64,000 nucleotides of DNA from a virus, in IMG/VR virus record IMGVR_UViG_3300001473_000094, positions 1 to 64,000 of that record. One strand, written 5' to 3'. Below, in pieces: positions 1 through 64,000 of the stretch; position 1 is the stretch's first letter; each line of letters begins with the position of its first letter. The notes beneath the pieces were generated by a model. The model was not told the DNA's origin and ran no database searches. It saw only the letters and a list, made by a program, of their open reading frames with translations. Position numbers and translations under genes: made by a program.

Positions 1-216
1 ATGGGCAGACTGCGTATAAAGGTTCCTCCGGGGACCAGGGTTCAGCGCCGCGTTGCGGCCTGGGAGCGGCTGGTTGCGCTTCTTATCGCACTGGCTTGCA
101 GCTTTGGCGCTTTGGTGTCGGTTGCGGCGGGTCAGATGCTTCTGGCGGCCTTTTTCGGCGCGATGGCGCTGGGCGGTTTCCTTACCGCGTTTGAGAAAGT
201 GCGCACGCTGAGTTGA
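1..216 (+). CDS. Small two-helix membrane protein (possibly 5'-truncated)
   Basis: This 71-residue protein has a short basic N-terminal stretch followed by two hydrophobic segments (about residues 22-42 and 45-62), so it is probably an inner-membrane protein with two helices. Its stop overlaps the start of the coupling-protein gene (TTGA overlap), which suggests translational coupling. Short membrane proteins of this kind are common next to type IV coupling genes and may help anchor the ATPase, but I recognise no family. The ATG is the first base of the window, so the true start could lie further upstream. Confidence 0.5.
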   Translation: MGRLRIKVPPGTRVQRRVAAWERLVALLIALACSFGALVSVAAGQMLLAAFFGAMALGGFLTAFEKVRTLS

Positions 217-1907
217 GCACGGCCACGCTGATCGGCCCGTTGTTGGGGCCGGTTCGCTCGCCCCCGCGCAATCCCGTTTTCAGGATGAGTCTCATGACGG
301 CATTTCACGAGCAATTTCGCCACGGCAGCGCCCGGTTTGCCGCGCCTGATGAAATGTGGACGGCGGGCCTGACCCGCCCCGGCGGGTTTTTCATGGGCGA
401 GAATGAAGACGCTCAGCACTGCCGGTCACGGCAGCCATCCGCTGTGTTGCTTGTCGCCGGGTCAAGAGGATTCAAGGGCAGCAACATCGTTCCGTCCATG
501 ATTGACGGCTTTGCCGAACAGCATGTGATTTCGATGGACTGGAAGGGCCAGAACGGGCCGATCACGGCACTGCAGCCGCACACGCATATCATCAACTGGT
601 CACCCCGCAGCGGCGGGCACCGGATCAACCCCGTGTCCTACCTGCATATTAATTCCCCCATGCTGGGACCGGATATGAAGCTGTTTGTCCAGAACTGGAT
701 CGTTCTGAACGGCGCGAAGGATGCCGAGTATTTCCAGAAGAAAGCGCAGCGGATCACCGAGGCCTGCGGCCTGAGCTATGTCGAGCAATTTGGCAGCCTC
801 GATCTGCCGGGCTTTGCCGATGTGATGGCGCTTCTTGCCACTGACACCGAGCGCTGGACCGCCTTTGAATACTGGATGTCGGAATCGCGGTTTCCATCCG
901 TATCCGCGATGGCTGAAGACCTTCTGGCAACGCGCCAGTCCGATACCCCAAATGCAGGCGGGTTTGCTGGGGCCAGAGGCGAGATCATAAACAGCTTTGC
1001 CTGTATGAGCGACGACGCTTTGCGGGCTTCCGTGTCACCGCCCTTTGATTTTGATCCGGCTGATCTGACCTTACCGAATGGCCCGCGTTTCCAGGTCAAT
1101 TTGATGGAGGCGATGGAATTCGCGCAAAGCTCCGCGCCGGTCGTGCGGGCGATCTACACGGCGATCCTGATCGAAAAGCGCCGCCATCAAGGCGCGCGCG
1201 AACAAATCTGGATGCTCGATGAAATCGGCAATATCGGCGCGTGGCCGCTGGCGGTGGAACTGGCGACCTACGGCCCCGGTTTCGGAATCAGGCCTGTCTA
1301 TGTCGTGCAGTCGACGGCCCAGCTGGACAATCTGGCCCCGCGCGCGGGGAAGATGATCCCCAATAGCTGCGGCACGCAAATCTACAGGGCCGTGCGCGAC
1401 TCGCACGAGGCTCAGCGCATTGCCGTCATGCTTGGCGACATGACGTTGGAAGTTGAGGATTTCGCGCTCAATGAACGCGCGCGCATTGCCCAGGAAGAAA
1501 CCATGGATGCGGTGATGTTTGAAGGCGCTGACCCGTTCATGGCCGGGCGTGATCTGGCCCTGCAGGATGATTTGCTTGTTCACCGGGCCAGGATGCGCCG
1601 CGCTCTGATGACGCCGGAAGAAATCATGGCGATGCATGAGGATATGGCGCTGGCCTTCATGCCGGGCGTGGTGCCTGCGCCCATGAAGCTGCGCGTTCCC
1701 AAATACTGGACCCGCAAGGATCTGCGCGGGCGTTATCTGGGCGATCCTTATCACGATGATCCCGGAACGGTCTCGATCGCCGGGTGGTTCGGCGGCGTGC
1801 GCAAGGCGCGCGTGATCACCGAAGCTGTGCCGGAAAGGCTGGCCCATCTGCCGCAATATGCGGATGGCCGCTGGTCCTATGTCGACGATTTCAAACCCAA
1901 ACTCTGA
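213..1907 (+). CDS. VirD4/TraG-type type IV coupling protein
   Basis: The 564-residue protein resembles the cytoplasmic ATPase domain of VirD4/TraG/TraD coupling proteins, which link a relaxase-DNA complex to a conjugation channel. A P-loop-like segment, AGSRGFKGS (residues 82-90), occupies the Walker A position but differs from the usual GxxxxGK[ST]. A clear Walker B (IWMLDEIGN, about residue 332) and the family's downstream glutamine motif (QSTAQL, about residue 366) are present. It has no N-terminal membrane segments of its own; these may be supplied by the small membrane protein whose stop overlaps its TTG start. ATG at 285 is an alternative start. Family membership is fairly sure; ATPase activity is uncertain because of the degenerate P-loop. 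Confidence 0.8.
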   Translation: MSTATLIGPLLGPVRSPPRNPVFRMSLMTAFHEQFRHGSARFAAPDEMWTAGLTRPGGFFMGENEDAQHCRSRQPSAVLLVAGSRGFKGSNIVPSMIDGFAEQHVISMDWKGQNGPITALQPHTHIINWSPRSGGHRINPVSYLHINSPMLGPDMKLFVQNWIVLNGAKDAEYFQKKAQRITEACGLSYVEQFGSLDLPGFADVMALLATDTERWTAFEYWMSESRFPSVSAMAEDLLATRQSDTPNAGGFAGARGEIINSFACMSDDALRASVSPPFDFDPADLTLPNGPRFQVNLMEAMEFAQSSAPVVRAIYTAILIEKRRHQGAREQIWMLDEIGNIGAWPLAVELATYGPGFGIRPVYVVQSTAQLDNLAPRAGKMIPNSCGTQIYRAVRDSHEAQRIAVMLGDMTLEVEDFALNERARIAQEETMDAVMFEGADPFMAGRDLALQDDLLVHRARMRRALMTPEEIMAMHEDMALAFMPGVVPAPMKLRVPKYWTRKDLRGRYLGDPYHDDPGTVSIAGWFGGVRKARVITEAVPERLAHLPQYADGRWSYVDDFKPKL

Positions 1908-1927
1908 CGCAAAAGGAGGACGATCAT

Positions 1928-2245
1928 ATGTCCGATGACACACAGACGCGTAAAACCCCGGAAGCCACGCTGCGCGAAGGCGCATTGAAGGCGACAATCT
2001 GGCGCAATGACGGTGAGAAAGGTCCCAACCGGATTACAGAATACACGCGCTCCTATCAGGACAAGGACGGCGCGTGGCACGACACCCATACGATGCGCGA
2101 AAACGATCATCTGAGGCTAAGCCACCTGGCCGGGCGGGCGCATGACCGGGTGATGGAACTCAAGATTGCCGAGCGTGAACAGCGCAAATCAAAGCGCCAA
2201 GACCGGGGCCGCGATCAGGAGCGGGATCGGGGCCGAGAGCGGTAA
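1928..2245 (+). CDS. Conserved-looking hypothetical protein of the conjugative island
   Basis: The 105-residue protein begins at an ATG preceded by a strong ribosome-binding site (AAAAGGAGG). Its first 85 residues look globular, and its tail (about residues 86-105) is almost entirely charged, rich in Arg, Asp and Gln. It sits 20 nt after the coupling-protein gene and is probably co-transcribed with it. I do not recognise the family. The compact N-terminal part with several aromatic residues and a basic tail would suit a small nucleic-acid-binding accessory protein, but this is only inference. Confidence 0.65.
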   Translation: MSDDTQTRKTPEATLREGALKATIWRNDGEKGPNRITEYTRSYQDKDGAWHDTHTMRENDHLRLSHLAGRAHDRVMELKIAEREQRKSKRQDRGRDQERDRGRER

Positions 2246-2286
2246 GGCCTCAGCATCACCAGTCACGAGAACGAAAGGATGCGGTC

Positions 2287-2622
2287 ATGCCGCAGGACTG
2301 GACCGGCCCGGTCACGAAAAACGCGCTTGCGCAGCTGAAAGCCCGGCTGTCCAAACCGGCGCGGTTGCTCGATCTGACCATCGGCGGATCGCGTGAGAGC
2401 CGCGTTCATGCGCAAGTTGATGCTGCCGGACGCGCGGCGATCCGGACCGGAGAACACCGGTTGAACCAGGCGTCAGAAGCCGTGCAACGCGATCACCGGC
2501 TGGCAGCGCTGAAGGGTTACACGCGCGCGCAACTGGCCCAGGCCATTGACCGCCGCGAGGCGGCAGGTCGGGCTAACCGGGTGCAACAACGCCAGCGTCC
2601 GGATCGTTCGCCGGAGCGCTGA
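2287..2622 (+). CDS. Hypothetical protein, Arg/Ala-rich
   Basis: This 111-residue, strongly basic, helix-rich protein follows the previous gene by 41 nt and has a GAAAGGA ribosome-binding site. No domain is recognised. Position and composition suggest it belongs to the same conjugation operon. An overlapping frame from 2166 to 2396 was judged to be a shadow because it lacks a ribosome-binding site and overlaps two better genes. Confidence 0.5.
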   Translation: MPQDWTGPVTKNALAQLKARLSKPARLLDLTIGGSRESRVHAQVDAAGRAAIRTGEHRLNQASEAVQRDHRLAALKGYTRAQLAQAIDRREAAGRANRVQQRQRPDRSPER

Positions 2623-2697
2623 CCGGCACGGCCAATGATCGTGCGTTTGGGCTTAACATACAGCTGTAGGCAAGAAGAACAAATATAGAACATTTTC

Positions 2698-2726
2698 TTG
2701 AGACAGGCCAGTAAAACGGATAGGAT
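2698..2726 (+). promoter_or_regulatory. Putative sigma-70 promoter before the recombinase operon
   Basis: TTGAGA at 2698-2703 and TAGGAT at 2721-2726 are separated by 17 bp in a 139-bp AT-richer gap between the conjugation genes and the recombinase genes. It would drive the genes from 2762 to 4887. Hexamer matches are partial. Confidence 0.4.
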
Positions 2727-2761
2727 TTCGGTCTTTTAACTTGGAAGATCAGGAGCAAACC

Positions 2762-2842
2762 ATGAGCGAAACCGTAACTGAGACTTCAAACCAACAGCCC
2801 GGCAACCCGCGGGTCGTGTCAAGCAGTCCATCGGAAGGGTAA
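2762..2842 (+). CDS. Candidate 26-residue leader peptide
   Basis: A short open frame (ATG to TAA) follows a good ribosome-binding site (TCAGGAGC) 8 nt upstream of the ATG. It is the first frame after the putative promoter at 2698 and ends 24 nt before the next gene. It encodes a polar, Thr/Ser/Pro-rich peptide of no recognised family. It may be a leader peptide or a decayed gene start. Confidence 0.3.
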   Translation: MSETVTETSNQQPGNPRVVSSSPSEG

Positions 2843-2866
2843 CGCCGCCAAGCGGAGCAAAAAGTG

Positions 2867-3205
2867 ATGACAGACAAACAGGAAAGACAGCCGGAACGGC
2901 TGAGCATAGAAGTCGATTACGAGAAATATGCACATTTCCTCGAATCCACGGATTGGAGTGAGGATCAAAAGCGCGAATATGCGCAAATGATCTGGAACAT
3001 CATCGTGGATTTTGTCTCACTGGGCTTTGGCGTTCACCCGGTTCAGCAGGCAGAAAAAGACTGTATATCTATTGATGAAATCCATTCTAATACTGTGTCT
3101 GTTGCACAGAAAATGGTAAAATCAAGCAATAGCGATTTAAAGAAAAACTATAAGTCTGTCACCGGCTCTGAAGGTGGAACGGCGGCGAAAGGAGGCAGCC
3201 CGTGA
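2867..3205 (+). CDS. Hypothetical protein paired with the serine recombinase
   Basis: The 112-residue protein starts at ATG 2867 (a GTG one codon upstream is possible) after a GGAG element. The middle is helical (about residues 20-60) and the C-terminus is polar and Gly/Ser-rich. Its stop overlaps the GTG start of the recombinase, so the two are translationally coupled. In my knowledge small unknown genes often precede large serine recombinases in alphaproteobacterial islands, so an accessory or directionality role is possible but unproven. Confidence 0.6.
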   Translation: MTDKQERQPERLSIEVDYEKYAHFLESTDWSEDQKREYAQMIWNIIVDFVSLGFGVHPVQQAEKDCISIDEIHSNTVSVAQKMVKSSNSDLKKNYKSVTGSEGGTAAKGGSP

Positions 3206-4887
3206 GACATTCGGGTTCAACAGGCGGTGAGCGGCAAAAGGCTGTGATCTATTGCCGGGTGTCGGGCAAGAAACAAACGGTCGACGGCAGCGGCCTGGAT
3301 AGCCAGGAATATCGCTGCCGCCAGTACGCGGCAGCAAAGGACTATGATGTTGAGGCCGTGTTCCCCGATGACATTACCGGGGGCGGTGACTTCATGAATC
3401 GTCCCGGCATGGTCGCGCTGCTGCGCTATTTGGATGACCACCCGGAGCATGACTACGTTGTCATCTTCGACGATCTGAAACGCTACGCCCGTGACGTGGA
3501 GTTTCACCTGAAGCTGCGCCGCCTGATGCTGGAACGCAATGCCACGCGCGAATGCCTGAACTTCAATTTTGAAGACACGCCGGAAGGCAAATTCAACGAG
3601 ATCATCTCGGCGGCGGCTGGCGAGTTGGAACGCCTGCAAATGGGACGCCAGAACCGCCAGAAAAGCATGGCGCGGGTGGAGCAGGGCTATTGGGTTTTTC
3701 GCGCGCCCGTTGGTTACCGCTATGAGAAATCGCCGCGCGGTGGCAAGGAGCTGGTGCGCGACGAGCCACTTGCCGGGATCGTAGCCGAGGCACTTGAAGG
3801 CTACGCCAGTCGGCGCTTCGCCACGCAGACCGAAGTCAAGCGCTTCCTGGAAGCGCAAGCCGCGTTTCCCAAAGACCTGCCCAACGGCGAAATCCGCCAG
3901 CAAACCGTGGTGAGGCTGCTCGGCAAGATCGTCTATGCCGGGTATGTCAGCGCTCCGTCCTGGGGGATTTCAGAACGGGACGGGCAGCATGAGGGGCTGA
4001 TCAGCCTGGAGACCTTCCAGCGCATTCAGGACCGGTTGAACGGAAAGACATATGCAGCTTCCCGCAAAGACGCCCGCAAGGATTTTCCCCTGCGCGGTGC
4101 AATCGCCTGCGCCGCGTGCGGCTCGCACATGACCGGTGGCTGGTCGCAGGGCAAATACAAGAAATACCCGTATTACTTCTGTCACAAGAATGGATGCTCA
4201 CAGTTCGGCAAGACGATTGCACGGCGGACAATTGAGGGTGAGTTTGAGGCGCTGTTGAAACAGATGCAGCCGACGCGCAGCCTCCTGAATATGGCCGCTG
4301 CCATGTTTCGCGATGGCTGGGCTGTTCAGTGTGAACAGGCGGTTGCTGCGGCGCGTGCGGTCAAGCGCGAGATCGCAGCGATTGAGGGAAAGATCGATCA
4401 ACTTGTTGAGCGGGTTGTCGATGCATCAAATCCCGGCGTGATTGCGGCCTATGAAGGGCGCATATCAGGGCTGGAACGCGAGAAGCTGATCCTGGCCGAA
4501 AAAGCTGTAAATCCGGGACAACCGGTGAAGAGCTGCGAGGAAATGTTAGAACTCTGCCTGCGATTCCTCTCAAGCCCTTGGAAAATATGGACTTCTGGCG
4601 GGTTTGAGATGCGGCGGCTGGTCCTGAAACTGGCCTTTTCCGAGCCGCTGGTCTATGTGCGGAATGAAGGGTTTAGAACACCAAAAACCACCTTACCTTT
4701 CAAGGTGTTAGCGGATTTTTGCGGGTCAAAAAGCAAGATGGTGCTGCTAGTGAGATTTGAACTCACGGCCTCTCCCTTACCAATGGGCTGGACCTGTGGC
4801 CTATGGGCGAAAACAGGGGGTGATCGTGGGGATGATGACATAAGGACCTCGGGTGGAGTGGTGGGGGTGGACGGAACAAGGGAGTGA
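3202..4887 (+). CDS. Large serine recombinase with C-terminus read through a tRNA fragment
   Basis: Residues 12-150 form a resolvase domain; the nucleophile is Ser21 in YCRVSGKKQ, and the region includes the DxxxRxxR-type segment near residue 95. A recombinase domain follows (about 160-280), then a zinc ribbon (CAACGSHM...CHKNGCSQFG, about 303-335) and a coiled coil (about 380-440). This is the standard order for large serine integrases, which insert or excise islands by strand exchange. The GTG start has a strong AAAGGAGG site. From 4739 onward the frame runs through a reversed tRNA-Thr fragment and then about 100 nt of prophage DNA, so the last 50 or so residues are not native. The native end was probably near or inside the tRNA fragment. 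Confidence 0.92.
   Translation: MRHSGSTGGERQKAVIYCRVSGKKQTVDGSGLDSQEYRCRQYAAAKDYDVEAVFPDDITGGGDFMNRPGMVALLRYLDDHPEHDYVVIFDDLKRYARDVEFHLKLRRLMLERNATRECLNFNFEDTPEGKFNEIISAAAGELERLQMGRQNRQKSMARVEQGYWVFRAPVGYRYEKSPRGGKELVRDEPLAGIVAEALEGYASRRFATQTEVKRFLEAQAAFPKDLPNGEIRQQTVVRLLGKIVYAGYVSAPSWGISERDGQHEGLISLETFQRIQDRLNGKTYAASRKDARKDFPLRGAIACAACGSHMTGGWSQGKYKKYPYYFCHKNGCSQFGKTIARRTIEGEFEALLKQMQPTRSLLNMAAAMFRDGWAVQCEQAVAAARAVKREIAAIEGKIDQLVERVVDASNPGVIAAYEGRISGLEREKLILAEKAVNPGQPVKSCEEMLELCLRFLSSPWKIWTSGGFEMRRLVLKLAFSEPLVYVRNEGFRTPKTTLPFKVLADFCGSKSKMVLLVRFELTASPLPMGWTCGLWAKTGGDRGDDDIRTSGGVVGVDGTRE
4739..4783 (-). other. Prophage attachment site: 3' fragment of tRNA-Thr(GGT)
   Basis: Read on the minus strand this 45-nt segment gives an anticodon loop TTGGTAA, the 3' side of the anticodon stem (GGGAG), a variable loop, a perfect T arm (GTGAG-TTCAAAT-CTCAC), an acceptor 3' strand TAGCAGC, a discriminator A and an encoded CCA. 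The 5' half of the tRNA is missing, and the bases beyond 4783 do not pair to complete the anticodon stem. A 3'-end tRNA fragment next to a tyrosine integrase is the usual mark of an att site. The complete tRNA should lie at the prophage's right end, outside this window. Confidence 0.8.
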
Positions 4888-4932
4888 TGGCGCAACGACA
4901 GCCGCAGGCTGGAGGTTGAAATGCGCCATCAC
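4884..4932. repeat. 11-bp inverted repeat between att site and integrase stop
   Basis: GTGATGGCGCA (4884-4894) and TGCGCCATCAC (4922-4932) are perfect inverted copies separated by 27 nt. The loop contains a smaller hairpin, CAGCC-GCA-GGCTG (4900-4912). The repeat lies 12 nt beyond the integrase stop codon. It may be the integrase terminator or a binding site for recombination proteins; no T-run follows the stem on the minus strand. Confidence 0.55.
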
Positions 4933-4944
4933 GTATTGGGACGG

Positions 4945-6003
4945 TCAGCGAAGCGACGAGACTGCGGACGAGCGAAGATCGTCATCGATGACGGCGTAGG
5001 TCGGCAGCATCTTCGTGTCGATGTGGCCGAGCAGGTCGGTGATGCGAAGGTCTCCAATATTGTTTGCCAAGAGTTGGGAGGCGAAGGTTCGGCGCGCATC
5101 GTGAGGCGTCAGGTTGGGCAGATCGCACGCCTTGGCGACACGCTTCCACGTATGGGTGATCGTTTCGGGCGAGGTGATCGGCCGGCCAGTGGAGGAGAGG
5201 AAGACGAAGTCGGAAGGGGTGCACGGATGGGTGGCGCGCAACGATGTCAAGATGGGTTGGAGGACCGAGTGGACGGGAATGCGCCGGATGATCACGCTGC
5301 CAGTGCGGCCTTTGCGGGAAGAGACGCAGATGAACGTGAAGGGTTCGGAGGGTTCGCCCTCATCTGATGCAGCAGGCGAGTGCCGCTCGATGCCGCCCCA
5401 TCGCAAGTTGGTCAGTTCGGAACGCCGCATGCCCGTGTAGAAGAGGGTCGTCATGTGTGGGACGAACCACGGGAACATCGTGGCGCAGGTGGCCAGCATG
5501 AGGTTGCGTTGAGCCTCGGTGTAAATCGACTGCTTGGGCGGCGGGGAAGCAGGCTTGCGGATGCGAAAGGTTGGAAGGTCCTCGGCTTCGCGCGCGAAAT
5601 TGAGGAAGCCTTGGATGGCTGCTATCTCACGGCGCACCGAAGATGGGGCGCGGCCAGTTGTCCGGACGTGGGCGAGGACGTGGGACGGCTTGATTTCGCG
5701 GACGCGGAAGCGCGGATGTGCCAGGACGAACGGGTGCACATAGTTGATGGTCGAGACGCCCGGACGTGATGGGCGGCGCTCATAGAGCGTGTAGGCGTCA
5801 GGGATGAGTGCGGATGCCGCACGCTCTCGCTCGATGGAAAGGGATAGCTGGCGCTCGATTTCCTTGAGGCGGCTCTTTGCCTTCGCCCGTTGTGAGGGGC
5901 CGTAGCCAGTCGTGCGATTGACATACCGGCCACCCATGCGGCCAGTCGCATAGAGGACTGTGCCGCGCTTTCCGGGGCGGGGGACGAGCTTGAGGGAAGG
6001 CAT
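4945..6003 (-). CDS. int: Tyrosine integrase of the prophage
   Basis: The 352-residue protein starts at an ATG preceded by AGGAG; the frame extends upstream into the regulator gene, but this start has the only good ribosome-binding site. The N-terminal half is an arm/core-binding region. Catalytic residues of the phage integrase family are visible: Arg193 (GMRRSEL), Lys231, His301-x-x-Arg304 (HDARRTF), His327 (LLGH) and Tyr336. It would recombine attP with the 3' end of tRNA-Thr, whose fragment lies about 160 nt downstream. It follows the LuxR-type gene by 10 nt and is probably in one operon with it, so integration is likely tied to that regulator. Confidence 0.93.
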   Translation of the reverse strand: MPSLKLVPRPGKRGTVLYATGRMGGRYVNRTTGYGPSQRAKAKSRLKEIERQLSLSIERERAASALIPDAYTLYERRPSRPGVSTINYVHPFVLAHPRFRVREIKPSHVLAHVRTTGRAPSSVRREIAAIQGFLNFAREAEDLPTFRIRKPASPPPKQSIYTEAQRNLMLATCATMFPWFVPHMTTLFYTGMRRSELTNLRWGGIERHSPAASDEGEPSEPFTFICVSSRKGRTGSVIIRRIPVHSVLQPILTSLRATHPCTPSDFVFLSSTGRPITSPETITHTWKRVAKACDLPNLTPHDARRTFASQLLANNIGDLRITDLLGHIDTKMLPTYAVIDDDLRSSAVSSLR

Positions 6004-6013
6004 ATGTTTGCTC

Positions 6014-6460
6014 CTACTTCTGTGGTGATGGGTGGTGTAGTCGAACTCTTTCGTTGATGGGGTTGTCGGGATCGTAGGTGGCGTCCCAGTTTTTGGGGAG
6101 GCCACCAGAGACGGTTTCATAGACATCGTCTGAGACGCGGCCAAACATGGGCGCGGCCGTCGTGATGGCGGATGCGCGGCGCTTCACACCAAGCTTTCGG
6201 CAGATCATCGCGATGTGCGTCTTCACCGTGGAGGTGGTGACATCAAGACGTTCGGCAATCTCGGAGTTGGGAGCGTCCCGGAGAAGCATTTGGAGAATGG
6301 CATGCTGTTTGGTCGTGAAGATATTGAGCATAGCCACGTCGGCGGGATTGTCGCGCTCAAGGACTTCGGGTGCACTTAGGCGCCCAACCTTTTCTTCTAT
6401 GCGGGCGAGTTGAGCGGACATGTGAGAAAGCATATCCACCAATGTTGAGTTAGCGGTCAT
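6014..6460 (-). CDS. LuxR-family HTH transcription regulator
   Basis: The 148-residue protein has a helical N-terminal section (residues 1-35) and a GerE/LuxR-type helix-turn-helix (about residues 48-100) with the typical segment NSEIAERLDVTTSTVKTHI and a final KLGVKRR. There is no autoinducer-binding or receiver domain. The gene lies directly upstream of the integrase and downstream of a promoter at 6545-6572. It likely controls integrase expression and perhaps the lysis-lysogeny decision, although most phages use Cro/CI-type repressors for that role. Confidence 0.85.
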   Translation of the reverse strand: MTANSTLVDMLSHMSAQLARIEEKVGRLSAPEVLERDNPADVAMLNIFTTKQHAILQMLLRDAPNSEIAERLDVTTSTVKTHIAMICRKLGVKRRASAITTAAPMFGRVSDDVYETVSGGLPKNWDATYDPDNPINERVRLHHPSPQK

Positions 6461-6544
6461 GTGAGAATGGCCTTTTCGCTGATGACGGGACGGGGCTTGC
6501 GTACATAATCTAATGTGGCGTCCATCAGGAAAAAAGTGTGACTA

Positions 6545-6572
6545 ATGATAACAGGTATTGTTTCGTCGTCAA
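6545..6572 (-). promoter_or_regulatory. Sigma-70-like promoter for the regulator-integrase operon
   Basis: On the minus strand TTGACG (6572-6567) and TATCAT (6550-6545) are separated by 16 bp in a 203-bp AT-rich gap. Both hexamers match the sigma-70 consensus at five of six positions. The regulator start codon lies about 85 nt downstream. Confidence 0.6.
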
Positions 6573-6663
6573 GTGTAGTGATTTATCATCTGGCCAACGA
6601 AAAGGTGGGCCATGGGATGATGTGAAACAGACTCAGGGAGTGTCGTAGGGAGAGACGCAGAAG

Positions 6664-6975
6664 CTACGGTCGACCGCAATCATTGGGCGGGATTCGGTCG
6701 AGTTCCCGGTAGAGACGGGTCACGTCATTGCACAGCGAGCGGGAATAGGCGCGCTCGGCTTGGACTTCGCGTTCAAGGAGAGTCTGTAGGACGCGGCCAT
6801 CCGCAGCAGTAAAACGGTTGCTGTCCGTAGAAGCGCGCCACTCTTGAAGGGCGCGGACTTCGGCTTGCAGGGAGCCGACCCACAGCGAGAAGGCAACGAT
6901 TGCCGCACATGCAGTGATAACGAGGGCCAAGGGTAGATGGATGGTGCCGGCTGAGGGTCCCTGAGGTGCGCTCAT
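6664..6975 (-). CDS. Single-pass membrane protein with coiled coil
   Basis: The start is an ATG with GGGGAG upstream, shorter than the maximal frame. The 103-residue product has one membrane helix (about residues 14-36) followed by a helical, charged tail (40-90). This topology matches inner-membrane spanins or holin accessories. It sits just downstream of a holin-like gene and the endolysin block, so a lysis role is plausible. No clear family is recognised. Confidence 0.6.
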   Translation of the reverse strand: MSAPQGPSAGTIHLPLALVITACAAIVAFSLWVGSLQAEVRALQEWRASTDSNRFTAADGRVLQTLLEREVQAERAYSRSLCNDVTRLYRELDRIPPNDCGRP

Positions 6976-6992
6976 CGTGGTCTCCCCGGCCG

Positions 6993-7166
6993 CTAGGTGT
7001 AGTCGTTCGGAGCCTGATAGACACCCCATGCCATGGCTGCGCCGACGATGAGGTCGACCACGACTGGGTCGAGGCCCATCAGGTCAATCTCGAAATAGCC
7101 AAGCGTTATGAAAATGGTGATGCCGATGACGGCAGCGATGAGCTTACGATAGCGGTTCGGGTTCAT
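6993..7166 (-). CDS. Holin-like small membrane protein
   Basis: The 57-residue protein has a basic start (NPNRYRK) and two hydrophobic helices (about 8-25 and 34-51), a pattern common to short phage holins that permeabilise the inner membrane. Its start lies inside the 3' end of the upstream gene (7144-7674), indicating coupling. The two-domain endolysin is the next gene but one upstream. Assignment rests on topology and context only. Confidence 0.55.
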   Translation of the reverse strand: MNPNRYRKLIAAVIGITIFITLGYFEIDLMGLDPVVVDLIVGAAMAWGVYQAPNDYT

Positions 7167-7674
7167 CTCGGTCGGCCTCGCTTCCGGGCTGAGTGGACGG
7201 CTCGATTTTATCGAGGGTCGAGTCAGCCTGTCCTCCGGTCGAGGAGGGCATCGGCGAGGCATCGCTGTCGAATGGGAGGGGGTCGATCATCTGGCCATTG
7301 GCGTTGAGAGTCACGAAGATGACCGGCTCGTCCGGCACGACCGGGCAGAGGAGGCCGGTGGCCAAGGAGAAGCAGACCGTCAGGTGAGAATCGGACGACG
7401 AGGATGAGAGGGAAAGGCCAACCAGGTCGGGGTGGGGATCGATGATTGGCCAAGGGAGGGGGGAAGCAAACCGAGGGACGGTAGGGATCTTCATCGACGT
7501 GACCAGCGCACGCGCCATTGCGCCAGCCTCAAGATAGACAGGAGCGAGCGCGACGAGCAGGTCGCCGGTGGACAGGGTAGGACGGGTGCCGACGAGCGTT
7601 TCGATGACTGGAAGATCGGCAAGGGCGGAGGACACCAAGGAAGTGTCGAAGTGGAGACGGAGGGGTTCGTTCAT
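7144..7674 (-). CDS. Hypothetical protein
   Basis: The 176-residue protein starts at an ATG with AAAAGG upstream. It has a predicted mixed fold for about 140 residues and an acidic, Ser/Pro-rich C-terminus. It is located between the endolysin and the holin-like gene in one leftward operon. No family is recognised and no signal peptide is seen. Confidence 0.6.
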   Translation of the reverse strand: MNEPLRLHFDTSLVSSALADLPVIETLVGTRPTLSTGDLLVALAPVYLEAGAMARALVTSMKIPTVPRFASPLPWPIIDPHPDLVGLSLSSSSSDSHLTVCFSLATGLLCPVVPDEPVIFVTLNANGQMIDPLPFDSDASPMPSSTGGQADSTLDKIEPSTQPGSEADRDEPEPLS

Positions 7675-7696
7675 CGCTGAACCTTTTGGGCATGAT

Positions 7697-9100
7697 TTAG
7701 TTGGGGAAGCCCCGCCGGATCGATGAGGCGGAAGCGCCGGGGCGATAGCCACGGGCGACGAGGACGCGCATCACCTCAGGGGGGATCGAGGTCCAGCCGC
7801 CCCAGTTGGACTTGGGGTTGAAGGAGGAGGGAACCGAGGACCGCATGTCGAAGTGGACGTGGCCATCATAGATGCCGACGCCAGTGGCACCCGCTCCGAC
7901 ATGTGCGTCGACGAGGCGCACGAGTTCCTCCATCGAGGATGGGCGAGCCACGTCAGCAGCGAGGGAACCCGAGCCGTTGCGGCCAGTGTGGTAGGAGTGC
8001 TTGGCCACCGTAGGCCGGTTTGGGTTTCCAGAAAAACGAATGCGATCTTGGTGAGATTGGGATCGATAGCCGGACGTGATCGAGGTGTCGGAGCCAATTT
8101 GGCCAGCGGCCCTGCGCAGTACGTCGGCGAAGCCTTCGTCGAAGTTGAGGGAGACATCGTCACGGGCAGCTACGAAGCCGAAACCGGAAGCTTCCAGTGC
8201 ACCGTCGCGGCCAAGGTAGGTGTCTCCCGTTTGCGGAGGATTGGGTTCCGCCGGAGCGAATGACTCGTTGGGAAGGGACTCGCTGTAGGGCGAGACGTAA
8301 GGCACGAGACTGTCGGACGAAGGGGTCAACCATTCTGGAGAAGGAATGGGATCGGGAATTGATGCGACAGCCGGCATGCCTCGGGCTCGGCGCGTGCTCT
8401 TGAGACCTTTGCCAAGGATGTTGCCTGCTTCGATAAAGGCGTTACCCGTGGCGTTGCCATAAGCTGGTGCGAGTTCGACGCCGCCAGAGGCGGCGGCGGA
8501 TGCAACGCCGCCGCCGGGACGACTGGATGTGTCGCCCGACGCCCCCCGAAAAGGGGCGGAGGGCGAAGCCCGACCATCATCCTCAAGGCCATCGATGGCG
8601 AGAGAATACTCTGGGGCACCGTCATAGCCGGGCGCGTTGCCGTGGTAGTGGACGGATTGGCCAACTCCCAAGCGTTGGGCACCCGAGTCGATCATCGGGG
8701 TTACCCACGATTGGAGGTTGGACCGGTCGGAGAAGTTGGGGTTGGCGTAGTGAAGAGAGTTGCCGACTACGGAGGGGGCTCCGTTCGCGCGGGACGCAAG
8801 GTGGGAGGAGACCAATGACATCACGTTCTGTGATGCCGAAGGCGCCTCTTGGACAGAGCCGTAAGGGTCAAGGCGGCTCGGGCCAGTGATCTTGGAGAAA
8901 GCGCGGCGCTGGTTCATGACGCCTGTGGCCGTGTCGGGGAAGCCGTCCGTGGCCATGCGATTTGTGATCGTATCGACCACGGCGTGGACCATGCGTGCGT
9001 ATTCCTGAGGGTCTTGACGGCCAATGGAGGCGGGAACCTCGGTCTCGACGACACGGGCGATGAGGTCGATGTCTTGAGGCGTCAGGGAAATCTTGCGCAT
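7697..9100 (-). CDS. Two-domain peptidoglycan hydrolase (SleB-like plus M15 peptidase)
   Basis: The chosen ATG has a strong GGAGGAA site. Residues 1-120 resemble the SleB/CwlJ hydrolase family: early glutamates in ARVVETEVP, then the NRM...GFPDTATGVMNQRRAFS pattern. A long Gly/Ser/Pro-rich middle (about 150-320) looks flexible. Residues 330-420 match peptidase M15: SGYRS, a His before the SYHTGRNGSG stretch, an Asp in LAADVA and the HVHFDMR zinc motif. The combination would cut both glycan and peptide bonds. It could be the endolysin or a virion-associated lysin. It lies far from the spanin/GH19 lysis cassette at 40.7-42.1 kb. Confidence 0.82.
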   Translation of the reverse strand: MRKISLTPQDIDLIARVVETEVPASIGRQDPQEYARMVHAVVDTITNRMATDGFPDTATGVMNQRRAFSKITGPSRLDPYGSVQEAPSASQNVMSLVSSHLASRANGAPSVVGNSLHYANPNFSDRSNLQSWVTPMIDSGAQRLGVGQSVHYHGNAPGYDGAPEYSLAIDGLEDDGRASPSAPFRGASGDTSSRPGGGVASAAASGGVELAPAYGNATGNAFIEAGNILGKGLKSTRRARGMPAVASIPDPIPSPEWLTPSSDSLVPYVSPYSESLPNESFAPAEPNPPQTGDTYLGRDGALEASGFGFVAARDDVSLNFDEGFADVLRRAAGQIGSDTSITSGYRSQSHQDRIRFSGNPNRPTVAKHSYHTGRNGSGSLAADVARPSSMEELVRLVDAHVGAGATGVGIYDGHVHFDMRSSVPSSFNPKSNWGGWTSIPPEVMRVLVARGYRPGASASSIRRGFPN

Positions 9101-9101
9101 C

Positions 9102-9383
9102 TTATTCCTCCGAGTAGTCCCTGACTGTTTCGACAACGCGCGACTGGAGGAGACTGGCGGCAGCAACAGCTTGGATGGGGTTGTCCCACATACCGGAGGA
9201 GATGACGGTCATGACGCCGCCGCCCTGATGGCGGGATACCATCATGATGTCGGACATTTCGTCGGACTCGATCTTGGCGCGCATTTCGTCGAGGGCCTCG
9301 AGGGCGTCACGCTTGGCTGCCTCTTCGTCTTCGGACGGAGGGCGGGGGGAGAAAGGGACGACTTTGAGGTCAGGCTTTTGCAT
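9102..9383 (-). CDS. Hypothetical protein upstream of the endolysin
   Basis: The 93-residue protein is acidic and helical in the middle (about residues 17-45) and ends next to the endolysin start. GGAG lies about 12 nt upstream of the ATG. Its start overlaps the end of the nuclease gene by 14 nt. No family is recognised. Confidence 0.55.
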   Translation of the reverse strand: MQKPDLKVVPFSPRPPSEDEEAAKRDALEALDEMRAKIESDEMSDIMMVSRHQGGGVMTVISSGMWDNPIQAVAAASLLQSRVVETVRDYSEE

Positions 9384-9762
9384 GGCCAGTCTGCTCCAGA
9401 TATGCGCGGTAGAAGACAAGGAAGTCGTCAAGGGTGAGAACGACGGTGGCGTCGCCGGTGGCTTGACCATTGTAGCGGTGGATCACGGCGGGCAAGTCGT
9501 TGCCAGTGGCGTTGCGCCTGTTCTGGCGCTGGAAGTCTCGGAGGGTGAAGCGCTCGGTACGCTTGGCTTCGACGGACAAGCGGGGCAGGCCATACAGATC
9601 ACCAGAACCCTTGGTCATATCAAATGCCTGGGCGCCCGCAGCGCCACGCGCAACGTCGAGGCCAAGCTTGCTGCTGAGATACTTGGCCAACTCTCGCTCG
9701 AAGGCGAGGCCCTTATTGCGGACTGAGCGGCCGTTGGGGACTTTCAGGTTCGACTTCGGCAT
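9370..9762 (-). CDS. PD-(D/E)XK nuclease, Holliday-junction-resolvase-like
   Basis: The 130-residue protein carries the core of the PD-(D/E)XK fold: Glu22 (GLAFERELA), Asp55 (KGSGDLYG) and Glu65-x-Lys67 (VEAKR). Size and spacing match archaeal Hjc-like and phage junction resolvases that trim branched DNA before packaging. It overlaps both neighbours slightly, indicating translational coupling, and has no ribosome-binding site of its own. The fold is fairly sure; junction specificity is inferred. Confidence 0.75.
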   Translation of the reverse strand: MPKSNLKVPNGRSVRNKGLAFERELAKYLSSKLGLDVARGAAGAQAFDMTKGSGDLYGLPRLSVEAKRTERFTLRDFQRQNRRNATGNDLPAVIHRYNGQATGDATVVLTLDDFLVFYRAYLEQTGHAKA

Positions 9763-10073
9763 TTGTCACACATGTAGAGGTTGCGGGGGCGAGGCTTTGT
9801 GCAGCCGCAGTTCATGCAGGGACGGCTCCACACTTGGGGTCGTTGGGCAGATGGCTGGTACTTGTCACCCCGGCTTTCGATGAGATCGAGGGAGACGGCG
9901 ATTTTGCGTATCGTGTCTTCGTGGAGATCATAACCAGCGGACTGGATCATCTCCACCGCACGACGAAAGGAGCCGCGCGGCCGCTTCTTCCCGTTGGTTG
10001 ATCTGGGAACACCCCTAAAAGCACGGCGGAATGTGACCTCAAGGGAGGGGGAAACATCGGGTTTCGCTGGCAC
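9744..10073 (-). CDS. Zinc-ribbon protein
   Basis: The 109-residue protein starts at GTG with GGAGA 7 nt upstream and is the first gene of the leftward block. The N-terminal part is basic. The C-terminus has a four-cysteine ribbon (CMNCGCTKPRPRNLYMCDKC, residues 87-106). It could bind DNA or RNA. It is divergent from the HTH regulator at 10347, across a 273-bp control region. Confidence 0.65.
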   Translation of the reverse strand: MPAKPDVSPSLEVTFRRAFRGVPRSTNGKKRPRGSFRRAVEMIQSAGYDLHEDTIRKIAVSLDLIESRGDKYQPSAQRPQVWSRPCMNCGCTKPRPRNLYMCDKCRSRT

Positions 10074-10145
10074 AAGCGGGGTCTCCGGCGGTGATTCGCC
10101 GAAGCTATTGCATAGACCTATGGATGAAAAGAAATAGTCTTGGGG

Positions 10146-10174
10146 TTGACTTTCTAATCCGCCATGTCAAAAAT
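10146..10174 (+). promoter_or_regulatory. Possible promoter for the rightward regulator operon
   Basis: TTGACT (10146-10151) is followed after 17 bp by AAAAAT (10169-10174). It lies in the divergent control region, about 170 nt before the HTH gene. The -10 match is weak. A palindrome GTCGGCCGAC lies at 10180-10189 just downstream and could be an operator. Confidence 0.35.
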
Positions 10175-10260
10175 CGGTTGTCGGCCGACTTTCTTCGGAC
10201 GGCGAAGGAAGAGCGACACCAGAAGCTCTTCGTTCGACGGTTCGGACAGCATGGACGAAT

Positions 10261-10294
10261 GCTGCCGCCTCCGCTTCGCGGCTCCGGCGGCAGC
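10261..10294 (+). other. Stable stem-loop in the leader of the HTH gene
   Basis: GCTGCCGCC (10261-10269) pairs perfectly with GGCGGCAGC (10286-10294), and the loop contains a second stem (CCGC-TTC-GCGG). There is no T-run, so it is not a simple terminator. It lies about 50 nt before the start codon and may attenuate or stabilise the transcript. Confidence 0.6.
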
Positions 10295-10326
10295 GCACGA
10301 AGAGACAAAGGCCGACAACCGAAAAA

Positions 10327-10340
10327 CACCACAGTAGGAA
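10327..10340 (+). repeat. CCACCAC-type 5' leader, copy 1
   Basis: CACCACAGTAGGAA lies 6 nt before the ATG at 10347. It matches the CCACCACAGAGGAGA leader found before most rightward transcription units of the prophage, with the purine-rich part acting as ribosome-binding site. Confidence 0.6.
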
Positions 10341-10346
10341 AAAACC

Positions 10347-11081
10347 ATGGGATCGTATCATTTGAACCCCGAAGAGCGGGCCGAGATCATTCGGCTCGGC
10401 CGGGAAACCTTTCTCACCCAGAAGGCCATCGCCGATGCGGTTGGCCGCTCTCAGCGCACCGTGTCCGGCGTCTTGATGAAGGCGAAAGAAGACGGACTGA
10501 TCTCCTCGATGCCGCACGAAAAGCGGCAGACGGGCATGACCCAGATGGCTTCTGAACTCTGCGACTTTAAGAAGGACAGCGATCAGATCGTCCGAGACGC
10601 CGGACTGTCACCGGTTCTGGCTCGATCCTACGAACGCTTGCGGGATCGGGCTCGCTACAAGCGCGTTCCCTTCACCCTCACGGCAGAAGAGTGGGGCCTG
10701 CTCTGGGAACAATCGCCTGCTGACGGGCCGGGAAAATATCTGTCCCGCCGCAAGGACATCGCGCTCGGTTACAGCTTCGACAACATGGAGATCGTTTCAC
10801 GCTCGGACTTCTACGAAACCATGCCGAAGGGTTGGGGAGCGTGGAACAAGTCCAAAGGAAAAAAGCCGAACGGCTCCGAAGAGCCGCACCGCGCAAACAA
10901 GGTGGCAACGCCTCGGTCGAAGGAGATTGATCGATCGCCCATTGACATCATCGAGAAGGCCAGCGCGAGCGGGACCTACTTTGTTGCCCGATACGAAACC
11001 GCTGCGGGCCAGCGATTTGAGGGTCCGTTCACGTCAGCCGACGATGCCATGCAGACCATGATGGAGCGGCGCCTCAAATGA
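10347..11081 (+). CDS. HTH protein with degenerate HNH-like middle domain
   Basis: Residues 1-50 form a helix-turn-helix of the homeodomain-like/HTH_38 type (EERAEIIRLGRETFLTQKAIADAVGRSQRTVSGVL). Residues 75-160 resemble the non-catalytic frame of HNH-associated proteins (FTLTAEEW... GYSFDNMEIVSRSDFY) but have no His-Asn-His or zinc cysteines. The C-terminus is a short beta-rich segment. It heads a rightward operon of small genes and is probably a DNA-binding regulator of the early region. The exact role is unknown. Confidence 0.7.
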   Translation: MGSYHLNPEERAEIIRLGRETFLTQKAIADAVGRSQRTVSGVLMKAKEDGLISSMPHEKRQTGMTQMASELCDFKKDSDQIVRDAGLSPVLARSYERLRDRARYKRVPFTLTAEEWGLLWEQSPADGPGKYLSRRKDIALGYSFDNMEIVSRSDFYETMPKGWGAWNKSKGKKPNGSEEPHRANKVATPRSKEIDRSPIDIIEKASASGTYFVARYETAAGQRFEGPFTSADDAMQTMMERRLK

Positions 11082-11557
11082 AATTGCTGGGCAAGGTGAG
11101 GGCGTCTCGGAGAGGTTTCTTTGGCCTCTCCGCCGGCGGGGTCCTAACGGCCAAGAGCGCTGTCAACGAGGTGGCAAACGAAGCTGTACTGCGCTCCAAA
11201 TACACATCGGCTGGCCGCTTTACGTCCGAGGCTTTTGGCATTGGGGCTAATCCATCCAGCGAACATGACGACTGGAAGTCCAAGACCATCGCGAGACTTC
11301 GCGCAATTGTGGCCGGCAAGCCCACCCCGGAGCAGGTCTCCGAGTGGCGGCTTGAAAGACTGGCGCTTGCAAGGAGCACCGTTCAGGTTGAGGTCTTGAA
11401 CCTCAGGTCAATATCGGACGCCGCCAAGATGCGCCTCCTCAACAGGCGCAACGTGGAGGTTTCCAGGAGGGTCGAGCGAGAGGAGGCGAGGAAGCGGCTT
11501 CTCTACGACTTCGGCGTTCCCGCCTTCCTTGTAGAGGGTGACGATGACCAGTCTTGA
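11078..11557 (+). CDS. Hypothetical protein with twin-arginine-like N-terminus
   Basis: The start overlaps the upstream stop (ATGA). The N-terminus has SRRGFFGLSAGGVLTA, which resembles a Tat signal (twin Arg, short hydrophobic run), although the hydrophobic run is short. The rest of the 159 residues is helical and charged. If exported, it would be an odd member of a replication/regulation operon; a buried hydrophobic helix is the alternative. No family is recognised. Confidence 0.55.
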   Translation: MKLLGKVRASRRGFFGLSAGGVLTAKSAVNEVANEAVLRSKYTSAGRFTSEAFGIGANPSSEHDDWKSKTIARLRAIVAGKPTPEQVSEWRLERLALARSTVQVEVLNLRSISDAAKMRLLNRRNVEVSRRVEREEARKRLLYDFGVPAFLVEGDDDQS

Positions 11558-11786
11558 GGATGTCAGGCACGCATTTCCGGATGGGACGTTCGTCAAAAAG
11601 AAGTCTGGTTACGATTGGCCGGGAGTTGTGTGCGGTGTCGTGCCCCACAGCCGGGGCATTCTTGTCGTGGTTGAGAACCGAATGTCACCGGGGACCGTCC
11701 ACGTCTTCACGCCAAGCGTGATCGAGAAGGATGGCCGGTCGAGAGACGACATTCTCGGCGATGCGGAGGCGTTGTTCCTCGAATGA
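11544..11786 (+). CDS. Small hypothetical protein
   Basis: The 80-residue protein has a start at ATG 11544 with an AGAGGG site; GTG 11538 is an alternative. It looks beta-rich with an SH3-like length and spacing of hydrophobics (GVVCGVVPHSRGILVVVE). It overlaps both neighbours by a few bases, so it belongs to the same operon. Function unknown. Confidence 0.55.
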   Translation: MTSLEDVRHAFPDGTFVKKKSGYDWPGVVCGVVPHSRGILVVVENRMSPGTVHVFTPSVIEKDGRSRDDILGDAEALFLE

Positions 11787-11968
11787 CAGACCTGACCTCT
11801 GAACAGGCCAAACAAATGCGGGCCGCCCACGAAAGGGCGGCCGCAAAAAACCGCGCCGAGTATCCAGAGCTGGCCAAGGATGTTGATTTGATCCGGGAGG
11901 TCTTCCCCGGTGCGCGCGTCACCTATCTGGGAAAGCCGCGCAAGGAGAGTTTGGAGCATTACGAATGA
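11783..11968 (+). CDS. Small charged hypothetical protein
   Basis: The 61-residue helical protein overlaps the upstream stop (ATGA) and the downstream start. It is rich in Glu, Lys and Ala. No family recognised. Confidence 0.5.
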   Translation: MTDLTSEQAKQMRAAHERAAAKNRAEYPELAKDVDLIREVFPGARVTYLGKPRKESLEHYE

Positions 11969-12126
11969 TGGAGTTTCTCGCCACCATTATTCTCCTGTAT
12001 GTCGCTGTCGGCGTCTTCTTGGTCTGCGCCACTCGATCTCGTGGCGTCATTGCCGACCTGATCTTCGGGATGTTTTGGCCTGTCTTTCTGTATATCGATT
12101 GGAAAAACGGACTGTTCAAAAATTGA
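11965..12126 (+). CDS. Small two-helix membrane protein
   Basis: The 53-residue protein starts at ATGATG overlapping the upstream stop. It has two hydrophobic helices (about 4-21 and 29-44) joined by a short basic loop. It could be an inner-membrane effector of early infection. The overlap at both ends (ATGA, TTGA) supports expression as part of the operon. Confidence 0.5.
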   Translation: MMEFLATIILLYVAVGVFLVCATRSRGVIADLIFGMFWPVFLYIDWKNGLFKN

Positions 12127-12347
12127 GATGCCCAACCTGCAACGGTAAAGGGTTCGCGTGGCTGCCGGAGTCATACTCCGATGGCCAAATCTCGCGGTCC
12201 CTCGACCTGCAACCGTGCCCCGACTGCCATGCAGGTCATCAGCACTGCTGCGACGGCCTGACTGCCGAGAACGACCTAGAGGTCGAGCCATTGTCTGACG
12301 GTGAAGAGCCCGACACCCAGCGTGCGAGCGATGTAGATTTCGGATGA
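12123..12347 (+). CDS. DnaJ-type zinc-finger protein
   Basis: The TTG start overlaps the upstream stop (TTGA). The 74-residue product has a CPTCNGKG motif at the N-terminus and CPDCHAGHQHC about 30 residues later, as in the zinc centre of DnaJ. The C-terminus is acidic. It probably acts as a small protein- or RNA-binding zinc module. Its last 72 nt overlap the convergent prim-pol gene. Confidence 0.5.
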   Translation: MRCPTCNGKGFAWLPESYSDGQISRSLDLQPCPDCHAGHQHCCDGLTAENDLEVEPLSDGEEPDTQRASDVDFG

Positions 12348-14183
12348 ACCGTTTGCGTACATGAGCCGCGCCCGTTGGCGTCGGGATGCCGAACCGATCA
12401 TCTGCTCTTGGCCGTCAATCACGTTCATGCACAGAGACATCCACTGCAAACTTTCGTGATCGTCAGTCCAGTCACGAACCTTCCCGTACCGTACCTCGAA
12501 GACCGCTTGCGGCGCATAGTCGTGGCCAAGGGTGTTCCTCGCCTTCTCCTCCATCTTTGGCCAGACTGGATCGTCGAGGTTACCGTCAAAAATACCAGCG
12601 GTTGCCTTGGCCCGGTTCTCATCATCATAGACGGATGTCACGTAGAGCTGCGTTTCGATCAGGTTGAGCTGTGCTGTCGACCCGGCCTCACGCGAGAAGC
12701 CGCCACCGTCAGAAGGCTTGTTCTTGTGGTGCAGCAACACCACGGCAATGCCGTAGTTCTTGAGGCGCATCATCAGGCGGTTGATCGGTGACCATGCCTC
12801 GGCGCTGTTCTCTTCAAGTCCCGGCCAAGCGGAGCGGATCGTGTCGATGACGACAACGTCGGGGCGGGTTTCCCTGATGATGAGCGACAGCTTTTTGAGT
12901 GAGGCATTGTCGTTAAGAGGCATGTCGTCTGCATCGGCCCAAGGGGTCCACAGTGCAAAGGCATCCTTGGGGTCGCCGTAGGATGAAAGCATCTGGCTAA
13001 ACCTTCGCGAGATCGTGAGCCGGCCATTCTCGTAGTCGAGATAGAGGGATCGTACCGGTCGGTCGAACTCGAAGGCGCCAAGCGAGGGCTTGCCAGCGGC
13101 GGCGGCGGCCAGAAGGTGAGAGACGACGATTGATTTACCGTGTCCAGAATAGCCGGAGACATGGACGATCGATGCCGGAGGAAGGAAAGGTCGGATGAGG
13201 AAAGACTGTGCCTTGGCTGCGGTTAGCAGGGCGGGCATATCCCCCATTCGAAGAAACTTGGGAGCCTCGGGGACCTCTTCGTCAACTGGTGGTGGACCCT
13301 TGGCCGGGCCTTCCTTCTCGTGCCTGGCGACACGCTCGGGATGATTGCGCCGCTCCGCTGCCTCTATCGAGGTTAGTGTGGCTTTCCACTCACTGTCTTC
13401 AAGGTGGTCCATGTAGAAGGCGTCCATGAACGCCACGATCCGCGACTTAAGGGCCTCTCCATAGACGCCCTGCGAAACCAGCTCGCCAGCGTAGCGAGCC
13501 ACCCTGTCGTTGCGACCATTGCCGGCGCCTGTTGGAAGCTTTGCGCCGGGGTAGTGATCGGCCACGTACTCCGCTGTTCGGTCCCACTCTGTCTGACCAT
13601 CGCGAACACGGTTGGTCGAAAGGTCCAGCTCGGCAACATCTTTGTCGCCGTCGCTGGCCGGCCAGCCGGCCCACTCCGGCATGTCGTCGAGATCGAACAC
13701 GTCATGTTCGGGATCGCAGTCGAGACGGTAACCCTCCGCAGAGAAGGTGACGGCGTAGGACCCGTCCCCGCGAAAATCGAGACCCGGAAACTGTGGCCAG
13801 TCGTAGCCGGTTGAGTTCGCGCCAACACGCGGGCCGAAGCGGCGCCCATCCCTTGGGTGCCTGAACAGAAGGTGGAGCCCCCTTCTTGTCCTTACGCGCA
13901 CAGGGGACCAGACGCCGCACTCTTTGGCGTATGCGATGGCGTCATCGTTGTCGCAATCCACGACGACAAAACCGGACACATGACCCGTGATGACGCCCAC
14001 AGCGGCAGTCGGAAACTCAGATTGCCAGTAGTCGATCTGTTCGTAGTTGGCGGCCTCGGTTTGGTGGTATTGCCACTCGACCAGAGGGACCTTGCCTCGA
14101 TCCTTTGATGTGTTGACCGGGATGATGCTCCACCCTTGATCGGCCATTTCCTGCGCAAGGTCCCACTGTGTTTGATCTGCCAT
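12276..14183 (-). CDS. Bifunctional prim-pol and RepA-like helicase
   Basis: The N-terminal domain is a primase-polymerase (residues about 8-190): catalytic Asp76 and Asp78 in FVVVDCDND and His104 in RRGLHLLFRHP. A linker follows, then a RecA-fold helicase (about 315-560) with Walker A GYSGHGKS (about 343-350), Walker B VVVIDTIR (about 440) and a basic sensor HHKNKPSDGGG. The C-terminus (about 595-635) looks like a helix-turn-helix (NGSSEIYIARTLGVGLFTVRQWL). This architecture starts DNA synthesis and unwinds the template, and is the only replication enzyme seen in the window. It is encoded on the strand opposite to its surroundings, 6 nt after a small HTH gene. Confidence 0.88.
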   Translation of the reverse strand: MADQTQWDLAQEMADQGWSIIPVNTSKDRGKVPLVEWQYHQTEAANYEQIDYWQSEFPTAAVGVITGHVSGFVVVDCDNDDAIAYAKECGVWSPVRVRTRRGLHLLFRHPRDGRRFGPRVGANSTGYDWPQFPGLDFRGDGSYAVTFSAEGYRLDCDPEHDVFDLDDMPEWAGWPASDGDKDVAELDLSTNRVRDGQTEWDRTAEYVADHYPGAKLPTGAGNGRNDRVARYAGELVSQGVYGEALKSRIVAFMDAFYMDHLEDSEWKATLTSIEAAERRNHPERVARHEKEGPAKGPPPVDEEVPEAPKFLRMGDMPALLTAAKAQSFLIRPFLPPASIVHVSGYSGHGKSIVVSHLLAAAAAGKPSLGAFEFDRPVRSLYLDYENGRLTISRRFSQMLSSYGDPKDAFALWTPWADADDMPLNDNASLKKLSLIIRETRPDVVVIDTIRSAWPGLEENSAEAWSPINRLMMRLKNYGIAVVLLHHKNKPSDGGGFSREAGSTAQLNLIETQLYVTSVYDDENRAKATAGIFDGNLDDPVWPKMEEKARNTLGHDYAPQAVFEVRYGKVRDWTDDHESLQWMSLCMNVIDGQEQMIGSASRRQRARLMYANGSSEIYIARTLGVGLFTVRQWLDL

Positions 14184-14189
14184 GGCTGA

Positions 14190-14393
14190 TCACTCCTCCT
14201 CGGTGATGTATCTCCGCAGATCAAGGGACGGCCAGTGGGCCAGAAGGACAGCGATCTGATCGCTCGTCATCTTTCCCCTGCGCATGCAGCCGTACAGATT
14301 GGTTCGCTCAAGCTTCGTGACTTTGTGGATGAATCCGGGTCCTCCGAGGTCTGCAATCAGGCGCGTGACATCGAGGCGTTGCGTCGTTTTCAT
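14190..14393 (-). CDS. Small Cro-like HTH regulator
   Basis: The ATG is preceded by GAGGACG. The 67-residue protein has the size and helix pattern of Cro/YdaS-type repressors (IADLGGPGFIHKVTKLERTNLYGCMRRGKMTSDQI). It is co-transcribed with the prim-pol gene and diverges from the recombination operon at 14495, so it may control one or both promoters in the 100-bp gap. Confidence 0.6.
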   Translation of the reverse strand: MKTTQRLDVTRLIADLGGPGFIHKVTKLERTNLYGCMRRGKMTSDQIAVLLAHWPSLDLRRYITEEE

Positions 14394-14410
14394 ATCGTCC
14401 TCAAGATGGG

Positions 14411-14439
14411 TTGACATAGTCCAGAGGATTAAGCAATGT
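14411..14439. promoter_or_regulatory. Possible promoter in the divergent gap
   Basis: TTGACA (14411-14416) is a perfect -35 box on the plus strand, but the hexamer 17 bp downstream (CAATGT) is a poor -10. Only 101 bp separate the two divergent genes, so promoters for both must overlap here. Confidence 0.3.
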
Positions 14440-14477
14440 GTGACCCAAGGCAACACTTTTTTGTCGCCGTCCCTCAT

Positions 14478-14490
14478 CCACCACAGAGGT
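14478..14490 (+). repeat. CCACCAC-type 5' leader, copy 2
   Basis: CCACCACAGAGGT lies 4 nt before the ATG at 14495 and provides its ribosome-binding site. Same family as 10327 and 53255. Confidence 0.65.
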
Positions 14491-14494
14491 CCAG

Positions 14495-15025
14495 ATGTCT
14501 GACCACGATGCCTTTGAAGACTTTGCCCGGTCCCTCGAAGCGGCCGATGAAGCCGTCGAAGCAAGCGACACCCCATCAGAACCAACACCTCCCTCAACGG
14601 GCACGTCTGATGACGAGCTTGTGGATCACTTCGGCGACTATCTCGAATATGCCGAGCTTGAGAGAGCGCGTATCTCTGCAAAGAAGCGGGCTTACACCGA
14701 CCTGATCAGAGCGAAGTTCGGCCCGTTCCCGGCCGGGGAAACGGTTATCCCCGGCACACGAAGAACGCTTGGCGTCTACACAGAAGAGGCGCCGATCTGG
14801 GACAAACAGAAGCTCCGGGAAATCGATGTCGGTACGGCGCACCCAACGCCGGCCCACCTCAAATGGAGCTACGCTGTCGATCCGACCCTGCCCACCACGA
14901 CTGGAGGATCGGTGTCTGCGTTCGGCGGCAGGGGCATGACAGCCCTCACGTCTACCATGCCTCCCGCATTCGGTGACGCCCTGAAGGGCACGAAGACACG
15001 AACCAAGATCAAGGTCCTCAGGTGA
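14495..15025 (+). CDS. Hypothetical protein of the recombination operon
   Basis: The 176-residue protein has an acidic N-terminus (about 1-45), a helical segment (46-75) and a basic C-terminus. It is 4 nt upstream of the Sak4-like ATPase gene and led by a CCACCAC leader. Position suggests a role in recombination or replication, for example a loader or annealing partner, but no family is recognised. Confidence 0.65.
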   Translation: MSDHDAFEDFARSLEAADEAVEASDTPSEPTPPSTGTSDDELVDHFGDYLEYAELERARISAKKRAYTDLIRAKFGPFPAGETVIPGTRRTLGVYTEEAPIWDKQKLREIDVGTAHPTPAHLKWSYAVDPTLPTTTGGSVSAFGGRGMTALTSTMPPAFGDALKGTKTRTKIKVLR

Positions 15026-15029
15026 TCCG

Positions 15030-15902
15030 ATGAGCTGGAAACCAATGACGACGCGCGACGTTGGCGCGCGCGAGCCTCACAAGCTATTGCTCTACGGCCA
15101 CCATGGTTGGGGCAAGACGTGGCAGGCCCGGAACTTCGACAAACGTTTCGGCAAGGGCCTTCTGCTTTCGGGAGAGGCCGGCCTTAAATCCCTGACCGAT
15201 GCGGATGTGGATTACCTGCCGTTTTCATCCTTCGACGGAACGCACGACCCGGACAACGGCGTCTTCTCGTTCAAGGGGATAGCCGCATGGATGCAGTCCT
15301 ATGACTTCAAGGCGCTCGATTACAACTGGGTGGGGCTGGATAGTCTGACCGAGCTTTCGGAGCAGGTTTATGCCTACGCCCAACAGGAGCACCTCGGAGA
15401 CAAAAACGGCTTCGCTCTTTGGGACACCTACGGCACGAAGATGCTCTCGACCCTCAAGTGGTTCCGAGACATGGACATGCACGTCTACGTGACGTGCCTC
15501 GCCAGCGAGACTTCCGATGTAAACGGCAATCCGGACTTCTGGCCTCACGTCAAAGGCAACAAGGTTGCCCATGCGATTCCGGCAATTTTCGACCATGTCT
15601 TCTGCGGTATTCGGCGGGAGAACACCGACCCCAAGACGGGGGAGGTGACGGTTCGACGGTTCCTTGTGACCGAACAGGTTCAGGGCTGGCACGGTAAGGC
15701 GCGCGATCCCTATCGCCGTTTGCAGCCCATCGAAGAGAACAATGATGTCACCGAGCTTCTGGTCCGGACCCAGACATCAGGTGTCTCCGAAAGCGAACTC
15801 GAAGCCATGAAGAAGCGCTCCGAACAGCTCTCCGGGATCATGGCTGCCAAGACCTCTGATGCACCTAAGGAAGAGAGAGAAAAAAATGAACACGATGAAT
15901 GA
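15030..15902 (+). CDS. Sak4-like RecA-fold ATPase
   Basis: The 290-residue protein has Walker A YGHHGWGKT (residues 22-30), Walker B WVGLDSLT (about 101-108) and a downstream polar motif near residue 150 (VYVTCLASE), as in the phage nucleotide-binding (AAA_24/Sak4) family. These proteins act as single-strand annealing recombinases together with an SSB. The next gene is an SSB-like protein and overlaps its 3' end by 17 nt, which supports the assignment. A recombination role for the operon is well supported; the exact mechanism is inferred. Confidence 0.83.
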   Translation: MSWKPMTTRDVGAREPHKLLLYGHHGWGKTWQARNFDKRFGKGLLLSGEAGLKSLTDADVDYLPFSSFDGTHDPDNGVFSFKGIAAWMQSYDFKALDYNWVGLDSLTELSEQVYAYAQQEHLGDKNGFALWDTYGTKMLSTLKWFRDMDMHVYVTCLASETSDVNGNPDFWPHVKGNKVAHAIPAIFDHVFCGIRRENTDPKTGEVTVRRFLVTEQVQGWHGKARDPYRRLQPIEENNDVTELLVRTQTSGVSESELEAMKKRSEQLSGIMAAKTSDAPKEEREKNEHDE

Positions 15903-16440
15903 CGCCCTAGGCGACGACCTTGATCTGGACCTGACGGACAACACCGTTTCGGAGGGCATGGGGCTGCTGAAGTCCGGCGTTTACGACGCCGTCAGCAAGA
16001 AGCCGGAGTGGAAGAAGACCTCGAAGGGGAGTGGCAAGATGCTCGTCATCGTCTTCGAGGACCTGAAAGGCATGGGTCAGATCACATTTCGCTTTAACGT
16101 GATGAACGCCTCGGCCGACGCGCAGAAGATCGGGCGTGATCAGCTCAAGACGTTCCTGACGCATGGTGGCCACCCGAACCCTGACCGACCCCTCTCCGGG
16201 TATGGGCTGGATGCAATGGAAGGGCTGAAGGTCCGCATCCTCGTTGATGCGGATGGGACCTACACAAAGGACAACCAGACGCGCGTCAGCTACGCGATCA
16301 AACGGTTCTCTGAAGTCGACCCCAATGTGCCGGCAGCAGGCCCATCACCAATGGCCAACGCATCGAACACCGAAAACGTCGTCTCGATGGGTGCGGCCAA
16401 AGGCGCCAACAAGCCTCTGGACGACGAAATTCCCTTCTGA
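15886..16440 (+). CDS. SSB-like protein (DUF669 type)
   Basis: The 184-residue protein starts at ATG 15886 inside the 3' end of the ATPase gene, with a purine-rich GGAAGAGAGAG site. The core (about 20-145) is beta-rich and OB-fold-like; the C-terminus is variable and ends in the acidic tip DDEIPF, typical of single-strand-binding proteins that recruit partners. DUF669 proteins occupy the same position next to Sak4 ATPases in other phages. It would coat ssDNA during annealing and replication. A strong terminator follows at 16464. Confidence 0.78.
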   Translation: MNTMNDALGDDLDLDLTDNTVSEGMGLLKSGVYDAVSKKPEWKKTSKGSGKMLVIVFEDLKGMGQITFRFNVMNASADAQKIGRDQLKTFLTHGGHPNPDRPLSGYGLDAMEGLKVRILVDADGTYTKDNQTRVSYAIKRFSEVDPNVPAAGPSPMANASNTENVVSMGAAKGANKPLDDEIPF

Positions 16441-16463
16441 CGGGACTCCCACCGTCAGATACA

Positions 16464-16507
16464 GGGAGCGGGCACAATCCTCCCATACTGCCCGCTCCCG
16501 CTCTTTT
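16464..16507 (+). terminator. Rho-independent terminator after the SSB-like gene
   Basis: GGGAGCGGGCA (16464-16474) pairs perfectly with TGCCCGCTCCC (16489-16499), and CTCTTTT follows. It lies between the SSB-like gene and the next rightward gene, so expression of the nuclease pair may depend on read-through. Confidence 0.8.
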
Positions 16508-16521
16508 CCCCAGGATGAGTG

Positions 16522-16908
16522 ATGGCCAATCCGCTCACGGATGATCCCGTCTTCAACAGCGAGGTTTCCATGATCGGGAAGCTTACCGGAAACAAACATC
16601 TTCCCATCGAGGTGGTTGTTTCGACGGCGAAGTCCGATCTCCAGAAAGCACTTGAGAACGCCCGTCGTGCTCGGTGGAACGAGACCGCCCCACGAGGCCA
16701 GAAGGCCAGCAAGTTGGAGACGGCCTTCATGGCCAAGCACCTCAAGGATTGCACGACAGCTCAAGACGTTTTGGCCAACGCAATCCGGGATCACGTCGGT
16801 GGAGCTGTGAGCGGCATTAAGACGAAGAACAAGGGGAGGGTGATGATCTACGAGAGCCTCGACACGCTGAAGGCGGCTCTCGAACTGGCCAAGGAGCGTG
16901 AGGTTTGA
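16522..16908 (+). CDS. Hypothetical protein before the exonuclease
   Basis: The 128-residue protein starts at ATG 16522 (GTG 16519 possible) with a CAGGA site. It is helical and basic, with a conserved-looking middle (KAL, ARRARWNE, HLKDCTTAQDVL). Its stop overlaps the TTG start of the exonuclease gene. No family recognised. Confidence 0.55.
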   Translation: MANPLTDDPVFNSEVSMIGKLTGNKHLPIEVVVSTAKSDLQKALENARRARWNETAPRGQKASKLETAFMAKHLKDCTTAQDVLANAIRDHVGGAVSGIKTKNKGRVMIYESLDTLKAALELAKEREV

Positions 16909-17726
16909 AGCTCTACATCAAGGATGAAAATCTGGAGCCCTCCCTTGGCCTCTACCACGAGCCCGAGAAACCGTGGACAGGTCAACGCACCATCAGCGCG
17001 TCCATGGTTGGAGACCCTTGTGACGCCAAAGTGGCTCTCAAGTTTCGCTCATTCCCGGCATCACCGCCGACAGCCAAGCTGGAGAGGACATTTCGGCTTG
17101 GCCACGCCATCGAAGATCTAGTGATCAAGGATCTCAAAGGAGCCGGATGGCCAGTGCGCCACACGGACCCGGCCAATTTCGACAAGCAGATCAAGTTCAC
17201 GGGGTGGCACGGGCACGTCAAGTGCTACGTCGACGGGATCATCGAGTGGGACAACACGCTCGAAGAGGTTCTCGAAATCAAGTCTGCCGACGATAAGAGC
17301 TTTAAGGAGATGGAGAAGAAGACCATCGCCGTGGCCAAGCCAAACTATTTTGATCAGGCGGTGATGGCAATGGGGCTCAGTGGCATGAAGTCCTGTGTCT
17401 TCGTCATATTCAACAAGAACACGTCCGAGTACCTATGCGAGCGTGTGCAGTTCGACCCCGAACGATGGGAGATGTTGAAGATCAAGATCGACCGCATCCT
17501 GCAAGGCGATGTCGAAAAGATCAGCGACGACAAAGACAAATGGCCATGCGTTTTCTGCGAGGTCAGGGCCTCGTGTTGGGAAGGGCTCGTTCCCGAGAAT
17601 CCCGAGTGTCATCACTGCATGTTCTCTTATCCCGATGCGAGCAAGGGCTTTTACTGCCTGCGCCACGAAAGACCGTGCACCTCTGTGTGCAGCGACTTCA
17701 CCCCCTTCAAGCCAAGAGAAAAGTGA
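16905..17726 (+). CDS. Cas4/RecB-like PD-(D/E)XK exonuclease
   Basis: The 273-residue protein starts at TTG overlapping the upstream stop. Nuclease residues are visible: Glu70 (GHAIEDL), Asp110 (CYVDGII), Glu124-x-Lys126 (LEIKSAD) and the following YFDQA motif. Cysteines at about residue 39 and in a C-terminal cluster (CVFC...C, CHHC...C...C...C) would fit a Cas4/AddB-type iron-sulphur cluster or extra zinc site. It probably resects DNA ends for the Sak4/SSB annealing system. A terminator follows 60 nt downstream. Confidence 0.8.
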   Translation: MKLYIKDENLEPSLGLYHEPEKPWTGQRTISASMVGDPCDAKVALKFRSFPASPPTAKLERTFRLGHAIEDLVIKDLKGAGWPVRHTDPANFDKQIKFTGWHGHVKCYVDGIIEWDNTLEEVLEIKSADDKSFKEMEKKTIAVAKPNYFDQAVMAMGLSGMKSCVFVIFNKNTSEYLCERVQFDPERWEMLKIKIDRILQGDVEKISDDKDKWPCVFCEVRASCWEGLVPENPECHHCMFSYPDASKGFYCLRHERPCTSVCSDFTPFKPREK

Positions 17727-17785
17727 GAGGAGGCATCATGTAGAAAAAGCTGCCCCGCAATGCGGGAGCGTTTAGCTCGTTCAGG

Positions 17786-17815
17786 CCCCAATCGCTACGC
17801 GGCGGTTGGGGTTTT
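17786..17815 (+). terminator. Rho-independent terminator closing the recombination operon
   Basis: CCCCAATCGC (17786-17795) pairs with GCGGTTGGGG (17802-17811) with one G-T wobble, followed by TTTT. It sits between the convergent exonuclease and giant-protein genes and stops rightward transcription. Confidence 0.8.
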
Positions 17816-20800
17816 CTATTCGAAGCCCCCGTCCTCGAAGCCTCCACCCTCGAAGGCTGAAGAGCGCGATCCTCTTCCTCGCTTTCCTGCTGGTGCCAGC
17901 TTCTCAACGATCATGTCCCGGATACCACGTTGGCCACCAAGAACGGGGATGCGCTGGAAGATTTCGCGAGTGGCCTGACGTTCAGGGAAGGTCTTCTCAC
18001 CGGCGCCGAGACCAGCAAAGCCACCACCTTTTTCGTCCAGCGCGCCTTGCAGGACGTGCATGCCGGAGATAGCCGTTCCAGCCGAGGGGCCGAACACAAC
18101 GCTCATCATACGAGACACACCATACTGGCCGTTTTCGGCTTGCTGCGCAGTGTCTGTCAGCATCGAGGCAAAGAGGCCAAGTCCAGCGGCCGTCGAGAAT
18201 CCAGAGATCAGTTGGCCGGCTGCGGCGTCGAGCGTCTCACGGTCGGCAATGTTTTCGAGAAGACCAAAGCCCTGCTCATAGGTGTCGTCCATGAGAGGAA
18301 ACTCGCGCAGTATCTTGCTCATGGACCGGTCGCCCGGCGCGCGCTCATTTCCTTCTTCGCCGCCACGCGCTCGGATGTTGTCGTGAAGGAAGTTCACGCC
18401 GATCCCCATCATGGGAAGAAGGCTCAGGAGATACATGGCCCGGTTGGTGTTTCCGGTTCCACTGATATCGCTCAGGTCCAGGGGTCGTCCCTTAAGGTCG
18501 TTGATGGCCAAGCGAATGTCATCGTAAAGAACCTCCTTGGCCATGCGCTGCATCATCAGGGGGAAGCTCTTGAGCTGAAAGATGACGGCACCCCATGGCA
18601 TCTGAGCCCACTGCGGAATCTGATCCGGGTTGGGAGAGAAGACGGCGTCATCGACAAAGCGGGTCATTCCGATGCGGACTGCATCGCTGCCGGGGACAGT
18701 GCCATCAAGGTCAGCTTGCGAAATCAGTTGGCCACCACGGTCGCCACCGCCAGCACGGTCTTCAAGACCGTATCGTTTCAGGAAGCGCCAGTGGCGTTTG
18801 AACGTTGCGCTCTGTCGTGCGAGCGGACGAGAGGGATCAAAGAACCGGGTGTTGTTGGTCTTCATGATCGAAGTGTTGAGAGCCTCGAACGCAACACCAC
18901 TGGCCAAGCCCCGCATCTCGTCTGTCCATGGCGTCAAACCGATGGCGTTGAAGAAGGCTGACGACAGGCGGTTGGCCGGCGTGCCGTTCATGTAGGTCAT
19001 GCGGTTATGCAGAAGCGACTCTGACGCTGTCCCGATATTCTTCATGGCCTGACGGTAGTCCGGATCAGACATGTAGGAGGCCCATGCCTTCATGGCCGAC
19101 CTGAGTTCACCCGAGCGAACGATTGGGAGCATCGAGTCTCCCAGCGAGGAGATCACCGTGTAGCCAAGGAGTGTGACCGAATTGAAGGTACGGAGGGCTT
19201 TGGACGCTTCAACGCCAAGGGTGTTCGCGTCTCGAAGCGGACGGCGAGAAGCTACCTTCATCATGTTGTTGATGAAGTTCATGTCGCTCATCGTCAGCTT
19301 GCCCTTGGCCTCGCCACCCGTGTCTTTCAGGCCGTCAATGATGGCATCCACTCGGCGCTGATAGACAATGGAAGGACCGCCTCCCTTGCGGGCGTCAGGC
19401 ACGGCCATCGATAGGAGGTGGGCGCGAGCAGCTTTTTCACCAGATGCTTTGAAGATTGCAACGACATCGTCTGCCGCTTGCATTGCTCGACCTGGCGCCT
19501 CCTCGAAGGGCATAGGAAACTCTTCGATCATGGCACGCTCAACCATGCCGCCATCGGCATCGAAGACGAAGTCCTTGTGTTCCTGCGTGCGGCGACGAGA
19601 CAACAGCTCTGCGATACCCTCGCGACCCTTGGTGACGACGGCCATGTAGTCGGAGAAGCCGTGATTTCGGTGGCCAAATTTGTGAGCGAGTGACAGCCGA
19701 TGCGAAGCTTGGTCGACATACTTCACGAGGTAGCTTTCGAGATCGGACTCCAAGAAGGGCCGGAGATCAGCAAGTGCCTCCGGATGCCGATCAAGTTCGA
19801 TCTTTCGGGATGCGTCGATGTTTTCGGCGGCGCCTGAATAGGACTGGCCGAAGTCATCATTGAAGAGAGCCTCGCCAGCCTCATCAGAAAGTGTCCGATA
19901 GACGTTCATAGCACGCGCCTTCAGCGTGTCTTCATCGACGGCTCGACCCGCTTTGGTCGCTTCGATGCGGTAGTACTTGACGAGTGCGTCTTGGAACTTC
20001 TGGGGGTCTCGGCGAATGGCCATCGACGACCAAATCTGCGGAAAATAATTGGGGCCGCGCGATCCCATCATGACGCCCGCATCGGTAAGGTCAAAGAAGA
20101 TTTGGCCCATCGTGTCCCGGATGGACTTCAGGGCCTTGGCCTCGTCGGCCGATAGGCGAGCGGCCAAACGCGGGTTGGAAGGCTCCTGAAGAGCACGCAG
20201 TATGCGGTCCCAGCTTTCGACCTTATGGTCGCCTTTAAGAGGATTGGCGTCTGTAAGCCAACGCCTGCCAGGGCTCGGGGCGTCGGAAAGGCTACGGATC
20301 ATGGCCAGGGGGCCGGGCTTGGACTTCGATCCAAAAAGACGACGCGCAAAATCCTGGGACACGTTTGGCCAGTGGGTCTGGAAGAAGTCGGCAAGTTGGT
20401 TAAGTCCGCCGGAGCGAAGCACCTGCGAGTTCAGGCCGAACCATTTGTGGCGAAGCCTAATGCCTTGTGACAGGTCCTCGCCGGTAGGCTTTCTGTTCCG
20501 ACCAAATCGCAGCAGCCAGTTGACCGTACCCTGATCAGGGGCGGACTTTGCAATCTTGTACGATGGCGGAGCGCTGAAGGTGGACAGCGAAGTCGAAGAC
20601 GCCAAAAGGTGGGATGTCATCGTGTGGCCAAGTTCACCGACTGCGCCCTCTTCGGAGAGAGCTGGAGCGTGGAACAGGTTCGGCGAACTGAAATCCTCGA
20701 TGGGCTTGGTCGGGGAGAATGTCTTCGTAACATAGCCCTGCGCGTCCACCATCGAAGCGAATCCCATCGTGGAAACCACGTCAGATGGATCGAGGTTTTT

Positions 20801-23800
20801 TGAACGGCCAACCGAGGCGAAGGCACTGAAGAGCTGTGCATTGGTCATGCCGGGCCGGACTAGGCCGACGACCTGATCCAAGGCTTCTTCCCACTGAGCG
20901 TCGAGGTCGCCATCATCAAGGGCTTCTCGGACGCCAGTGAAGAAGGAGTTGAGCGAAAGCTCGTTTTGTACCTCGGCCATCTGGAAAGCCGTGTTGGAGG
21001 ACTTGCCCGACTTGATGGCCACAACAGAAAAGCGCGGTGGCTCAACCGCGTCCGAGAGGGTTGTCAGGTGATGGTCGAGAGCTGCGCGGCTGGCCTGCCG
21101 CTCAGTCTCCGTTCCACGGTTCAGGTGATCGAGAAGCCGGTTGGCCGTTTCGACGGTATCGCGAATGACGGGGTCGTCGGCGTGGCCATCGAGAACGAGG
21201 CGGAGATAGGGCCGAATGTAGTCGATGGCTGAGCGTGCGATGTTGCCCTCGCTGTCGACGAGAGCGACATCGTCAAAGCCTTCTCTGGCCATAGCGTCTG
21301 CGGACGCACCGGCACGCGCAATGCCGGAGGAACCGGTCGGGACCTCAGCCGCCTCCAAGAAGGTCATGTTGGAGAGTGGCGAGCTGCCGGGCTGAATACC
21401 CTCTGCCCTTTCGAACATGTCGTTGAAGTAGGTGAGGCGAGCCATTGCGTTGCGGGCGTGCTTGCCTCGCACGAGACCGTTCACAAGGTATCCCGCTCTG
21501 TCCAGAAGCTCGCTGGCAAAGGGGCGAATGGAAGGGTCGATGTCGATGCCGCCCGTCGGGTCGAGTATGGCCTCAAGAAGCTCGGCCGCATCGTCTTGGT
21601 CGAAGCCGTTCTCCGATGCCCGGCGAAGAAGTCGAGGCTCTGTGTCGAACAGAACATTCGAGATGTCCTTGGCCAAGCCGTGCGGTGGTTCGGCGCCGGT
21701 CAGTTTGGCGCTGATGGTACGAATGGTACGGCGAAGCCCCTGCCATTCCTCGGTGTTTGGCGTGAACATGGGGCCGACCGGGGCATCATTCGCACGCGGA
21801 TCGGCAATTCGGGCAAGCCGGTACGCCAGCGTTCGGCCGACATATTCCCCGTCGCGCTTGCGATGGAATTGGACTGACAGGAGGTCCTTCATCTGAGGCG
21901 TGGTAGATGCGGGAATGCCGGCCTCTGCCATTGTACCGATGCCTTCCTCCAGCTCCCGGCGAACTGCGAGGTTGACGGTGGGAGATACGGGGGAAAGGCG
22001 GACCTGATCGGGGCGCACACCGGCAACGTCAGCATCTACCGTCGGGTCGCCCGACAAAAGCTTGTAGCGGATTTGTCGAATCCCCTTTGCCGCCTCTTCC
22101 GGCGGGTTTGCCTTGATGCCCTCGACGCTTTGAGGGGCTTTGAAGTCAATGGCCAAAATCTCATCGGCAACCTGAGGCTCACCGGTTTGCGCGAAACGAT
22201 CGATAAGCTGTGCGGCATCGACGGTCTTGGGGGACGCGGCGACCGGAGTGTAGCCGCGTACTTGTTCTATGCCCGCAAGCCGCTCTTTGGCTTTGGCGTA
22301 TGCCTGCCTCTTGAGTTCTTCGTGAATGTCTCTCTTGACCTTGGCCACTGACGCCACGTTCTCGCGCCGTGCCCGCTCCGCCTGAGAGCGTGACTTTGCG
22401 GCCCTATGCCGCCGGGTGAGCTTATCCATCTCCGCGTCATCGGTAATGACCTTCACTTGGCCATTGTTTCGCGAGCGGATGACGATGCCTTTCGAGCCGT
22501 CGCTTTCTGCGATCAGGTCAGTGATCGTCCAGTCCATGCGTTTTTCGTTTGCAGGGATGGCTGCGGCACCCTTGGTGTATCGGAGTTGGTCGCCAACAAT
22601 CAGGTTGCTGAAGCGGCCAAGTGCCAGCTCCGGGACTCGCGTTCCTTCGACCTCGCGCGCCAGGTCAACGCCACGAACTGGAAGGACACCGCTCTCGGTG
22701 AATGATGTGTTGATCGCCGTCTGCATGTCGTCGAGCAGTTTGGCCAGTCCCGTCTCTGTGTCGTCTCCACCCGTGTAGGCTTTGCGGAGGACCTCCATCC
22801 GGGCTTCGTTCGGAACGTAAGCTCCGCCGGCATCGGCAATGTCTGCGGCAGATGCGGCGCTGATCGCGTCAACGCTGTCGTTACTCAGATCGACCGAGTC
22901 AAAATCCTTTCCGGCATGGGCGCGGTTCAGGCGTCGAAGAACCTTCTTGGCACGCGCAATGATGGCGTATGGGCTGTCTTCGAACGGAGCGAGGGCACCA
23001 CCATCGAGGCGAGAGAGCATATCGAGCTTTTCACCCTTCGCCTTGGCCACGCGGCGGAGATAAGCTTGGCGCTCTTGGCCGGTAAACGCCTTGCCGACGA
23101 TGAGCTGATGCGTTGCTCGGTATGCGTCCTCAAATAGCTCCGCACTTCCTGTGTCGTTCGCCGATTCCCACAGACGACGAACATCAGAGACATCGTCATA
23201 GACGCTCTTGTAGTAGCCGATCTGCCGGCCGCGAGATGGATCGCCGAGGGCCTTCAGGTCCTTGATGCCCATCTCGTAGTAGGGGAGGCGGAAATCTACG
23301 CGGGCAGGCACGTCTGCCTGCCCGCTGTCGAGTCCAACAGACACGTCAGCATCCGGCCCCCTCAAGTCGGGCGACGTGTTCGTCAGGGACTCAACGCGGG
23401 CCGCGCCATTCTTGATGGCGGCAGCATCGTCGGCGATTCTCTCGACTTGCTCGGTCGGCAGGACCTTGGCAAAGAGGCGCTCGACCTCGGGGTCGATGGC
23501 GGTAGAGCGGCCAAGGAGTGTGTCGAAAAGACCTTTGATGTATTTGGCAAACCTCTGCCAAATGGCAGGTGCCTGGGCCTCCGGGATTTGGCCAGTGGCC
23601 CAGCGAGCAAACATCTCAGCGAAAAGCTCTGCGGGGCTGTCAAAATACTCGCGAGCCTGTTTGGCCAGAGAGCCTTCACCGGTAACTCCAAGCACCTTAC
23701 CGACGTCTTCACGCGAATGGACATTGTCAGCCATCCAGCCCCAGAACTCCGCACGGTCTTTCGATCCGAGGAAGTTGAGATGTGCCCAATGGCCGACCTC

Positions 23801-26800
23801 GTGAAAGAAGGTGTGGTGGACCGGAGTAATCTTTGATCTGGCTGTTCCGTCGGCAACCTTCTGGCCGATGAAGATCGTGCCCAGATCGGCGTCGTAGCTG
23901 GCAGGAGACAGGCTGTCTGCGCCAGCTTTGCTCCCGAGCGCAACTTGGGGGGCCTCTCCATTGGCCAAGCGGTTGACGAGGGCCACCATCGGTTCAACAT
24001 CTGAGATGGGCAGTTTGGCAAAGACGGTGTGGATTTGCTCAATGGCTTCATCCCGAACAGCCATTGGTGCGCGAATGCCATATGGCGCCACCTCGGCTTC
24101 GATCTCCGAGATTGCCCTCATGATCTGGTACGTGTTGTTGTCTGTCGCGCTGACAGGCAGGCGCTGCATGGCAAGCTCAAGATTGGAGAGGTCGCGGAAC
24201 GTGAAGCTCTCGTCGAGCGGCCTGAGGGCGGCGCCTCGATTTGGCGTTTGGGCAAGTTTGCTGTTTAGGTCAGAAACCAATTCGGCCAAACGAGGCGAGC
24301 CCTGCGTGGATGCGATGGCATCAGCGACATCGTCCAGATCAACAGGGCGCTCACGACCAGCGCCTTCCAGAGCTTTCCCTGAACTGCCGGGCTTTGCCTT
24401 CCCGTCGATGGGGAGGCCCTTCTGTTTGCGGTAGCCAATCTCATTTCGTTCGACCGAGTCGGGAAGATACTCGTACTCCCACTCATCGATCTTGCGCGTT
24501 CCGAAGATATCGCGAGTCGACTTGCCGGCCTCAACCTGTGCCCGGCTTGGCGCGATGACGCGACCGGTCTTCGGGTTGTGGAAGAACAGGACCTGATCGC
24601 CCTTGGTCAGAGGAGGCAGGTTGCCCAGAGGTTGCGCGGAAGGAGATGCCTTGAAGAATGAGGCGAGCGCTTCGAGCAGATCATCGAAAGGTACGCTCTC
24701 ATCATCAAGAAGCGTGTCAATGTCGGGGGACTTGGCGGCGGGCGCAGAGTTGGACGAGGACGACTTCAGGGCTGCCGCAACATCGGACAGAGACCCTCCT
24801 TCAGAGGGCTGTGCACTGGAAGCCTGCCTAGACCGTGTGGGTTTGGAGGAGGAGAGCTTTGCCATTTCGACAAGGCTGACCAACTCTTCGGGCATCGCGG
24901 CGCCCTTTGGGATTTTCAGGCCCCCTTCAGCGTAAGCGCCTCGCCAGTCGGCATAGACCTTTCCCGAACGACCAGACACGAAGAGGACATCATCTCTCTT
25001 GGGCTTGGCCGCTGAATCGACCACAGCAACCCGGCCATTGCTGAGGAAGGGTTGAATAGACGAAACCAGAGGATCACGCTGAAGTCCTCGAAGCATGGCT
25101 GCGGAAGGAGCGTCACCAGCCTCGGCGGCTGCTGCCATCTGATCGATGAGCTGCTTTCGCCTTTTGCGAGCGTCTGTTCCGCCTTCGGCGTAGGCGACAG
25201 CGCTGCGCGCGCGCGCCTGCGCCTCGGCCAAGCTGAAGCGGCTGGGGTCAGGGACCTCGCCGGTGATCGAATACTCCGCATCAGTCTCCGGGTTGAACGT
25301 TCGACCGCGACGCAAGAGGGATTGGATACGCACGCCAGGAAGGAGCTTGCCCTCCTCGTCCACCATCGGAGAAGCCTGATCGACGATCCGGCCAGACTTG
25401 GAGGCCATAGGATCGTGGGGGGTGCGTTCGCGCTGATAAGACTGAGATCGTGCGACCAGCTCGTCTTGGAGGTCTCCCAGCCGGCCCTTGAAGCTGGGTG
25501 CATTGAAGATGGTGTTACCGACTTGCGGCATATCGCCGGCTTTCTTGGCCGACGAGAAAACATCGACCATCGCGTCGATAGTGGCCGGGTCGGCCGCCTC
25601 ACCATAGTGCGCCATGGCAGCACGACGGAGAAACTTGGGGTTGTTAAGGAGGGTCGAAAGGTTGGCCTCCGTCAGGCCGCGCTCAGCGAGTTGTGGCTGG
25701 ACCGCTTCAAGAACACTGGCAACCTCGGTCAGGGTGCCGGTGTAGGTTTCCGAGGGACCGTTTGTCTTGGCGTGGGAGACGATATCGCTTTTGCGAATGC
25801 GGCCGTTGGTGCCCGTGCCGGTAACCTCATTGAGATCGATGCCACGACGTTCAGCTTCTTGAACGGCCCACTTACTGGCGTTGACGCCCTTGCGTGTGGA
25901 CTGGGTGACCGGAACCCTTGGCGGAGAAGGGGGTGTTGCCGGCTCTTCGGGCGGTTCGACAATGGCGACCGGTTCGGCAGACGGATCGGCGCCGGAGGCT
26001 TCCGCAGCCCGCTCGGCTTTGATGGCTTCAGCCTCGGCAGCGAGGCGATCATCGACTTGGGTTGAGGTAACCTGTTCGTCAGTCAGGGTTGCCTGTCTAT
26101 CTGGACCAATGGTTTCGTCGGTGCGGGCCGCGAGTGCACCGGTCTCACCGGCGACGACGGCCTCGCCTTGTGCAGTCTTTCGAGCGTCGGCGCGTGCCGC
26201 CTTGGTGCGCTCGGCGAGAGCTGCTCTCTGTGCCGCGCTGTCAATCGCGCCCTCTTCGTTGGCAACGTTGCGGCCTTGGTCAATGATCTGCCGGTTTGTC
26301 GAGCGTTCGAGGACAAAGTTCTCGACATCCTCAGGGGTTCCTCTCTCGACGATGGAAGCCAAACGCGCACGGTCGGACGCGATCTGTCCCATGAGATCGC
26401 GACCCTGAGCGATTTCATCCGGGTTGGGGCTGGCCAAGAGTTCGCGTGCAATGGCCTCTCGACTGGCCAGTTTTTGAGGGTAGCTCTTTGCCTCTTCGAG
26501 CGCCACGATCTCCCGCTGGGTCGTCTCAATCCATTCATCGATCGAGGCCACGGCTTCGGGATTGCTTTCCTCGATGCGGTCCCGCGTCAGATCGGCGAGG
26601 CGTCGGTGAAGAACCTGTAGGTGAGATTGAAGCTGGGTGACGCGACCGGCCAGCTCATCGTCTTGGGCTTTTTGTGCTGCTTCGGCTTCTGTGAGAACGG
26701 GGTCCGCGTTGGTCTCTTGTCCTTCTGCTTCGGCGATCCGCTGACGGAAGAGGTCCGGCTCGATCTGCTGGAGTTCTCGTAGACCTTGGGCACCGGTGTC

Positions 26801-27622
26801 CAGCATGCGGGACACTTCGTCGGTCGTGTAGCCTTTTTCGAGGAGTTGGTTAGCAACGCTGCGGCCGCGCACTGCTCCGACAACACCACCCGCGCCACCG
26901 AAGACGGAGCCGATACCGGTTCCCATGACAGTACCGATAGCTGCGTCTTGGGCCACACGGGCGGCGGACACACCATCAGAAAGGCCGAGGTCTCGGGCAA
27001 GGCGTTGTTCGCCGACTGACTGGATACCTGCACCAACGGCTCCCTCGACTGCGCCCCACTTGGCGCCGGTCATCGCACCACGACTAACCCCTGACATCAG
27101 GGCTTTCCGCCCGGCTCCGGTGACCGCGCCGCGCGCGCCGGCCGCGAAAGGAGCTGCGGCTCCGCCAGACAAAGCTGATACAGCGCCAAGGGCGTAGTTG
27201 ACGGGATCGGTCAGGATGCCCTTGGCGATGGAGGGGAACGCCTCGCCAAAGGATCGGCCATCTTGCTGGAAGATGTTCGGGTGCTGCTGGACGGCGAGAT
27301 GAAGTCGGGCTGCGCGCGAGATTGCGCTTTCACCCTGCGAGTATTTCGCTATGTCGGCAGACGATCCTCTGGCGCCAAAGAATGAGGCGACAGTGTTGAA
27401 GTCCCGGATGTTGGAGTCGTTGAGGGCGAGCCTCTGAAGCTCTTGGTCAGAGCGACCGGTGATTCCGCGCTCTCGGAAGTAGGCACGGAGGTCGGCGACA
27501 TAGCGCGCGTTGACCAGAGGGTTGGCCGGGTCGAAATTCTGATAGATACCGCCATCTTGAGAGGCGGCTGCCGAACGCTGTGCGCGCAGGCGGGTAAGTC
27601 TGTCGCTCAACGGGAACTCCAT
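17816..27622 (-). CDS. Giant polyvalent/internal virion protein (3268 residues) with metallopeptidase
   Basis: The last gene of the late region. Residues 120-270 are Ala/Gly-rich and hydrophobic, resembling membrane-penetrating segments. About 575-620 there is a peripheral-subunit-binding-like domain (AVQEAERRGIDLNEVTGTGTNGRI). A zincin motif HEVGH lies near 1274, with a downstream Glu in SPAELFAEMFARW near 1330. Long helical regions follow, and the last 500 residues contain several hydrophobic segments and a C-terminal FEGGG/FEDGG repeat. This mosaic fits the 'polyvalent' proteins described in phages and conjugative elements, and the position after two helical virion proteins fits a T7 gp16-like ejection protein. 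It probably enters the host with the DNA. I saw no convincing RNA polymerase or transglycosylase motif. Confidence 0.8.
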   Translation of the reverse strand: MEFPLSDRLTRLRAQRSAAASQDGGIYQNFDPANPLVNARYVADLRAYFRERGITGRSDQELQRLALNDSNIRDFNTVASFFGARGSSADIAKYSQGESAISRAARLHLAVQQHPNIFQQDGRSFGEAFPSIAKGILTDPVNYALGAVSALSGGAAAPFAAGARGAVTGAGRKALMSGVSRGAMTGAKWGAVEGAVGAGIQSVGEQRLARDLGLSDGVSAARVAQDAAIGTVMGTGIGSVFGGAGGVVGAVRGRSVANQLLEKGYTTDEVSRMLDTGAQGLRELQQIEPDLFRQRIAEAEGQETNADPVLTEAEAAQKAQDDELAGRVTQLQSHLQVLHRRLADLTRDRIEESNPEAVASIDEWIETTQREIVALEEAKSYPQKLASREAIARELLASPNPDEIAQGRDLMGQIASDRARLASIVERGTPEDVENFVLERSTNRQIIDQGRNVANEEGAIDSAAQRAALAERTKAARADARKTAQGEAVVAGETGALAARTDETIGPDRQATLTDEQVTSTQVDDRLAAEAEAIKAERAAEASGADPSAEPVAIVEPPEEPATPPSPPRVPVTQSTRKGVNASKWAVQEAERRGIDLNEVTGTGTNGRIRKSDIVSHAKTNGPSETYTGTLTEVASVLEAVQPQLAERGLTEANLSTLLNNPKFLRRAAMAHYGEAADPATIDAMVDVFSSAKKAGDMPQVGNTIFNAPSFKGRLGDLQDELVARSQSYQRERTPHDPMASKSGRIVDQASPMVDEEGKLLPGVRIQSLLRRGRTFNPETDAEYSITGEVPDPSRFSLAEAQARARSAVAYAEGGTDARKRRKQLIDQMAAAAEAGDAPSAAMLRGLQRDPLVSSIQPFLSNGRVAVVDSAAKPKRDDVLFVSGRSGKVYADWRGAYAEGGLKIPKGAAMPEELVSLVEMAKLSSSKPTRSRQASSAQPSEGGSLSDVAAALKSSSSNSAPAAKSPDIDTLLDDESVPFDDLLEALASFFKASPSAQPLGNLPPLTKGDQVLFFHNPKTGRVIAPSRAQVEAGKSTRDIFGTRKIDEWEYEYLPDSVERNEIGYRKQKGLPIDGKAKPGSSGKALEGAGRERPVDLDDVADAIASTQGSPRLAELVSDLNSKLAQTPNRGAALRPLDESFTFRDLSNLELAMQRLPVSATDNNTYQIMRAISEIEAEVAPYGIRAPMAVRDEAIEQIHTVFAKLPISDVEPMVALVNRLANGEAPQVALGSKAGADSLSPASYDADLGTIFIGQKVADGTARSKITPVHHTFFHEVGHWAHLNFLGSKDRAEFWGWMADNVHSREDVGKVLGVTGEGSLAKQAREYFDSPAELFAEMFARWATGQIPEAQAPAIWQRFAKYIKGLFDTLLGRSTAIDPEVERLFAKVLPTEQVERIADDAAAIKNGAARVESLTNTSPDLRGPDADVSVGLDSGQADVPARVDFRLPYYEMGIKDLKALGDPSRGRQIGYYKSVYDDVSDVRRLWESANDTGSAELFEDAYRATHQLIVGKAFTGQERQAYLRRVAKAKGEKLDMLSRLDGGALAPFEDSPYAIIARAKKVLRRLNRAHAGKDFDSVDLSNDSVDAISAASAADIADAGGAYVPNEARMEVLRKAYTGGDDTETGLAKLLDDMQTAINTSFTESGVLPVRGVDLAREVEGTRVPELALGRFSNLIVGDQLRYTKGAAAIPANEKRMDWTITDLIAESDGSKGIVIRSRNNGQVKVITDDAEMDKLTRRHRAAKSRSQAERARRENVASVAKVKRDIHEELKRQAYAKAKERLAGIEQVRGYTPVAASPKTVDAAQLIDRFAQTGEPQVADEILAIDFKAPQSVEGIKANPPEEAAKGIRQIRYKLLSGDPTVDADVAGVRPDQVRLSPVSPTVNLAVRRELEEGIGTMAEAGIPASTTPQMKDLLSVQFHRKRDGEYVGRTLAYRLARIADPRANDAPVGPMFTPNTEEWQGLRRTIRTISAKLTGAEPPHGLAKDISNVLFDTEPRLLRRASENGFDQDDAAELLEAILDPTGGIDIDPSIRPFASELLDRAGYLVNGLVRGKHARNAMARLTYFNDMFERAEGIQPGSSPLSNMTFLEAAEVPTGSSGIARAGASADAMAREGFDDVALVDSEGNIARSAIDYIRPYLRLVLDGHADDPVIRDTVETANRLLDHLNRGTETERQASRAALDHHLTTLSDAVEPPRFSVVAIKSGKSSNTAFQMAEVQNELSLNSFFTGVREALDDGDLDAQWEEALDQVVGLVRPGMTNAQLFSAFASVGRSKNLDPSDVVSTMGFASMVDAQGYVTKTFSPTKPIEDFSSPNLFHAPALSEEGAVGELGHTMTSHLLASSTSLSTFSAPPSYKIAKSAPDQGTVNWLLRFGRNRKPTGEDLSQGIRLRHKWFGLNSQVLRSGGLNQLADFFQTHWPNVSQDFARRLFGSKSKPGPLAMIRSLSDAPSPGRRWLTDANPLKGDHKVESWDRILRALQEPSNPRLAARLSADEAKALKSIRDTMGQIFFDLTDAGVMMGSRGPNYFPQIWSSMAIRRDPQKFQDALVKYYRIEATKAGRAVDEDTLKARAMNVYRTLSDEAGEALFNDDFGQSYSGAAENIDASRKIELDRHPEALADLRPFLESDLESYLVKYVDQASHRLSLAHKFGHRNHGFSDYMAVVTKGREGIAELLSRRRTQEHKDFVFDADGGMVERAMIEEFPMPFEEAPGRAMQAADDVVAIFKASGEKAARAHLLSMAVPDARKGGGPSIVYQRRVDAIIDGLKDTGGEAKGKLTMSDMNFINNMMKVASRRPLRDANTLGVEASKALRTFNSVTLLGYTVISSLGDSMLPIVRSGELRSAMKAWASYMSDPDYRQAMKNIGTASESLLHNRMTYMNGTPANRLSSAFFNAIGLTPWTDEMRGLASGVAFEALNTSIMKTNNTRFFDPSRPLARQSATFKRHWRFLKRYGLEDRAGGGDRGGQLISQADLDGTVPGSDAVRIGMTRFVDDAVFSPNPDQIPQWAQMPWGAVIFQLKSFPLMMQRMAKEVLYDDIRLAINDLKGRPLDLSDISGTGNTNRAMYLLSLLPMMGIGVNFLHDNIRARGGEEGNERAPGDRSMSKILREFPLMDDTYEQGFGLLENIADRETLDAAAGQLISGFSTAAGLGLFASMLTDTAQQAENGQYGVSRMMSVVFGPSAGTAISGMHVLQGALDEKGGGFAGLGAGEKTFPERQATREIFQRIPVLGGQRGIRDMIVEKLAPAGKRGRGSRSSAFEGGGFEDGGFE

Positions 27623-27666
27623 CGTCGAACTGTTTCAGTGGCCAAGATGGCCAAATTGTCTGGGCG

Positions 27667-27679
27667 TGTCGTCCGGTTA
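27667..27679 (-). promoter_or_regulatory. Late motif TNACCGGACGACA, copy F
   Basis: TAACCGGACGACA overlaps the stop codon of the 726-residue virion gene and lies 44 nt before the start of the giant gene. One of six copies, all on the minus strand. Confidence 0.65.
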
Positions 27680-29857
27680 CTGGCCCCGCTCCTGACGGCG
27701 CTGATATCGCCCTCGTGCGCCCGGCGGATCGGGCTCCTCGATGACTTCTGGACCCTCGAACGAAAGCATATCCTGCGGGCCTCGGGCACGAGGACCTTCG
27801 AACAATCGGCCTTTGACACGCGCACCGACCCCTTCATCTTCTGCGGTCGGGCTTCCGGCAATGATGAGGCGCTCGCCACGCTGACGGACTTCGGCCAACG
27901 CGCGTCGAGTCTCCTCGATTTTTGAGCGGAGATCACCAATGACCCGAGCCTGCACGTCGGATGTGATCTCTCCGTCCGTAGACCAGTGTTTGCTGGTCGG
28001 AACTGCCTTGGAAAGCTCTTGCGCAAGAGCGAGTATCTCGGACTGAAGGGCCTCCTCAAGAAGCTCCATGCTGTCAAGGAAGTAGGTGGAAGCGTCGGAG
28101 TTCGGGTTGTCCGGATCAACCTCACCGGCTTGAAGTGCGGCCAAAGCACTGTTCGCTGCCTCAACCGTTTCGGTGACGATGGTGCCGGCCTCCTCTTCGA
28201 CATGGCCGAGGAAGGTGGCGCTCGATGCGCCTTGGTTGCCCTCGGGGAATCCGACGCTTTCCGGCGTCACTCGATCTGGCGACATGGCGTCCACGAGGAA
28301 GGGGTCTGACAGGGCCTCGTTCATCATGGCGTTCAAATCGCCATCATGGGACTTGAGGAAGTCTTCGTTCAGGTACTTGGCATTCAGGTGAAGGGCAGCC
28401 TCTGGTGTAATCTGGCCACCGCTGGCCGCACCGAGCAGTTCGACGAAGTTCCGCATGACCGAGTTCTCCATCGCATCCCTTTCAGGATCAAAGATGGCAT
28501 CGATCGTGTTGACAGCCGTCGCCTTGCCCGTGGTCGCAGCGGCATCTCGGCTGGCAGTTGCCGTCTCCACGGCAGAAGCCGATGCAGCAGTACGCTGGGA
28601 CTGCCGCATGGTGGCCAAGCGTTCCTGGATGTTGTCCATGGCATAGGTAGTGTGGCCGTAGGCGTAACGGTCACCGTGAAGCGCTCGCATCTCTTCATCG
28701 ACTTGGGACCTAAGGTCCACAAGACTCATCGTTCCATCGACGAGCTGAGCCATCAGAGCTTCATTGCCGGTAAAGGCGGAAACGACGGAGTTGTTTGTTT
28801 CGACATCCCTCGCTGATTGAGCGTTCTCTTGTGCCGCCGCATTGGCCTTGATGGACTGGATTTTGTAGTTGATCTCGCTTTCGAGGGCAGCACCGGGCTC
28901 TACGCCTGATCGGAGAGCAGCCGTCCGCAAGCGCTCTCGCAGATCAGCTTCGTTTCCGGCGTAAAAGGCAGCCAAGGTCGGAGTGTTGACGATGAGTTCG
29001 GCCTCCGCCTGCATGGCGCTGACGGCATCGTTGAGTTGTCCTCTTGAGATCTTTTCGTCTTCGGCATCCTTGATGGGATCAAGCGCTGCTCGCGCTTGCT
29101 CCGCCACCTCGGCGGTGGTTCCGGCCGGAATGGTATAGGTCCCGTGCGCAGTGATCTGTGAGCGTCCTTGGGATACGATTTCGTTGACCTGTTGCTGGGT
29201 CTGTCGCTCCAAAGCTTGTTGGGCTTGTTGGCGGCCCGTCGACATGATCTCTCTGGCCAACGGGGAGGGGACCTCACCCAGCCGGGGATACATCCGAACA
29301 AGGTCGTCGTCGGTCAGGTTGGGGTTCGCGGCGATACGCTCCTGAACCTCGGGAAGAATTTCGCCTTGAAGGGCGCTTCGGCGCTGGTCGCGCGCCGCAG
29401 CGAAGCCGTTCGGATAGGAGTTCTCGATCAACGTTCGAATTGAGTGGGTGGCCGGATCGTTTGGATCATAGCCAAGCTGACCGGCGATGCCGTCAAGAAG
29501 CCGGGCGTCATCGTCATTGTAGAGCACTTGGTCATTGACAAGCGCGTCGATTTGGCCGGCGATCTGAGCCCTCTGGGAAAGCATGCGAAGGTTTTCTTGG
29601 AGCTGAGTCTGTGCACGCTGTTCAGCCTCCCGTTCAGCCAATCGCTTGAGGACATCGTTGGCAGGGATAGCGCCACGAATGAACGAATTGCCGCCTGAGA
29701 TGTCATCGGCAAAAGAGACATAGTCCTCATATGTGGAGTCGGGGAACGCCCGCTTGTACGCAAGGAACGCCCGACGAGCCTCAGAGCGCCGCCGCTGCCA
29801 GCGTTCCTCGGATGCAACAGCGCCTTCGTAGAGGCCGTATGCGCCGGAAAAAATCAT
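27677..29857 (-). CDS. Helical internal virion protein
   Basis: The 726-residue protein is almost entirely helical and rich in Ala, Glu and Gln, with no membrane segment. It is located between a 514-residue helical protein with one hydrophobic N-terminal segment and the giant ejection-type protein. This order corresponds to T7 genes 14, 15 and 16, whose products form an ejection channel in the cell envelope. The comparison rests on position, size and composition; I recognise no sequence signature. GGGGGT lies upstream of the ATG. Confidence 0.65.
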   Translation of the reverse strand: MIFSGAYGLYEGAVASEERWQRRRSEARRAFLAYKRAFPDSTYEDYVSFADDISGGNSFIRGAIPANDVLKRLAEREAEQRAQTQLQENLRMLSQRAQIAGQIDALVNDQVLYNDDDARLLDGIAGQLGYDPNDPATHSIRTLIENSYPNGFAAARDQRRSALQGEILPEVQERIAANPNLTDDDLVRMYPRLGEVPSPLAREIMSTGRQQAQQALERQTQQQVNEIVSQGRSQITAHGTYTIPAGTTAEVAEQARAALDPIKDAEDEKISRGQLNDAVSAMQAEAELIVNTPTLAAFYAGNEADLRERLRTAALRSGVEPGAALESEINYKIQSIKANAAAQENAQSARDVETNNSVVSAFTGNEALMAQLVDGTMSLVDLRSQVDEEMRALHGDRYAYGHTTYAMDNIQERLATMRQSQRTAASASAVETATASRDAAATTGKATAVNTIDAIFDPERDAMENSVMRNFVELLGAASGGQITPEAALHLNAKYLNEDFLKSHDGDLNAMMNEALSDPFLVDAMSPDRVTPESVGFPEGNQGASSATFLGHVEEEAGTIVTETVEAANSALAALQAGEVDPDNPNSDASTYFLDSMELLEEALQSEILALAQELSKAVPTSKHWSTDGEITSDVQARVIGDLRSKIEETRRALAEVRQRGERLIIAGSPTAEDEGVGARVKGRLFEGPRARGPQDMLSFEGPEVIEEPDPPGARGRYQRRQERGQ

Positions 29858-29866
29858 GCCGACCCC

Positions 29867-31411
29867 CTACTGCCGATAACCGAACTGAGCCATCGGGAAC
29901 GGGTTTGTGCCCGGCCGAGACTGGGGGATCGGGTAATTGAGGCCGCTAGCCGCCATACCGGTTGATCCAGAGGCTGACGAAGAGGGTGAAAAGCGGCGAC
30001 CCCAGCCGCCACGCTGGAGATCGTTCAAAGCGCCGCCAATGGCCTTGAAGCCGGCAGCGGATGTCTGGCCAGCCATCTCAAGGAAAGGCATCGGATCATG
30101 ATAGCCTGCGGTCTGAACAAGCTGGGAGGCGTTGGCCATGTAGTTTGCGGGGCCATCGATGTTCCAGAGCTGGGGCTGAAACTGGTTGTAGTCTCCCGTC
30201 GTGACATATGCTTCCGCAATGGACGGCAGATTGAGTGTGTTGCCCATGCGGCTTGACATTCCGGTGGGCGCGATAGCTGCGGAGTTGACGGCCAAGGGTG
30301 AGGCATACTGGTTTGCGGTGACGAGCTGGCGGCCGACGTTGGCTGTGCCAACACCAATCGGCGTCTGGTAATCGTTTGCCGACAGGGTGCGTCGTTCTCG
30401 GGAAAGCGCGTCGACGATGGGCGCATAGAGGCCCTCGATCTCGGAGAAGCGGGTTCCGCGCGCGCTCATCCTGCGCTCGAAGTCGGTGGACTTCAGACGC
30501 TCCTTGCCTTGGATGTAGTCCATCGCCTGCTGGCGCGCGGCCAAGCGGGCATTGTCATAGTCGAGAGCGAGGCGTTGAGCGATGCGGCTGCGCTCTGCGG
30601 TGCCAGCGGTAGAGTTGGCCATGCCGCCCTTGATCAAGCCGGCCTCGGCGATGGAGGCCACACGGTCTGCGGCGCGGTCCACATTGGCCACGGCATTGTC
30701 TTCGTAGTTCGCAATCGTGCTGATCAGTTCGGCTTCAGAGAAGCCGCTTGGAGCCTCGATGGGCTCCATCTGGGCGTAGGCTTCGAACAGGCTATCCTGC
30801 ATTGTGCCAAGCTCGCCGATGATCCGATCTCGGTAAGCGATGTCGTCAGCGCGTTCCGCCGCCGCGATCTGCTGAGCGCCTCGCATTTCTTCGATGGCGA
30901 AGTCTCGCTCCTGAGCCGCCGTGATCTGTTCCATGCGGAGCCGGCGGATGTCCTCGTCACGCTCTCCGCGCGCAGTTGCTTTGGCCTCTTCGAGGTAGGC
31001 AAGAGCTGTTTCGCGTTCTGATTGGGCGAGTTCCCGGTTCTGGAGATAGGCTTCCAGTTCGAGGGCAAACTGTTCGGCTTGTGCTCGATCGATCTCGACC
31101 TGTCGGTTGACGACATAGTCGCGCTCTTCCTGGTAGGCGGCCAAACGTTGGCGTCGCTGCGCCTCAATCTTGGATCGCTCAAGAGACTGGGCGAGCTGGT
31201 TTCGCTCGTTCTGTTCCTTGATGTACTCGCGCTGCTCGTCCTGCTTTCGGATTTCGTCCAGCGCCATACCGTACTGAAGTTGGCCAAACTCCGTCTGCGT
31301 TTTCAGGGCCTTCCGCTTGAGCGCAAGCTCCTCCATCCCGAGCTGGTATTGGTATCCAGCCGAGACGATGGAGCCGATCCCTCCAATTAGGCCGAGAGCC
31401 GCCGAAAACAT
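29867..31411 (-). CDS. Internal virion protein with N-terminal hydrophobic segment and coiled coil
   Basis: Residues 2-20 (SAALGLIGGIGSIVSAGY) form a Gly-rich hydrophobic segment. A long coiled coil follows (about 25-330), and the C-terminus is Gly/Ser/Pro-rich. T7 gp14 and similar proteins of other podoviruses also start with a hydrophobic stretch and insert into the outer membrane. It is the first of three leftward genes interpreted as ejection proteins. Function is inferred from architecture and context. Confidence 0.65.
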   Translation of the reverse strand: MFSAALGLIGGIGSIVSAGYQYQLGMEELALKRKALKTQTEFGQLQYGMALDEIRKQDEQREYIKEQNERNQLAQSLERSKIEAQRRQRLAAYQEERDYVVNRQVEIDRAQAEQFALELEAYLQNRELAQSERETALAYLEEAKATARGERDEDIRRLRMEQITAAQERDFAIEEMRGAQQIAAAERADDIAYRDRIIGELGTMQDSLFEAYAQMEPIEAPSGFSEAELISTIANYEDNAVANVDRAADRVASIAEAGLIKGGMANSTAGTAERSRIAQRLALDYDNARLAARQQAMDYIQGKERLKSTDFERRMSARGTRFSEIEGLYAPIVDALSRERRTLSANDYQTPIGVGTANVGRQLVTANQYASPLAVNSAAIAPTGMSSRMGNTLNLPSIAEAYVTTGDYNQFQPQLWNIDGPANYMANASQLVQTAGYHDPMPFLEMAGQTSAAGFKAIGGALNDLQRGGWGRRFSPSSSASGSTGMAASGLNYPIPQSRPGTNPFPMAQFGYRQ

Positions 31412-31420
31412 TGGTCACCG

Positions 31421-33238
31421 TTAGGCGTATTGCACCGCCAACTGGCGGGCAAAAGAAGACGGCAGAGCGCTTGAAGAACGGTACAAGTCCGCGTTGAACC
31501 ACGGAGCGTACTGCGTCATCAGCGCGCTGAAACCGGTCGGTGGGCGGCCAAAACCATTGAAGCCTGCAAAGGCGGCCTGCTCTTCCTCTTGGCGGGCGAG
31601 GGCTGCTTCCTCGTCGGCCTTCAGGCGGGCACGTTCGTTGGCAATGACGGCTGCGATTGCGTCAATTTCGTCGACGGCTTGGGTTGCCCCATAGTTGGCC
31701 TGCTGATCTGAAACGCCGGAAAGCTCGGCGGCCAAAGCATCAAGCATGTCGGCGCTCGTATAGTCTGTCGTTCGCGCTTGGCTCAGAAGGCGGCGTGCGT
31801 CACCTTCGATTCCCGACCGCACGGTGCCCAATTCATCAAGGCGACCCTGAGCCGCATCGACGGCGTCTCGAATCTGGTTGCGGTAGTCGAGAACATCGGT
31901 GCCGGAATACTGGCCAAGACGGGCGGACAATTGCTGCGCGGCGTTGAGGTTGGAACGGAGGCGCGACTCATCGGCAAGGTCGGCTGAGCCGATCTTGTCC
32001 ATCAGGGATGAGGCGTCGGTTCCGAATCCGGAAAGCTGATCCTGACGTGCTGCACGTAGAGCGGCGAGTTGGGCATCAGCCTGGTCGAGCTGGCCAAGGA
32101 CGCCGGCAAAATCTCCGCCAAGGGCGGACGAGAAACCCGCAATGTCAGAGCGACCTTCATTGATCGCGTTTTCGATTTGGCCAAGAAGGGAGCCGGAGTA
32201 AATGTCGGATGACGCTAGCTGCGCCATCAAAGAACTGGCGCCGGATCGGGCCTCCTGTTCAGCGGTGGCCACGCGCGCGAGTTCAGCATCGCGCTCAGAT
32301 ACCAGAGAGCCAAGGCGGGCTTCGAGGTCTGCGTAGGCAGACAGCTCGTCGTTGAAGGTTGTCGGCAGGACAGAAGAAAAGCGGGTCGCGCCTAGCTGCC
32401 TTGCGTCGATATCGCGCTGAAGAGCCTCGATGCCCGCAAGATCGGAAATAGTCAGGTTGCCAAACCGGTCGTTCAAGACATCGAAGTTGGCGTTCAGTGT
32501 GCCCTCAAAGTCTCGGATGCGCTGCTCTTCTGTGGCGCGCTGGCCAAGGATGTCGTTGAGGCTGGTCTGAAGCGCGTCGATCTGCGTTTGGTATCGTCCG
32601 ACATCACCCGACCTGTACTCACTCAGGATAGGTGAGGAGAAGGTCGTGAGCTGGCTGTCGAGATCGGCAAGCTGGCCAAGAGACGATGTGATGCCGCCCT
32701 TGTCGGAGATGGTGAATTGGTCGGCTTGCGAGGTCAGGCCGGCAAGCGTACCTGCAAGGCCAGACGAGAAGGTGTCGATGCGCTTTTCTTCGGCCGCCCG
32801 CTCATCGCGTAGCCCGGCAATCATGGTTCCCAGCTCGCCCAGCTTGGCCGAGAAGGAGTTGGCCAAGCCGGTATTCTTCTCGACGAGCGATGGCATGCCG
32901 ACTTCGACGGGGCCATAGGCCGACTGGACCATGCTGGTCCAGTTTGGTTTGGCTGCACTGACGCCAAGGTTGCTCTGAAGACCGGCTAGCCGGTCTTCGA
33001 GGGAGGCAATCTTGCTGGTGGCGCCACCAAAGTGCTCGTCATCGACGATGGAGTAGCCGGACAGGGTCGAACCCAGCTCATTGAGCTGGGAGTTCAGGGA
33101 CGAAAGATCGGCGTTGTAGGAGTTGATCGCCTTGTTATAGGCGTCGGCCTGCGTCTGCCGTCGTGCCAGCTCGCTCGTCGCAAAGGCGGCACGCTCATTC
33201 GTGTAGTCTGGCTCAGGCGGCGGAGACTTCTTGCCCAT
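31421..33238 (-). CDS. Long coiled-coil virion protein
   Basis: The ATG at 33238 is preceded by AGGAAG; the frame extends slightly upstream. The 605-residue product consists of many repeated helical units with heptad-like spacing (for example LNSQLNELGSTL, LGQLADLDSQL, LGQLDQADAQLAAL) and ends in a short aromatic, likely globular tail. It lies between the GNAT gene and the internal virion proteins and is preceded by a late motif at 33302. It could be an internal head or tail-core protein. Confidence 0.62.
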   Translation of the reverse strand: MGKKSPPPEPDYTNERAAFATSELARRQTQADAYNKAINSYNADLSSLNSQLNELGSTLSGYSIVDDEHFGGATSKIASLEDRLAGLQSNLGVSAAKPNWTSMVQSAYGPVEVGMPSLVEKNTGLANSFSAKLGELGTMIAGLRDERAAEEKRIDTFSSGLAGTLAGLTSQADQFTISDKGGITSSLGQLADLDSQLTTFSSPILSEYRSGDVGRYQTQIDALQTSLNDILGQRATEEQRIRDFEGTLNANFDVLNDRFGNLTISDLAGIEALQRDIDARQLGATRFSSVLPTTFNDELSAYADLEARLGSLVSERDAELARVATAEQEARSGASSLMAQLASSDIYSGSLLGQIENAINEGRSDIAGFSSALGGDFAGVLGQLDQADAQLAALRAARQDQLSGFGTDASSLMDKIGSADLADESRLRSNLNAAQQLSARLGQYSGTDVLDYRNQIRDAVDAAQGRLDELGTVRSGIEGDARRLLSQARTTDYTSADMLDALAAELSGVSDQQANYGATQAVDEIDAIAAVIANERARLKADEEAALARQEEEQAAFAGFNGFGRPPTGFSALMTQYAPWFNADLYRSSSALPSSFARQLAVQYA

Positions 33239-33773
33239 TAGTCGCGTCTTCCTGTTCGGCAAGGGGGCCGTTTTTCGGATTATCGAGACTTTGGCCTGAC
33301 GTGTCGTCCGGTCTAACGTGCCAAGTCAGATCGCTTGGGAGCAGGCCGAAGACGTATGTGTCTTCGCCGTCCGGGCCGGCTTCACGGAGCATACCCTCGC
33401 GCTTGAAACCGAAGCGTTCGGTGATCTTCTGTGAGTGCAGGTTGTCGTCAGTGACGAAGGAGTTCAGGCGACAGAGGCCCATGCCGTAGGGCGGCTTCTC
33501 GAAGAACATCTTGGTCATGTCGCGGATGTTTTTTCGAGACCAGATGCGAGGGCTCTCGGCTACCCCAACGATGAAGGCGCTCGGTCGGCCTTTGTTGTTT
33601 CGGTAGTCGTAGATGGAGACACAGCCCAGCATGCGTCCCTTGTCGAAGAAGAGAAAACCTCCATAGTGGCGCGGGAACTCTGCATCGAGCCGGTCGCCAA
33701 GATAGTGGGCGGCAACGCCGCTCTCATCCCAGACCATCTTGTACGCATCGGAGGGGACGATGGGCTCGGTCAC
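33213..33773 (-). CDS. GNAT-family N-acetyltransferase
   Basis: The 186-residue protein has the GNAT pattern: a beta-hairpin (GGFLFFDKGRMLGCVSIYDY), the helix and loop around RIWSRKNIRDMTKMFF, and the NLHSQKITERFGFKREGMLREA motif typical of the RimJ/RimL branch. The C-terminal 40 residues are extra. Its GTG start overlaps the stop of the fibre gene. Phage GNATs sit in structural regions of several podoviruses; the target may be a virion or host protein. The last part of the gene contains late motif E. Confidence 0.8.
   Translation of the reverse strand: MTEPIVPSDAYKMVWDESGVAAHYLGDRLDAEFPRHYGGFLFFDKGRMLGCVSIYDYRNNKGRPSAFIVGVAESPRIWSRKNIRDMTKMFFEKPPYGMGLCRLNSFVTDDNLHSQKITERFGFKREGMLREAGPDGEDTYVFGLLPSDLTWHVRPDDTSGQSLDNPKNGPLAEQEDATNGQEVSAA
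33302..33314 (-). promoter_or_regulatory. Late motif TNACCGGACGACA, copy E
   Basis: AGACCGGACGACA lies inside the 3' end of the GNAT gene, 63 nt before the coiled-coil virion gene. It is read there as Arg-Pro-Asp-Asp, a different frame from copy B, so conservation is at the DNA level. Confidence 0.6.
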
Positions 33774-35293
33774 TAGTTGAGTCTTTCGATCACGATTGAC
33801 AGAAGCAGCGTGTCGGCAGACGACTGACTGGTCACGACGACAGAGAGCAGCTTGGACAGAACTTCGGCATCGACCTCGATGACCGTACCGAAGAGCTGGT
33901 CTGTCGGTGTAGAGGAGACGGCATAGACCGAGCCAACTGTTGCGCCGGATACGGAAAGCTGGATGGAGCAGGAGCCGGAGGACAACGAAGCCGTTAGCCC
34001 AATAATCCTGATCCTCTCGCCGAACATGCGGCGAATATCGTAGGTGTCGTCTGCCACCGCACCGCTGAGGGCCATGTTGATGACATCCGTCCCTCGAACC
34101 AGCGGAAGCTGCGCGGCCGCGAGCCGACCGTCGCCGTCGAGGGTTGCCGTGCCGCCGGCGACACCGAGTGACGACTTGTAGACCAAAGCCGAGAAGTCGA
34201 CAGGCTTGTAGACGAAGCCGGTGCCAGTGGAGTTGATGTAGACCGCATAGTTGGCCTCACCAGTTGAGATCGACGGAAGGGTCGATTCCGGCCGGGTCGA
34301 AAGCCACTGTGAGCCGTCATAGAATTTGAGCTGGTTTGGCGTGACCGAGGTGTCGATCCAGAGTTCACCGGACGCGGGAATAATCGGAGCCGTTGCGGCA
34401 ACATTGATGACGGCAGCTTCGAGAAGGTGATCGGCCAGACCGTCAACTTTGGCCTGCGGGATGTCTCCGTCGTCAATCGCCACCCTGTCGTATGGAATCT
34501 TGCCTGTCTTGTTGTCGGTGTAGACGCCTTCCAACATGAAGCCGGGGATTTCTGTGGCGCTCGTGGAAGCGATGATGATGACGGAGAGGACGTCATTGGT
34601 GACGGCGGCCTGCATAAGCGTCAGAGAGGAGGTGCCGTCGCTGATGACATAGTCTGTCGTCGGCGCTTGCAGGATGCCATTCAGGAAGACTTGAGCCTGA
34701 TATTCATTCTCCGGGAGAGTCAAACCGAAGACGGACTGGGTTGCCCCGGTCACGGTGAAGTCCTGTCTGGTGGTTGAGATGGAGCCGGAGCCGCGCGCTT
34801 TATAGATCGAGATGATGTCGTTCAGCGTGGCGCCACTGCCGAGGGTGACGGTGTCGGCGTCAGGGTCGAGAGTGTAGTCGTCCTCAGAGAGCAGTAGACC
34901 GTTCTGGAAGACGAAGATGTAATCGGAAGATGTGTGGACATAGGGGAAGACGGTCTGACTGGCAGTTGCGGTCGTGTCCACACGCGCCGTGATGATTGGC
35001 AGGGCGACATCGCCAATGTCCCTACCGGGGTCTCCGCGCAGATCTTCAGGTGTGGCCAAGACGGTCCAGTCTGCATCGGAAGCCGTTTTGTATTTCAGTC
35101 CATCGGCATCGTAGGTGAACTGGAACGCGACATCGAACTGGCCGGTGGCGTCGAAGATTGAGGTGATCAGTTCGGCCACCGTCTTGTTGCCGCGCTCGGC
35201 AGCGACAAGGTAGCGAACGATGTTCTCGAAGTCCGCCTGAATGTTTGAAGACGAACCGTAGTTGTTGGGGTTGAGCTGGGCCAAGCGTCCCAT
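33773..35293 (-). CDS. Tail fibre-like protein with shared virion anchor
   Basis: The ATG at 35293 has GGAGAG upstream. The N-terminal 60 residues (IVRYLVAAERGNKTVAELITSIFDATGQFD) resemble those of the second fibre at 43214 (ADILGDIFDATGTF), suggesting a common attachment domain. The middle (about 85-240) contains repeated beta domains typical of T7-like fibre proteins (VFQNGLLLSEDDYTLD, VFLNGILQAPTTDYVISD). The C-terminus is beta-rich. It is likely a fibre or a fibre-adaptor that binds receptor or a second fibre. Confidence 0.72.
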   Translation of the reverse strand: MGRLAQLNPNNYGSSSNIQADFENIVRYLVAAERGNKTVAELITSIFDATGQFDVAFQFTYDADGLKYKTASDADWTVLATPEDLRGDPGRDIGDVALPIITARVDTTATASQTVFPYVHTSSDYIFVFQNGLLLSEDDYTLDPDADTVTLGSGATLNDIISIYKARGSGSISTTRQDFTVTGATQSVFGLTLPENEYQAQVFLNGILQAPTTDYVISDGTSSLTLMQAAVTNDVLSVIIIASTSATEIPGFMLEGVYTDNKTGKIPYDRVAIDDGDIPQAKVDGLADHLLEAAVINVAATAPIIPASGELWIDTSVTPNQLKFYDGSQWLSTRPESTLPSISTGEANYAVYINSTGTGFVYKPVDFSALVYKSSLGVAGGTATLDGDGRLAAAQLPLVRGTDVINMALSGAVADDTYDIRRMFGERIRIIGLTASLSSGSCSIQLSVSGATVGSVYAVSSTPTDQLFGTVIEVDAEVLSKLLSVVVTSQSSADTLLLSIVIERLN

Positions 35294-35295
35294 GG

Positions 35296-36813
35296 TCACT
35301 CTCCGACGATCAGCGCGAAACCGGCGAAACGGAATTGTCCCGTTCCACAAGCCTTAACGCGCAGGCGGCAGGCCGTCGTCCGCACATTCACAGGCACGCG
35401 GCGGTTATGGTTGAGAGGGGTCCCTCGGGCGTCTGCAATTGCGGTCCCTGGCTCGGCCTCGACATTGTATCGCGACCAGATGACCTTGCCGGTGACGGCA
35501 TCGATTAGTTCGAGGTTGAGGTAGCTCTTGCCGGCGCAGGACAGGACAAGGCCGGCCAGCGATTTGTGGTCGGTGAAGGAGCCAAGGAACAGGTCAGGCG
35601 TCTCGATGCTGAGGTCGGGAAACTTCCCGGCGGTCTCCTCTTCGACCTTGGCCACCTGAAAGAGGCCGTCCGGGGTGCCGTAGATAAGCGAGCCGTCTGC
35701 GTAATCGCCACAGGTCGTGGACAAGAAGCTCTCGGACAGCGACCAAGTGCCGGAAGAGTCAAGGTCAGTCGGATCGAGCGTTAGTGTCAGGCGCCGGCTG
35801 ATGGCGCCCTCGAACGGGAAGAAGACATGGTACTGGCTTTCGTCAGCGTCGAAGGCCGCCGAGATGTCCTTGATGTCGCTGACGCCGCGCACAAGCTCCC
35901 GATAGAGAGTCGTGATCGGGAAGGAGAGCGGCAGAGAGTAGATCATCACCCCGTTTTCGCGGGAGCGGCGCACGGTCTGCACGCCCGTTCGTGAGCAGTA
36001 AAGGACATCACCGTTGGCTTCTTGGATCGTGTTGTGGGAGATGCAGCCAGCGGAGATGGAGGTTCGGGATTCAATGCCCCAGTCTTCGATGTTTTCGCCC
36101 GTCCGGTAGATCAAGCCGCGAGAGGTCGTGAAGATAATCAGCTTGTCGTTTTCGAAGGTGGCCAAGCCAGTGATGCGCTCATTGTTTTTGAGCTGGTTAC
36201 CCAGATCGATCTTGAAGCCACGCAGGACATTCTCGGAGTCTTTGGCCTCCTCCTCGGAGAAGAAGTTGACGTCGTTGACGCGGCTGATTTCGATGACGTT
36301 CGGGTATTGCGGCATGCCGCCGACGACGAGGCGGGAGGCCACGGTCGTTGCGAAGGCAGGGCGCAGCCGATTGGATAGAGGCTTGGTCGCTGGCAGGACT
36401 TCGAAGGCCGTGCCGTTAAATGCGACAGGCGTCTCGCCTTGGGCGAAGGTGTAGAGGATGTCGCCAAAATGGACGGACGATGGACTGGCGCCAGCGGTGA
36501 AAAATGTGGGAGCTTGCGCGCCAGTGGTCGAGCGAGGGTACAGTCCGTCGGACAGGCGTTCGAACCAGAGGAGCGAGAAGAGGTCGTAGTGCTTGGCGTG
36601 GGCGATGTTGACGCCGCTCTGGATGCGGGTGACGCCGGGGTCGCGCACGATCTGGCCAATGGGATCGGCGTAACCGTTTGAGAGAACGGCCAAGGGTTGG
36701 CGCTTGCCGGTGTCTTGGTTGTTTCTCGCGCGGATGGTCTCCAAGCCAATGAAGTTTTCGTATGCGATCGGTCGCTCTTTGACAGCGCGAGGCGATTTGG
36801 AGGGCGTGGTCAT
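35296..36813 (-). CDS. Tail nozzle/tail tubular protein B-like protein
   Basis: The 505-residue protein is beta-rich with repeated blades (for example RITGLATFENDKLIIFTTSRGLIYRTG, DYADGSLIYGTPDGLFQVAKV), suggesting a beta-propeller. Propeller-type nozzle proteins (T7 gp12, P22 gp10) close the portal channel. It follows the small adaptor-like gene with a 4-nt overlap, the order seen for gp11-gp12. Sequence similarity to those families is not obvious to me, so the call leans on order and fold guess. Confidence 0.6.
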   Translation of the reverse strand: MTTPSKSPRAVKERPIAYENFIGLETIRARNNQDTGKRQPLAVLSNGYADPIGQIVRDPGVTRIQSGVNIAHAKHYDLFSLLWFERLSDGLYPRSTTGAQAPTFFTAGASPSSVHFGDILYTFAQGETPVAFNGTAFEVLPATKPLSNRLRPAFATTVASRLVVGGMPQYPNVIEISRVNDVNFFSEEEAKDSENVLRGFKIDLGNQLKNNERITGLATFENDKLIIFTTSRGLIYRTGENIEDWGIESRTSISAGCISHNTIQEANGDVLYCSRTGVQTVRRSRENGVMIYSLPLSFPITTLYRELVRGVSDIKDISAAFDADESQYHVFFPFEGAISRRLTLTLDPTDLDSSGTWSLSESFLSTTCGDYADGSLIYGTPDGLFQVAKVEEETAGKFPDLSIETPDLFLGSFTDHKSLAGLVLSCAGKSYLNLELIDAVTGKVIWSRYNVEAEPGTAIADARGTPLNHNRRVPVNVRTTACRLRVKACGTGQFRFAGFALIVGE

Positions 36814-37256
36814 TCACCCTCCGACGACAATGACCCGTTGTTGGGGTTGGTCTTGGCCACGTCGAAAGCGCGGACATCGATGGGGGTGTTTCCGTTGCGC
36901 TCCTGCCAGAGTTTCCGGTTCATGGTTTTGTAGTAGTCGCTCATCAGGACGATGGCCTTGTCGCTACGCTGGTGTTTTGCATAGGCGGCGGCCAAACCGT
37001 CCATCATGATGTGATCGTCGATGGGGCGCTTGTCTTCGATGGAGATGTATCGCGCGATCTGGTCCATGCCCTCGCGATAAGGGTGCATGTTGACTTCGTC
37101 GACGATGTCATTGGCGAACTTCAGCATCAAATGGGCCAAGGCCCCGTCAATCATATCGACGTTGGAGTCGCCGAAGATGACGAGGCCCATGGCCATCAGT
37201 TCGCTGAGATGGGCGTACTTGCCGCCCGATGTGACATTCGGGAGGCCGGAGGTCAT
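36810..37256 (-). CDS. Head-tail adaptor-like protein
   Basis: The 148-residue protein is helical with a short beta part, as in portal adaptors (T7 gp11, P22 gp4). It lies between capsid and nozzle genes, and its start overlaps the stop of the upstream small gene (TAATG). Assignment is positional. Confidence 0.55.
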   Translation of the reverse strand: MTSGLPNVTSGGKYAHLSELMAMGLVIFGDSNVDMIDGALAHLMLKFANDIVDEVNMHPYREGMDQIARYISIEDKRPIDDHIMMDGLAAAYAKHQRSDKAIVLMSDYYKTMNRKLWQERNGNTPIDVRAFDVAKTNPNNGSLSSEGE

Positions 37257-37504
37257 TAGTCTCCGACCGCCGCGATACGGCCGATGACGACGAGGTGATG
37301 AACGGCGGCCTTCTCGGCCTGTTCCTTGTTCAGAACCCACTCGACCTTGTTGGGGTGCTCGGGATTGCGACGACCGCGAACACCCAGGAATTTGTAGCTT
37401 CGGTCTTCGTCGCGCGTGGTTCGGTAGAGGAACTGAAGCTCCGCCTTCGCGGGCTTGGCCTTCGGCTCAGCTTTTGCTGCTGCCTTTTGAGTGGCTTCGG
37501 GCAT
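37256..37504 (-). CDS. Small protein after the capsid gene
   Basis: The 82-residue protein has an Ala/Lys/Pro-rich N-terminal tail (residues 5-22) and a compact 60-residue domain. Position between capsid terminator and adaptor would suit a head decoration or head-completion protein. No family is recognised. Confidence 0.55.
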   Translation of the reverse strand: MPEATQKAAAKAEPKAKPAKAELQFLYRTTRDEDRSYKFLGVRGRRNPEHPNKVEWVLNKEQAEKAAVHHLVVIGRIAAVGD

Positions 37505-37524
37505 GAGGAACCTCGATGTTGGAA

Positions 37525-37555
37525 GAAGAAAAAGCTGGGGGCCGAAGCCCCCAGC
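37525..37555 (-). terminator. Rho-independent terminator after the major capsid gene
   Basis: GCTGGGGGC (37534-37542) and GCCCCCAGC (37547-37555) form a perfect 9-bp stem with a 4-base loop. On the minus strand the stem is followed by TTTTTCTTCTTC. It lies 11 nt beyond the capsid stop, so capsid mRNA is partly separated from the tail genes, as with the T7 gene 10 terminator. Confidence 0.85.
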
Positions 37556-37565
37556 CGGGTCGTCA

Positions 37566-38744
37566 CTAGGCCGCTTTGCGAAGCGTCCAATTCTTGACGT
37601 AGGTGTGCGTGCGGTCCTGCTTCAGCTCCAGACCACACTCCGTCAGGAACTCGTGCTTGCGACGGTCTTCGCCGTTGCCCTGACGATCCTTGAGGAGCTG
37701 CGTGTCACGGTTCTGCATGTACCGGTAACAGATGTCCTGCATGTCGAGGATGAGCATGGACTCTTTCATGCCCGGAAGCTGACGGAACATCGGGTGCAGG
37801 TATGCAAGCAGGTCGCCCGCTGGCGTTGTGTAGCGGGTGAAGTTGATGCCGTAGGCACCGTCCACCTGCTGAGGAGACCAGCGGTCTTTGGCGAACCAGT
37901 TGAGGTGATGCGCCACGGTGGAACCGATGAAGGCGATCTTTTCCTTCGACCCGTAGGCGAAGATGTCATCGATCAGCTTCGTGTCGAACTCTTCTTCCGT
38001 CATGATCGTCGAGGCTGCCGTATCGGAAGTCACGTCGATGACGTTGGTCAGAGAGTTGATCAGACCGCCGGTGTAGCGAGTCGGCTCGGCAGAGCTGGCA
38101 TTTGCGATGTGGCGGGTGCCGAAGAAGAAGGCACGCTCCATGTCGCTCATGTGCAGCTTCAGGGCTTTCACGCGAGACTCGTCTTCCTTGGGTCCCGTGC
38201 GAAGGTTGGTGTTGGCCAGAGTGCCGGTGACCGAAAAGGCCGTTCGGAAAATCTGGGTGTAGTTGTACGCAAGCGTGGCATCGAAGGAGATCGGCGTCGG
38301 AGTGTCCGCGCCTTCCTTCGCTGCGTAGCCGGCGATGAACAGTTCAGCGTTGTCGGCGATCTGATGCGTGGTGCCGCCAATGTTGCGGGTAACGGTCAGG
38401 GCCGTGCCCGTGCAATCAGCAGTGGCATGCATAACTTCGCCGGTCGTGGCGTTCACGAGGATCGTACCCGCGACGATGAACTGGTTGTCGTCGTTGGCGT
38501 CGAGCGTGACGGCACCCGTAGAGGTGTCAGCCACAGCGCCGTTGACCGTGACCACCTGATCCGGCAGCTCGTCCCGGAAGTTGTTGTACTTCGGGTCGTC
38601 CGTGGACTCGGAGGTCATCATTGCAATCAGAGCTGAGAGCGGCGCATCGCCGTTCGGCTCAAGGAAGGTGTAAAGCTCGCGGTAGTTGGTCGGGCGGAAA
38701 TCCGTCGTGAACTCACCCGTACCGCGAACGCCGAGAATGGCCAT
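37566..38744 (-). CDS. Major capsid protein (HK97-fold, SU10/DUF5309-like)
   Basis: The 392-residue protein starts at ATG 38744, which has GGAGG at good spacing; the upstream ATG at 38756 does not. An N-terminal segment with NYRELYTFLEPNGDAPLSAL and the later FRTAFSVTGTL, EDESRVKALKLHMSDMERAFFFG and VKNWTLR segments fit the SU10-type capsid family. Position after the scaffold gene, a private late motif (38928) and a terminator directly behind it all fit a highly expressed capsid gene. Confidence 0.85.
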   Translation of the reverse strand: MAILGVRGTGEFTTDFRPTNYRELYTFLEPNGDAPLSALIAMMTSESTDDPKYNNFRDELPDQVVTVNGAVADTSTGAVTLDANDDNQFIVAGTILVNATTGEVMHATADCTGTALTVTRNIGGTTHQIADNAELFIAGYAAKEGADTPTPISFDATLAYNYTQIFRTAFSVTGTLANTNLRTGPKEDESRVKALKLHMSDMERAFFFGTRHIANASSAEPTRYTGGLINSLTNVIDVTSDTAASTIMTEEEFDTKLIDDIFAYGSKEKIAFIGSTVAHHLNWFAKDRWSPQQVDGAYGINFTRYTTPAGDLLAYLHPMFRQLPGMKESMLILDMQDICYRYMQNRDTQLLKDRQGNGEDRRKHEFLTECGLELKQDRTHTYVKNWTLRKAA

Positions 38745-38927
38745 CTTGGCCTCCATCTGGGTTGCGTTTGTTTAGGTCTGAAGGACGGGTCGGGCGCTCT
38801 GCCGTCATCGGTCATTCAGGACGGGGCCGTTCAACTCTCACCCGGCATCTCTCGGGCGACCGTCTTTCGGTTATAGATCGAGGGCCGAAGCGCTCTGGTT
38901 CGAGAGATTATGCGCTTCTGGGGAATC

Positions 38928-38940
38928 TGTCATCCGGTCA
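38928..38940 (-). promoter_or_regulatory. Late motif TNACCGGACGACA, copy D
   Basis: TGACCGGATGACA, preceded by AAGT, lies 183 nt before the capsid start codon in a 275-bp intergenic gap. The gap holds no other gene on the minus strand. Confidence 0.65.
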
Positions 38941-39019
38941 ACTTGAAGACCATTGCAAATCATCTTGAGGACGACATAGGCTGTTGCTGGGAGGGTGCTG
39001 CCATAGGAGACAGCCCAGC

Positions 39020-39511
39020 ATGGCGAGGAAAGGCCCGACCGGATTGAGCGCATGGGTTCGCGCGCATGACGGACAAGAATGCCCATACTGCGGAACCAGA
39101 ATGTCAACAAAAAGCCAATGGGCTTTTCCGACGAGGGATCACGTCATCCCGCAGGCGATGGGCGGCAGGTTTTATGTGGCGGTGTGCCGGAAGTGCAATG
39201 AAGCAAAGGGCGACACGCATCCCAAGTTCTGGTTCGGTGGGGCCGTGAAGGCCAATCCGAGACAGTTTCGCAGGATCGTCGGGGTCCTGCGGCGCGCAGG
39301 CGTTTTTGGAAACTGCACGACGGAAAAGAGCCGGGAGACGGCCTACGCAATGCTCGGCGTTAACGCCCCCGTCGTGCACCCATATTGGAAGCCGAGATGG
39401 ATGATGCGATCTAAAGGCGCCGCTTCTCAGCCATCCTTCCGGCAAAGGCGTCAAAGTCAGCCTGCTCCTCGCTCGGCTGTCCCTGAGGACCGGAAGGCGC
39501 TCCACCGGTAG
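39020..39511 (+). CDS. Free-standing HNH endonuclease
   Basis: The ATG at 39020 has AGGAGA 9 nt upstream. Residues 20-75 carry a zinc-bound HNH module: CPYCGTRM, RDHVIPQAMGG and VCRKCNEAKGD. The 163-residue gene is on the plus strand between the leftward capsid and scaffold genes and overlaps the scaffold 3' end by 101 nt. Homing endonucleases of this type insert between phage structural genes and cut intron- or insert-less relatives. Confidence 0.82.
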   Translation: MARKGPTGLSAWVRAHDGQECPYCGTRMSTKSQWAFPTRDHVIPQAMGGRFYVAVCRKCNEAKGDTHPKFWFGGAVKANPRQFRRIVGVLRRAGVFGNCTTEKSRETAYAMLGVNAPVVHPYWKPRWMMRSKGAASQPSFRQRRQSQPAPRSAVPEDRKALHR

Positions 39512-40406
39512 GAGTGGTGAAGGCTTGGCGGCGCTCTTGAATGCCACGAAGACGGTCCATCTCACCTGAGGACAGATGGTTCTTGAAATCGTTCATCACC
39601 GTCAGGGTCAGATCGGGATCAACAAAGTCTTCCATCGTGTAGCCACGCTGTGCGGCAAACTCCATGAAGGGGCTGGCCATGTCAGTGGGGAGCTGAAGGC
39701 GCTGCTGGGCAGCGTCAAGGTTGTTGCCAATTGTCTGCTGGACAGATTGGCCCTGTACCTGGCGAGCGCCCTGTTGGGCCATGCGAGCTGCTTCGACTTG
39801 GCCAGTCGTCTGGGCAAGAACCTGCTGCATGGCTTCAGTCATCCGGCTCATCTGTTGAGCCATCTGGTTCATGTTGCCCTGCATCTGCCTGTAGCCGGGC
39901 GGCAGGGTGGAGGCGTTCTCGTTTTCCCACTTGGCCAGATCGTCATCTGAAGGGACGGACGGTGTGCCGGAGTTGGAGTTTGGGGCCGGTTCGTTCGGAC
40001 GTGGTGGCGTGTTCTGTGGGCTTCCTCCCGACATGCGCTGCTGAGCGTACTCAGCCAACTCTTGGCCAAGCTGGGCCGGCGTCAGGTTCGGGTTGGCCTG
40101 CATGATCTTTTCAGCCAATGCGATGACCGGCTTCATCTGGGCGTTCTTCTGGTTGAGGCCGGTGTAACGTGCCGCCATCCCAGCGATCTGGGACTCGGTC
40201 ATCTTCCGCGTCTGGCCATTGCCTAGGTTGATCTCGATAAAGGCTTCTTCGCGCAGCTTTTCGGACTCGGATTTCGGGGCTCCGTCAGACTGGGCTTGGC
40301 CTTGCGCCGTTTCCTGAGGCTGCGGCGTGCCGCCTTGGCCGGCCTCTTCCGGCGGCGGCCCGTCGATGGCAGCAATGGCTTTGCGCTGTTCATTATTCAG
40401 AGACAT
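39411..40406 (-). CDS. Scaffolding protein
   Basis: The ATG at 40406 has AAGGAG upstream. The 331-residue protein is hydrophilic, Gln/Pro/Met-rich and mostly disordered, with a helical region (about 170-250) and a C-terminal helix-rich basic end (MDRLRGIQERRQ... AGRMAEKRRL). This composition and the position just before the capsid gene are typical of scaffolds, whose basic C-terminus binds the capsid protein. Confidence 0.72.
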   Translation of the reverse strand: MSLNNEQRKAIAAIDGPPPEEAGQGGTPQPQETAQGQAQSDGAPKSESEKLREEAFIEINLGNGQTRKMTESQIAGMAARYTGLNQKNAQMKPVIALAEKIMQANPNLTPAQLGQELAEYAQQRMSGGSPQNTPPRPNEPAPNSNSGTPSVPSDDDLAKWENENASTLPPGYRQMQGNMNQMAQQMSRMTEAMQQVLAQTTGQVEAARMAQQGARQVQGQSVQQTIGNNLDAAQQRLQLPTDMASPFMEFAAQRGYTMEDFVDPDLTLTVMNDFKNHLSSGEMDRLRGIQERRQAFTTPTGGAPSGPQGQPSEEQADFDAFAGRMAEKRRL

Positions 40407-40704
40407 CGGTCTTCTCCTTGGCGCCCTCATGGGCTTCCGCAAGTTCGAGTTCGTTTTTGAGGATGAGGGCCTGTGTTTCAGGAAGGGACTGCAAGAGCTT
40501 GACGGCGCGCAGGCCAGCACGCTGGAAGTCGAGGATCTCCTTGGCCGTGTGGACGCTGCCGGTCATCGCTTTGATGATGGAGTCGGCCTCGCGGTCGAGG
40601 ATGTTGGAAAGGAGAGACCAGCCGCGCGAAGCAGCGAGGGCGTCGATCTCTTCGAGATCGCGCCTGATCGCGTGAACGGGGCGGTGGGCGGTGACTGACT
40701 TCAT
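40393..40704 (-). CDS. Hypothetical helical protein in the lysis/scaffold interval
   Basis: The 103-residue protein is helical and charged with no membrane segment. It overlaps the lysozyme stop (ATGA) and the scaffold start by 14 nt. No family is recognised. A virion or assembly role is as likely as a lysis role. Confidence 0.55.
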   Translation of the reverse strand: MKSVTAHRPVHAIRRDLEEIDALAASRGWSLLSNILDREADSIIKAMTGSVHTAKEILDFQRAGLRAVKLLQSLPETQALILKNELELAEAHEGAKEKTDVSE

Positions 40705-41567
40705 CGGCGGAACAGGTTCAGGATTGCTTCGATGATGGCGGCCAGGGGGTTGTTGCGCCTCACGGCCGGCTGGGGTTGCTTGGCCGGTTCTTTGGCCGGT
40801 TGCGGAGCTGGCTTCTCGGGGCCCGGCGTGGACACAGGTTTGGGTCGATTGGCCGCTTTGAGGGCCGAGATCAGGGCGTTGCGCGTCTCTGGCCCAGTGA
40901 GGCCGTCGACCGTGATGCCAGCGTTTTCTTGGAAAGCACGGATGCCGCCCTTGTCGGTCTTGTAGCCAAGGAGGACGAGGGCTGCGCGGTCGGTCGCATC
41001 GAGGCGCTCAGAGAAATGGTTGAGGCCGCCATTGATGCGGCGCGTGATCATCTCGTCATTGCCCTGTTGGGCCAGCCGGTTGAGAGAGCGGCGCGTGGGG
41101 TTGCCCTCGGACCAGTAATAAGCCGCCGAGAAAAAGGCCCATGGAAAATTAGCCAGCTCTTTTGGGTTCTTGACGAAGTCGGGGATGGCTTTGGAGACGA
41201 AGCGGCTCAGCACGGCCTTGGCCCACTTGGTAAACTTGGTCGTATTGTAACGGCCAGTCGTCTGGATTAGGCCGCGCCCCTTGAAGCGTCTGCCGTCCCC
41301 CGGCTGTGTGTTGCCCAGATCGCTGCGGCCCTCATAGTCTTTGCCGGATGCGAACTCGGTTGTCGTCGAGAAGTAGGCGGATTCGACCGCCGTCTGGCCA
41401 AGGAAGCGGGACAAGTTGAGGAGATTGTCGAGGTCAAAGTGGTGGCCGTACTCGTTGATGTATCGAACCGTTTCGCTGACGATCTTGGGCTGGTTTCGCC
41501 CACGGTTGCCGCTGCGGTAGCGGACGCCGGCAATCTCGTAGAGCTGGGCTTCGGTGAGCAGGTTCAT
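40701..41567 (-). CDS. GH19-type endolysin with peptidoglycan-binding domain
   Basis: ATG 41567 has GGAGAAAG upstream; the frame is open further upstream but would overlap Rz1. Residues 10-200 match glycoside hydrolase 19 (chitinase/lysozyme): Glu62 and Glu71 in AVESAYFSTTTEF and the conserved RFKGRGLIQTTGRYN. Residues 205-245 look like a PG_binding_1 repeat (FQENAGITVDGLTGPETRNAL). A Pro/Lys/Ala linker leads to a short amphipathic C-terminal helix that may bind membrane or outer layers. It follows the spanin pair in one leftward lysis cassette. Confidence 0.85.
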   Translation of the reverse strand: MNLLTEAQLYEIAGVRYRSGNRGRNQPKIVSETVRYINEYGHHFDLDNLLNLSRFLGQTAVESAYFSTTTEFASGKDYEGRSDLGNTQPGDGRRFKGRGLIQTTGRYNTTKFTKWAKAVLSRFVSKAIPDFVKNPKELANFPWAFFSAAYYWSEGNPTRRSLNRLAQQGNDEMITRRINGGLNHFSERLDATDRAALVLLGYKTDKGGIRAFQENAGITVDGLTGPETRNALISALKAANRPKPVSTPGPEKPAPQPAKEPAKQPQPAVRRNNPLAAIIEAILNLFRR

Positions 41568-41661
41568 CACTTTCTCCGGGGACGTTTGGCCGAGCGAGGG
41601 AGGAGGCGCCTGAGCTTGAGCCCATGCGTCGGCTTCTTTGTCTGCTGACGGGAACGCTTGA

Positions 41662-41874
41662 TCACTTTTCGCACGCCGGAGCCTCTCCACAGGTCCGGTT
41701 GTTCACCGCGACCTGCTCGGCAAACTGGCGATCGTTGCGCGAGATGTACGCTGCGGTCGGCGGCTGGGGCGTCATCAGGACGAAGCCGGCGCCTTCAGTC
41801 GCAGGCGTCGTCTGGCATGCCGTCAGGGACAAGCTCACGGCAGAGATCAGAGGCAGAAAGGTCGCGGATTTCAT
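41662..41874 (-). CDS. Rz1-like outer-membrane spanin lipoprotein
   Basis: The 70-residue frame starts with a lipoprotein signal peptide and lipobox (SLSLTAC, Cys about residue 20). Its 5' part overlaps the 3' end of the Rz-like gene in another frame, the classic overlapping Rz/Rz1 arrangement. A short Pro-containing mature segment follows. It would join the inner-membrane spanin to disrupt the outer membrane. Confidence 0.78.
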   Translation of the reverse strand: MKSATFLPLISAVSLSLTACQTTPATEGAGFVLMTPQPPTAAYISRNDRQFAEQVAVNNRTCGEAPACEK

Positions 41875-42067
41875 CGGCGTTCTCGTTCTTCTCTTGGATG
41901 AGGGAAAGCGCGCGCTCAGAGGCGGCCAAAAAGGCCGCCGCTTTGCCGCGCTGCTCGGCTGAGGGGATTGCAATCAGGTACACGTAAAGGACAAACAGGA
42001 TCGCAGCGCCGACCACGAAGGTCTGCGGGCGGAGCAGCGCGGCAGGGATTGAGGGCAATCCGAACAT
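41795..42067 (-). CDS. Rz-like inner-membrane spanin
   Basis: The 90-residue protein has an N-terminal membrane helix (about 14-35) and a periplasmic helical, charged domain ending in a Cys near the C-terminus. The Rz1-like gene is embedded across its 3' end. It is the first gene after late motif C (29 nt). No ribosome-binding site is evident, so the start is less certain than the frame. Confidence 0.75.
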   Translation of the reverse strand: MFGLPSIPAALLRPQTFVVGAAILFVLYVYLIAIPSAEQRGKAAAFLAASERALSLIQEKNENADEIRDLSASDLCRELVPDGMPDDACD

Positions 42068-42096
42068 GCGGCCAAAATGGCAGCGGGCTATAGAAC

Positions 42097-42109
42097 TGTC
42101 GTCCGGTTA
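42097..42109 (-). promoter_or_regulatory. Late motif TNACCGGACGACA, copy C
   Basis: TAACCGGACGACA lies between the stop of the permuted-papain gene and the spanin start, 29 nt before the latter. It would serve the lysis cassette and scaffold. Confidence 0.65.
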
Positions 42110-42113
42110 TCGG

Positions 42114-42590
42114 TTAGCGGCTCAGCAGCACGTCATGGATGGCGCCGGGATCGAGATGGGTGAGATGGCCAAGGCCGACGGCCATGGGGACGATTTCGGA
42201 GCACAGGAAGGCGATGCGACGGAACGGCTTGTAGGGGAGGGGACCGATCTTCAGGATGTGCCGGGTGAAGAGGTTTGGCCAGTCGTAGGGGTAGCCGTGG
42301 TAAGCTTCGATGAATTGGACGGCCTCGGCTTCGTTGCCGGGGATTTCGATGAAGTCCCAGTGGCCCGGCTTCGCGTCAATGTGGGTCGAGCGGACGCCCC
42401 CGTCGCGCGGCGAGGCGGAATGGCCACGGAAGGAAATGATCTCGCCTTTGCCGTTGCGCTTGAGATCGGTGGCCAACTCGACATGGCTGTAGGGCGAGGA
42501 TGTCCATATCTGGATAATCCAGTCGGTCGGACGGCTTGAGCCGCGATAGAAAGCGAGGGTGCAGGTCAGGGCGTCGGAGGCGTCGGCCAT
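42114..42590 (-). CDS. Permuted papain-like (YiiX/NlpC-P60 type) hydrolase
   Basis: The 158-residue protein has a His in SPYSHVEL (about residue 36) and a later Cys in IAFLCSEIV (about residue 129). This inverted His-then-Cys order marks the circularly permuted NlpC/P60-like amidases/peptidases. Such genes occur beside fibre genes in several phages and may trim cell-surface peptides or act on acylated substrates. It overlaps the upstream gene by 25 nt. Confidence 0.62.
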   Translation of the reverse strand: MADASDALTCTLAFYRGSSRPTDWIIQIWTSSPYSHVELATDLKRNGKGEIISFRGHSASPRDGGVRSTHIDAKPGHWDFIEIPGNEAEAVQFIEAYHGYPYDWPNLFTRHILKIGPLPYKPFRRIAFLCSEIVPMAVGLGHLTHLDPGAIHDVLLSR

Positions 42591-43201
42591 CGTGGGTCAG
42601 CCTCTATCGGGTCAGCGGGATCGCCAGCCGTGATGATTGCCTGCGCGGCTGTGTCGACCCCTTTGAAGAAGGCGAACCCAGCCTTGATGCGGGATACCTC
42701 GGCGACCTCCTCGGCTGTAAGCGTGTCGCCGATAAGCGTCTTCGCTGAAAGCTCGTTGATCCGATCTGTATAGTTGTCCCGGATCAGAACGATACCGGCA
42801 GATGAAACTGGGAACGGCTCGCCGCCATCGGTGCGAAGCGCGTTGACGGCATCGACCTTGAGGACGATGGCGTGACCATTGACACGCGAAGCGATGATTT
42901 CTTCCGGCGATGGCCCGGAGATCGGCGGCGCTTCACTGGCAAGACGATCTGCGCGTTCTTGGGCAGTCTCGACAAGGCCAAGAGTGCGCGCCTTCAGGAC
43001 GACCACGAACGGGTCCACTGGATCGCCACCATCGGCGACGACGCCGGCCACCGCCTCACCGTACCAATCGGCATTGCGGATCGTGTTGGCGGCGATGTCG
43101 AGGCGCGAGTTGACCCAATTGTCGATGAACTCGACCACATCGGCCATGTCCAGTTCAAGGGCCAGCTTCTGGCCATCCGTCAGGGTGATGTTGTGGTTCA
43201 T
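42566..43201 (-). CDS. Hypothetical protein following the tail fibre
   Basis: The 211-residue protein is acidic with a mainly helical pattern. It lies 12 nt after the fibre gene and may be a fibre-assembly protein or a fibre-tip partner, as such genes commonly follow fibres. No family is recognised. Confidence 0.55.
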   Translation of the reverse strand: MNHNITLTDGQKLALELDMADVVEFIDNWVNSRLDIAANTIRNADWYGEAVAGVVADGGDPVDPFVVVLKARTLGLVETAQERADRLASEAPPISGPSPEEIIASRVNGHAIVLKVDAVNALRTDGGEPFPVSSAGIVLIRDNYTDRINELSAKTLIGDTLTAEEVAEVSRIKAGFAFFKGVDTAAQAIITAGDPADPIEADPRWPTPPTP

Positions 43202-43213
43202 AGCGATCTCGCC

Positions 43214-44923
43214 TTATCCGATCAGGTATCCGCAGAATTGTGAGAACGAGCTGTTGTAGACCCAGGTGTTCGTCTGGACGCCAAAATAGATGTCGACATA
43301 GTCACCGGGTTCGAGCTGCATGATGATGCTGCCGGGAACCATCTGGTATGACTGGGTGTTGGTGAGGATGCTTGTGTGGTGAGTGCCGCCGAAGGTCACC
43401 CCGTTCTTTCGAAAATACCAAGCTCCGAAGCCGGCAGAGGGTGACGCGAACTGGATGAACACGTTGGCGTGAAACACATAGTTTCCAGCACACGGCGCAG
43501 TGAATCGATAGGTCGATCCGTTGTAGTAGCCGCCATTATTGTTGCCTATGCCGGAGAACTCGACCACGCCGAGAGAGCTTTGGGCGCCGCCGGCCTTGAA
43601 GGCATAAAAGGCCGGGACGCCATCGGCACGGAGAATGCCGTTGGTGCGCCAGCCCTTTTGCGTGCTGGTGTAGTGCCAGAGCTGAAGCCAGTCGTCCCCG
43701 TCTGACCAGCCGACGTAGCCGAAGTTGCTGCCGTCCGGCTTGTTGAAGTTTATGAAGCCGGGCTGGATGGCCGAGCCCGGATAGACCATGGCTTTGCCGT
43801 GCGCTGGATCGTCCTGCGCAACGATTGGGCCAGTGAAGGTCGCGCCGGAGAGATCGGCTTTCAGAGCTGGATCAAAGTTGCTGGCATCCCAAACCGTATT
43901 GCCGGCCCGTCTCAGCAGACCTGCAACGTCTGCATCCGATTGCACGTTCAAAGCGGACGGCGACAGAATGCCGTCGGTGCTCATTGACCCATAGACGTGC
44001 ACATTGGTCGGGCTGATGGCCAGACGATAGAGGTCGTTGATCACGACCCCCAGCGTGTCGTGCGACCGGTCAAAGACGATCTTGTCCGCCAAGTCCAAGG
44101 TGAGAGTCGGATCTTCGCCGTCGAGATCGATTTTGAAGTTTGCGTCGCGAAGAAGGGGGCCGCTCAGGGTCCCGCCGGAGATATCAAACTTGGCGTTGAG
44201 CGCGTTCTGGGTCGCCAATGAAATCGGCTTGTTGGCATCCGCTGTGTTGTCGACAAGGCCGAGACCAACTTGGGCTTTGGTCACTGCATGAGGATTGGCG
44301 GTGTCCGCGATGTGCGTAGCGAAGACAATCGCGGCGGCTTCCGCATCGTTTTTGAAGCCCTCCGACTCATTGCGGTAGCCAAGCGTCTGATCGCGATAAC
44401 CCTCGGTCGTCGTCATATAGCCATGGGTGGTGGCCGCATGACCGCCGGCCAAAGTGGCGGCATCTCCGGCGGCATCGCGGGCCGCCTCAGAAAGGCCCTG
44501 AGCGGCAATGGAAGCATCCTTGGCCACGATGGCTTGGCCGCGCACAGCGATAGTGTCGTTGTAGACGATCACCGTCTGGTCGTAGATGGCTTCGGTCGCG
44601 GCCCACGCAGCATCGGCTTCAGACGCAGCCGTTTGACAAGAGGTGACGAAGGATTGGAAATCCGTGTTGGAGAGGTTTGTCCAACCGGCGTTTGGGTCGA
44701 CAAAGTCGCCGACACGAGATTGGAGGATGCCAGGAGTTAGGGGGTCTTCGCGAAACTCAAAGATGTCGGCACGGAACGTGCCGGTAGCATCGAAGATGTC
44801 ACCAAGGATGTCGGCGATGGTGCGGCCACCCAGCTCGGCAGACTCAATGTAGGCATCGAGAATGACTTCAGTGCCAGTGGCCGCCGAGAGGAACCGGATT
44901 TGCTCGGAGCGAGGTTTGGTCAT
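43214..44923 (-). CDS. Tail fibre with C1q-like C-terminal domain
   Basis: The 569-residue protein has an N-terminal anchor similar to the other fibre (ADILGDIFDATGTF), a helical repeat region (about 100-195: repeated AxAAxxAAxDAAGDA and TTEGYRDQTLGYRNES units typical of fibre shafts) and a beta-rich middle. The last 130 residues resemble a C1q/TNF-like jelly roll (TYRFTAPCAGNYVFHANVFIQF). It is the best candidate for the host-receptor-binding fibre. Confidence 0.78.
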   Translation of the reverse strand: MTKPRSEQIRFLSAATGTEVILDAYIESAELGGRTIADILGDIFDATGTFRADIFEFREDPLTPGILQSRVGDFVDPNAGWTNLSNTDFQSFVTSCQTAASEADAAWAATEAIYDQTVIVYNDTIAVRGQAIVAKDASIAAQGLSEAARDAAGDAATLAGGHAATTHGYMTTTEGYRDQTLGYRNESEGFKNDAEAAAIVFATHIADTANPHAVTKAQVGLGLVDNTADANKPISLATQNALNAKFDISGGTLSGPLLRDANFKIDLDGEDPTLTLDLADKIVFDRSHDTLGVVINDLYRLAISPTNVHVYGSMSTDGILSPSALNVQSDADVAGLLRRAGNTVWDASNFDPALKADLSGATFTGPIVAQDDPAHGKAMVYPGSAIQPGFINFNKPDGSNFGYVGWSDGDDWLQLWHYTSTQKGWRTNGILRADGVPAFYAFKAGGAQSSLGVVEFSGIGNNNGGYYNGSTYRFTAPCAGNYVFHANVFIQFASPSAGFGAWYFRKNGVTFGGTHHTSILTNTQSYQMVPGSIIMQLEPGDYVDIYFGVQTNTWVYNSSFSQFCGYLIG

Positions 44924-45216
44924 TTGGCCTGCTCCTTGGCCTGCTCCTCGCGCATGATTTTGGCCACGGCCGCTCGGGTCTGGCTGGCGATCAATTCCTT
45001 ATCGACCTTACGTTCAAGGACAGCGAGGCGTTCGGAGAACTGGTGGATCGCGGCATCGAGCGCGACCGCGAAGTCGGGCGTACTGGCCAATTGCTTTCTC
45101 AGATCGGCAATCTTGTCTCGGCTCGCCTCAAGATCGTTACGGAGAGCGATGGATTCCTGTTCGAGTTTGTAGAGCCGGTCCTTGTCCGAGATTGCGTTCT
45201 GTCGCGTCTTGCTCAT
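44920..45216 (-). CDS. Small coiled-coil protein between portal and fibre
   Basis: The 98-residue, highly charged protein has heptad repeats through most of its length (LEQESIALRNDLEASRDKIADL). Both ends overlap neighbours by 4 nt (ATGA), so it is translated with the portal and fibre. Function unknown. Confidence 0.6.
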   Translation of the reverse strand: MSKTRQNAISDKDRLYKLEQESIALRNDLEASRDKIADLRKQLASTPDFAVALDAAIHQFSERLAVLERKVDKELIASQTRAAVAKIMREEQAKEQAK

Positions 45217-47141
45217 GCGGCGGCCCTTCCCTTGGTCTGAAGGGTCTCGCGGGACGGAACGAGGTTGCCTTTCTGAACCTCTTGGGAAAGCTGTTCCTGA
45301 GGCATGACCGAAGCGCCGCGCGCTTTCTCCATCATGGCCAGTTGCTGGCTAGGTGAGAGGCCCTTAGCCGCCCGCTCTTCGTCGGAGATGCGGAAGCGGT
45401 CGAGGTCAGAAACGCCCATCGCCCGGATCGCTTCTTCCACGATCTCTCCCATCCGGTACTCCATGTTGAGACCTGTCTGGGCCATCGCCTGAAGGACGTT
45501 GACCCACACTTCTGGGGAGCGGGTCGGCTCAATGGGAAGGGTGCCGTCGATGACGAGGTAGTTGATGTCGCCCTGAAGGGCTTGGACATCGACGTCGATA
45601 TAGTCCTCCTTGGCCAAGGCCACGAGTTCGGAGGGCATCTGATCGTTGACGCGAATGGATGCCTCGAACCTGAGGGAGTCTTGGATGTTGGAAACCATCA
45701 TCTCGACCATCGGTCGGATCGACATGGCCGAGGTAATGCGAGAGGCGACGCCAAGGCGCTGGGAGCCAAGCTGGGTCAGGCGCGCGATCTCCGTGGCCGA
45801 CCGAACGTCGGCAGTGGGCACGCCCTGCTGGGCATCGGAAGCGGCCGAGACGCGCTGCTTGATATCGGATAGAGCGGCGATGTCGTTCCAGTGGCCACGG
45901 GTGACATCCGGGATGTCTGCGATCATGGCGCCTTCGCCCGGCTTTACGCCAGGCAGCGTGCGAACAATGCCCCACGGATTGCGGTCGATCAGGTCGGGGA
46001 TGTTGACTTGGGTGGGGTCGACGAAAATCAGGTTGTTGAGGGCCGCACGCACATTGTCGATGCGTGATCGCATGAGCCAATTGGCCAAGTCGTGGAGAGG
46101 CAGGAGGAGGTCGTAGAGCGACTGGCCCCACGTCTTGTGCACGTCGTGGTAGAGAGAGCCGTAGACCATTGGGAACTGCTGGCCATACGGCGAGAGCTGG
46201 AGGCGGATAATGAACTTCTCGTTGAGGACGGTGGCCACCATCCAGACGAGGCCGACTTGAGGGAGGCCGATCTCGTAGCCTGAAACGATGAACCACGCCT
46301 CGTCCACGACGTGGGTGTCACCCGTCTTGAAGAAGCGGGCGTCCTTGGAATCGATCTCGGAGGGGTCGATGGAAAGGCCACGGCCCTCGTCGGCGATGTG
46401 CTTGTGCGCCGTCCATGATTGGCGGCTGCCGAGCTGCGCGTCGTGAAGGGCCGGGTACTTGTTGAACTTGGGATACATGCCGGAACGCAGGAGCTGCTGC
46501 GTCGACTTGTAGTCTGAGAGGACAACGAAGGACTGATCGTTCCAGTTGCCCCAGCCGGGACGGGGGTCCGGAAACGTCAGGCGCGGGTTGGCATTGATCA
46601 GAGAGTTCTGGCGACCATTGGCGTCCCAAGTGACCTTGGTGGGAGCGAAGCCGTAGCGCGAGCTGTCGAGGAGGAACTGGGCGATGCGCGCCTCGCCAGC
46701 GGTGCGGCGCATATGCTGGTGCAGGACACGTTCGAGCAGGAGAGAGGGCTTGCGGGATTTTCCATTCAAACCCTCAAGCTGAAACATCGGGTTGCGCCCC
46801 GTCAGAGCCGCCATCTGGTAGGTGACAACGGTCTCGGTGATGGCGCGCGTGTCGCCGATTACCGCCTTTTCGCGGAAGTCTGTGGTATCCGGGCGGACAT
46901 AGACATCGTGCGCCTCGTCGGCCTCGCGCCAATGGTCGTAGCGCTTTGAGATTTTGGAATGAGAGAGGTCGACGAGAGCCTTGATGTAATCGACAAGACG
47001 CTGCTCCTGCTCCTCGCTGAGGGCATCGGAGATGTCCTCATAATCAAAGAGCGCGCTGGCGACTTGCGGGACCTCGCCTAGGTTGAAGATCACGCGCCGG
47101 TCGTCAGGGCGGTCAAGCGTCTTGTAGGCCGGATAAGCCAT
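45213..47141 (-). CDS. Portal protein
   Basis: The 642-residue protein sits two genes downstream of the large terminase. It has the typical portal features: an N-terminal helical part, a long beta/alpha stem region (around MVYGSLYHDVHKTWGQSLYDLLLPLHDLANWL), a PxGxRSATEIARLTQLGS-like segment used in tunnel loops, and a long helical C-terminus. Length is normal for podovirus portals. It forms the dodecameric gate for DNA at one capsid vertex. Confidence 0.85.
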   Translation of the reverse strand: MAYPAYKTLDRPDDRRVIFNLGEVPQVASALFDYEDISDALSEEQEQRLVDYIKALVDLSHSKISKRYDHWREADEAHDVYVRPDTTDFREKAVIGDTRAITETVVTYQMAALTGRNPMFQLEGLNGKSRKPSLLLERVLHQHMRRTAGEARIAQFLLDSSRYGFAPTKVTWDANGRQNSLINANPRLTFPDPRPGWGNWNDQSFVVLSDYKSTQQLLRSGMYPKFNKYPALHDAQLGSRQSWTAHKHIADEGRGLSIDPSEIDSKDARFFKTGDTHVVDEAWFIVSGYEIGLPQVGLVWMVATVLNEKFIIRLQLSPYGQQFPMVYGSLYHDVHKTWGQSLYDLLLPLHDLANWLMRSRIDNVRAALNNLIFVDPTQVNIPDLIDRNPWGIVRTLPGVKPGEGAMIADIPDVTRGHWNDIAALSDIKQRVSAASDAQQGVPTADVRSATEIARLTQLGSQRLGVASRITSAMSIRPMVEMMVSNIQDSLRFEASIRVNDQMPSELVALAKEDYIDVDVQALQGDINYLVIDGTLPIEPTRSPEVWVNVLQAMAQTGLNMEYRMGEIVEEAIRAMGVSDLDRFRISDEERAAKGLSPSQQLAMMEKARGASVMPQEQLSQEVQKGNLVPSRETLQTKGRAAA

Positions 47142-47144
47142 GGG

Positions 47145-47348
47145 TTACCGCCCAGTCTTGCAGTCCGGGTCTGCGGGGAGAGCGAACACTTGGTGAGATT
47201 CGTACCGCTCACGAAGAGACTCGACATGCTGGCGCGTACCTTGGCCAAGATCGTTGAGTCGGCCGGGGCCAGTGGTCGCGGCATACTCAAGGTTGAGGCG
47301 TTCAGGGGTCCGGTCGGGTCTGTCGACTGTAGGGATTGGCTTTTTCAC
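47145..47348 (-). CDS. Small hypothetical protein before the portal
   Basis: The 67-residue basic protein ends 4 nt before the portal start and is the first gene after late motif B. No family recognised. It may be a head-completion or DNA-binding protein. Confidence 0.5.
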   Translation of the reverse strand: MKKPIPTVDRPDRTPERLNLEYAATTGPGRLNDLGQGTRQHVESLRERYESHQVFALPADPDCKTGR

Positions 47349-47390
47349 GGGGCACCTTGGTCGGCTTGGTGTGATGCGCCGGATAGTATT

Positions 47391-50033
47391 TCAGTCGCCC
47401 CAACCCCGTCGTCCGGTCACGTCGAGCTGCTTGGCCAGTGAGCGGCCGTAGAGACCTTCGAGCTGCTCGATGGGCTTCTTGGCCAATGAGGCGAGCTGGA
47501 AGTCTGCGAACTGAGCTTCCATCATCTCGGCCGTGATAGAGGTTCTGGAAAGCTCGTAGACGAGGAGCGAGAACGCATCGACCTGATCGTCGAAAGCGGC
47601 GGCCGGGAACTGCTCGATCTCGGCAAGGAAGTCCGGCAGCCACTCCGTGTGCATGTTCGGATTGGTGGAGTTCTTGTGCGGCAGGAAGACGCGGCCGCCC
47701 TCGACCAGCGGAAGGACTGAGGAAAGGTGGGTGACCTTGTCGCCCGGCCAGCGGCGCGCAATCACTGACAGGCCGCTCTCCCGACGCAGCTCTTGGACGA
47801 GTGACTGCCCAGAGGCGTGGTCTTCGACGATGATCGCGCGAAGGCCACGGCCACGCAGGCGGTTGTTGAGGATGATAAGGCGCTGCTTAAGTTCGGGGAG
47901 CTGCCACTTGCCCCGGACCATGTTGAGGAGGTGGATGTCGCCTTTGAGGGTGATGCCGCCGATGGCCAAGGCCGAGTAGTCGTTGCGGGTTCCGGACTTG
48001 TAGGCGGTATCGGCCGCGATGAGGAGCGAGTGGTAACGCTGAAGGAGCGGATCGAAATCCTCAGGGAGCCACTGCCACCATGCGCGCTTGAGCATGTTGC
48101 CGCCCTCGATGAGGGGCTGCTGCTGGTAGAGAGCGGCGAAGTCACGCTCCGAGCGAGACTTCTGTTTGAGGAGGTAGCGGACATCGAAGCGCTCCGGCCA
48201 AAGGGCGCGATACTGGCGCTTCTCCGGCTCTGCGGGATCGGTCGGCAGTTCGGTGAGCCCTTGGTAGTAGACATGGTGCCACTCGCCTGCGGCCCACTCG
48301 GGGAGCTTCATGAGGCGGCCAGCGGGGTCGTCAGGGTGCCACCGCGTCAGGGTCATCAACTGGATGGGTGGCGTGCCGTCCTCTTCCGGTTCGAGGCGCA
48401 TCCACAGCGAGCCGGTGATGAAGTCCCAGACGTTGCGGCGGATGGTGGGGGACTCAGCGTCAGGGCGGGATTTGATAGGGTCGTCGATGATAAGGCAGTT
48501 GTGCGCCAGCACATAAGTCGGATGAGCACCGGGTTCGGCGAAGCCGCCGGTGGGGAAACCGCCAACAAAGAAGTTGGCTGTATCGGCCACTTGAATGTCA
48601 AAGACCGGCTCGCGGCGACGGCCCGAAGCACTGGTGACCATGCAAGGGCCAAGTGGTCCGAGCGATGCACTATGGTGTGGCACCGGCGGCACAAGGAAAT
48701 CAGATTCGTCGCGCAGTTGTTCGACTTGGTCAGATCGATGTGGTGGACATCGTGGGTCGGGGACAGCGCGAGACACAGGAAACACTCGTGGCCGTCGCGC
48801 GCTCTGATTGCCTTGGCCAAAGGGCGCCAGTGTGGCGCGTACTTCTGGCGCGTTGCGCCGTTGCGATGCCGTGGGTTGAACGGCCCGCTCATGCGAAGCG
48901 AATGGAGCTTGCGCGCGCATTCTTTCGAGCAGGTCACCGCATGCCTGTTGAAGGGCTGAAACCGCACCTTGCAGACCGGGCACGTTTTCTCGCGGAGACG
49001 CTGAAGCGTGACGGGCTTGTGCGCGTCCCAGCACGCCTTCGTGCAGTACAGCCGATCTTTGGTGGCGTGGCGTGGGCCGGTAAACTCGTTGCCGCACCCC
49101 TTGCACTGTTTCGTAATCGCCGCGCGCTTGACGTTTCGGGCGCCTCTGCACGCTCTTGAGCACATCGTCTTGCGAACGCTGGGGTAGGGGACGCGGAACG
49201 CCGCCCCACAATGCTGACAGATGCGGTCTCTGCTGCGCGCGTTGGCCTCGGCTAAGACCGATTGGTGAGCTGTACTGTCCACCCGCAAATTCCCTCATCG
49301 GCAGATAAAGCCGCGACTTGATGTCGAAGAGGGGGTGGTCCGACGTTGAGGTCAATTTTACGCCGGTTTGCAGTTTGTAATCAAGGACTTCGGCCATCTG
49401 AGAGCGAGTGGCAACGATCTCTTTGATCACGGTTTCGTTGGTGCTGTGGTCGAACGATACGACCTTGTCTCCGGCGCGGAGCTGGGAGATCGCGCGCGGG
49501 CCGTCCGGGGTGAGGACGAGTGTGGCGGCCGCAAAACAATTGGCCGGACGGCCAGAAGTCGTGCCGTTCAGGCCAAGGGCGTAGTAGGCGCCGCGCTGTT
49601 TCGTCTTCCACGTGTCGGATGCGCGGCTGTCGGTGGACAACCTGAAGTCCGGGAAGACCTGTTTGAAGCGAGGGTTGGTGACAATGGACTTGGTTTCGCC
49701 GCCAAAGTCGGTGGCCAAATCGGAGTTGTATGCTGAGACCATCGTTTTGCGCGTGGCCTTCCGGCCCATCAGGTAGGCAGGAAAGAGAATGGTGCCGTAA
49801 TGCGACTTGGCGTGGCGCGGCGGCATGTTGATCAGGAGGTTGTAGACCGGCTCGCCTGTGGTGGGGTGGACGAGTGCGCGCTTTTCGAGCTGGTCCAGCA
49901 GGTCGATGAAATCGAGCTGAAACTTCGGGAAGGTCCGTCCGGGAAACATGTACTGGATGAACGCCGAGTAGGACGTACTGGCGGCAGCCATCAAGGCGGC
50001 CCTGCGGAGGATTTCCTCTTCTGATTTGGCCAT
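47391..50033 (-). CDS. Large terminase subunit interrupted by an intein
   Basis: The 880-residue frame contains a 533-residue terminase plus a 347-residue intein. N-extein: Walker A-type PPRHAKS (71-77). The intein starts at Cys166 and ends at Asn512, and the C-extein resumes with Cys513 and the Walker B LIIDDP. The C-terminal nuclease has Asp675 (IAADTAYKSG), Asp738 (IIVEDHASG) and the Asp cluster 815-819 (FDDQVDAF). After splicing the protein would be a normal TerL that packages DNA. The region coding residues about 250-465 is also used, in another frame, by an HNH gene. No obvious ribosome-binding site precedes the ATG; the gene is likely coupled to the one upstream. Confidence 0.9.
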   Translation of the reverse strand: MAKSEEEILRRAALMAAASTSYSAFIQYMFPGRTFPKFQLDFIDLLDQLEKRALVHPTTGEPVYNLLINMPPRHAKSHYGTILFPAYLMGRKATRKTMVSAYNSDLATDFGGETKSIVTNPRFKQVFPDFRLSTDSRASDTWKTKQRGAYYALGLNGTTSGRPANCFAAATLVLTPDGPRAISQLRAGDKVVSFDHSTNETVIKEIVATRSQMAEVLDYKLQTGVKLTSTSDHPLFDIKSRLYLPMREFAGGQYSSPIGLSRGQRAQQRPHLSALWGGVPRPLPQRSQDDVLKSVQRRPKRQARGDYETVQGVRQRVYRPTPRHQRSAVLHEGVLGRAQARHASASPRENVPGLQGAVSALQQACGDLLERMRAQAPFASHERAVQPTASQRRNAPEVRATLAPFGQGNQSARRPRVFPVSRAVPDPRCPPHRSDQVEQLRDESDFLVPPVPHHSASLGPLGPCMVTSASGRRREPVFDIQVADTANFFVGGFPTGGFAEPGAHPTYVLAHNCLIIDDPIKSRPDAESPTIRRNVWDFITGSLWMRLEPEEDGTPPIQLMTLTRWHPDDPAGRLMKLPEWAAGEWHHVYYQGLTELPTDPAEPEKRQYRALWPERFDVRYLLKQKSRSERDFAALYQQQPLIEGGNMLKRAWWQWLPEDFDPLLQRYHSLLIAADTAYKSGTRNDYSALAIGGITLKGDIHLLNMVRGKWQLPELKQRLIILNNRLRGRGLRAIIVEDHASGQSLVQELRRESGLSVIARRWPGDKVTHLSSVLPLVEGGRVFLPHKNSTNPNMHTEWLPDFLAEIEQFPAAAFDDQVDAFSLLVYELSRTSITAEMMEAQFADFQLASLAKKPIEQLEGLYGRSLAKQLDVTGRRGWGD
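47407..47419 (-). promoter_or_regulatory. Late motif TNACCGGACGACA, copy B
   Basis: TGACCGGACGACG lies inside the last codons of the terminase gene (read as Thr-Gly-Arg-Arg), 58 nt before the small gene and the portal. Confidence 0.55.
48356..49282 (-). CDS. HNH endonuclease nested in the intein DNA in another frame
   Basis: The frame is shifted +1 relative to terminase/intein. It encodes three zinc modules (CQHCGAAF...CSRAC, CKGCGNEF...CTKAC, CPVCKVRF...CSKEC) followed by an HNH domain (CFLCLAL, VHHIDLTKSNN, NLISLCRRCH). The GTG at 49282 has GAGGG 9 nt upstream. The clear domain ends near 48650, but the frame has no stop until 48356, so about 100 C-terminal residues would be shadow translation. 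In ordinary inteins the endonuclease is in frame with the splicing domain; here it is not. Confidence 0.72.
   Translation of the reverse strand: MDSTAHQSVLAEANARSRDRICQHCGAAFRVPYPSVRKTMCSRACRGARNVKRAAITKQCKGCGNEFTGPRHATKDRLYCTKACWDAHKPVTLQRLREKTCPVCKVRFQPFNRHAVTCSKECARKLHSLRMSGPFNPRHRNGATRQKYAPHWRPLAKAIRARDGHECFLCLALSPTHDVHHIDLTKSNNCATNLISLCRRCHTIVHRSDHLALAWSPVLRAVAASRSLTFKWPIQPTSLLAVSPPAASPNPVLIRLMCWRTTALSSTTLSNPALTLSPPPSAATSGTSSPARCGCASNRKRTARHPSS
48498..49538 (-). mobile_element. Intein in the large terminase
   Basis: The intein begins with Cys (CFAAATLVLTPDG, block A) and has block B TSDHPLF about 70 residues later. The C-terminal blocks are REPVFDIQVADTANFFVGG and YVLAHN, followed by Cys as the first C-extein residue. 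It is 347 residues long and inserted directly before the Walker B strand, a common intein site in terminases. The middle 200 residues in this frame are Arg/Gln/Pro-rich and look like out-of-frame translation of the nested HNH gene. Confidence 0.88.
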
Positions 50034-50038
50034 GGGCG

Positions 50039-50299
50039 TCAGTGGCTCTTTCGTGACGCCGCCAGGTGGGAGAGGTAAGAGCGCTGGATCGCGTCAGCGA
50101 GGTTCTTGTCTCGGGCGTGCATCGAGATGACCTTGAGGACGTGCGAGCGAAGTGCCTGCTTGCGGCGATGGCGGGGGACGGACTCAAGATCGAAAGAGGC
50201 CACGGCCTCGGCGAAGCCGCGCAGGGACATGTCGGAGGGCACCCGGTTGCCTCCGTCTTCAGTCGACTTGGTGGAGCTGCGATTGAGGATGTTGCTCAC
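50039..50299 (-). CDS. Candidate small terminase-like protein
   Basis: The 86-residue basic, helical protein lies 5 nt upstream of the large terminase. The size equals that of T7-type small terminases, and the adjacency fits. No DNA-binding motif is clear, so the assignment is positional. Confidence 0.45.
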   Translation of the reverse strand: MSNILNRSSTKSTEDGGNRVPSDMSLRGFAEAVASFDLESVPRHRRKQALRSHVLKVISMHARDKNLADAIQRSYLSHLAASRKSH

Positions 50300-51420
50300 T
50301 TTGGGGCGTCCTCGCGCTTGTTGCGGTTTTTGATGGCCTTGGCCGTGTTGATGATCTCCTCTTGGGTCATCTCGTCCGGATCGCGATCTGAGGGACTGAC
50401 AGAGCGCGTGATGTTCACCGACGCCGACAGTGTCGGCACGGTGTGGCGGAGAAGGGCGAGGAAGAGTGAGGTCTGGTCTTTGGACCAGACGGCCTCGCGC
50501 ACCGCGCCGGCGCGCGTCGGTTTCAAGACATCATTGGCTGTGTCGAGGTGAGCCAGAACGACTTGCGCAGCCTTCTGGGTGATCGGATTGTCGAGAGCGC
50601 CAATGGTCATGTGAGGCGCGGGAAGCGCGCCGTGGTGCTTGGCCTCCTCTTCTTTGAGGGGCGCGGGTGGTCCGCCAACGTCAGCTTTGGAATCGTGGGT
50701 CAAGACAAGCCTCCGGACGTGTTCGACGAGGTGGCGCGGGTGGGGGACCGCAAAGCCGCAGACGTTGAGTGCGAACCGGCGAGAGACATCGCCGGCGAGG
50801 ACGAATGGGGAGAAAGAGGTCGAGCGAGATTCGACGATGCGAAAGGTCTTGTCGTTCCCTCTCGGGTACATGTGGTGGTGAGGAACGAGGTATCGGAAGA
50901 CCTTCGCCGACGGGGGGAGCACGACGTAGGGCGAGCGGTAGAGAGTGGCCATGTCTTGGACGAAGAGGATGAGGGCCAGCCCACAGCTACGGGAGCAATA
51001 GGCGTGCCGGGAGACGACGGAGCGAAGAGGGGCAAAGCCAGTCGAGCCGCAGCCAAGGCAGCGAACAGGTTTGACTGCGTGGGTGCCAGGAACGAGGTGG
51101 GGAGAGGCGTAGTTGAAATGGACCGGGACGCGCTTGCCACGCTTACCCTTGGCCCCCGGCTCGGATGAGCTGAGATAGACGGTGTGGGGCCTTCTTGTCG
51201 GCAGATCGGCGTCAGTAAACGGCCTTCGGTCGTTATGCGCCACCGGGCCGAGAAGGATGTCGCGATAGCTGTTGGGGTGCAGGATCGGGATGTCTTGGTG
51301 AGACCAAAGGATTGCACGCGCCATCTTGGCGTAGATGGGCGGGAGGATTCGGCCAACGGGAATGGCGATGTTTGCAAGTTGGTCATACCCGGCCGTTCGA
51401 AATGAGGGGGAAACCGGCAT
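50296..51420 (-). CDS. Unknown late protein with zinc finger
   Basis: The first gene of the late region, 30 nt after late motif A; ATG 51420 is taken as start although no ribosome-binding site is seen. The 374-residue product has a CLGCGSTGF...CSRSC zinc finger (about residues 120-145), a middle rich in His/Pro/Arg and a helical C-terminus (about 270-374). It overlaps the next gene by 4 nt. It could take part in packaging initiation or late regulation, but I recognise no family. Confidence 0.6.
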   Translation of the reverse strand: MPVSPSFRTAGYDQLANIAIPVGRILPPIYAKMARAILWSHQDIPILHPNSYRDILLGPVAHNDRRPFTDADLPTRRPHTVYLSSSEPGAKGKRGKRVPVHFNYASPHLVPGTHAVKPVRCLGCGSTGFAPLRSVVSRHAYCSRSCGLALILFVQDMATLYRSPYVVLPPSAKVFRYLVPHHHMYPRGNDKTFRIVESRSTSFSPFVLAGDVSRRFALNVCGFAVPHPRHLVEHVRRLVLTHDSKADVGGPPAPLKEEEAKHHGALPAPHMTIGALDNPITQKAAQVVLAHLDTANDVLKPTRAGAVREAVWSKDQTSLFLALLRHTVPTLSASVNITRSVSPSDRDPDEMTQEEIINTAKAIKNRNKREDAPK

Positions 51421-51450
51421 GGCCAAATTTTAGATGGGCGAGGGGTAGGG

Positions 51451-51463
51451 TGTCGTCCGGTCA
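51451..51463 (-). promoter_or_regulatory. Late motif TNACCGGACGACA, copy A
   Basis: TGACCGGACGACA immediately follows the T-run of the terminator at 51471-51503 and lies 30 nt before the first late gene. A terminator followed by this motif at the head of the late region is the expected layout for a promoter. Confidence 0.7.
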
Positions 51464-51470
51464 AGAAAAG

Positions 51471-51503
51471 ACCGCCCGCTGCGGTAGGAACACAGCGGGC
51501 GGT
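51471..51503 (-). terminator. Rho-independent terminator between the secreted-protein gene and the late region
   Basis: ACCGCCCGCTG (51471-51481) pairs perfectly with CAGCGGGCGGT (51493-51503). On the minus strand CTTTTCTT follows. It stops leftward transcription from the 51585-51965 gene. Confidence 0.8.
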
Positions 51504-51584
51504 CAGGCGCACGTAGGGCGCAGGGCATCGTCTCTTCTGGGGGACTAGCCCTTAGGGTGAGGTTATATGGGCCGAGTCAGGGGA

Positions 51585-51965
51585 TCAAGTGGGATCGCCG
51601 GCGGCACGGACATAGGTCGTGCAAAACTCGGCAACGGCCTCGGGAGACATGCGGGCGCGCAGCCGGTCGGCAAGGACGGAGGAGATATCGATAATGAGAT
51701 CGGTTTCGAGATTGTAGTGCTCGGAGAGGCGACCGGCGTCTCGGAAGACCCAGTCGGAAGCCCAGTCGATGCCGCACTCGACATCCGCGACCATGGAAGC
51801 GGCGATGTGTGAAGCGTCCCAAATGAAGGGAACGTCTTCGGCCGAGCTGTTGGGGAACAGGCTGGGTCGCTCTGTGCCGTATGCTGCGGGCAGGAAAGGG
51901 AGGGAAGTGGCGGTCAGGCCGCCGGCAAGGGCGAGGCCAAGGAGAAGTTTGCTGTGCGTCTTCAT
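51585..51965 (-). CDS. Secreted small protein (moron-like)
   Basis: The ATG has GGAG 6 nt upstream. The 126-residue protein has a clear Sec signal peptide (basic KTHSK, hydrophobic LLLGLALAGGL, likely cleavage after AAYG) and a mature domain with two cysteines (about 64 and 115) that could form a disulphide in the periplasm. The gene stands alone, with its own terminator, between the late and rightward arms. A stand-alone secreted gene in a prophage suggests a lysogenic-conversion or superinfection-exclusion function, but no family is recognised. Confidence 0.6.
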   Translation of the reverse strand: MKTHSKLLLGLALAGGLTATSLPFLPAAYGTERPSLFPNSSAEDVPFIWDASHIAASMVADVECGIDWASDWVFRDAGRLSEHYNLETDLIIDISSVLADRLRARMSPEAVAEFCTTYVRAAGDPT

Positions 51966-52093
51966 GGCGGGCTCCGTGGTGTAGGGGTGCGGAGATTAAG
52001 GCGGGCTTTCCGGGAAAAATCAAATCGGGTGGATTTGCCGCTGACAAAAAATGGTCGGGGCAAGAGAGAGTCCCGATCTCGCGCTGATGGGAC

Positions 52094-52240
52094 CCACGGC
52101 GAAGCCGTGGCCCGCCCCCCCCGGCCTGCCAACGCGCGGAACGTCTGGGGAACAGGATCGCAAAAGCGATCCAAATCCGCTCCAAATTGGCGAGAGGCCC
52201 TGATTTTTCAGGGCTAATCACTCCCCTTCCAGAGGAAGGG
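52094..52240. repeat. Cluster of four stem-loops in the central non-coding region
   Basis: The 404-bp gap 51966-52369 holds no gene. It has four perfect short hairpins: CCACGGC-GAA-GCCGTGG (52094-52110), GGATCGC-AAAA-GCGATCC (52155-52172), GCCCTGA-TTTT-TCAGGGC (52197-52214) and CCCTTCC-AGA-GGAAGGG (52224-52240). A GC-rich tract and the rightward motif at 52303 follow. The region separates leftward and rightward transcription and could be an origin, a control region or a structured RNA. Confidence 0.6.
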
Positions 52241-52302
52241 TAGGGAAAACGGCATGGAAAAATCCTACTGAGCCGAGGGCGCGGCGCGCGCGAGCATGGG
52301 AC

Positions 52303-52320
52303 GCGCGACTTTGTCTCAAT
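52303..52320 (+). promoter_or_regulatory. Rightward motif CGCGACTYTGTCTCAA, copy 1
   Basis: GCGCGACTTTGTCTCAAT lies 50 nt before the first gene of the rightward arm. Copies 1 and 2 also share CCGTCG about 7-9 nt further downstream. Confidence 0.55.
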
Positions 52321-52369
52321 CGGTAGCCGTCGGGATGGTCTCGGCGGCAGGAAACCGAAGGATTTTCCC

Positions 52370-52564
52370 ATGCCCACCACCACGCAGAACATCGACGCTC
52401 GCACCGAACTCGCCCGCGTTGAGCGCGCCATTGAGCGCGAGTGGCTGGCCCTTGGCCAAGCCTACGACAGTGCCGAACCGGCACTTCGCCCGGAAATCCG
52501 GCGTCGTGCCGACCGTCTTCTCGGCGACCTCTACGAGGTCGGCTTGAAGCTGTCGATCATCTGA
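52370..52564 (+). CDS. Small helical protein, first gene of the rightward arm
   Basis: The 64-residue protein is helical, Arg/Glu/Leu-rich (LARVERAIEREWLAL, RRADRLLGDLYEVGLKL), preceded by AAGGA. A hairpin overlaps its stop and a strong terminator follows, so it is its own transcription unit. Function unknown. Confidence 0.6.
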   Translation: MPTTTQNIDARTELARVERAIEREWLALGQAYDSAEPALRPEIRRRADRLLGDLYEVGLKLSII

Positions 52565-52584
52565 TCCATTCGGATCATCCCCTC

Positions 52585-52611
52585 GCCCCAGCCCAAAGGC
52601 TGGGGCTTTTT
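52585..52611 (+). terminator. Rho-independent terminator
   Basis: GCCCCAGCC-CAAA-GGCTGGGGC followed by TTTTT. Ends the 52370-52564 unit; rightward motif copy 2 follows 26 nt later. Confidence 0.9.
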
Positions 52612-52636
52612 GTCGTTTTAGAGACTGGTTTCGCGT

Positions 52637-52659
52637 GAATCGCGGGACTTTGTCTCAAT
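52637..52659 (+). promoter_or_regulatory. Rightward motif CGCGACTYTGTCTCAA, copy 2
   Basis: GAAT then CGCGGGACTTTGTCTCAAT lies between a terminator and the gene at 52712 (53 nt). The terminator-motif-gene order supports a promoter or regulator role. Confidence 0.6.
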
Positions 52660-52711
52660 AATTGACCGTCGAAAGGTTCGTCGGCAATCAACGTGTGAAA
52701 GGAACACACCC

Positions 52712-53197
52712 ATGACCACCACCAGCCACTATCTCAAGACCCGCCAGATCGGCCTCGCCGGTCGTGTGATCTCGACGCGCTTTCAGCCTCTGCGCATGTC
52801 TGGAGAGCAACCTGTCGTTTCGATGGGCAATTTCATCATTCCCATCGCAATCAACGCCGACAATGGCACGATCGATGCCGATATCTCGGCGGGCAAGTCG
52901 GCTGTTGCCGTTGCCAAGGTTCCTCGGAACGAGGAGGGCCACAAGGACTACCTGGCACTCGACGCGAAGTTCCCGCAGGTGAAGTCGCCGTGGACCTCGG
53001 CTGAACTGCAAGGCATCACGACCAAGGGTCCGAAGCCCGAGGGCCGCAAGGCCAAGTCGAAGGCCAAGTCGAAGCGCAAGGGCAGGGCTGCACCGAAGAA
53101 TGACGGCCACGCCGATCCGGTCGACGCGGCCTTTGCCAACATCGAGGCACTGACCGCCGAACAGCGCGCTGCCTTGGTCGGCCGCCTCGCCAGCTAG
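52712..53197 (+). CDS. Basic hypothetical protein
   Basis: The 161-residue protein has a beta-rich N-terminal half (about 1-90), a very basic linker (KAKSKAKSKRKGR, about 112-124) and a short helical C-terminus. AAAGGA lies upstream of the ATG. The basic linker suggests nucleic-acid binding. It is flanked by motif copy 2 and a terminator, so it is a single-gene unit, likely well expressed. Confidence 0.65.
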   Translation: MTTTSHYLKTRQIGLAGRVISTRFQPLRMSGEQPVVSMGNFIIPIAINADNGTIDADISAGKSAVAVAKVPRNEEGHKDYLALDAKFPQVKSPWTSAELQGITTKGPKPEGRKAKSKAKSKRKGRAAPKNDGHADPVDAAFANIEALTAEQRAALVGRLAS

Positions 53198-53221
53198 TCA
53201 GGCCAAACACTCCCCCACTCC

Positions 53222-53247
53222 AAGCCGCCCTTCGGGGCGGCTTTTTT
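53222..53247 (+). terminator. Rho-independent terminator
   Basis: AAGCCGCCC-TTCG-GGGCGGCTTTTTT. Closes the 52712-53197 unit. The CCACCAC leader of the next gene begins 8 nt after it. Confidence 0.9.
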
Positions 53248-53254
53248 CATGTCA

Positions 53255-53270
53255 GCCACCACGGAGAACC
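53255..53270 (+). repeat. CCACCAC-type 5' leader, copy 3
   Basis: GCCACCACGGAGAACC lies 3 nt before the ATG at 53274, directly after a terminator. Confidence 0.65.
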
Positions 53271-53273
53271 ATC

Positions 53274-53477
53274 ATGACCAAGTTTCCCAATGTCGTCAGC
53301 GCTCGCTGGAGTGTGAGCGTTCATCCACAGGACCAGTCCTTGTACCAAGGCACGGTCCATATCCGGGAGCGCGACAGCGACGGCCCTGTCATCATCCGCT
53401 CCAACCCCCTGCCGAAGAGGGACGCCCGAGACTGGGCGCAGCGGATGAAAACCGAACTCACCGGACGGCGCGCATGA
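53274..53477 (+). CDS. Small hypothetical protein
   Basis: The 67-residue protein looks beta-rich with a helical end (RWSVSVHPQDQSLYQGTVHI... DWAQRMKTEL). Its stop overlaps the next start (ATGA). No family recognised. Confidence 0.55.
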   Translation: MTKFPNVVSARWSVSVHPQDQSLYQGTVHIRERDSDGPVIIRSNPLPKRDARDWAQRMKTELTGRRA

Positions 53478-53644
53478 CGCGCCGTCTTTTTTCGTGCGCG
53501 CTTCAGGGCGTGTCCCTTTGGCTAATCGGTGAAGTGGTCAAGGGAATGGTCCTTGTGGCGCTCATCGCCGCAGGGCTGATATTGATTGGCCCTTCGGACG
53601 GCAACGAAACAAGAGGAGACCAGCATGGCTATGTCCAAAACTGA
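53474..53644 (+). CDS. Small single-pass membrane protein
   Basis: The 56-residue protein overlaps the upstream stop and has one membrane helix (about 23-42). It overlaps the next gene's start by 20 nt. Possibly an early host-envelope effector. Confidence 0.45.
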   Translation: MTRRLFSCALQGVSLWLIGEVVKGMVLVALIAAGLILIGPSDGNETRGDQHGYVQN

Positions 53645-54344
53645 TGTGCACGATGCCATCGTTTGTGCTGTCGGCCGACTTCGCTCCCATGCTGCCGGCA
53701 GCATCGACGCAGACGGTGAGTTGACCCAAGCCATCCTCGAAATCGAGGCAATTCTACCTGTGCTTGAGGCGGAGGCGGCAGCCGAGGCCAAAGCGGCAGA
53801 GGAAGAAGGCATCGACGATGACCAGTCGGCCTATGCCCTGATCCAATTCTCCTATCACGAGGACGGGATCAAGAGGGGGCGAAAGAAGCTTAGCAGGATC
53901 ATTCGGTTCGACCAAACGTACACCCACCTCGGCGGTGACGAGGGCGAGACGGCGGACGAACTCAAGGAAGCGGCTGCCCGTGTCGCGGCAAGAGAACTCC
54001 TGCAACGCCGTGATGACGAAGCCGAATTGAGGGTCGAAATCCATGATGTCGAAGTCGCAATCGACATGCGGCCAGAGGAGGATGTCGAGAAAGGTTCGCC
54101 GTCTGACGAGATGGTCGAGGAAGTCGTCAAGCAAGAGAAGGCAGTCAGACGGAAAGAGGTTCGAAGCATGAAGGAAGCCATCAAGAAAGGCGACCTTATC
54201 GCAGTCACATTACCCGACGGTCAGATCGCCGTTATCGGCAGTGGGGTTGTCCGAAACGCCATCGACAGAGCCGAAGACTACAAAAAAGAAAGGCGTCCTG
54301 TGAATCGCGCGACTCTGTCTCAACCAGTGAGCCGGTCATCCTGA
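53625..54344 (+). CDS. Acidic coiled-coil hypothetical protein
   Basis: The ATG has AGAGGAG upstream. The 239-residue protein begins with a helical segment, has an Ala/Glu-rich coiled coil (about 45-62), a basic beta-rich part, a second charged helix (about 115-195) and a small beta tail (DLIAVTLPDGQIAVIGSG). The last 15 residues overlap rightward motif copy 3. No family recognised. Confidence 0.6.
   Translation: MAMSKTDVHDAIVCAVGRLRSHAAGSIDADGELTQAILEIEAILPVLEAEAAAEAKAAEEEGIDDDQSAYALIQFSYHEDGIKRGRKKLSRIIRFDQTYTHLGGDEGETADELKEAAARVAARELLQRRDDEAELRVEIHDVEVAIDMRPEEDVEKGSPSDEMVEEVVKQEKAVRRKEVRSMKEAIKKGDLIAVTLPDGQIAVIGSGVVRNAIDRAEDYKKERRPVNRATLSQPVSRSS
54302..54323 (+). promoter_or_regulatory. 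Rightward motif CGCGACTYTGTCTCAA, copy 3
   Basis: GAAT followed by CGCGCGACTCTGTCTCAA overlaps the 3' end of the upstream gene. A terminator at 54398 lies between it and the next gene, so transcription from here would first meet that hairpin. Confidence 0.55.
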
Positions 54345-54397
54345 CCAGCTTGGCGGCGCGCTGCGCCGTGTAACGACTGTAGTCTTATCCCAACTTG

Positions 54398-54425
54398 CCC
54401 GGCGCCGCAGGGCGTCGGGTCTTTT
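54398..54425 (+). terminator. Terminator or attenuator before the 54444 gene
   Basis: CCCGGCGCC-GCAG-GGCGTCGGG (one G-T pair) followed by TCTTTT. It lies 75 nt after motif copy 3 and one base before leader copy 4. Confidence 0.75.
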
Positions 54426-54439
54426 CCACCACGGAGACC
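54426..54439 (+). repeat. CCACCAC-type 5' leader, copy 4
   Basis: CCACCACGGAGACC, 4 nt before the ATG at 54444, directly after a terminator. Confidence 0.65.
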
Positions 54440-54443
54440 CCGC

Positions 54444-54725
54444 ATGACCGACCAACCGAACGACCAGAGGGTCAAGTTCGACGACCTGAAATTCATCATC
54501 ATCAAGGACGACCGCTTTTGGAGGTCTCTGACCACTGACGTAGTCACGTTCGGCAGCCTGATCGGCGTTGTGGGTGTTGGCATCTGGCTGGATAGCTGGC
54601 TGCTGCAACTCATCGGCGCGATCTTCTGGATCATCGGCTTGGTCTCCCGATTCATGGACACGACCAAGTCCCGCTTCACCATCGAGGAGGCCCGCGAGGA
54701 AATCGAGCGGCTCGCCAAGAACTAA
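54444..54725 (+). CDS. Two-helix membrane protein
   Basis: The 93-residue protein has a soluble N-terminus, two hydrophobic helices (about 36-51 and 55-68) and a helical cytoplasmic tail (about 74-93). No family recognised. A holin or envelope-stress function in early infection is possible. Confidence 0.6.
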   Translation: MTDQPNDQRVKFDDLKFIIIKDDRFWRSLTTDVVTFGSLIGVVGVGIWLDSWLLQLIGAIFWIIGLVSRFMDTTKSRFTIEEAREEIERLAKN

Positions 54726-54732
54726 TCCACCA

Positions 54733-54747
54733 CCACCACAGAAAGGA
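54733..54747 (+). repeat. CCACCAC-type 5' leader, copy 5
   Basis: CCACCACAGAAAGGA within a longer CCACCACCACCACAG tract, 8 nt before the ATG at 54756 and 7 nt after the upstream stop. Confidence 0.6.
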
Positions 54748-54755
54748 ACCACCCA

Positions 54756-55013
54756 ATGACCCCCCGTATCCTGAGCGAGGAAGAACTCGCTGTCATGTCC
54801 GACAGCGCTGTCATCACCCGCCTGCAATTCCTGACCGAGGAGACAGAGCGCGCCGAAGCCTTGGTTGAGGAAGCCGCCCTGATGGGCGACCTACCCCGCT
54901 TGGAAGAGGCCAAGTGGCTGTTCGACATCTTGTCAGCAGCGCGCACGACGGTCGATGACCACGTCTCGGACGTCCGCATCCCCGACCTGCTCGGCGAGTC
55001 GGAGGCGGCGTGA
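54756..55013 (+). CDS. Small acidic helical protein
   Basis: The 85-residue protein is helical and acidic (SEEELAVMSDSAVITRLQFLTEETERAEALVEEA). Its stop overlaps the start of the beta-solenoid gene. Function unknown. Confidence 0.55.
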   Translation: MTPRILSEEELAVMSDSAVITRLQFLTEETERAEALVEEAALMGDLPRLEEAKWLFDILSAARTTVDDHVSDVRIPDLLGESEAA

Positions 55014-55741
55014 TGATCATCAAGGAAAACCATTTCCATCAGGACGGTCTCTACATCGGGCCTTGTCTGGACCTCATGCAGGAAGATGTCCGGATCGTCG
55101 CCTGCCCAGCCCACTTCATCCGCATACCATACCCCTTTCGCTTGCGTGGAGACTTTGTCGTCGAGGCCAACGCCGGGCTTCGTGTGAGCGGCTACATTTA
55201 CGCCGACAACATCAAGCTCCGTTGGGGGTGCGATTCTGCCGAATGGATCAGGGCGAGGGGAAACATCAAGTCGGGCGGCTGTCTTTACGCGGCCAAATCC
55301 ATCGAGGCGAGGAGGGACATCGACGCGAAATCGAACGCAATTGGTGCGGGCTTGGCAATCTCGGCTGGCGGCCTCTTGTCCGCAGGCAGGGTGACTGCCG
55401 GCCAGAGTATTTACGCCGGCAGGATCAATACTGACTTCCTCCACGCCACTCTCTCAATCGTCGTCGATGGCCATCTGTCCGCAGCGCACATCGTGGTCGA
55501 GAGGCTGCGAGCCGGGTCGGTAGAGGCCAAGACCATCTGCACCGCCCTAACGAAGGAGCCGACGAGACCATCGATCTTCGTCAAGCACCCGATCCACAAA
55601 GGGACCAACGTCCTTCGGGGAATCGTGGAGGTGGAGCCGTCCGACGACGAGCCCGATCCCGAGCCCGAAGCCCTCACGCCTGACGAAATCAAGCTGGTTC
55701 GCAGGCTGATAGGCCGGCTGAAAGCGGGAGCCGAGCGATGA
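55013..55741 (+). CDS. Bactofilin-like beta-solenoid protein
   Basis: ATG 55013 has GGAGG upstream (GTG 55010 possible). Residues 45-185 consist of short repeating beta units with Gly/Ala turns (GDFVVEANAGLRVSGYIYADNIKL, ARGNIKSGGCLYAAKSIEARRDI, ISAGGLLSAGRVTAGQSIYAGRI), the pattern of a bactofilin-like beta-helix. The C-terminus is acidic then helical. Bactofilins polymerise at the bacterial membrane. A phage early protein with this fold could form a scaffold or mimic host bactofilin. Homology is inferred from the repeat only. Confidence 0.6.
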   Translation: MIIKENHFHQDGLYIGPCLDLMQEDVRIVACPAHFIRIPYPFRLRGDFVVEANAGLRVSGYIYADNIKLRWGCDSAEWIRARGNIKSGGCLYAAKSIEARRDIDAKSNAIGAGLAISAGGLLSAGRVTAGQSIYAGRINTDFLHATLSIVVDGHLSAAHIVVERLRAGSVEAKTICTALTKEPTRPSIFVKHPIHKGTNVLRGIVEVEPSDDEPDPEPEALTPDEIKLVRRLIGRLKAGAER

Positions 55742-55929
55742 GCGCCCGCCTCCTCGTCATCCTCAACGCCTTCGCTGCCGGCATGAACTTTCAGGGCGGC
55801 ATCGTCGCCGGGATCGAGGGCCGGATTGTGTCGGCCGTGTTCGCCCTCATACTGTTCCTCGCCAGCATAACCTTGGCCGGCCTCATGGCGCACTATCACA
55901 CGAGGGAGCGCCGGGCCAATGAGCGATGA
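55738..55929 (+). CDS. Small membrane protein
   Basis: The 63-residue protein overlaps the previous stop (ATGA) and has two hydrophobic segments (about 4-15 and 30-51), ending in a basic tail. Encoded with the beta-solenoid protein, it could anchor it at the membrane; this is inference. Confidence 0.5.
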   Translation: MSARLLVILNAFAAGMNFQGGIVAGIEGRIVSAVFALILFLASITLAGLMAHYHTRERRANER

Positions 55930-56140
55930 CCGCGAGAACGACAACGGCCAATCGCTGAGCGTGTGGATGCACCTCGCTCGGCGGGAGGCGGATTACCTGT
56001 TCGGCAGCCACGAGTTGCCGGACAAGAATAAGCGCCAAGCCGAAGAGGCGTGGCGTGAAGGCCAACAGCCCGGCCAATGGGTGTCCACCAAGGGTGCGCA
56101 GATAGGGCTGATCAAGCTGGCCGGCGTCCGCTGGCGCTGA
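55919..56140 (+). CDS. Small DUF2934-like hypothetical protein
   Basis: The 73-residue soluble protein overlaps the upstream gene by 11 nt. It has a WMHLARREADYLFGSHE... RQAEEAWREG pattern resembling short 'DUF2934'-type helix pairs. Function unknown; the family comparison is tentative. Confidence 0.45.
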   Translation: MSDDRENDNGQSLSVWMHLARREADYLFGSHELPDKNKRQAEEAWREGQQPGQWVSTKGAQIGLIKLAGVRWR

Positions 56141-56151
56141 CGAACGACCAA

Positions 56152-56167
56152 CCACCACAGGAGAACC
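56152..56167 (+). repeat. CCACCAC-type 5' leader, copy 6
   Basis: CCACCACAGGAGAACC, 3 nt before the ATG at 56171. Confidence 0.65.
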
Positions 56168-56170
56168 ACT

Positions 56171-56506
56171 ATGTCACCACCACCCCGGCCACCCGGCCAT
56201 TTCGACAGGATAGTCCTTTTCCTGATCCCATGGGCCGGCGCACTTTTGGCCAACAGCGTGAGCCAGACCATCGGCGCTCTCGACGGCCATCCAGTGCTCT
56301 TGTTCGGAGCTATCCTGCTCGTTGCATTCGTAGCGTCCACTGCCTTCGAGGTCGTTCTTGAACGCACACTCACGCAGAATGCGGCGTGGTTGGTCGGCGT
56401 GGCACTGGCCCGGTGGAGCGACGAGCCGTGGAAGATGGAGTCGATGATCCGAAAGGCCCGTCAAGCCTACGGCAGAGAGGAAACGAACGGAGGGAAGAAG
56501 CCATGA
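56171..56506 (+). CDS. Two-helix membrane protein
   Basis: The 111-residue protein has two hydrophobic helices (about 14-36 and 42-62) and a soluble, basic C-terminus. Its stop overlaps the next start (ATGA). No family recognised. Confidence 0.55.
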   Translation: MSPPPRPPGHFDRIVLFLIPWAGALLANSVSQTIGALDGHPVLLFGAILLVAFVASTAFEVVLERTLTQNAAWLVGVALARWSDEPWKMESMIRKARQAYGREETNGGKKP

Positions 56507-57051
56507 CCGAGACAGCAGAGGCCGAAGGGCACCCACCATCCATGGATGGTGAGGAATACGAACCCGTGATCGCAACCCCTCGCTGCATCGAGGATGCCAC
56601 GACCATGTTGCGTGGCGGCATCAAGCAAATCCTCGATGCCGTTCAGATGGTGATCGAAGAAGGCCACGCAGCCGACCTTCCCGCACCCATGCAGAAGCTG
56701 GCACGCCGACTGGCAGAGGCCGATGCCGAGTTCGTCGAGGACATGACCGGCAGCTACGAGACCTATGGCGACGTGATCGACGGGCTCGATGAGGACGAGG
56801 ACCTTGGCGATCTGCCCATCGACTGGGGCAAGGCCGAAGCCGACGCACAAGAGGAAGCCCGCAAGGAGGAGGAGGAGAAAGCGAAGGCCGAAGCCGCTGC
56901 TGCAATAGCGACGGCGGCTGGGGCCGCAGCGGCCGACCATGACCCCCTCGATCCCGATGAGGAGGCCGATGGTGAGTCAGCCGAGTCCGAAAAGGAGCGC
57001 GAAGAACGAGAGAAGTTTGACGCCATCTTTTCGGAGCGTGCCTTCGACTAA
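56503..57051 (+). CDS. Highly acidic coiled-coil protein
   Basis: The 182-residue protein is strongly acidic. Residues 25-80 are helical with mixed character; residues 110-182 are an Ala/Glu/Lys coiled coil and acidic tail. Such acidic phage proteins can mimic DNA and inhibit host DNA-binding proteins, but no specific similarity is seen. A terminator follows 24 nt later. Confidence 0.55.
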   Translation: MTETAEAEGHPPSMDGEEYEPVIATPRCIEDATTMLRGGIKQILDAVQMVIEEGHAADLPAPMQKLARRLAEADAEFVEDMTGSYETYGDVIDGLDEDEDLGDLPIDWGKAEADAQEEARKEEEEKAKAEAAAAIATAAGAAAADHDPLDPDEEADGESAESEKEREEREKFDAIFSERAFD

Positions 57052-57074
57052 CCCGCCCACCCAGGGCGGTCACC

Positions 57075-57103
57075 AAAGGGCGGCTTCGGCCGCCCTTTTC
57101 TTT
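57075..57103 (+). terminator. Rho-independent terminator
   Basis: AAAGGGCGGC-TTCG-GCCGCCCTTT followed by TCTTT. Closes the 56171-57051 operon. Confidence 0.85.
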
Positions 57104-57171
57104 GGCCAAGGGAATGGTTTGCCTAGTCATGGGGACCATAACAAATAATCCTCTGGCCCATATGAAACGAT

Positions 57172-57187
57172 CCACCACAGGAGAAAT
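57172..57187 (+). repeat. CCACCAC-type 5' leader, copy 7
   Basis: CCACCACAGGAGAAAT, 4 nt before the ATG at 57192. Confidence 0.65.
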
Positions 57188-57191
57188 CACC

Positions 57192-58427
57192 ATGTTCAAG
57201 TGCTCGAACAGCGGCTGGCTCAGCGAGATGGACGATGTGCTTTATCACGCTCCCACGCTCATCCAAGCGTTCTTGAAGGAGACCGGCAACGGCATCACCA
57301 TCGGCGCCGGCCATTGCGAAAACTGCGGCATCATGGGTGTGAGCGTATCCTACACGCCACCCGATGAAGACGAGGAGAAAGAGTTCACGTTCACGGCGCC
57401 GGTCGCAATCGAAATCGGTCGCAGGATAATGGATGTGGGCTTCGGCCAGAAGGACATGCAGTTCGTCGGCGCCATGCTTCAAGTTGTCGGCCTCGGTATC
57501 GTTACGGCCAGCGCACAGGAGGCCGAGACCAAGATCGCCGAGTTCGGTTATGGCGACATCATCGCCAATCTCTTCGACAGCTTCGAAGCCATCAAGGATC
57601 ATGCGGAGGAGCGCGGCGACAAACCTGCCAGCGATGGTGGTGGGAGGCCGGCTGCCAAGGGCCGAAAAAAAGGGAGCGCGCCCTTCGGCGAGGGGACGAT
57701 GAAGTCCCTCGCCCGAAAGCTATCGGGGATACAGCGTACCAGGGGGAAAGACGCGGCGAAGGCCATCTTCGAGGCCATCAAGGCGGCCGCGACGAGCAGC
57801 CCCAACGAAGAGACCCGGCGGGAGGTCGAGAGCTGGGTGGCCAACCATGGCATCATCAGCATGCGAAACCGGATGGCAGAGACGCAGCTAGATGCCATTG
57901 CCGACCGCATGGAGCAGGAAAAGGCAGACGGCAACGGAATCGGGGAGAACGGCACATCGATTGCCCTGTCGACAGGACTCTACCCGAAGAATGCCGACGG
58001 CCTCGAAGACCCGAAAGAAATCGATGAGTGCCTCCAATCGGCCAAGGGCATCACGCTCTTTGCCGTATCCGTTGATGTCGATGATGCCGGAGAGCCAAAG
58101 GTCAAGCACACGCCTCTCGGAGTGTTCGAGTTCGGTCAGGCATACAGCCAGTTCTCGGACGATCTGGAACGCTACCTGATCGAGACGATGAGAGCCTCGC
58201 CCCAAACATCGAAGTGGCTGAACATGCTGCGCTCTGCCGGCGTCGCCTTTGCAAAGCAGCCGATGAACCAAGACGATCTGCGGCGAGTGGCCGACAAGGC
58301 CAAGCAGATCCTCGACACGATCACGGCTGCCAACGACAAGAAGCTGGAGTTCCACGTCTCTCTGGATGGCGAGGGAATGCCGGTCGTTGTGGCGGCAGAC
58401 GCGCCGGAAGACCGCACGATCAACTGA
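57192..58427 (+). CDS. Unknown 411-residue protein
   Basis: The N-terminal part (about 1-60) includes two Cys pairs around GHCENCGIMG that could bind a metal. A basic, Gly/Lys-rich linker (about 145-165) separates it from a helical middle (166-235) and a mixed C-terminal domain (about 250-411). The start is fixed by leader copy 7. It lies directly upstream of the MoxR/VWA pair, each with its own leader, and may be a partner or substrate of that system, but I recognise no family. Confidence 0.65.
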   Translation: MFKCSNSGWLSEMDDVLYHAPTLIQAFLKETGNGITIGAGHCENCGIMGVSVSYTPPDEDEEKEFTFTAPVAIEIGRRIMDVGFGQKDMQFVGAMLQVVGLGIVTASAQEAETKIAEFGYGDIIANLFDSFEAIKDHAEERGDKPASDGGGRPAAKGRKKGSAPFGEGTMKSLARKLSGIQRTRGKDAAKAIFEAIKAAATSSPNEETRREVESWVANHGIISMRNRMAETQLDAIADRMEQEKADGNGIGENGTSIALSTGLYPKNADGLEDPKEIDECLQSAKGITLFAVSVDVDDAGEPKVKHTPLGVFEFGQAYSQFSDDLERYLIETMRASPQTSKWLNMLRSAGVAFAKQPMNQDDLRRVADKAKQILDTITAANDKKLEFHVSLDGEGMPVVVAADAPEDRTIN

Positions 58428-58464
58428 CGACCCGACAGTCCCCTCAAGTCAGCGCGCATCCCGC

Positions 58465-58487
58465 GAATTGCGCGACTCTGTCTTGAG
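58465..58487 (+). promoter_or_regulatory. Rightward motif CGCGACTYTGTCTCAA, copy 4
   Basis: GAATTG then CGCGACTCTGTCTTGAG lies 36 nt before the AAA+ gene. It is enclosed by an inverted repeat (CCCTCAAG 58441-58448, CTTGAGGG 58482-58489) that uses the motif's own 3' end. Confidence 0.55.
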
Positions 58488-58500
58488 GGATGAGACCCCA

Positions 58501-58515
58501 CCACCACAGAGAGGA
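58501..58515 (+). repeat. CCACCAC-type 5' leader, copy 8
   Basis: CCACCACAGAGAGGA, 7 nt before the ATG at 58523. Confidence 0.65.
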
Positions 58516-58522
58516 TCGAGAA

Positions 58523-60307
58523 ATGGACTTCGAAGAATACGCATGGCCAAGGGGAGGCGAGGGTGAATTGCTGGAGCAGGCCAGAAACGCTCTGGTCGCC
58601 TCCCTCGCCAATGATTTCATCGAAACGGAGCACGGTCGCAGGCTGGCTCCGCGCGGTGTCAGCCATACCAGACTGGCCAAGGCGATTGCGAACCGGGCCG
58701 TTTATGCCGTCGGCCGTGAGGCGGCCAAGGCTTTTTCGCATGACGGCACGAAAGAGCGGCGCGATGCGATGCGAAAGCTGACGGACGATGCCGCCGTAAT
58801 CACGGAAGAAGAAGCCGCCAAGTGGCATCTGCCCGACGAGTCCGGATGGCCCCTCAGAAAGAGGCTCCGAGGGTCCTGCGTCACCGCGCGCAACAAGCTG
58901 ACACAGAAGCAACTCAAGGCTGCCTGCCTTGGCGTCGTGCACCTGTCCCACATTCGAAGCGATGTCACGGAGTTCGACATAGACGAAATCTACAGCCACA
59001 CGCTCAAGGTGATCGACAGCGTCGAGTCCAAGCTCAAACACGCCCTCAGGCAAACCCTCAATGCCGAGGGAGACGAGTCCACCCCCAAACCCACCACCAC
59101 AGAGGAGACAACCATGGGTGACGCAGCAAAGCTGGCCGGCACGGCCAAAGCCATCGAGGAGAAGATCGCGGGGGTCGACGGGGTTGCCCGTGGCCTGATC
59201 GATCAGAACCTCAAGGGCCTTGGCCTGCCCGACCTCAAGGATATCGGCGACACGGTCAGTGCCTTGGCGATGGCCGTTGCCAGTCGGCCATCTGGCGGCA
59301 TGAAGATCACGCTTGGCGAGGCGATGAAGGAGGCCAAGGCCATTGGCGGAATGCCGGAAGGCAAGTGCGAAATGAAGACAGCGTCGGACGTGTTCGGGTT
59401 GACCGGCAAGGCGGCGGCACCCTTCAAGTTCGACATTCCGGTATGGTCTTGGGACAGTTCTCATCCAGATGTTCCGGAGCCCGATGAGGACTATGAGTTT
59501 CAGCCTCAACTCCTGCTCAATGTGCTGACGGCACTCGTGACCAACCAGCGCCTGTGGATGTACGGCGACACGGGATGCGGCAAGACCACTCTGATCGAAC
59601 AGGCCATGGCCAGGCTGTCTTACCCGGTGATCCGGGTGAACATGGACAGCGAGGTGACCCGCATGGACTTCATCGGCAAGCCCGACATCGTCGTGAAGGG
59701 CGGTCATCCGGTGACCGAGTTCACCGAGGGTGTGCTGCCGAGAGCGATGCAGATGCCCTGCGTCCTGCTGGTCGATGAGATTGATTACATCCAAGCGGAT
59801 GTTGCCTACCTCTTTCAGCCCGTTCTGGAGGGGCGGAACCTGACGCTGCTCGAAGACAATGGTCGTGTCGTGCAGCCGCATCCCGGCTTCCGCATCATGG
59901 CCACGGGGAACACTCAAGGCAACGGCGATGACACTGGTCGCTATCAGGGAGCCAAGCCTCAGTCGGCCGCCTTCCTCGACAGGTTCACGTTGTGGTGCAA
60001 GGCCAACTACATGAAGCAGGCCCAGGTCGAGCGGCTTCTGTCGACGAAGTATCCGGGCCTCGGAACCAAGGCCAAGGTCTTGGCAGCCTATGCTCATGAG
60101 CACTGGAAGGCGTTCTCTGCCGGCGAGGTACTGACGCCACTGAGCCCTCGTGGCCTGCTGTCCTGCGCCATGACCTACTCGATGTTCGGCGGACTCATGA
60201 GTGACAAGGCGGCACTCAACGAGGCCATGAGTGTGGCCTTCATCGATCGGGCAAACCCTGAAGATCAGGCCACCATCAAGGGCCTCATCACACGGGTCGT
60301 TTCGTAG
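58523..60307 (+). CDS. MoxR/CobS-type AAA+ ATPase with N-terminal extension
   Basis: The 594-residue protein has an N-terminal region (about 1-190) with two helical, charged parts of no known family, a short Thr/Pro-rich joint (about 187-196) and a MoxR/CobS-like AAA+ domain (about 310-560): Walker A GDTGCGKT (348-355), Walker B LLVDEID (about 415-421), sensor region ATGNTQGNGDD (about 457-467) and an arginine-finger candidate further on. MoxR ATPases remodel or load metal centres together with VWA partners, and the VWA gene follows. A copy of the CCACCAC leader at 59094-59108 with an in-frame ATG at 59114 suggests a second, shorter product (398 residues) or a past gene fusion. Confidence 0.85.
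   Translation: MDFEEYAWPRGGEGELLEQARNALVASLANDFIETEHGRRLAPRGVSHTRLAKAIANRAVYAVGREAAKAFSHDGTKERRDAMRKLTDDAAVITEEEAAKWHLPDESGWPLRKRLRGSCVTARNKLTQKQLKAACLGVVHLSHIRSDVTEFDIDEIYSHTLKVIDSVESKLKHALRQTLNAEGDESTPKPTTTEETTMGDAAKLAGTAKAIEEKIAGVDGVARGLIDQNLKGLGLPDLKDIGDTVSALAMAVASRPSGGMKITLGEAMKEAKAIGGMPEGKCEMKTASDVFGLTGKAAAPFKFDIPVWSWDSSHPDVPEPDEDYEFQPQLLLNVLTALVTNQRLWMYGDTGCGKTTLIEQAMARLSYPVIRVNMDSEVTRMDFIGKPDIVVKGGHPVTEFTEGVLPRAMQMPCVLLVDEIDYIQADVAYLFQPVLEGRNLTLLEDNGRVVQPHPGFRIMATGNTQGNGDDTGRYQGAKPQSAAFLDRFTLWCKANYMKQAQVERLLSTKYPGLGTKAKVLAAYAHEHWKAFSAGEVLTPLSPRGLLSCAMTYSMFGGLMSDKAALNEAMSVAFIDRANPEDQATIKGLITRVVS
59094..59108 (+). repeat. CCACCAC-type leader inside the AAA+ reading frame
   Basis: CCACCACAGAGGAGA followed by an in-frame ATG at 59114. 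Translated, it gives the Thr-rich joint of the protein. It could be an internal ribosome-binding site. Confidence 0.6.
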
Positions 60308-60337
60308 TTCCGACACGTCCACGGAGCGAGACGATCC

Positions 60338-60445
60338 ACCTGCGGCTGGTGGTCCGCAGGTTGGGAGGACGCCTCGAAAGGCGTCCTCCCTCCTCACCTC
60401 ATTCCATAGGAATGAGGAATCGATGCTCTGCGAAGCAGGGCATCG
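60338..60445 (+). ncRNA. Array of four stem-loops between the AAA+ and VWA genes
   Basis: The 177-nt gap contains four consecutive stems with almost no unpaired spacer: ACCTGCGG-CCGCAGGT (60338-60361), an 11-bp GGGAGGACGCC-GGCGTCCTCCC (60363-60390), CCTCATTCC-ATA-GGAATGAGG (60397-60417) and a 10-bp CGATGCTCTG-CAGGGCATCG (60421-60445). There is no T-run, so it is not a terminator. It may be a structured RNA or an intercistronic processing/stability element; the ncRNA label is a hypothesis. Confidence 0.5.
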
Positions 60446-60464
60446 GAACCACCAACCACACCCA

Positions 60465-60479
60465 CCACCACGGAGAACG
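60465..60479 (+). repeat. CCACCAC-type 5' leader, copy 9
   Basis: CCACCACGGAGAACG, 5 nt before the ATG at 60485, after the stem-loop array. Confidence 0.65.
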
Positions 60480-60484
60480 AAAAC

Positions 60485-62419
60485 ATGACTGACAAGAAGG
60501 ACGAAGACGCCAAGGGCGCCAAGGGCGCCATGAGCGGCGACCTGTTCGAGCACGAGATGGTCACCAACGCCAAGGTGCTTGGCCGCGAGACCGGGATCAA
60601 CGTCGTCATCGGTGGCGACAGGGCCGAGACAGACGGCAAGACGGTGACGCTTCCGTCTGTCGGCAACGCCAATGTGAGCCGCAAGGCGGCCAATGTGGCC
60701 CGAGGCTTTGTCAACCACGAGGCGGCAGGGCTTCGTTACACAAACCCCCATACCCGGCAACGCATGGGGGCAAGCCCGAACCACTCAACGTTCTTCAAGG
60801 CGATGGATAGCGTGCGTGTCGAGCGGCGCTTCTCTGAAACCTACGAGGGCAGTGTTGGCCAGTTCGAGGCAACGACCGATGCGATGATCAAGCGCATCGC
60901 CAAGACGATCAAGTCTGGCGAAGTGCCGGCCAGCAAGAAGGCTGATGTCGTCCCTGCCTTGGCCAGCATGGAGGGTCGGAAGCTGACGGGGCAACACGTC
61001 GACAAAGGGGCGCTCGAAGAGGTCCGAAACTTCGTGGGCAAGGACCTTGCAGACGTGGCCATGCGTGTTGGCGAGGCTGCGAGCAAGGCGAAGTCGACGC
61101 TCGACATCAGCCGGTGGCTGGAGAAGTGGCTCGGCGATGTGGCCCCCGAGACAGAGCAAGAGAGGCGTGAGGAGCGCCGCCGTATGGCCGGTGAGGGCGG
61201 CAGTGGCCTTGGCGAGGGAGACGGCGAAGGCGAAGGCGAAGGGGAGGGCGATGACGGCGAGGGCGATGGCCCCATGGGCAGCGCTCCCTCAATCGGCAGC
61301 GACAAGGGAAGCTGGAAGCCCCCATTGAAGGCGCCGAACCTCTTTAGGACGGTCATGTCCGATGTTGTTGGCGAGGGTCTGCCGGTCGGCACGTCCGGCT
61401 ATCAGTCGGACAAGAGGGACGACCGCGTGTGGGAGGACTTCGAACGCTACATTCTCAATGCAAACCTCGTGTCCCGGAGAAACTACGAAGTCGGGCGTTC
61501 CAGTCCAGACTACAGGAAAACCTATGTCCCCAAAACCAAGCGGGATATTGTTCGGGCCGGCCTGATGAACATCGAGGAAATGCGGCGCGAGCTTGGCTTG
61601 CCAACCCGCAAGATGAAGGGCGCTCTTGAGCGTGGCCTCATCACTGCGCAGCGCCGTGCTTGGCTGCGCGGCCAACAGGAAGGCGTGATCGATCCGAAGC
61701 GCTTGGCCAGCGTGATTACCGGGCAGAACAACTACCGGAGGGTGCGGGCTGAAACCATGAGGGTCGAGGCGGCCGTCCAGCTTGTCATCGACATGAGCGG
61801 CAGCATGAGCGGCGAGAAAGCTGTCGAGGCCATGCGGGCAGCGTTCGTGTTTGCGGATAGCTTGAGCAAGGTGAACGTGCCCATCGAAGTCGTCGGTTTC
61901 TATTCAGACCGGGACCGCCATTCGGGTGCGGGATGGAGTCACCGGGACGGCAACATCGACATGCCCGTCTTTAAGCAGTTTACCGACCCTCTGCGCACCT
62001 CGCTGTGGAAGCTTGGCCTTGTCTCGCCAACGATCCATTGCCGGCAGGGCGGCAACAATGCCGACGGAGACAGCCTGCTCATGGCGTGGCGCCGGCTGCG
62101 CAAGCGTCCCGAGAAGCGCAAGGTAATGATCGTGTTCAGCGATGGTCATCCATCAACGAGCGGATGTGGCGATGAGTACGGCCACCTGCGAAACGTCGTG
62201 CACAACATTACCGCCCAAGGCTGCGAGCCATTCGGTGTGGGCATTATCGATAGCGCGGTTCGCGGGTTCTATCCGGACCACATCGTCATCCGGAACGCCG
62301 AGGAATTGCCGGCCAAGGCCGGGGCATTCCTGCACCAGCTCCTGATGCCAGCCAAGGACAAGCAGAAACGATCGATCAAGGCGATGGGCGGCCGAGCCAG
62401 AGCGATGAAGGCTGCCTGA
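60485..62419 (+). CDS. CobT-like VWA-domain protein
   Basis: The 644-residue protein has an N-terminal region (about 20-235) with an HExx-like segment (VNHEAAGLRY) similar to CobT-type and metallopeptidase-like VWA proteins, a Gly/Glu/Asp-rich linker (about 243-263) and a C-terminal VWA domain (about 430-620) with a MIDAS motif DMSGS (Asp436, Ser438, Ser440) and FSDGHPS further on. In cobaltochelatase and related systems CobT and a CobS-type AAA+ ATPase form one complex; here the MoxR-like gene is directly upstream. The target in a phage is unknown: host metal enzymes, protein complexes or virion assembly are possible. Confidence 0.85.
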   Translation: MTDKKDEDAKGAKGAMSGDLFEHEMVTNAKVLGRETGINVVIGGDRAETDGKTVTLPSVGNANVSRKAANVARGFVNHEAAGLRYTNPHTRQRMGASPNHSTFFKAMDSVRVERRFSETYEGSVGQFEATTDAMIKRIAKTIKSGEVPASKKADVVPALASMEGRKLTGQHVDKGALEEVRNFVGKDLADVAMRVGEAASKAKSTLDISRWLEKWLGDVAPETEQERREERRRMAGEGGSGLGEGDGEGEGEGEGDDGEGDGPMGSAPSIGSDKGSWKPPLKAPNLFRTVMSDVVGEGLPVGTSGYQSDKRDDRVWEDFERYILNANLVSRRNYEVGRSSPDYRKTYVPKTKRDIVRAGLMNIEEMRRELGLPTRKMKGALERGLITAQRRAWLRGQQEGVIDPKRLASVITGQNNYRRVRAETMRVEAAVQLVIDMSGSMSGEKAVEAMRAAFVFADSLSKVNVPIEVVGFYSDRDRHSGAGWSHRDGNIDMPVFKQFTDPLRTSLWKLGLVSPTIHCRQGGNNADGDSLLMAWRRLRKRPEKRKVMIVFSDGHPSTSGCGDEYGHLRNVVHNITAQGCEPFGVGIIDSAVRGFYPDHIVIRNAEELPAKAGAFLHQLLMPAKDKQKRSIKAMGGRARAMKAA

Positions 62420-62601
62420 TGGGCGCCCGAAAAGTGCGGCTGCACGGCGGCTGGTGGCGAGCCCTCAAGGCCAGAGGGTTCAGCCATGCAGAGGCAGTCA
62501 GTGTAGCGAGGCTGGCCAATGGACAGCGGCTCGGATCGAAGGACAGCGCGAAGGTTGTCCTGATCGGACTGGCCAACAGGCACAAATGGAGGAAGCCATG
62601 A
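62419..62601 (+). CDS. Small basic protein
   Basis: The 60-residue protein shares one base with the VWA stop codon (TGATG) and overlaps the next start. It is rich in Arg, Lys and Trp and contains RALKARGFSHAEAVSVARLANGQRLGSKDSAKV, suggesting a small helical nucleic-acid-binding fold. Function unknown. Confidence 0.5.
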   Translation: MGARKVRLHGGWWRALKARGFSHAEAVSVARLANGQRLGSKDSAKVVLIGLANRHKWRKP

Positions 62602-63185
62602 GCGACCAGAACGACGACGATGACAAGAACGAGGACGTCGATGATGTGGCGGACGCCATGCTCGACGGAATGATGCCGGCAAAGCCGAAGCCGACCTACG
62701 CAAGGTCCTCGAAGTGGGGGGGCGACCGGTACGAGAGGGCCTATGGCGGCAGCCCCTACGGTGAGGGTGATGGCTACGGCTACGGCCGAAAAATCAGCAC
62801 CACAACAAGGAACGGCGGCACCAGAGGCGCCGCCGTCCACCCATCCACCACAGATAGGGCCGGCGGATATGCCGGCGGGCGAAGTCATGGCCAACAGGGC
62901 AATCAAAGTCAAGGGAAGCCACTGCGTGAGACCCTGCCCAAGATGTCCCCCGAAGACATCCATGTGATGGACATGAGCAGCCTGATCCGCAGGGCAGGCG
63001 AGGGCATTCTGAACGGACTGGAGACCCAAGGCTATGTCCTGCTCGGTGCATCCGAAAGCCTGATGGCCAAGGAGGTCATGAAGGCAGCTCTCGCGGATGG
63101 CGTCCGGACGACCGTCGAGCGGATGATCGAGAACGATCTGATCCGAGACAGGTTCCACGACATCACGAACGAAGGAGGCGACTAG
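62598..63185 (+). CDS. Hypothetical protein with low-complexity N-terminus
   Basis: The 195-residue protein starts with an acidic stretch, then a Gly/Tyr/Ser-rich, probably disordered part (about 30-105), and ends in a helical domain (about 110-190). A copy of the CCACCAC leader without a usable in-frame start lies at 62845-62859 at the boundary of the two parts, which may mark a fusion. It overlaps the upstream gene (ATGA). Confidence 0.55.
   Translation: MSDQNDDDDKNEDVDDVADAMLDGMMPAKPKPTYARSSKWGGDRYERAYGGSPYGEGDGYGYGRKISTTTRNGGTRGAAVHPSTTDRAGGYAGGRSHGQQGNQSQGKPLRETLPKMSPEDIHVMDMSSLIRRAGEGILNGLETQGYVLLGASESLMAKEVMKAALADGVRTTVERMIENDLIRDRFHDITNEGGD
62845..62859 (+). repeat. CCACCAC-type leader remnant inside a reading frame
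   Basis: CCACCACAGATAGGG lies within the 62598-63185 gene, at the change from low-complexity to helical sequence. No in-frame ATG follows closely. Confidence 0.4.
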
Positions 63186-63190
63186 GTCAC

Positions 63191-63213
63191 GCCGGCCAGC
63201 AAAGCTGGCCGGC
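63191..63213 (+). other. Perfect hairpin after the 62598-63185 gene
   Basis: GCCGGCCAGC-AAA-GCTGGCCGGC, a 10-bp stem starting 6 nt after the stop codon. No T-run follows, so it is a weak terminator or an mRNA-end stabiliser. Confidence 0.6.
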
Positions 63214-63225
63214 GCTTCAAATCCA

Positions 63226-63239
63226 CCACCACAGAAAGG
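63226..63239 (+). repeat. CCACCAC-type 5' leader, copy 10
   Basis: CCACCACAGAAAGG, 8 nt before the ATG at 63248. Confidence 0.65.
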
Positions 63240-63247
63240 GAAAGACC

Positions 63248-63952
63248 ATGAATACGAAGATCAACCTCGATGAGGAATTGACCGCCGTGGAAGTCGGCCG
63301 CGCCGAAGAGAAGGCGTTGGATGCCATCGGCGATCTGGAGCGATCAGGCGTCCGGAAGAGTTTTTCAAGTGCCGTTGCGCACGCAATGGTCATGTCGACC
63401 ATTGCCGTTCTTGGCTCGACGGAGATTGGCGGTGAAGTACCCGCTGCGCTGATCGTTCTTGGCGGCGATGACGATGACAAGTCACTCGTGGACGTTTCGT
63501 CTTGGATGGCCGAGGGCGTGGAGAAGCGGAGTGCCTTCCGCGCCATCCTCAAGAAGTTCGAAGCCAAGAGCTACGTCCTCATCTCGGAGGCGTGGATGCT
63601 GGAGGGCGACAAGGCCAAGGCGGTTGCCGAGGCGGCGGAAAATGGCGGCGGAGGGCCGCGCATCAGCGAGCGGGACGACAGGATTTCGTGCCTCATCCTT
63701 AGCGGGGAGGACAAGGAGTCCGGTGTGTTCTTCATGGTCTCGGCGCCCATCCAAGAAGGTCTCGGCACTCGCCGTGCCAGGTGGGAAGATGGGAGTGTCC
63801 ATGTCTTCTCGGTCGATGACGTTGATGAGAACGGTGAGCGCGCCCAGCACTTCACCGGAAACCTGTTTGGCCTGTTCGAAGGGCTGGACGAATGGGACGA
63901 GACGGAGACGCTGGAGCAGTTTGAGCTGCATGAAATGCGGAGGGCAGGATGA
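63248..63952 (+). CDS. Hypothetical 234-residue protein
   Basis: The protein is acidic with a helical N-terminus (about 1-55), a mixed middle and an acidic C-terminus (EGLDEWDETETLEQFE). The start is fixed by leader copy 10. Its stop overlaps the next ATG. No family is recognised. Confidence 0.6.
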   Translation: MNTKINLDEELTAVEVGRAEEKALDAIGDLERSGVRKSFSSAVAHAMVMSTIAVLGSTEIGGEVPAALIVLGGDDDDKSLVDVSSWMAEGVEKRSAFRAILKKFEAKSYVLISEAWMLEGDKAKAVAEAAENGGGGPRISERDDRISCLILSGEDKESGVFFMVSAPIQEGLGTRRARWEDGSVHVFSVDDVDENGERAQHFTGNLFGLFEGLDEWDETETLEQFELHEMRRAG

Positions 63953-64000
63953 GCGGGGATCATCTTGACTTGGCTGAACTGCTTCGCCTTTTGGGGTCGA
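63949..64000 (+). CDS. Start of a further gene, cut by the window edge
   Basis: An ATG overlaps the upstream stop (ATGA) and the frame stays open to the end of the window (17 codons visible). Nothing can be said about function. Confidence 0.4.
   Translation, partial: MSGDHLDLAELLRLLGS

What the first reader, a model, noticed from the sequence alone, without database searches (positions are those of the whole stretch)
60307..60485. Four tandem stem-loops between the AAA+ and VWA genes
Four different perfect or near-perfect hairpins (8, 11, 9 and 10 bp) fill 108 of 177 intergenic nucleotides with almost no spacer. The sequences are unrelated to each other, so this is not a simple repeat, and none ends in a T-run. 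Such dense structure points to a functional RNA: an intercistronic regulator of the ATPase/VWA ratio, a processed small RNA, or a packaging or origin signal.
Basis: seen in the sequence. Interest (0 to 1): 0.62.

Follow-up and report, generated by a model that had tools for sequence, protein, structure and literature searches.

The report
Hairpin cluster between two phage genes
Four strong RNA hairpins packed between two neighbouring genes of an uncultured CRP-810-type phage are real and far beyond chance, but they look like one dense example of a common thing: hairpins in a multi-gene message that most likely set how long each part of the message survives.

Summary
The 177-nt gap between a CobS-like AAA+ gene and a CobT-like VWA gene holds four unrelated stem-loops of 8, 12, 9 and 11 bp; none has a U-tract. 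None of 1,000 shuffles had more than two such stems; fold z = -6.7. The record is a 68-kb virus of the CRP-810 type. In three GC-rich relatives this gap also carries one or two strong hairpins, with unrelated sequences; CRP-810 itself and most relatives have a 2-14 nt gap with only a ribosome-binding site. So it is not a conserved RNA with a fixed fold, and covariation cannot be tested. In these phages hairpins are enriched in gene gaps generally, and wobble positions are overwhelmingly G.U on the coding strand (27 vs 3 A.C), so they act as RNA. In this phage the terminator-like hairpins lie outside the cobS-cobT stretch and the five hairpins inside it lack U-tracts (p about 0.001-0.003). Best reading: a non-terminating intercistronic hairpin cluster that limits mRNA decay and decouples cobS from cobT. 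A leaky terminator is the main rival. Ordinary kind, unusually dense case.

The parts
58523..60307 (+). cobS-like AAA+ ATPase gene (MoxR/dynein-type)
   Evidence: Pfam AAA_5 7e-18, PHROG 249; start codon placed by leader and gene caller
60338..60361 (+). hairpin 1, 8 bp, loop CUGGUGGU; alternatively pairs with the cobT leader
   Evidence: alternative pairing probability about 0.8 in the ensemble
60363..60390 (+). hairpin 2, 12 bp, CGAA loop, dG -24.8
   Evidence: pair probabilities about 1
60397..60417 (+). hairpin 3, 9 bp, 3-nt loop, dG -12.2
60421..60445 (+). hairpin 4, 11 bp with one U.G pair, GAA loop, dG about -18.7
   Evidence: the wobble is a standard pair only in + strand RNA
60446..60484 (+). 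C/A-rich leader with GGAGA ribosome-binding site of cobT; contains CCACCACCACGGAGA at 60462-60476
   Evidence: motif CCACCACCACVGARA: 10 hits in window against 0.7 expected, several just before gene starts
60485..62419 (+). cobT-like VWA gene
   Evidence: Pfam CobT_C 6e-25, CobT 9e-15, VWA
63190..63214 (+). single 11-bp hairpin without U-tract after the next gene of the same run, followed by the same kind of leader (63223-63237)

Best explanation
The four stem-loops are a non-terminating intercistronic hairpin cluster in the cobS-cobT mRNA of a CRP-810-type phage. Transcription runs through them (inferred). Ribosomes that finish cobS are separated from cobT, which is started from its own mostly unstructured C/A-rich leader and ribosome-binding site (shown as sequence, function inferred). 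After an endonuclease cut downstream, the stacked stems stop 3'-to-5' exonucleases, so the cobS segment outlives cobT and the AAA+ ATPase is made in excess over its VWA partner (inferred, in analogy with puf and malE-malF). Hairpins at this place are kept in GC-rich relatives but their sequences turn over, which suits a role that needs only stable stems.
For: Stems far beyond chance. Coding-strand G.U bias in gene-gap hairpins of the four GC-rich phages: 27 G.U to 3 A.C, p = 8e-6, with no bias inside coding sequence (52 to 45). In this phage 8 of 9 hairpins in other same-strand gaps have a U-rich tail, while 0 of 5 in the cobS-cobT stretch do (p = 0.003; 0.0008 without one weak case). The same gap in G001, G002 and G015 has other hairpins, also without a U-tract. 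No sigma-70-like promoter was found in the gap, so cobT seems to depend on read-through. Hairpins 2-4 have pair probabilities near 1. Known precedent: protective structures between cistrons (PMC5927463) and the puf intercistronic hairpin of Rhodobacter (Klug 1987, cited in PMC6238624).
Against: No transcript data. The wobble bias is weaker for hairpins without U-tract taken alone (9 to 2, p = 0.065). Promoters of other sigma factors were not covered. CRP-810 and most relatives run the same gene pair with a 2-14 nt gap and no hairpins, so the cluster is not needed for the pair to work. Published work holds that hairpin clusters can terminate transcription without a U-tract (PMC8355165).
Confidence: 0.45

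Rival explanations
1. The cluster is a leaky terminator or attenuator: several hairpins in a row stop a fraction of RNA polymerases after cobS, so that less cobT is made, perhaps relieved by an antiterminator.
For: Fits the published definition of a hairpin-cluster termination unit: hairpins less than 15 bases apart, first one 31 nt after the stop codon (PMC8355165). Ordinary U-tract terminators are frequent in gaps of this phage.
Against: No U-tract at any of the four stems, unlike nearly all other gap hairpins of this phage. The published units are at operon ends; here a co-directional partner gene starts 39 nt later with no promoter found.
Confidence: 0.3
2. Hairpin 1 is a switch: its GGUGGU stretch either closes the local hairpin or pairs with ACCACC in the cobT leader, shaping translation of cobT.
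For: The predicted best fold (-82.8) beats the four-hairpin form (-71.9) by making this pairing; probability about 0.8; the loop-leader duplex is -11.4 kcal/mol.
Against: Found in 1 of 77 gaps of the four phages; expected 0.07, P = 0.07. Absent from relatives. The ribosome-binding site itself stays mostly free. Local hairpins would form first during transcription.
Confidence: 0.12
3. The palindromes act as DNA: operator, origin, packaging or recombination site.
For: All four are near-perfect inverted repeats, and operator-like palindromes do exist in relatives (G002, TGTCGCA...TGTGACA).
Against: Unique single copies, unrelated to each other; the wobble bias points to the RNA strand; no direct-repeat array or skew break.
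Confidence: 0.08

Closest known systems
Intercistronic protective hairpins (Rhodobacter puf; E. coli malE-malF)
   Same: Stable stems between two co-directional genes, no U-tract, between genes for partner proteins
   Different: Four stems in a row; phage operon; differential decay not shown here
Hairpin-cluster intrinsic termination units (Gupta and Pal 2021, PMC8355165)
   Same: Several hairpins less than 15 bases apart shortly after a stop codon, no U-trail needed
   Different: Lies inside a gene pair, not at an operon end; no read-drop data
CRP-810-type phages (PMC11288001)
   Same: Portal 66 percent identical to CRP-810, cobS-cobT pair, integrase, prim-pol
   Different: CRP-810 has a 12-nt cobS-cobT gap without hairpins

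Membership tests
Rho-independent (intrinsic) terminator | GC-rich hairpin followed by U-tract | tested here: not met
   T count in the 8 nt after each stem: 1, 2, 2, 0
Hairpin-cluster termination unit | Two or more hairpins less than 15 bases apart, near the stop codon | tested here: met
   Spacers 1, 6, 3 nt; first stem 31 nt after stop
Hairpin-cluster termination unit | Position between operons and loss of transcript reads downstream | not testable with these tools
   Next gene is co-directional 39 nt away, no sigma-70-like promoter found; no RNA-seq
Intercistronic mRNA-stabilising hairpin | Stable RNA-strand stem between two genes of one message | tested here: inconclusive
   Position and stability met; RNA strand supported by G.U bias; co-transcription not shown
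Intercistronic mRNA-stabilising hairpin | Unequal decay of the flanking segments | not testable with these tools
   needs a rifampicin time course
Rfam RNA families | Match above gathering score | tested here: not met
REP/REPIN-type repeats | Same palindrome repeated in the genome | tested here: not met
   only one copy in the record
N4-like hairpin promoters | Giant virion RNA polymerase encoded by the phage | tested here: not met
   3268-aa protein 17816-27622 has no RNA polymerase match by sequence
CRP-810-type phages | Related portal with cobS-cobT pair, prim-pol and integrase | tested here: met
   family description PMC11288001

The most novel reading that the evidence does not exclude
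The cluster is a phage-specific RNA switch: hairpin 1 alternates between a local stem and pairing with the C/A-rich leader of cobT, closing hairpins 2-4 into a multi-branch domain that couples cobT translation to the state of the cobS message.
Probability: 0.1. Interest if true: 0.5.

Novelty: new member of a known kind. Interest (0 to 1): 0.3.

Why it matters
CobS-CobT-like pairs are near-universal in this widespread phage family, yet their role is unknown, and no CobN subunit was found in the four records searched. A decoupling element between the two genes hints that the ATPase and its VWA partner are wanted in different amounts, as in MoxR-VWA machines, and gives a simple handle to test it. 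It also shows that hairpins can be kept at a place while their sequence changes completely, which covariation searches would miss.

Tried and rejected
Covariation: not possible, since gaps of relatives do not align and no strain-level relative covering the gap was found (the contig with identical portal, L124, gave no cobS match and no DNA match to this region). Rfam at both thresholds: nothing above gathering score. Exact hairpin 2 in viral contigs: none. Host genomes: two scans for cobS relatives found none. N4-type hairpin promoters: no RNA polymerase signature in the giant virion protein. Origin: no GC-skew break. Anti-leader pairing as a general rule: only this gap. Test of the internal cobS start by synonymous shuffling: inconclusive, because the protein sequence there already yields the SD-like bases.

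Full report
Observation. The gap 60308-60484 between the AAA+ and VWA genes contains four stem-loops at 60338-60361, 60363-60390, 60397-60417 and 60421-60445, of 8, 12, 9 and 11 bp, separated by 1, 6 and 3 nt. None of 1,000 dinucleotide shuffles of the gap held more than two such hairpins; four are present. The fold has z = -6.66. Across the genome only 4 of 2,726 overlapping 177-nt windows hold four, about the number expected if all of them cover this gap. The four sequences are not repeats of each other or of anything else in the record. No U-tract follows any stem.

What the neighbourhood is. The window is 64 kb of a 68,309-base virus record. The flanking genes are CobS-like (AAA_5) and CobT-like (CobT_C, VWA). 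The portal protein is 66% identical to that of Roseobacter phage CRP-810, a temperate phage that defines a family in which almost all members carry cobS and cobT of uncertain function (PMC11288001). The window phage also has prim-pol, integrases and SU10-type portal and capsid. No CobN large subunit was found in it or in three relatives, so a MoxR-VWA-type machine is a better guess than a cobalt chelatase (inference).

Relatives. Scans gave three GC-rich relatives: G001 (portal 74%), G002 (61%) and G015 (63%). After cobS, G002 has a 103-nt gap with a 10-bp and an 8-bp hairpin; G001 has an 8-bp hairpin nested in an outer stem before an inserted small gene; G015 has a 100-nt gap with GC-rich stems that include G.U pairs. 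None resembles the window's stems in sequence. CRP-810 and most other relatives have only 2-14 nt with a ribosome-binding site; a few carry short inserted ORFs instead. So the stems are lineage-specific, and where they occur only the architecture recurs: stop codon, hairpin(s) without U-tract, leader, start codon.

General pattern. In the four GC-rich phages many same-strand gaps of 40-300 nt carry a hairpin, at 2-9 per kb against about 1-2 per kb in coding sequence. The four-hairpin gap is matched only by one other gap, in G015 (L226:2995-3207, minus strand), with four stems of other sequence. Non-Watson-Crick positions in gap stems are G.U on the coding strand 27 times and A.C 3 times (p = 8e-6); within coding sequence the count is 52 to 45. 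This says the stems are read as RNA from the coding strand. The bias is driven largely by U-tract terminators; for hairpins without U-tract it is 9 to 2 (p = 0.065). Six further G.U positions in operator-like palindromes were left out of the 27.

Terminator or not. In the window phage, 8 of 9 hairpins in other same-strand gaps have at least 4 T in the next 8 bases, while none of the five in the cobS-cobT stretch does (p = 0.003, or 0.0008 without one weak case). The other three phages show no U-tract in the cobS-cobT gap either. No sigma-70-like promoter lies in the gap, with the caveat that other promoter types are not covered. This favours read-through. A published RNA-seq survey, however, reports that hairpin clusters without U-trails often coincide with transcript ends (PMC8355165), so a leaky terminator remains the main rival.

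Mechanism. Structures between cistrons that block 3'-to-5' exonucleases and so raise the upstream product are established in E. coli (PMC5927463) and for the puf operon of Rhodobacter (Klug 1987, cited in PMC6238624). The hosts named for CRP-810-type phages are alphaproteobacteria (PMC11288001). I therefore infer that the cluster protects the cobS segment and separates cobS from cobT translation. Shown: position, stability, strand bias, lack of U-tract. Inferred: co-transcription, decay difference, protein ratio.

A possible extra. The lowest-energy fold opens hairpin 1 and pairs its GGUGGU with ACCACC in the cobT leader (probability about 0.8). This occurs in only one of 77 gaps (P = 0.07) and not in relatives; it may be a by-product of the C/A-rich leader.

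Verdict. A real, unusually dense example of a known kind of element; no evidence for a conserved new RNA. Interest 0.3.

Noticed in passing
window 59091-59116, inside cobS: A C/A-rich leader plus SD and ATG (CCACCACCACAGAGGAGACAACCATG) lies in frame inside cobS, like the leaders of real gene starts. Similar internal leader+SD+ATG sites occur in the upstream part of cobS in CRP-810 (L003), L006, L010, L012, L013, L020, L223, L225 and L209, suggesting a long and a short CobS from one ORF. A synonymous-codon control was inconclusive.
   Followed up: partly
window 54730, 58498, 60462, 63223 (and degenerate copies): A repeated C/A-rich translation leader CCACCACCACRGARA sits just upstream of several start codons (10 hits, 0.7 expected) and similar leaders occur in GC-rich relatives.
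   Followed up: partly
window 47391-50033: The large terminase (880 aa) appears to be split by an intein-like insert: terminase matches at both ends and Hint domains from about residue 164.
   Followed up: no
L226:2995-3207 (minus strand), relative G015: A second gap with four tandem hairpins, two of them sharing CCCGTCCCCCGGACGGG, between two small genes downstream of prim-pol.
   Followed up: partly
L224:4782-4804, 6615-6643, 13130-13156; L225:5003-5032: Operator-like palindrome GGTGTCGCA-N-TGTGACATCC repeated in gaps of relative G002; a similar TGTCGCA/TGCGACA palindrome in G015. Probably a repressor site.
   Followed up: no
window 213-1907 and 3202-6144: A VirD4/TraG-like coupling protein gene, a large serine recombinase and a tyrosine integrase lie together at the left end of the record, perhaps another mobile element or host flank.
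   Followed up: no
window 17816-27622: A 3268-aa virion protein with a short E3-binding-like domain of the pyruvate dehydrogenase type at residues 590-614.
   Followed up: no
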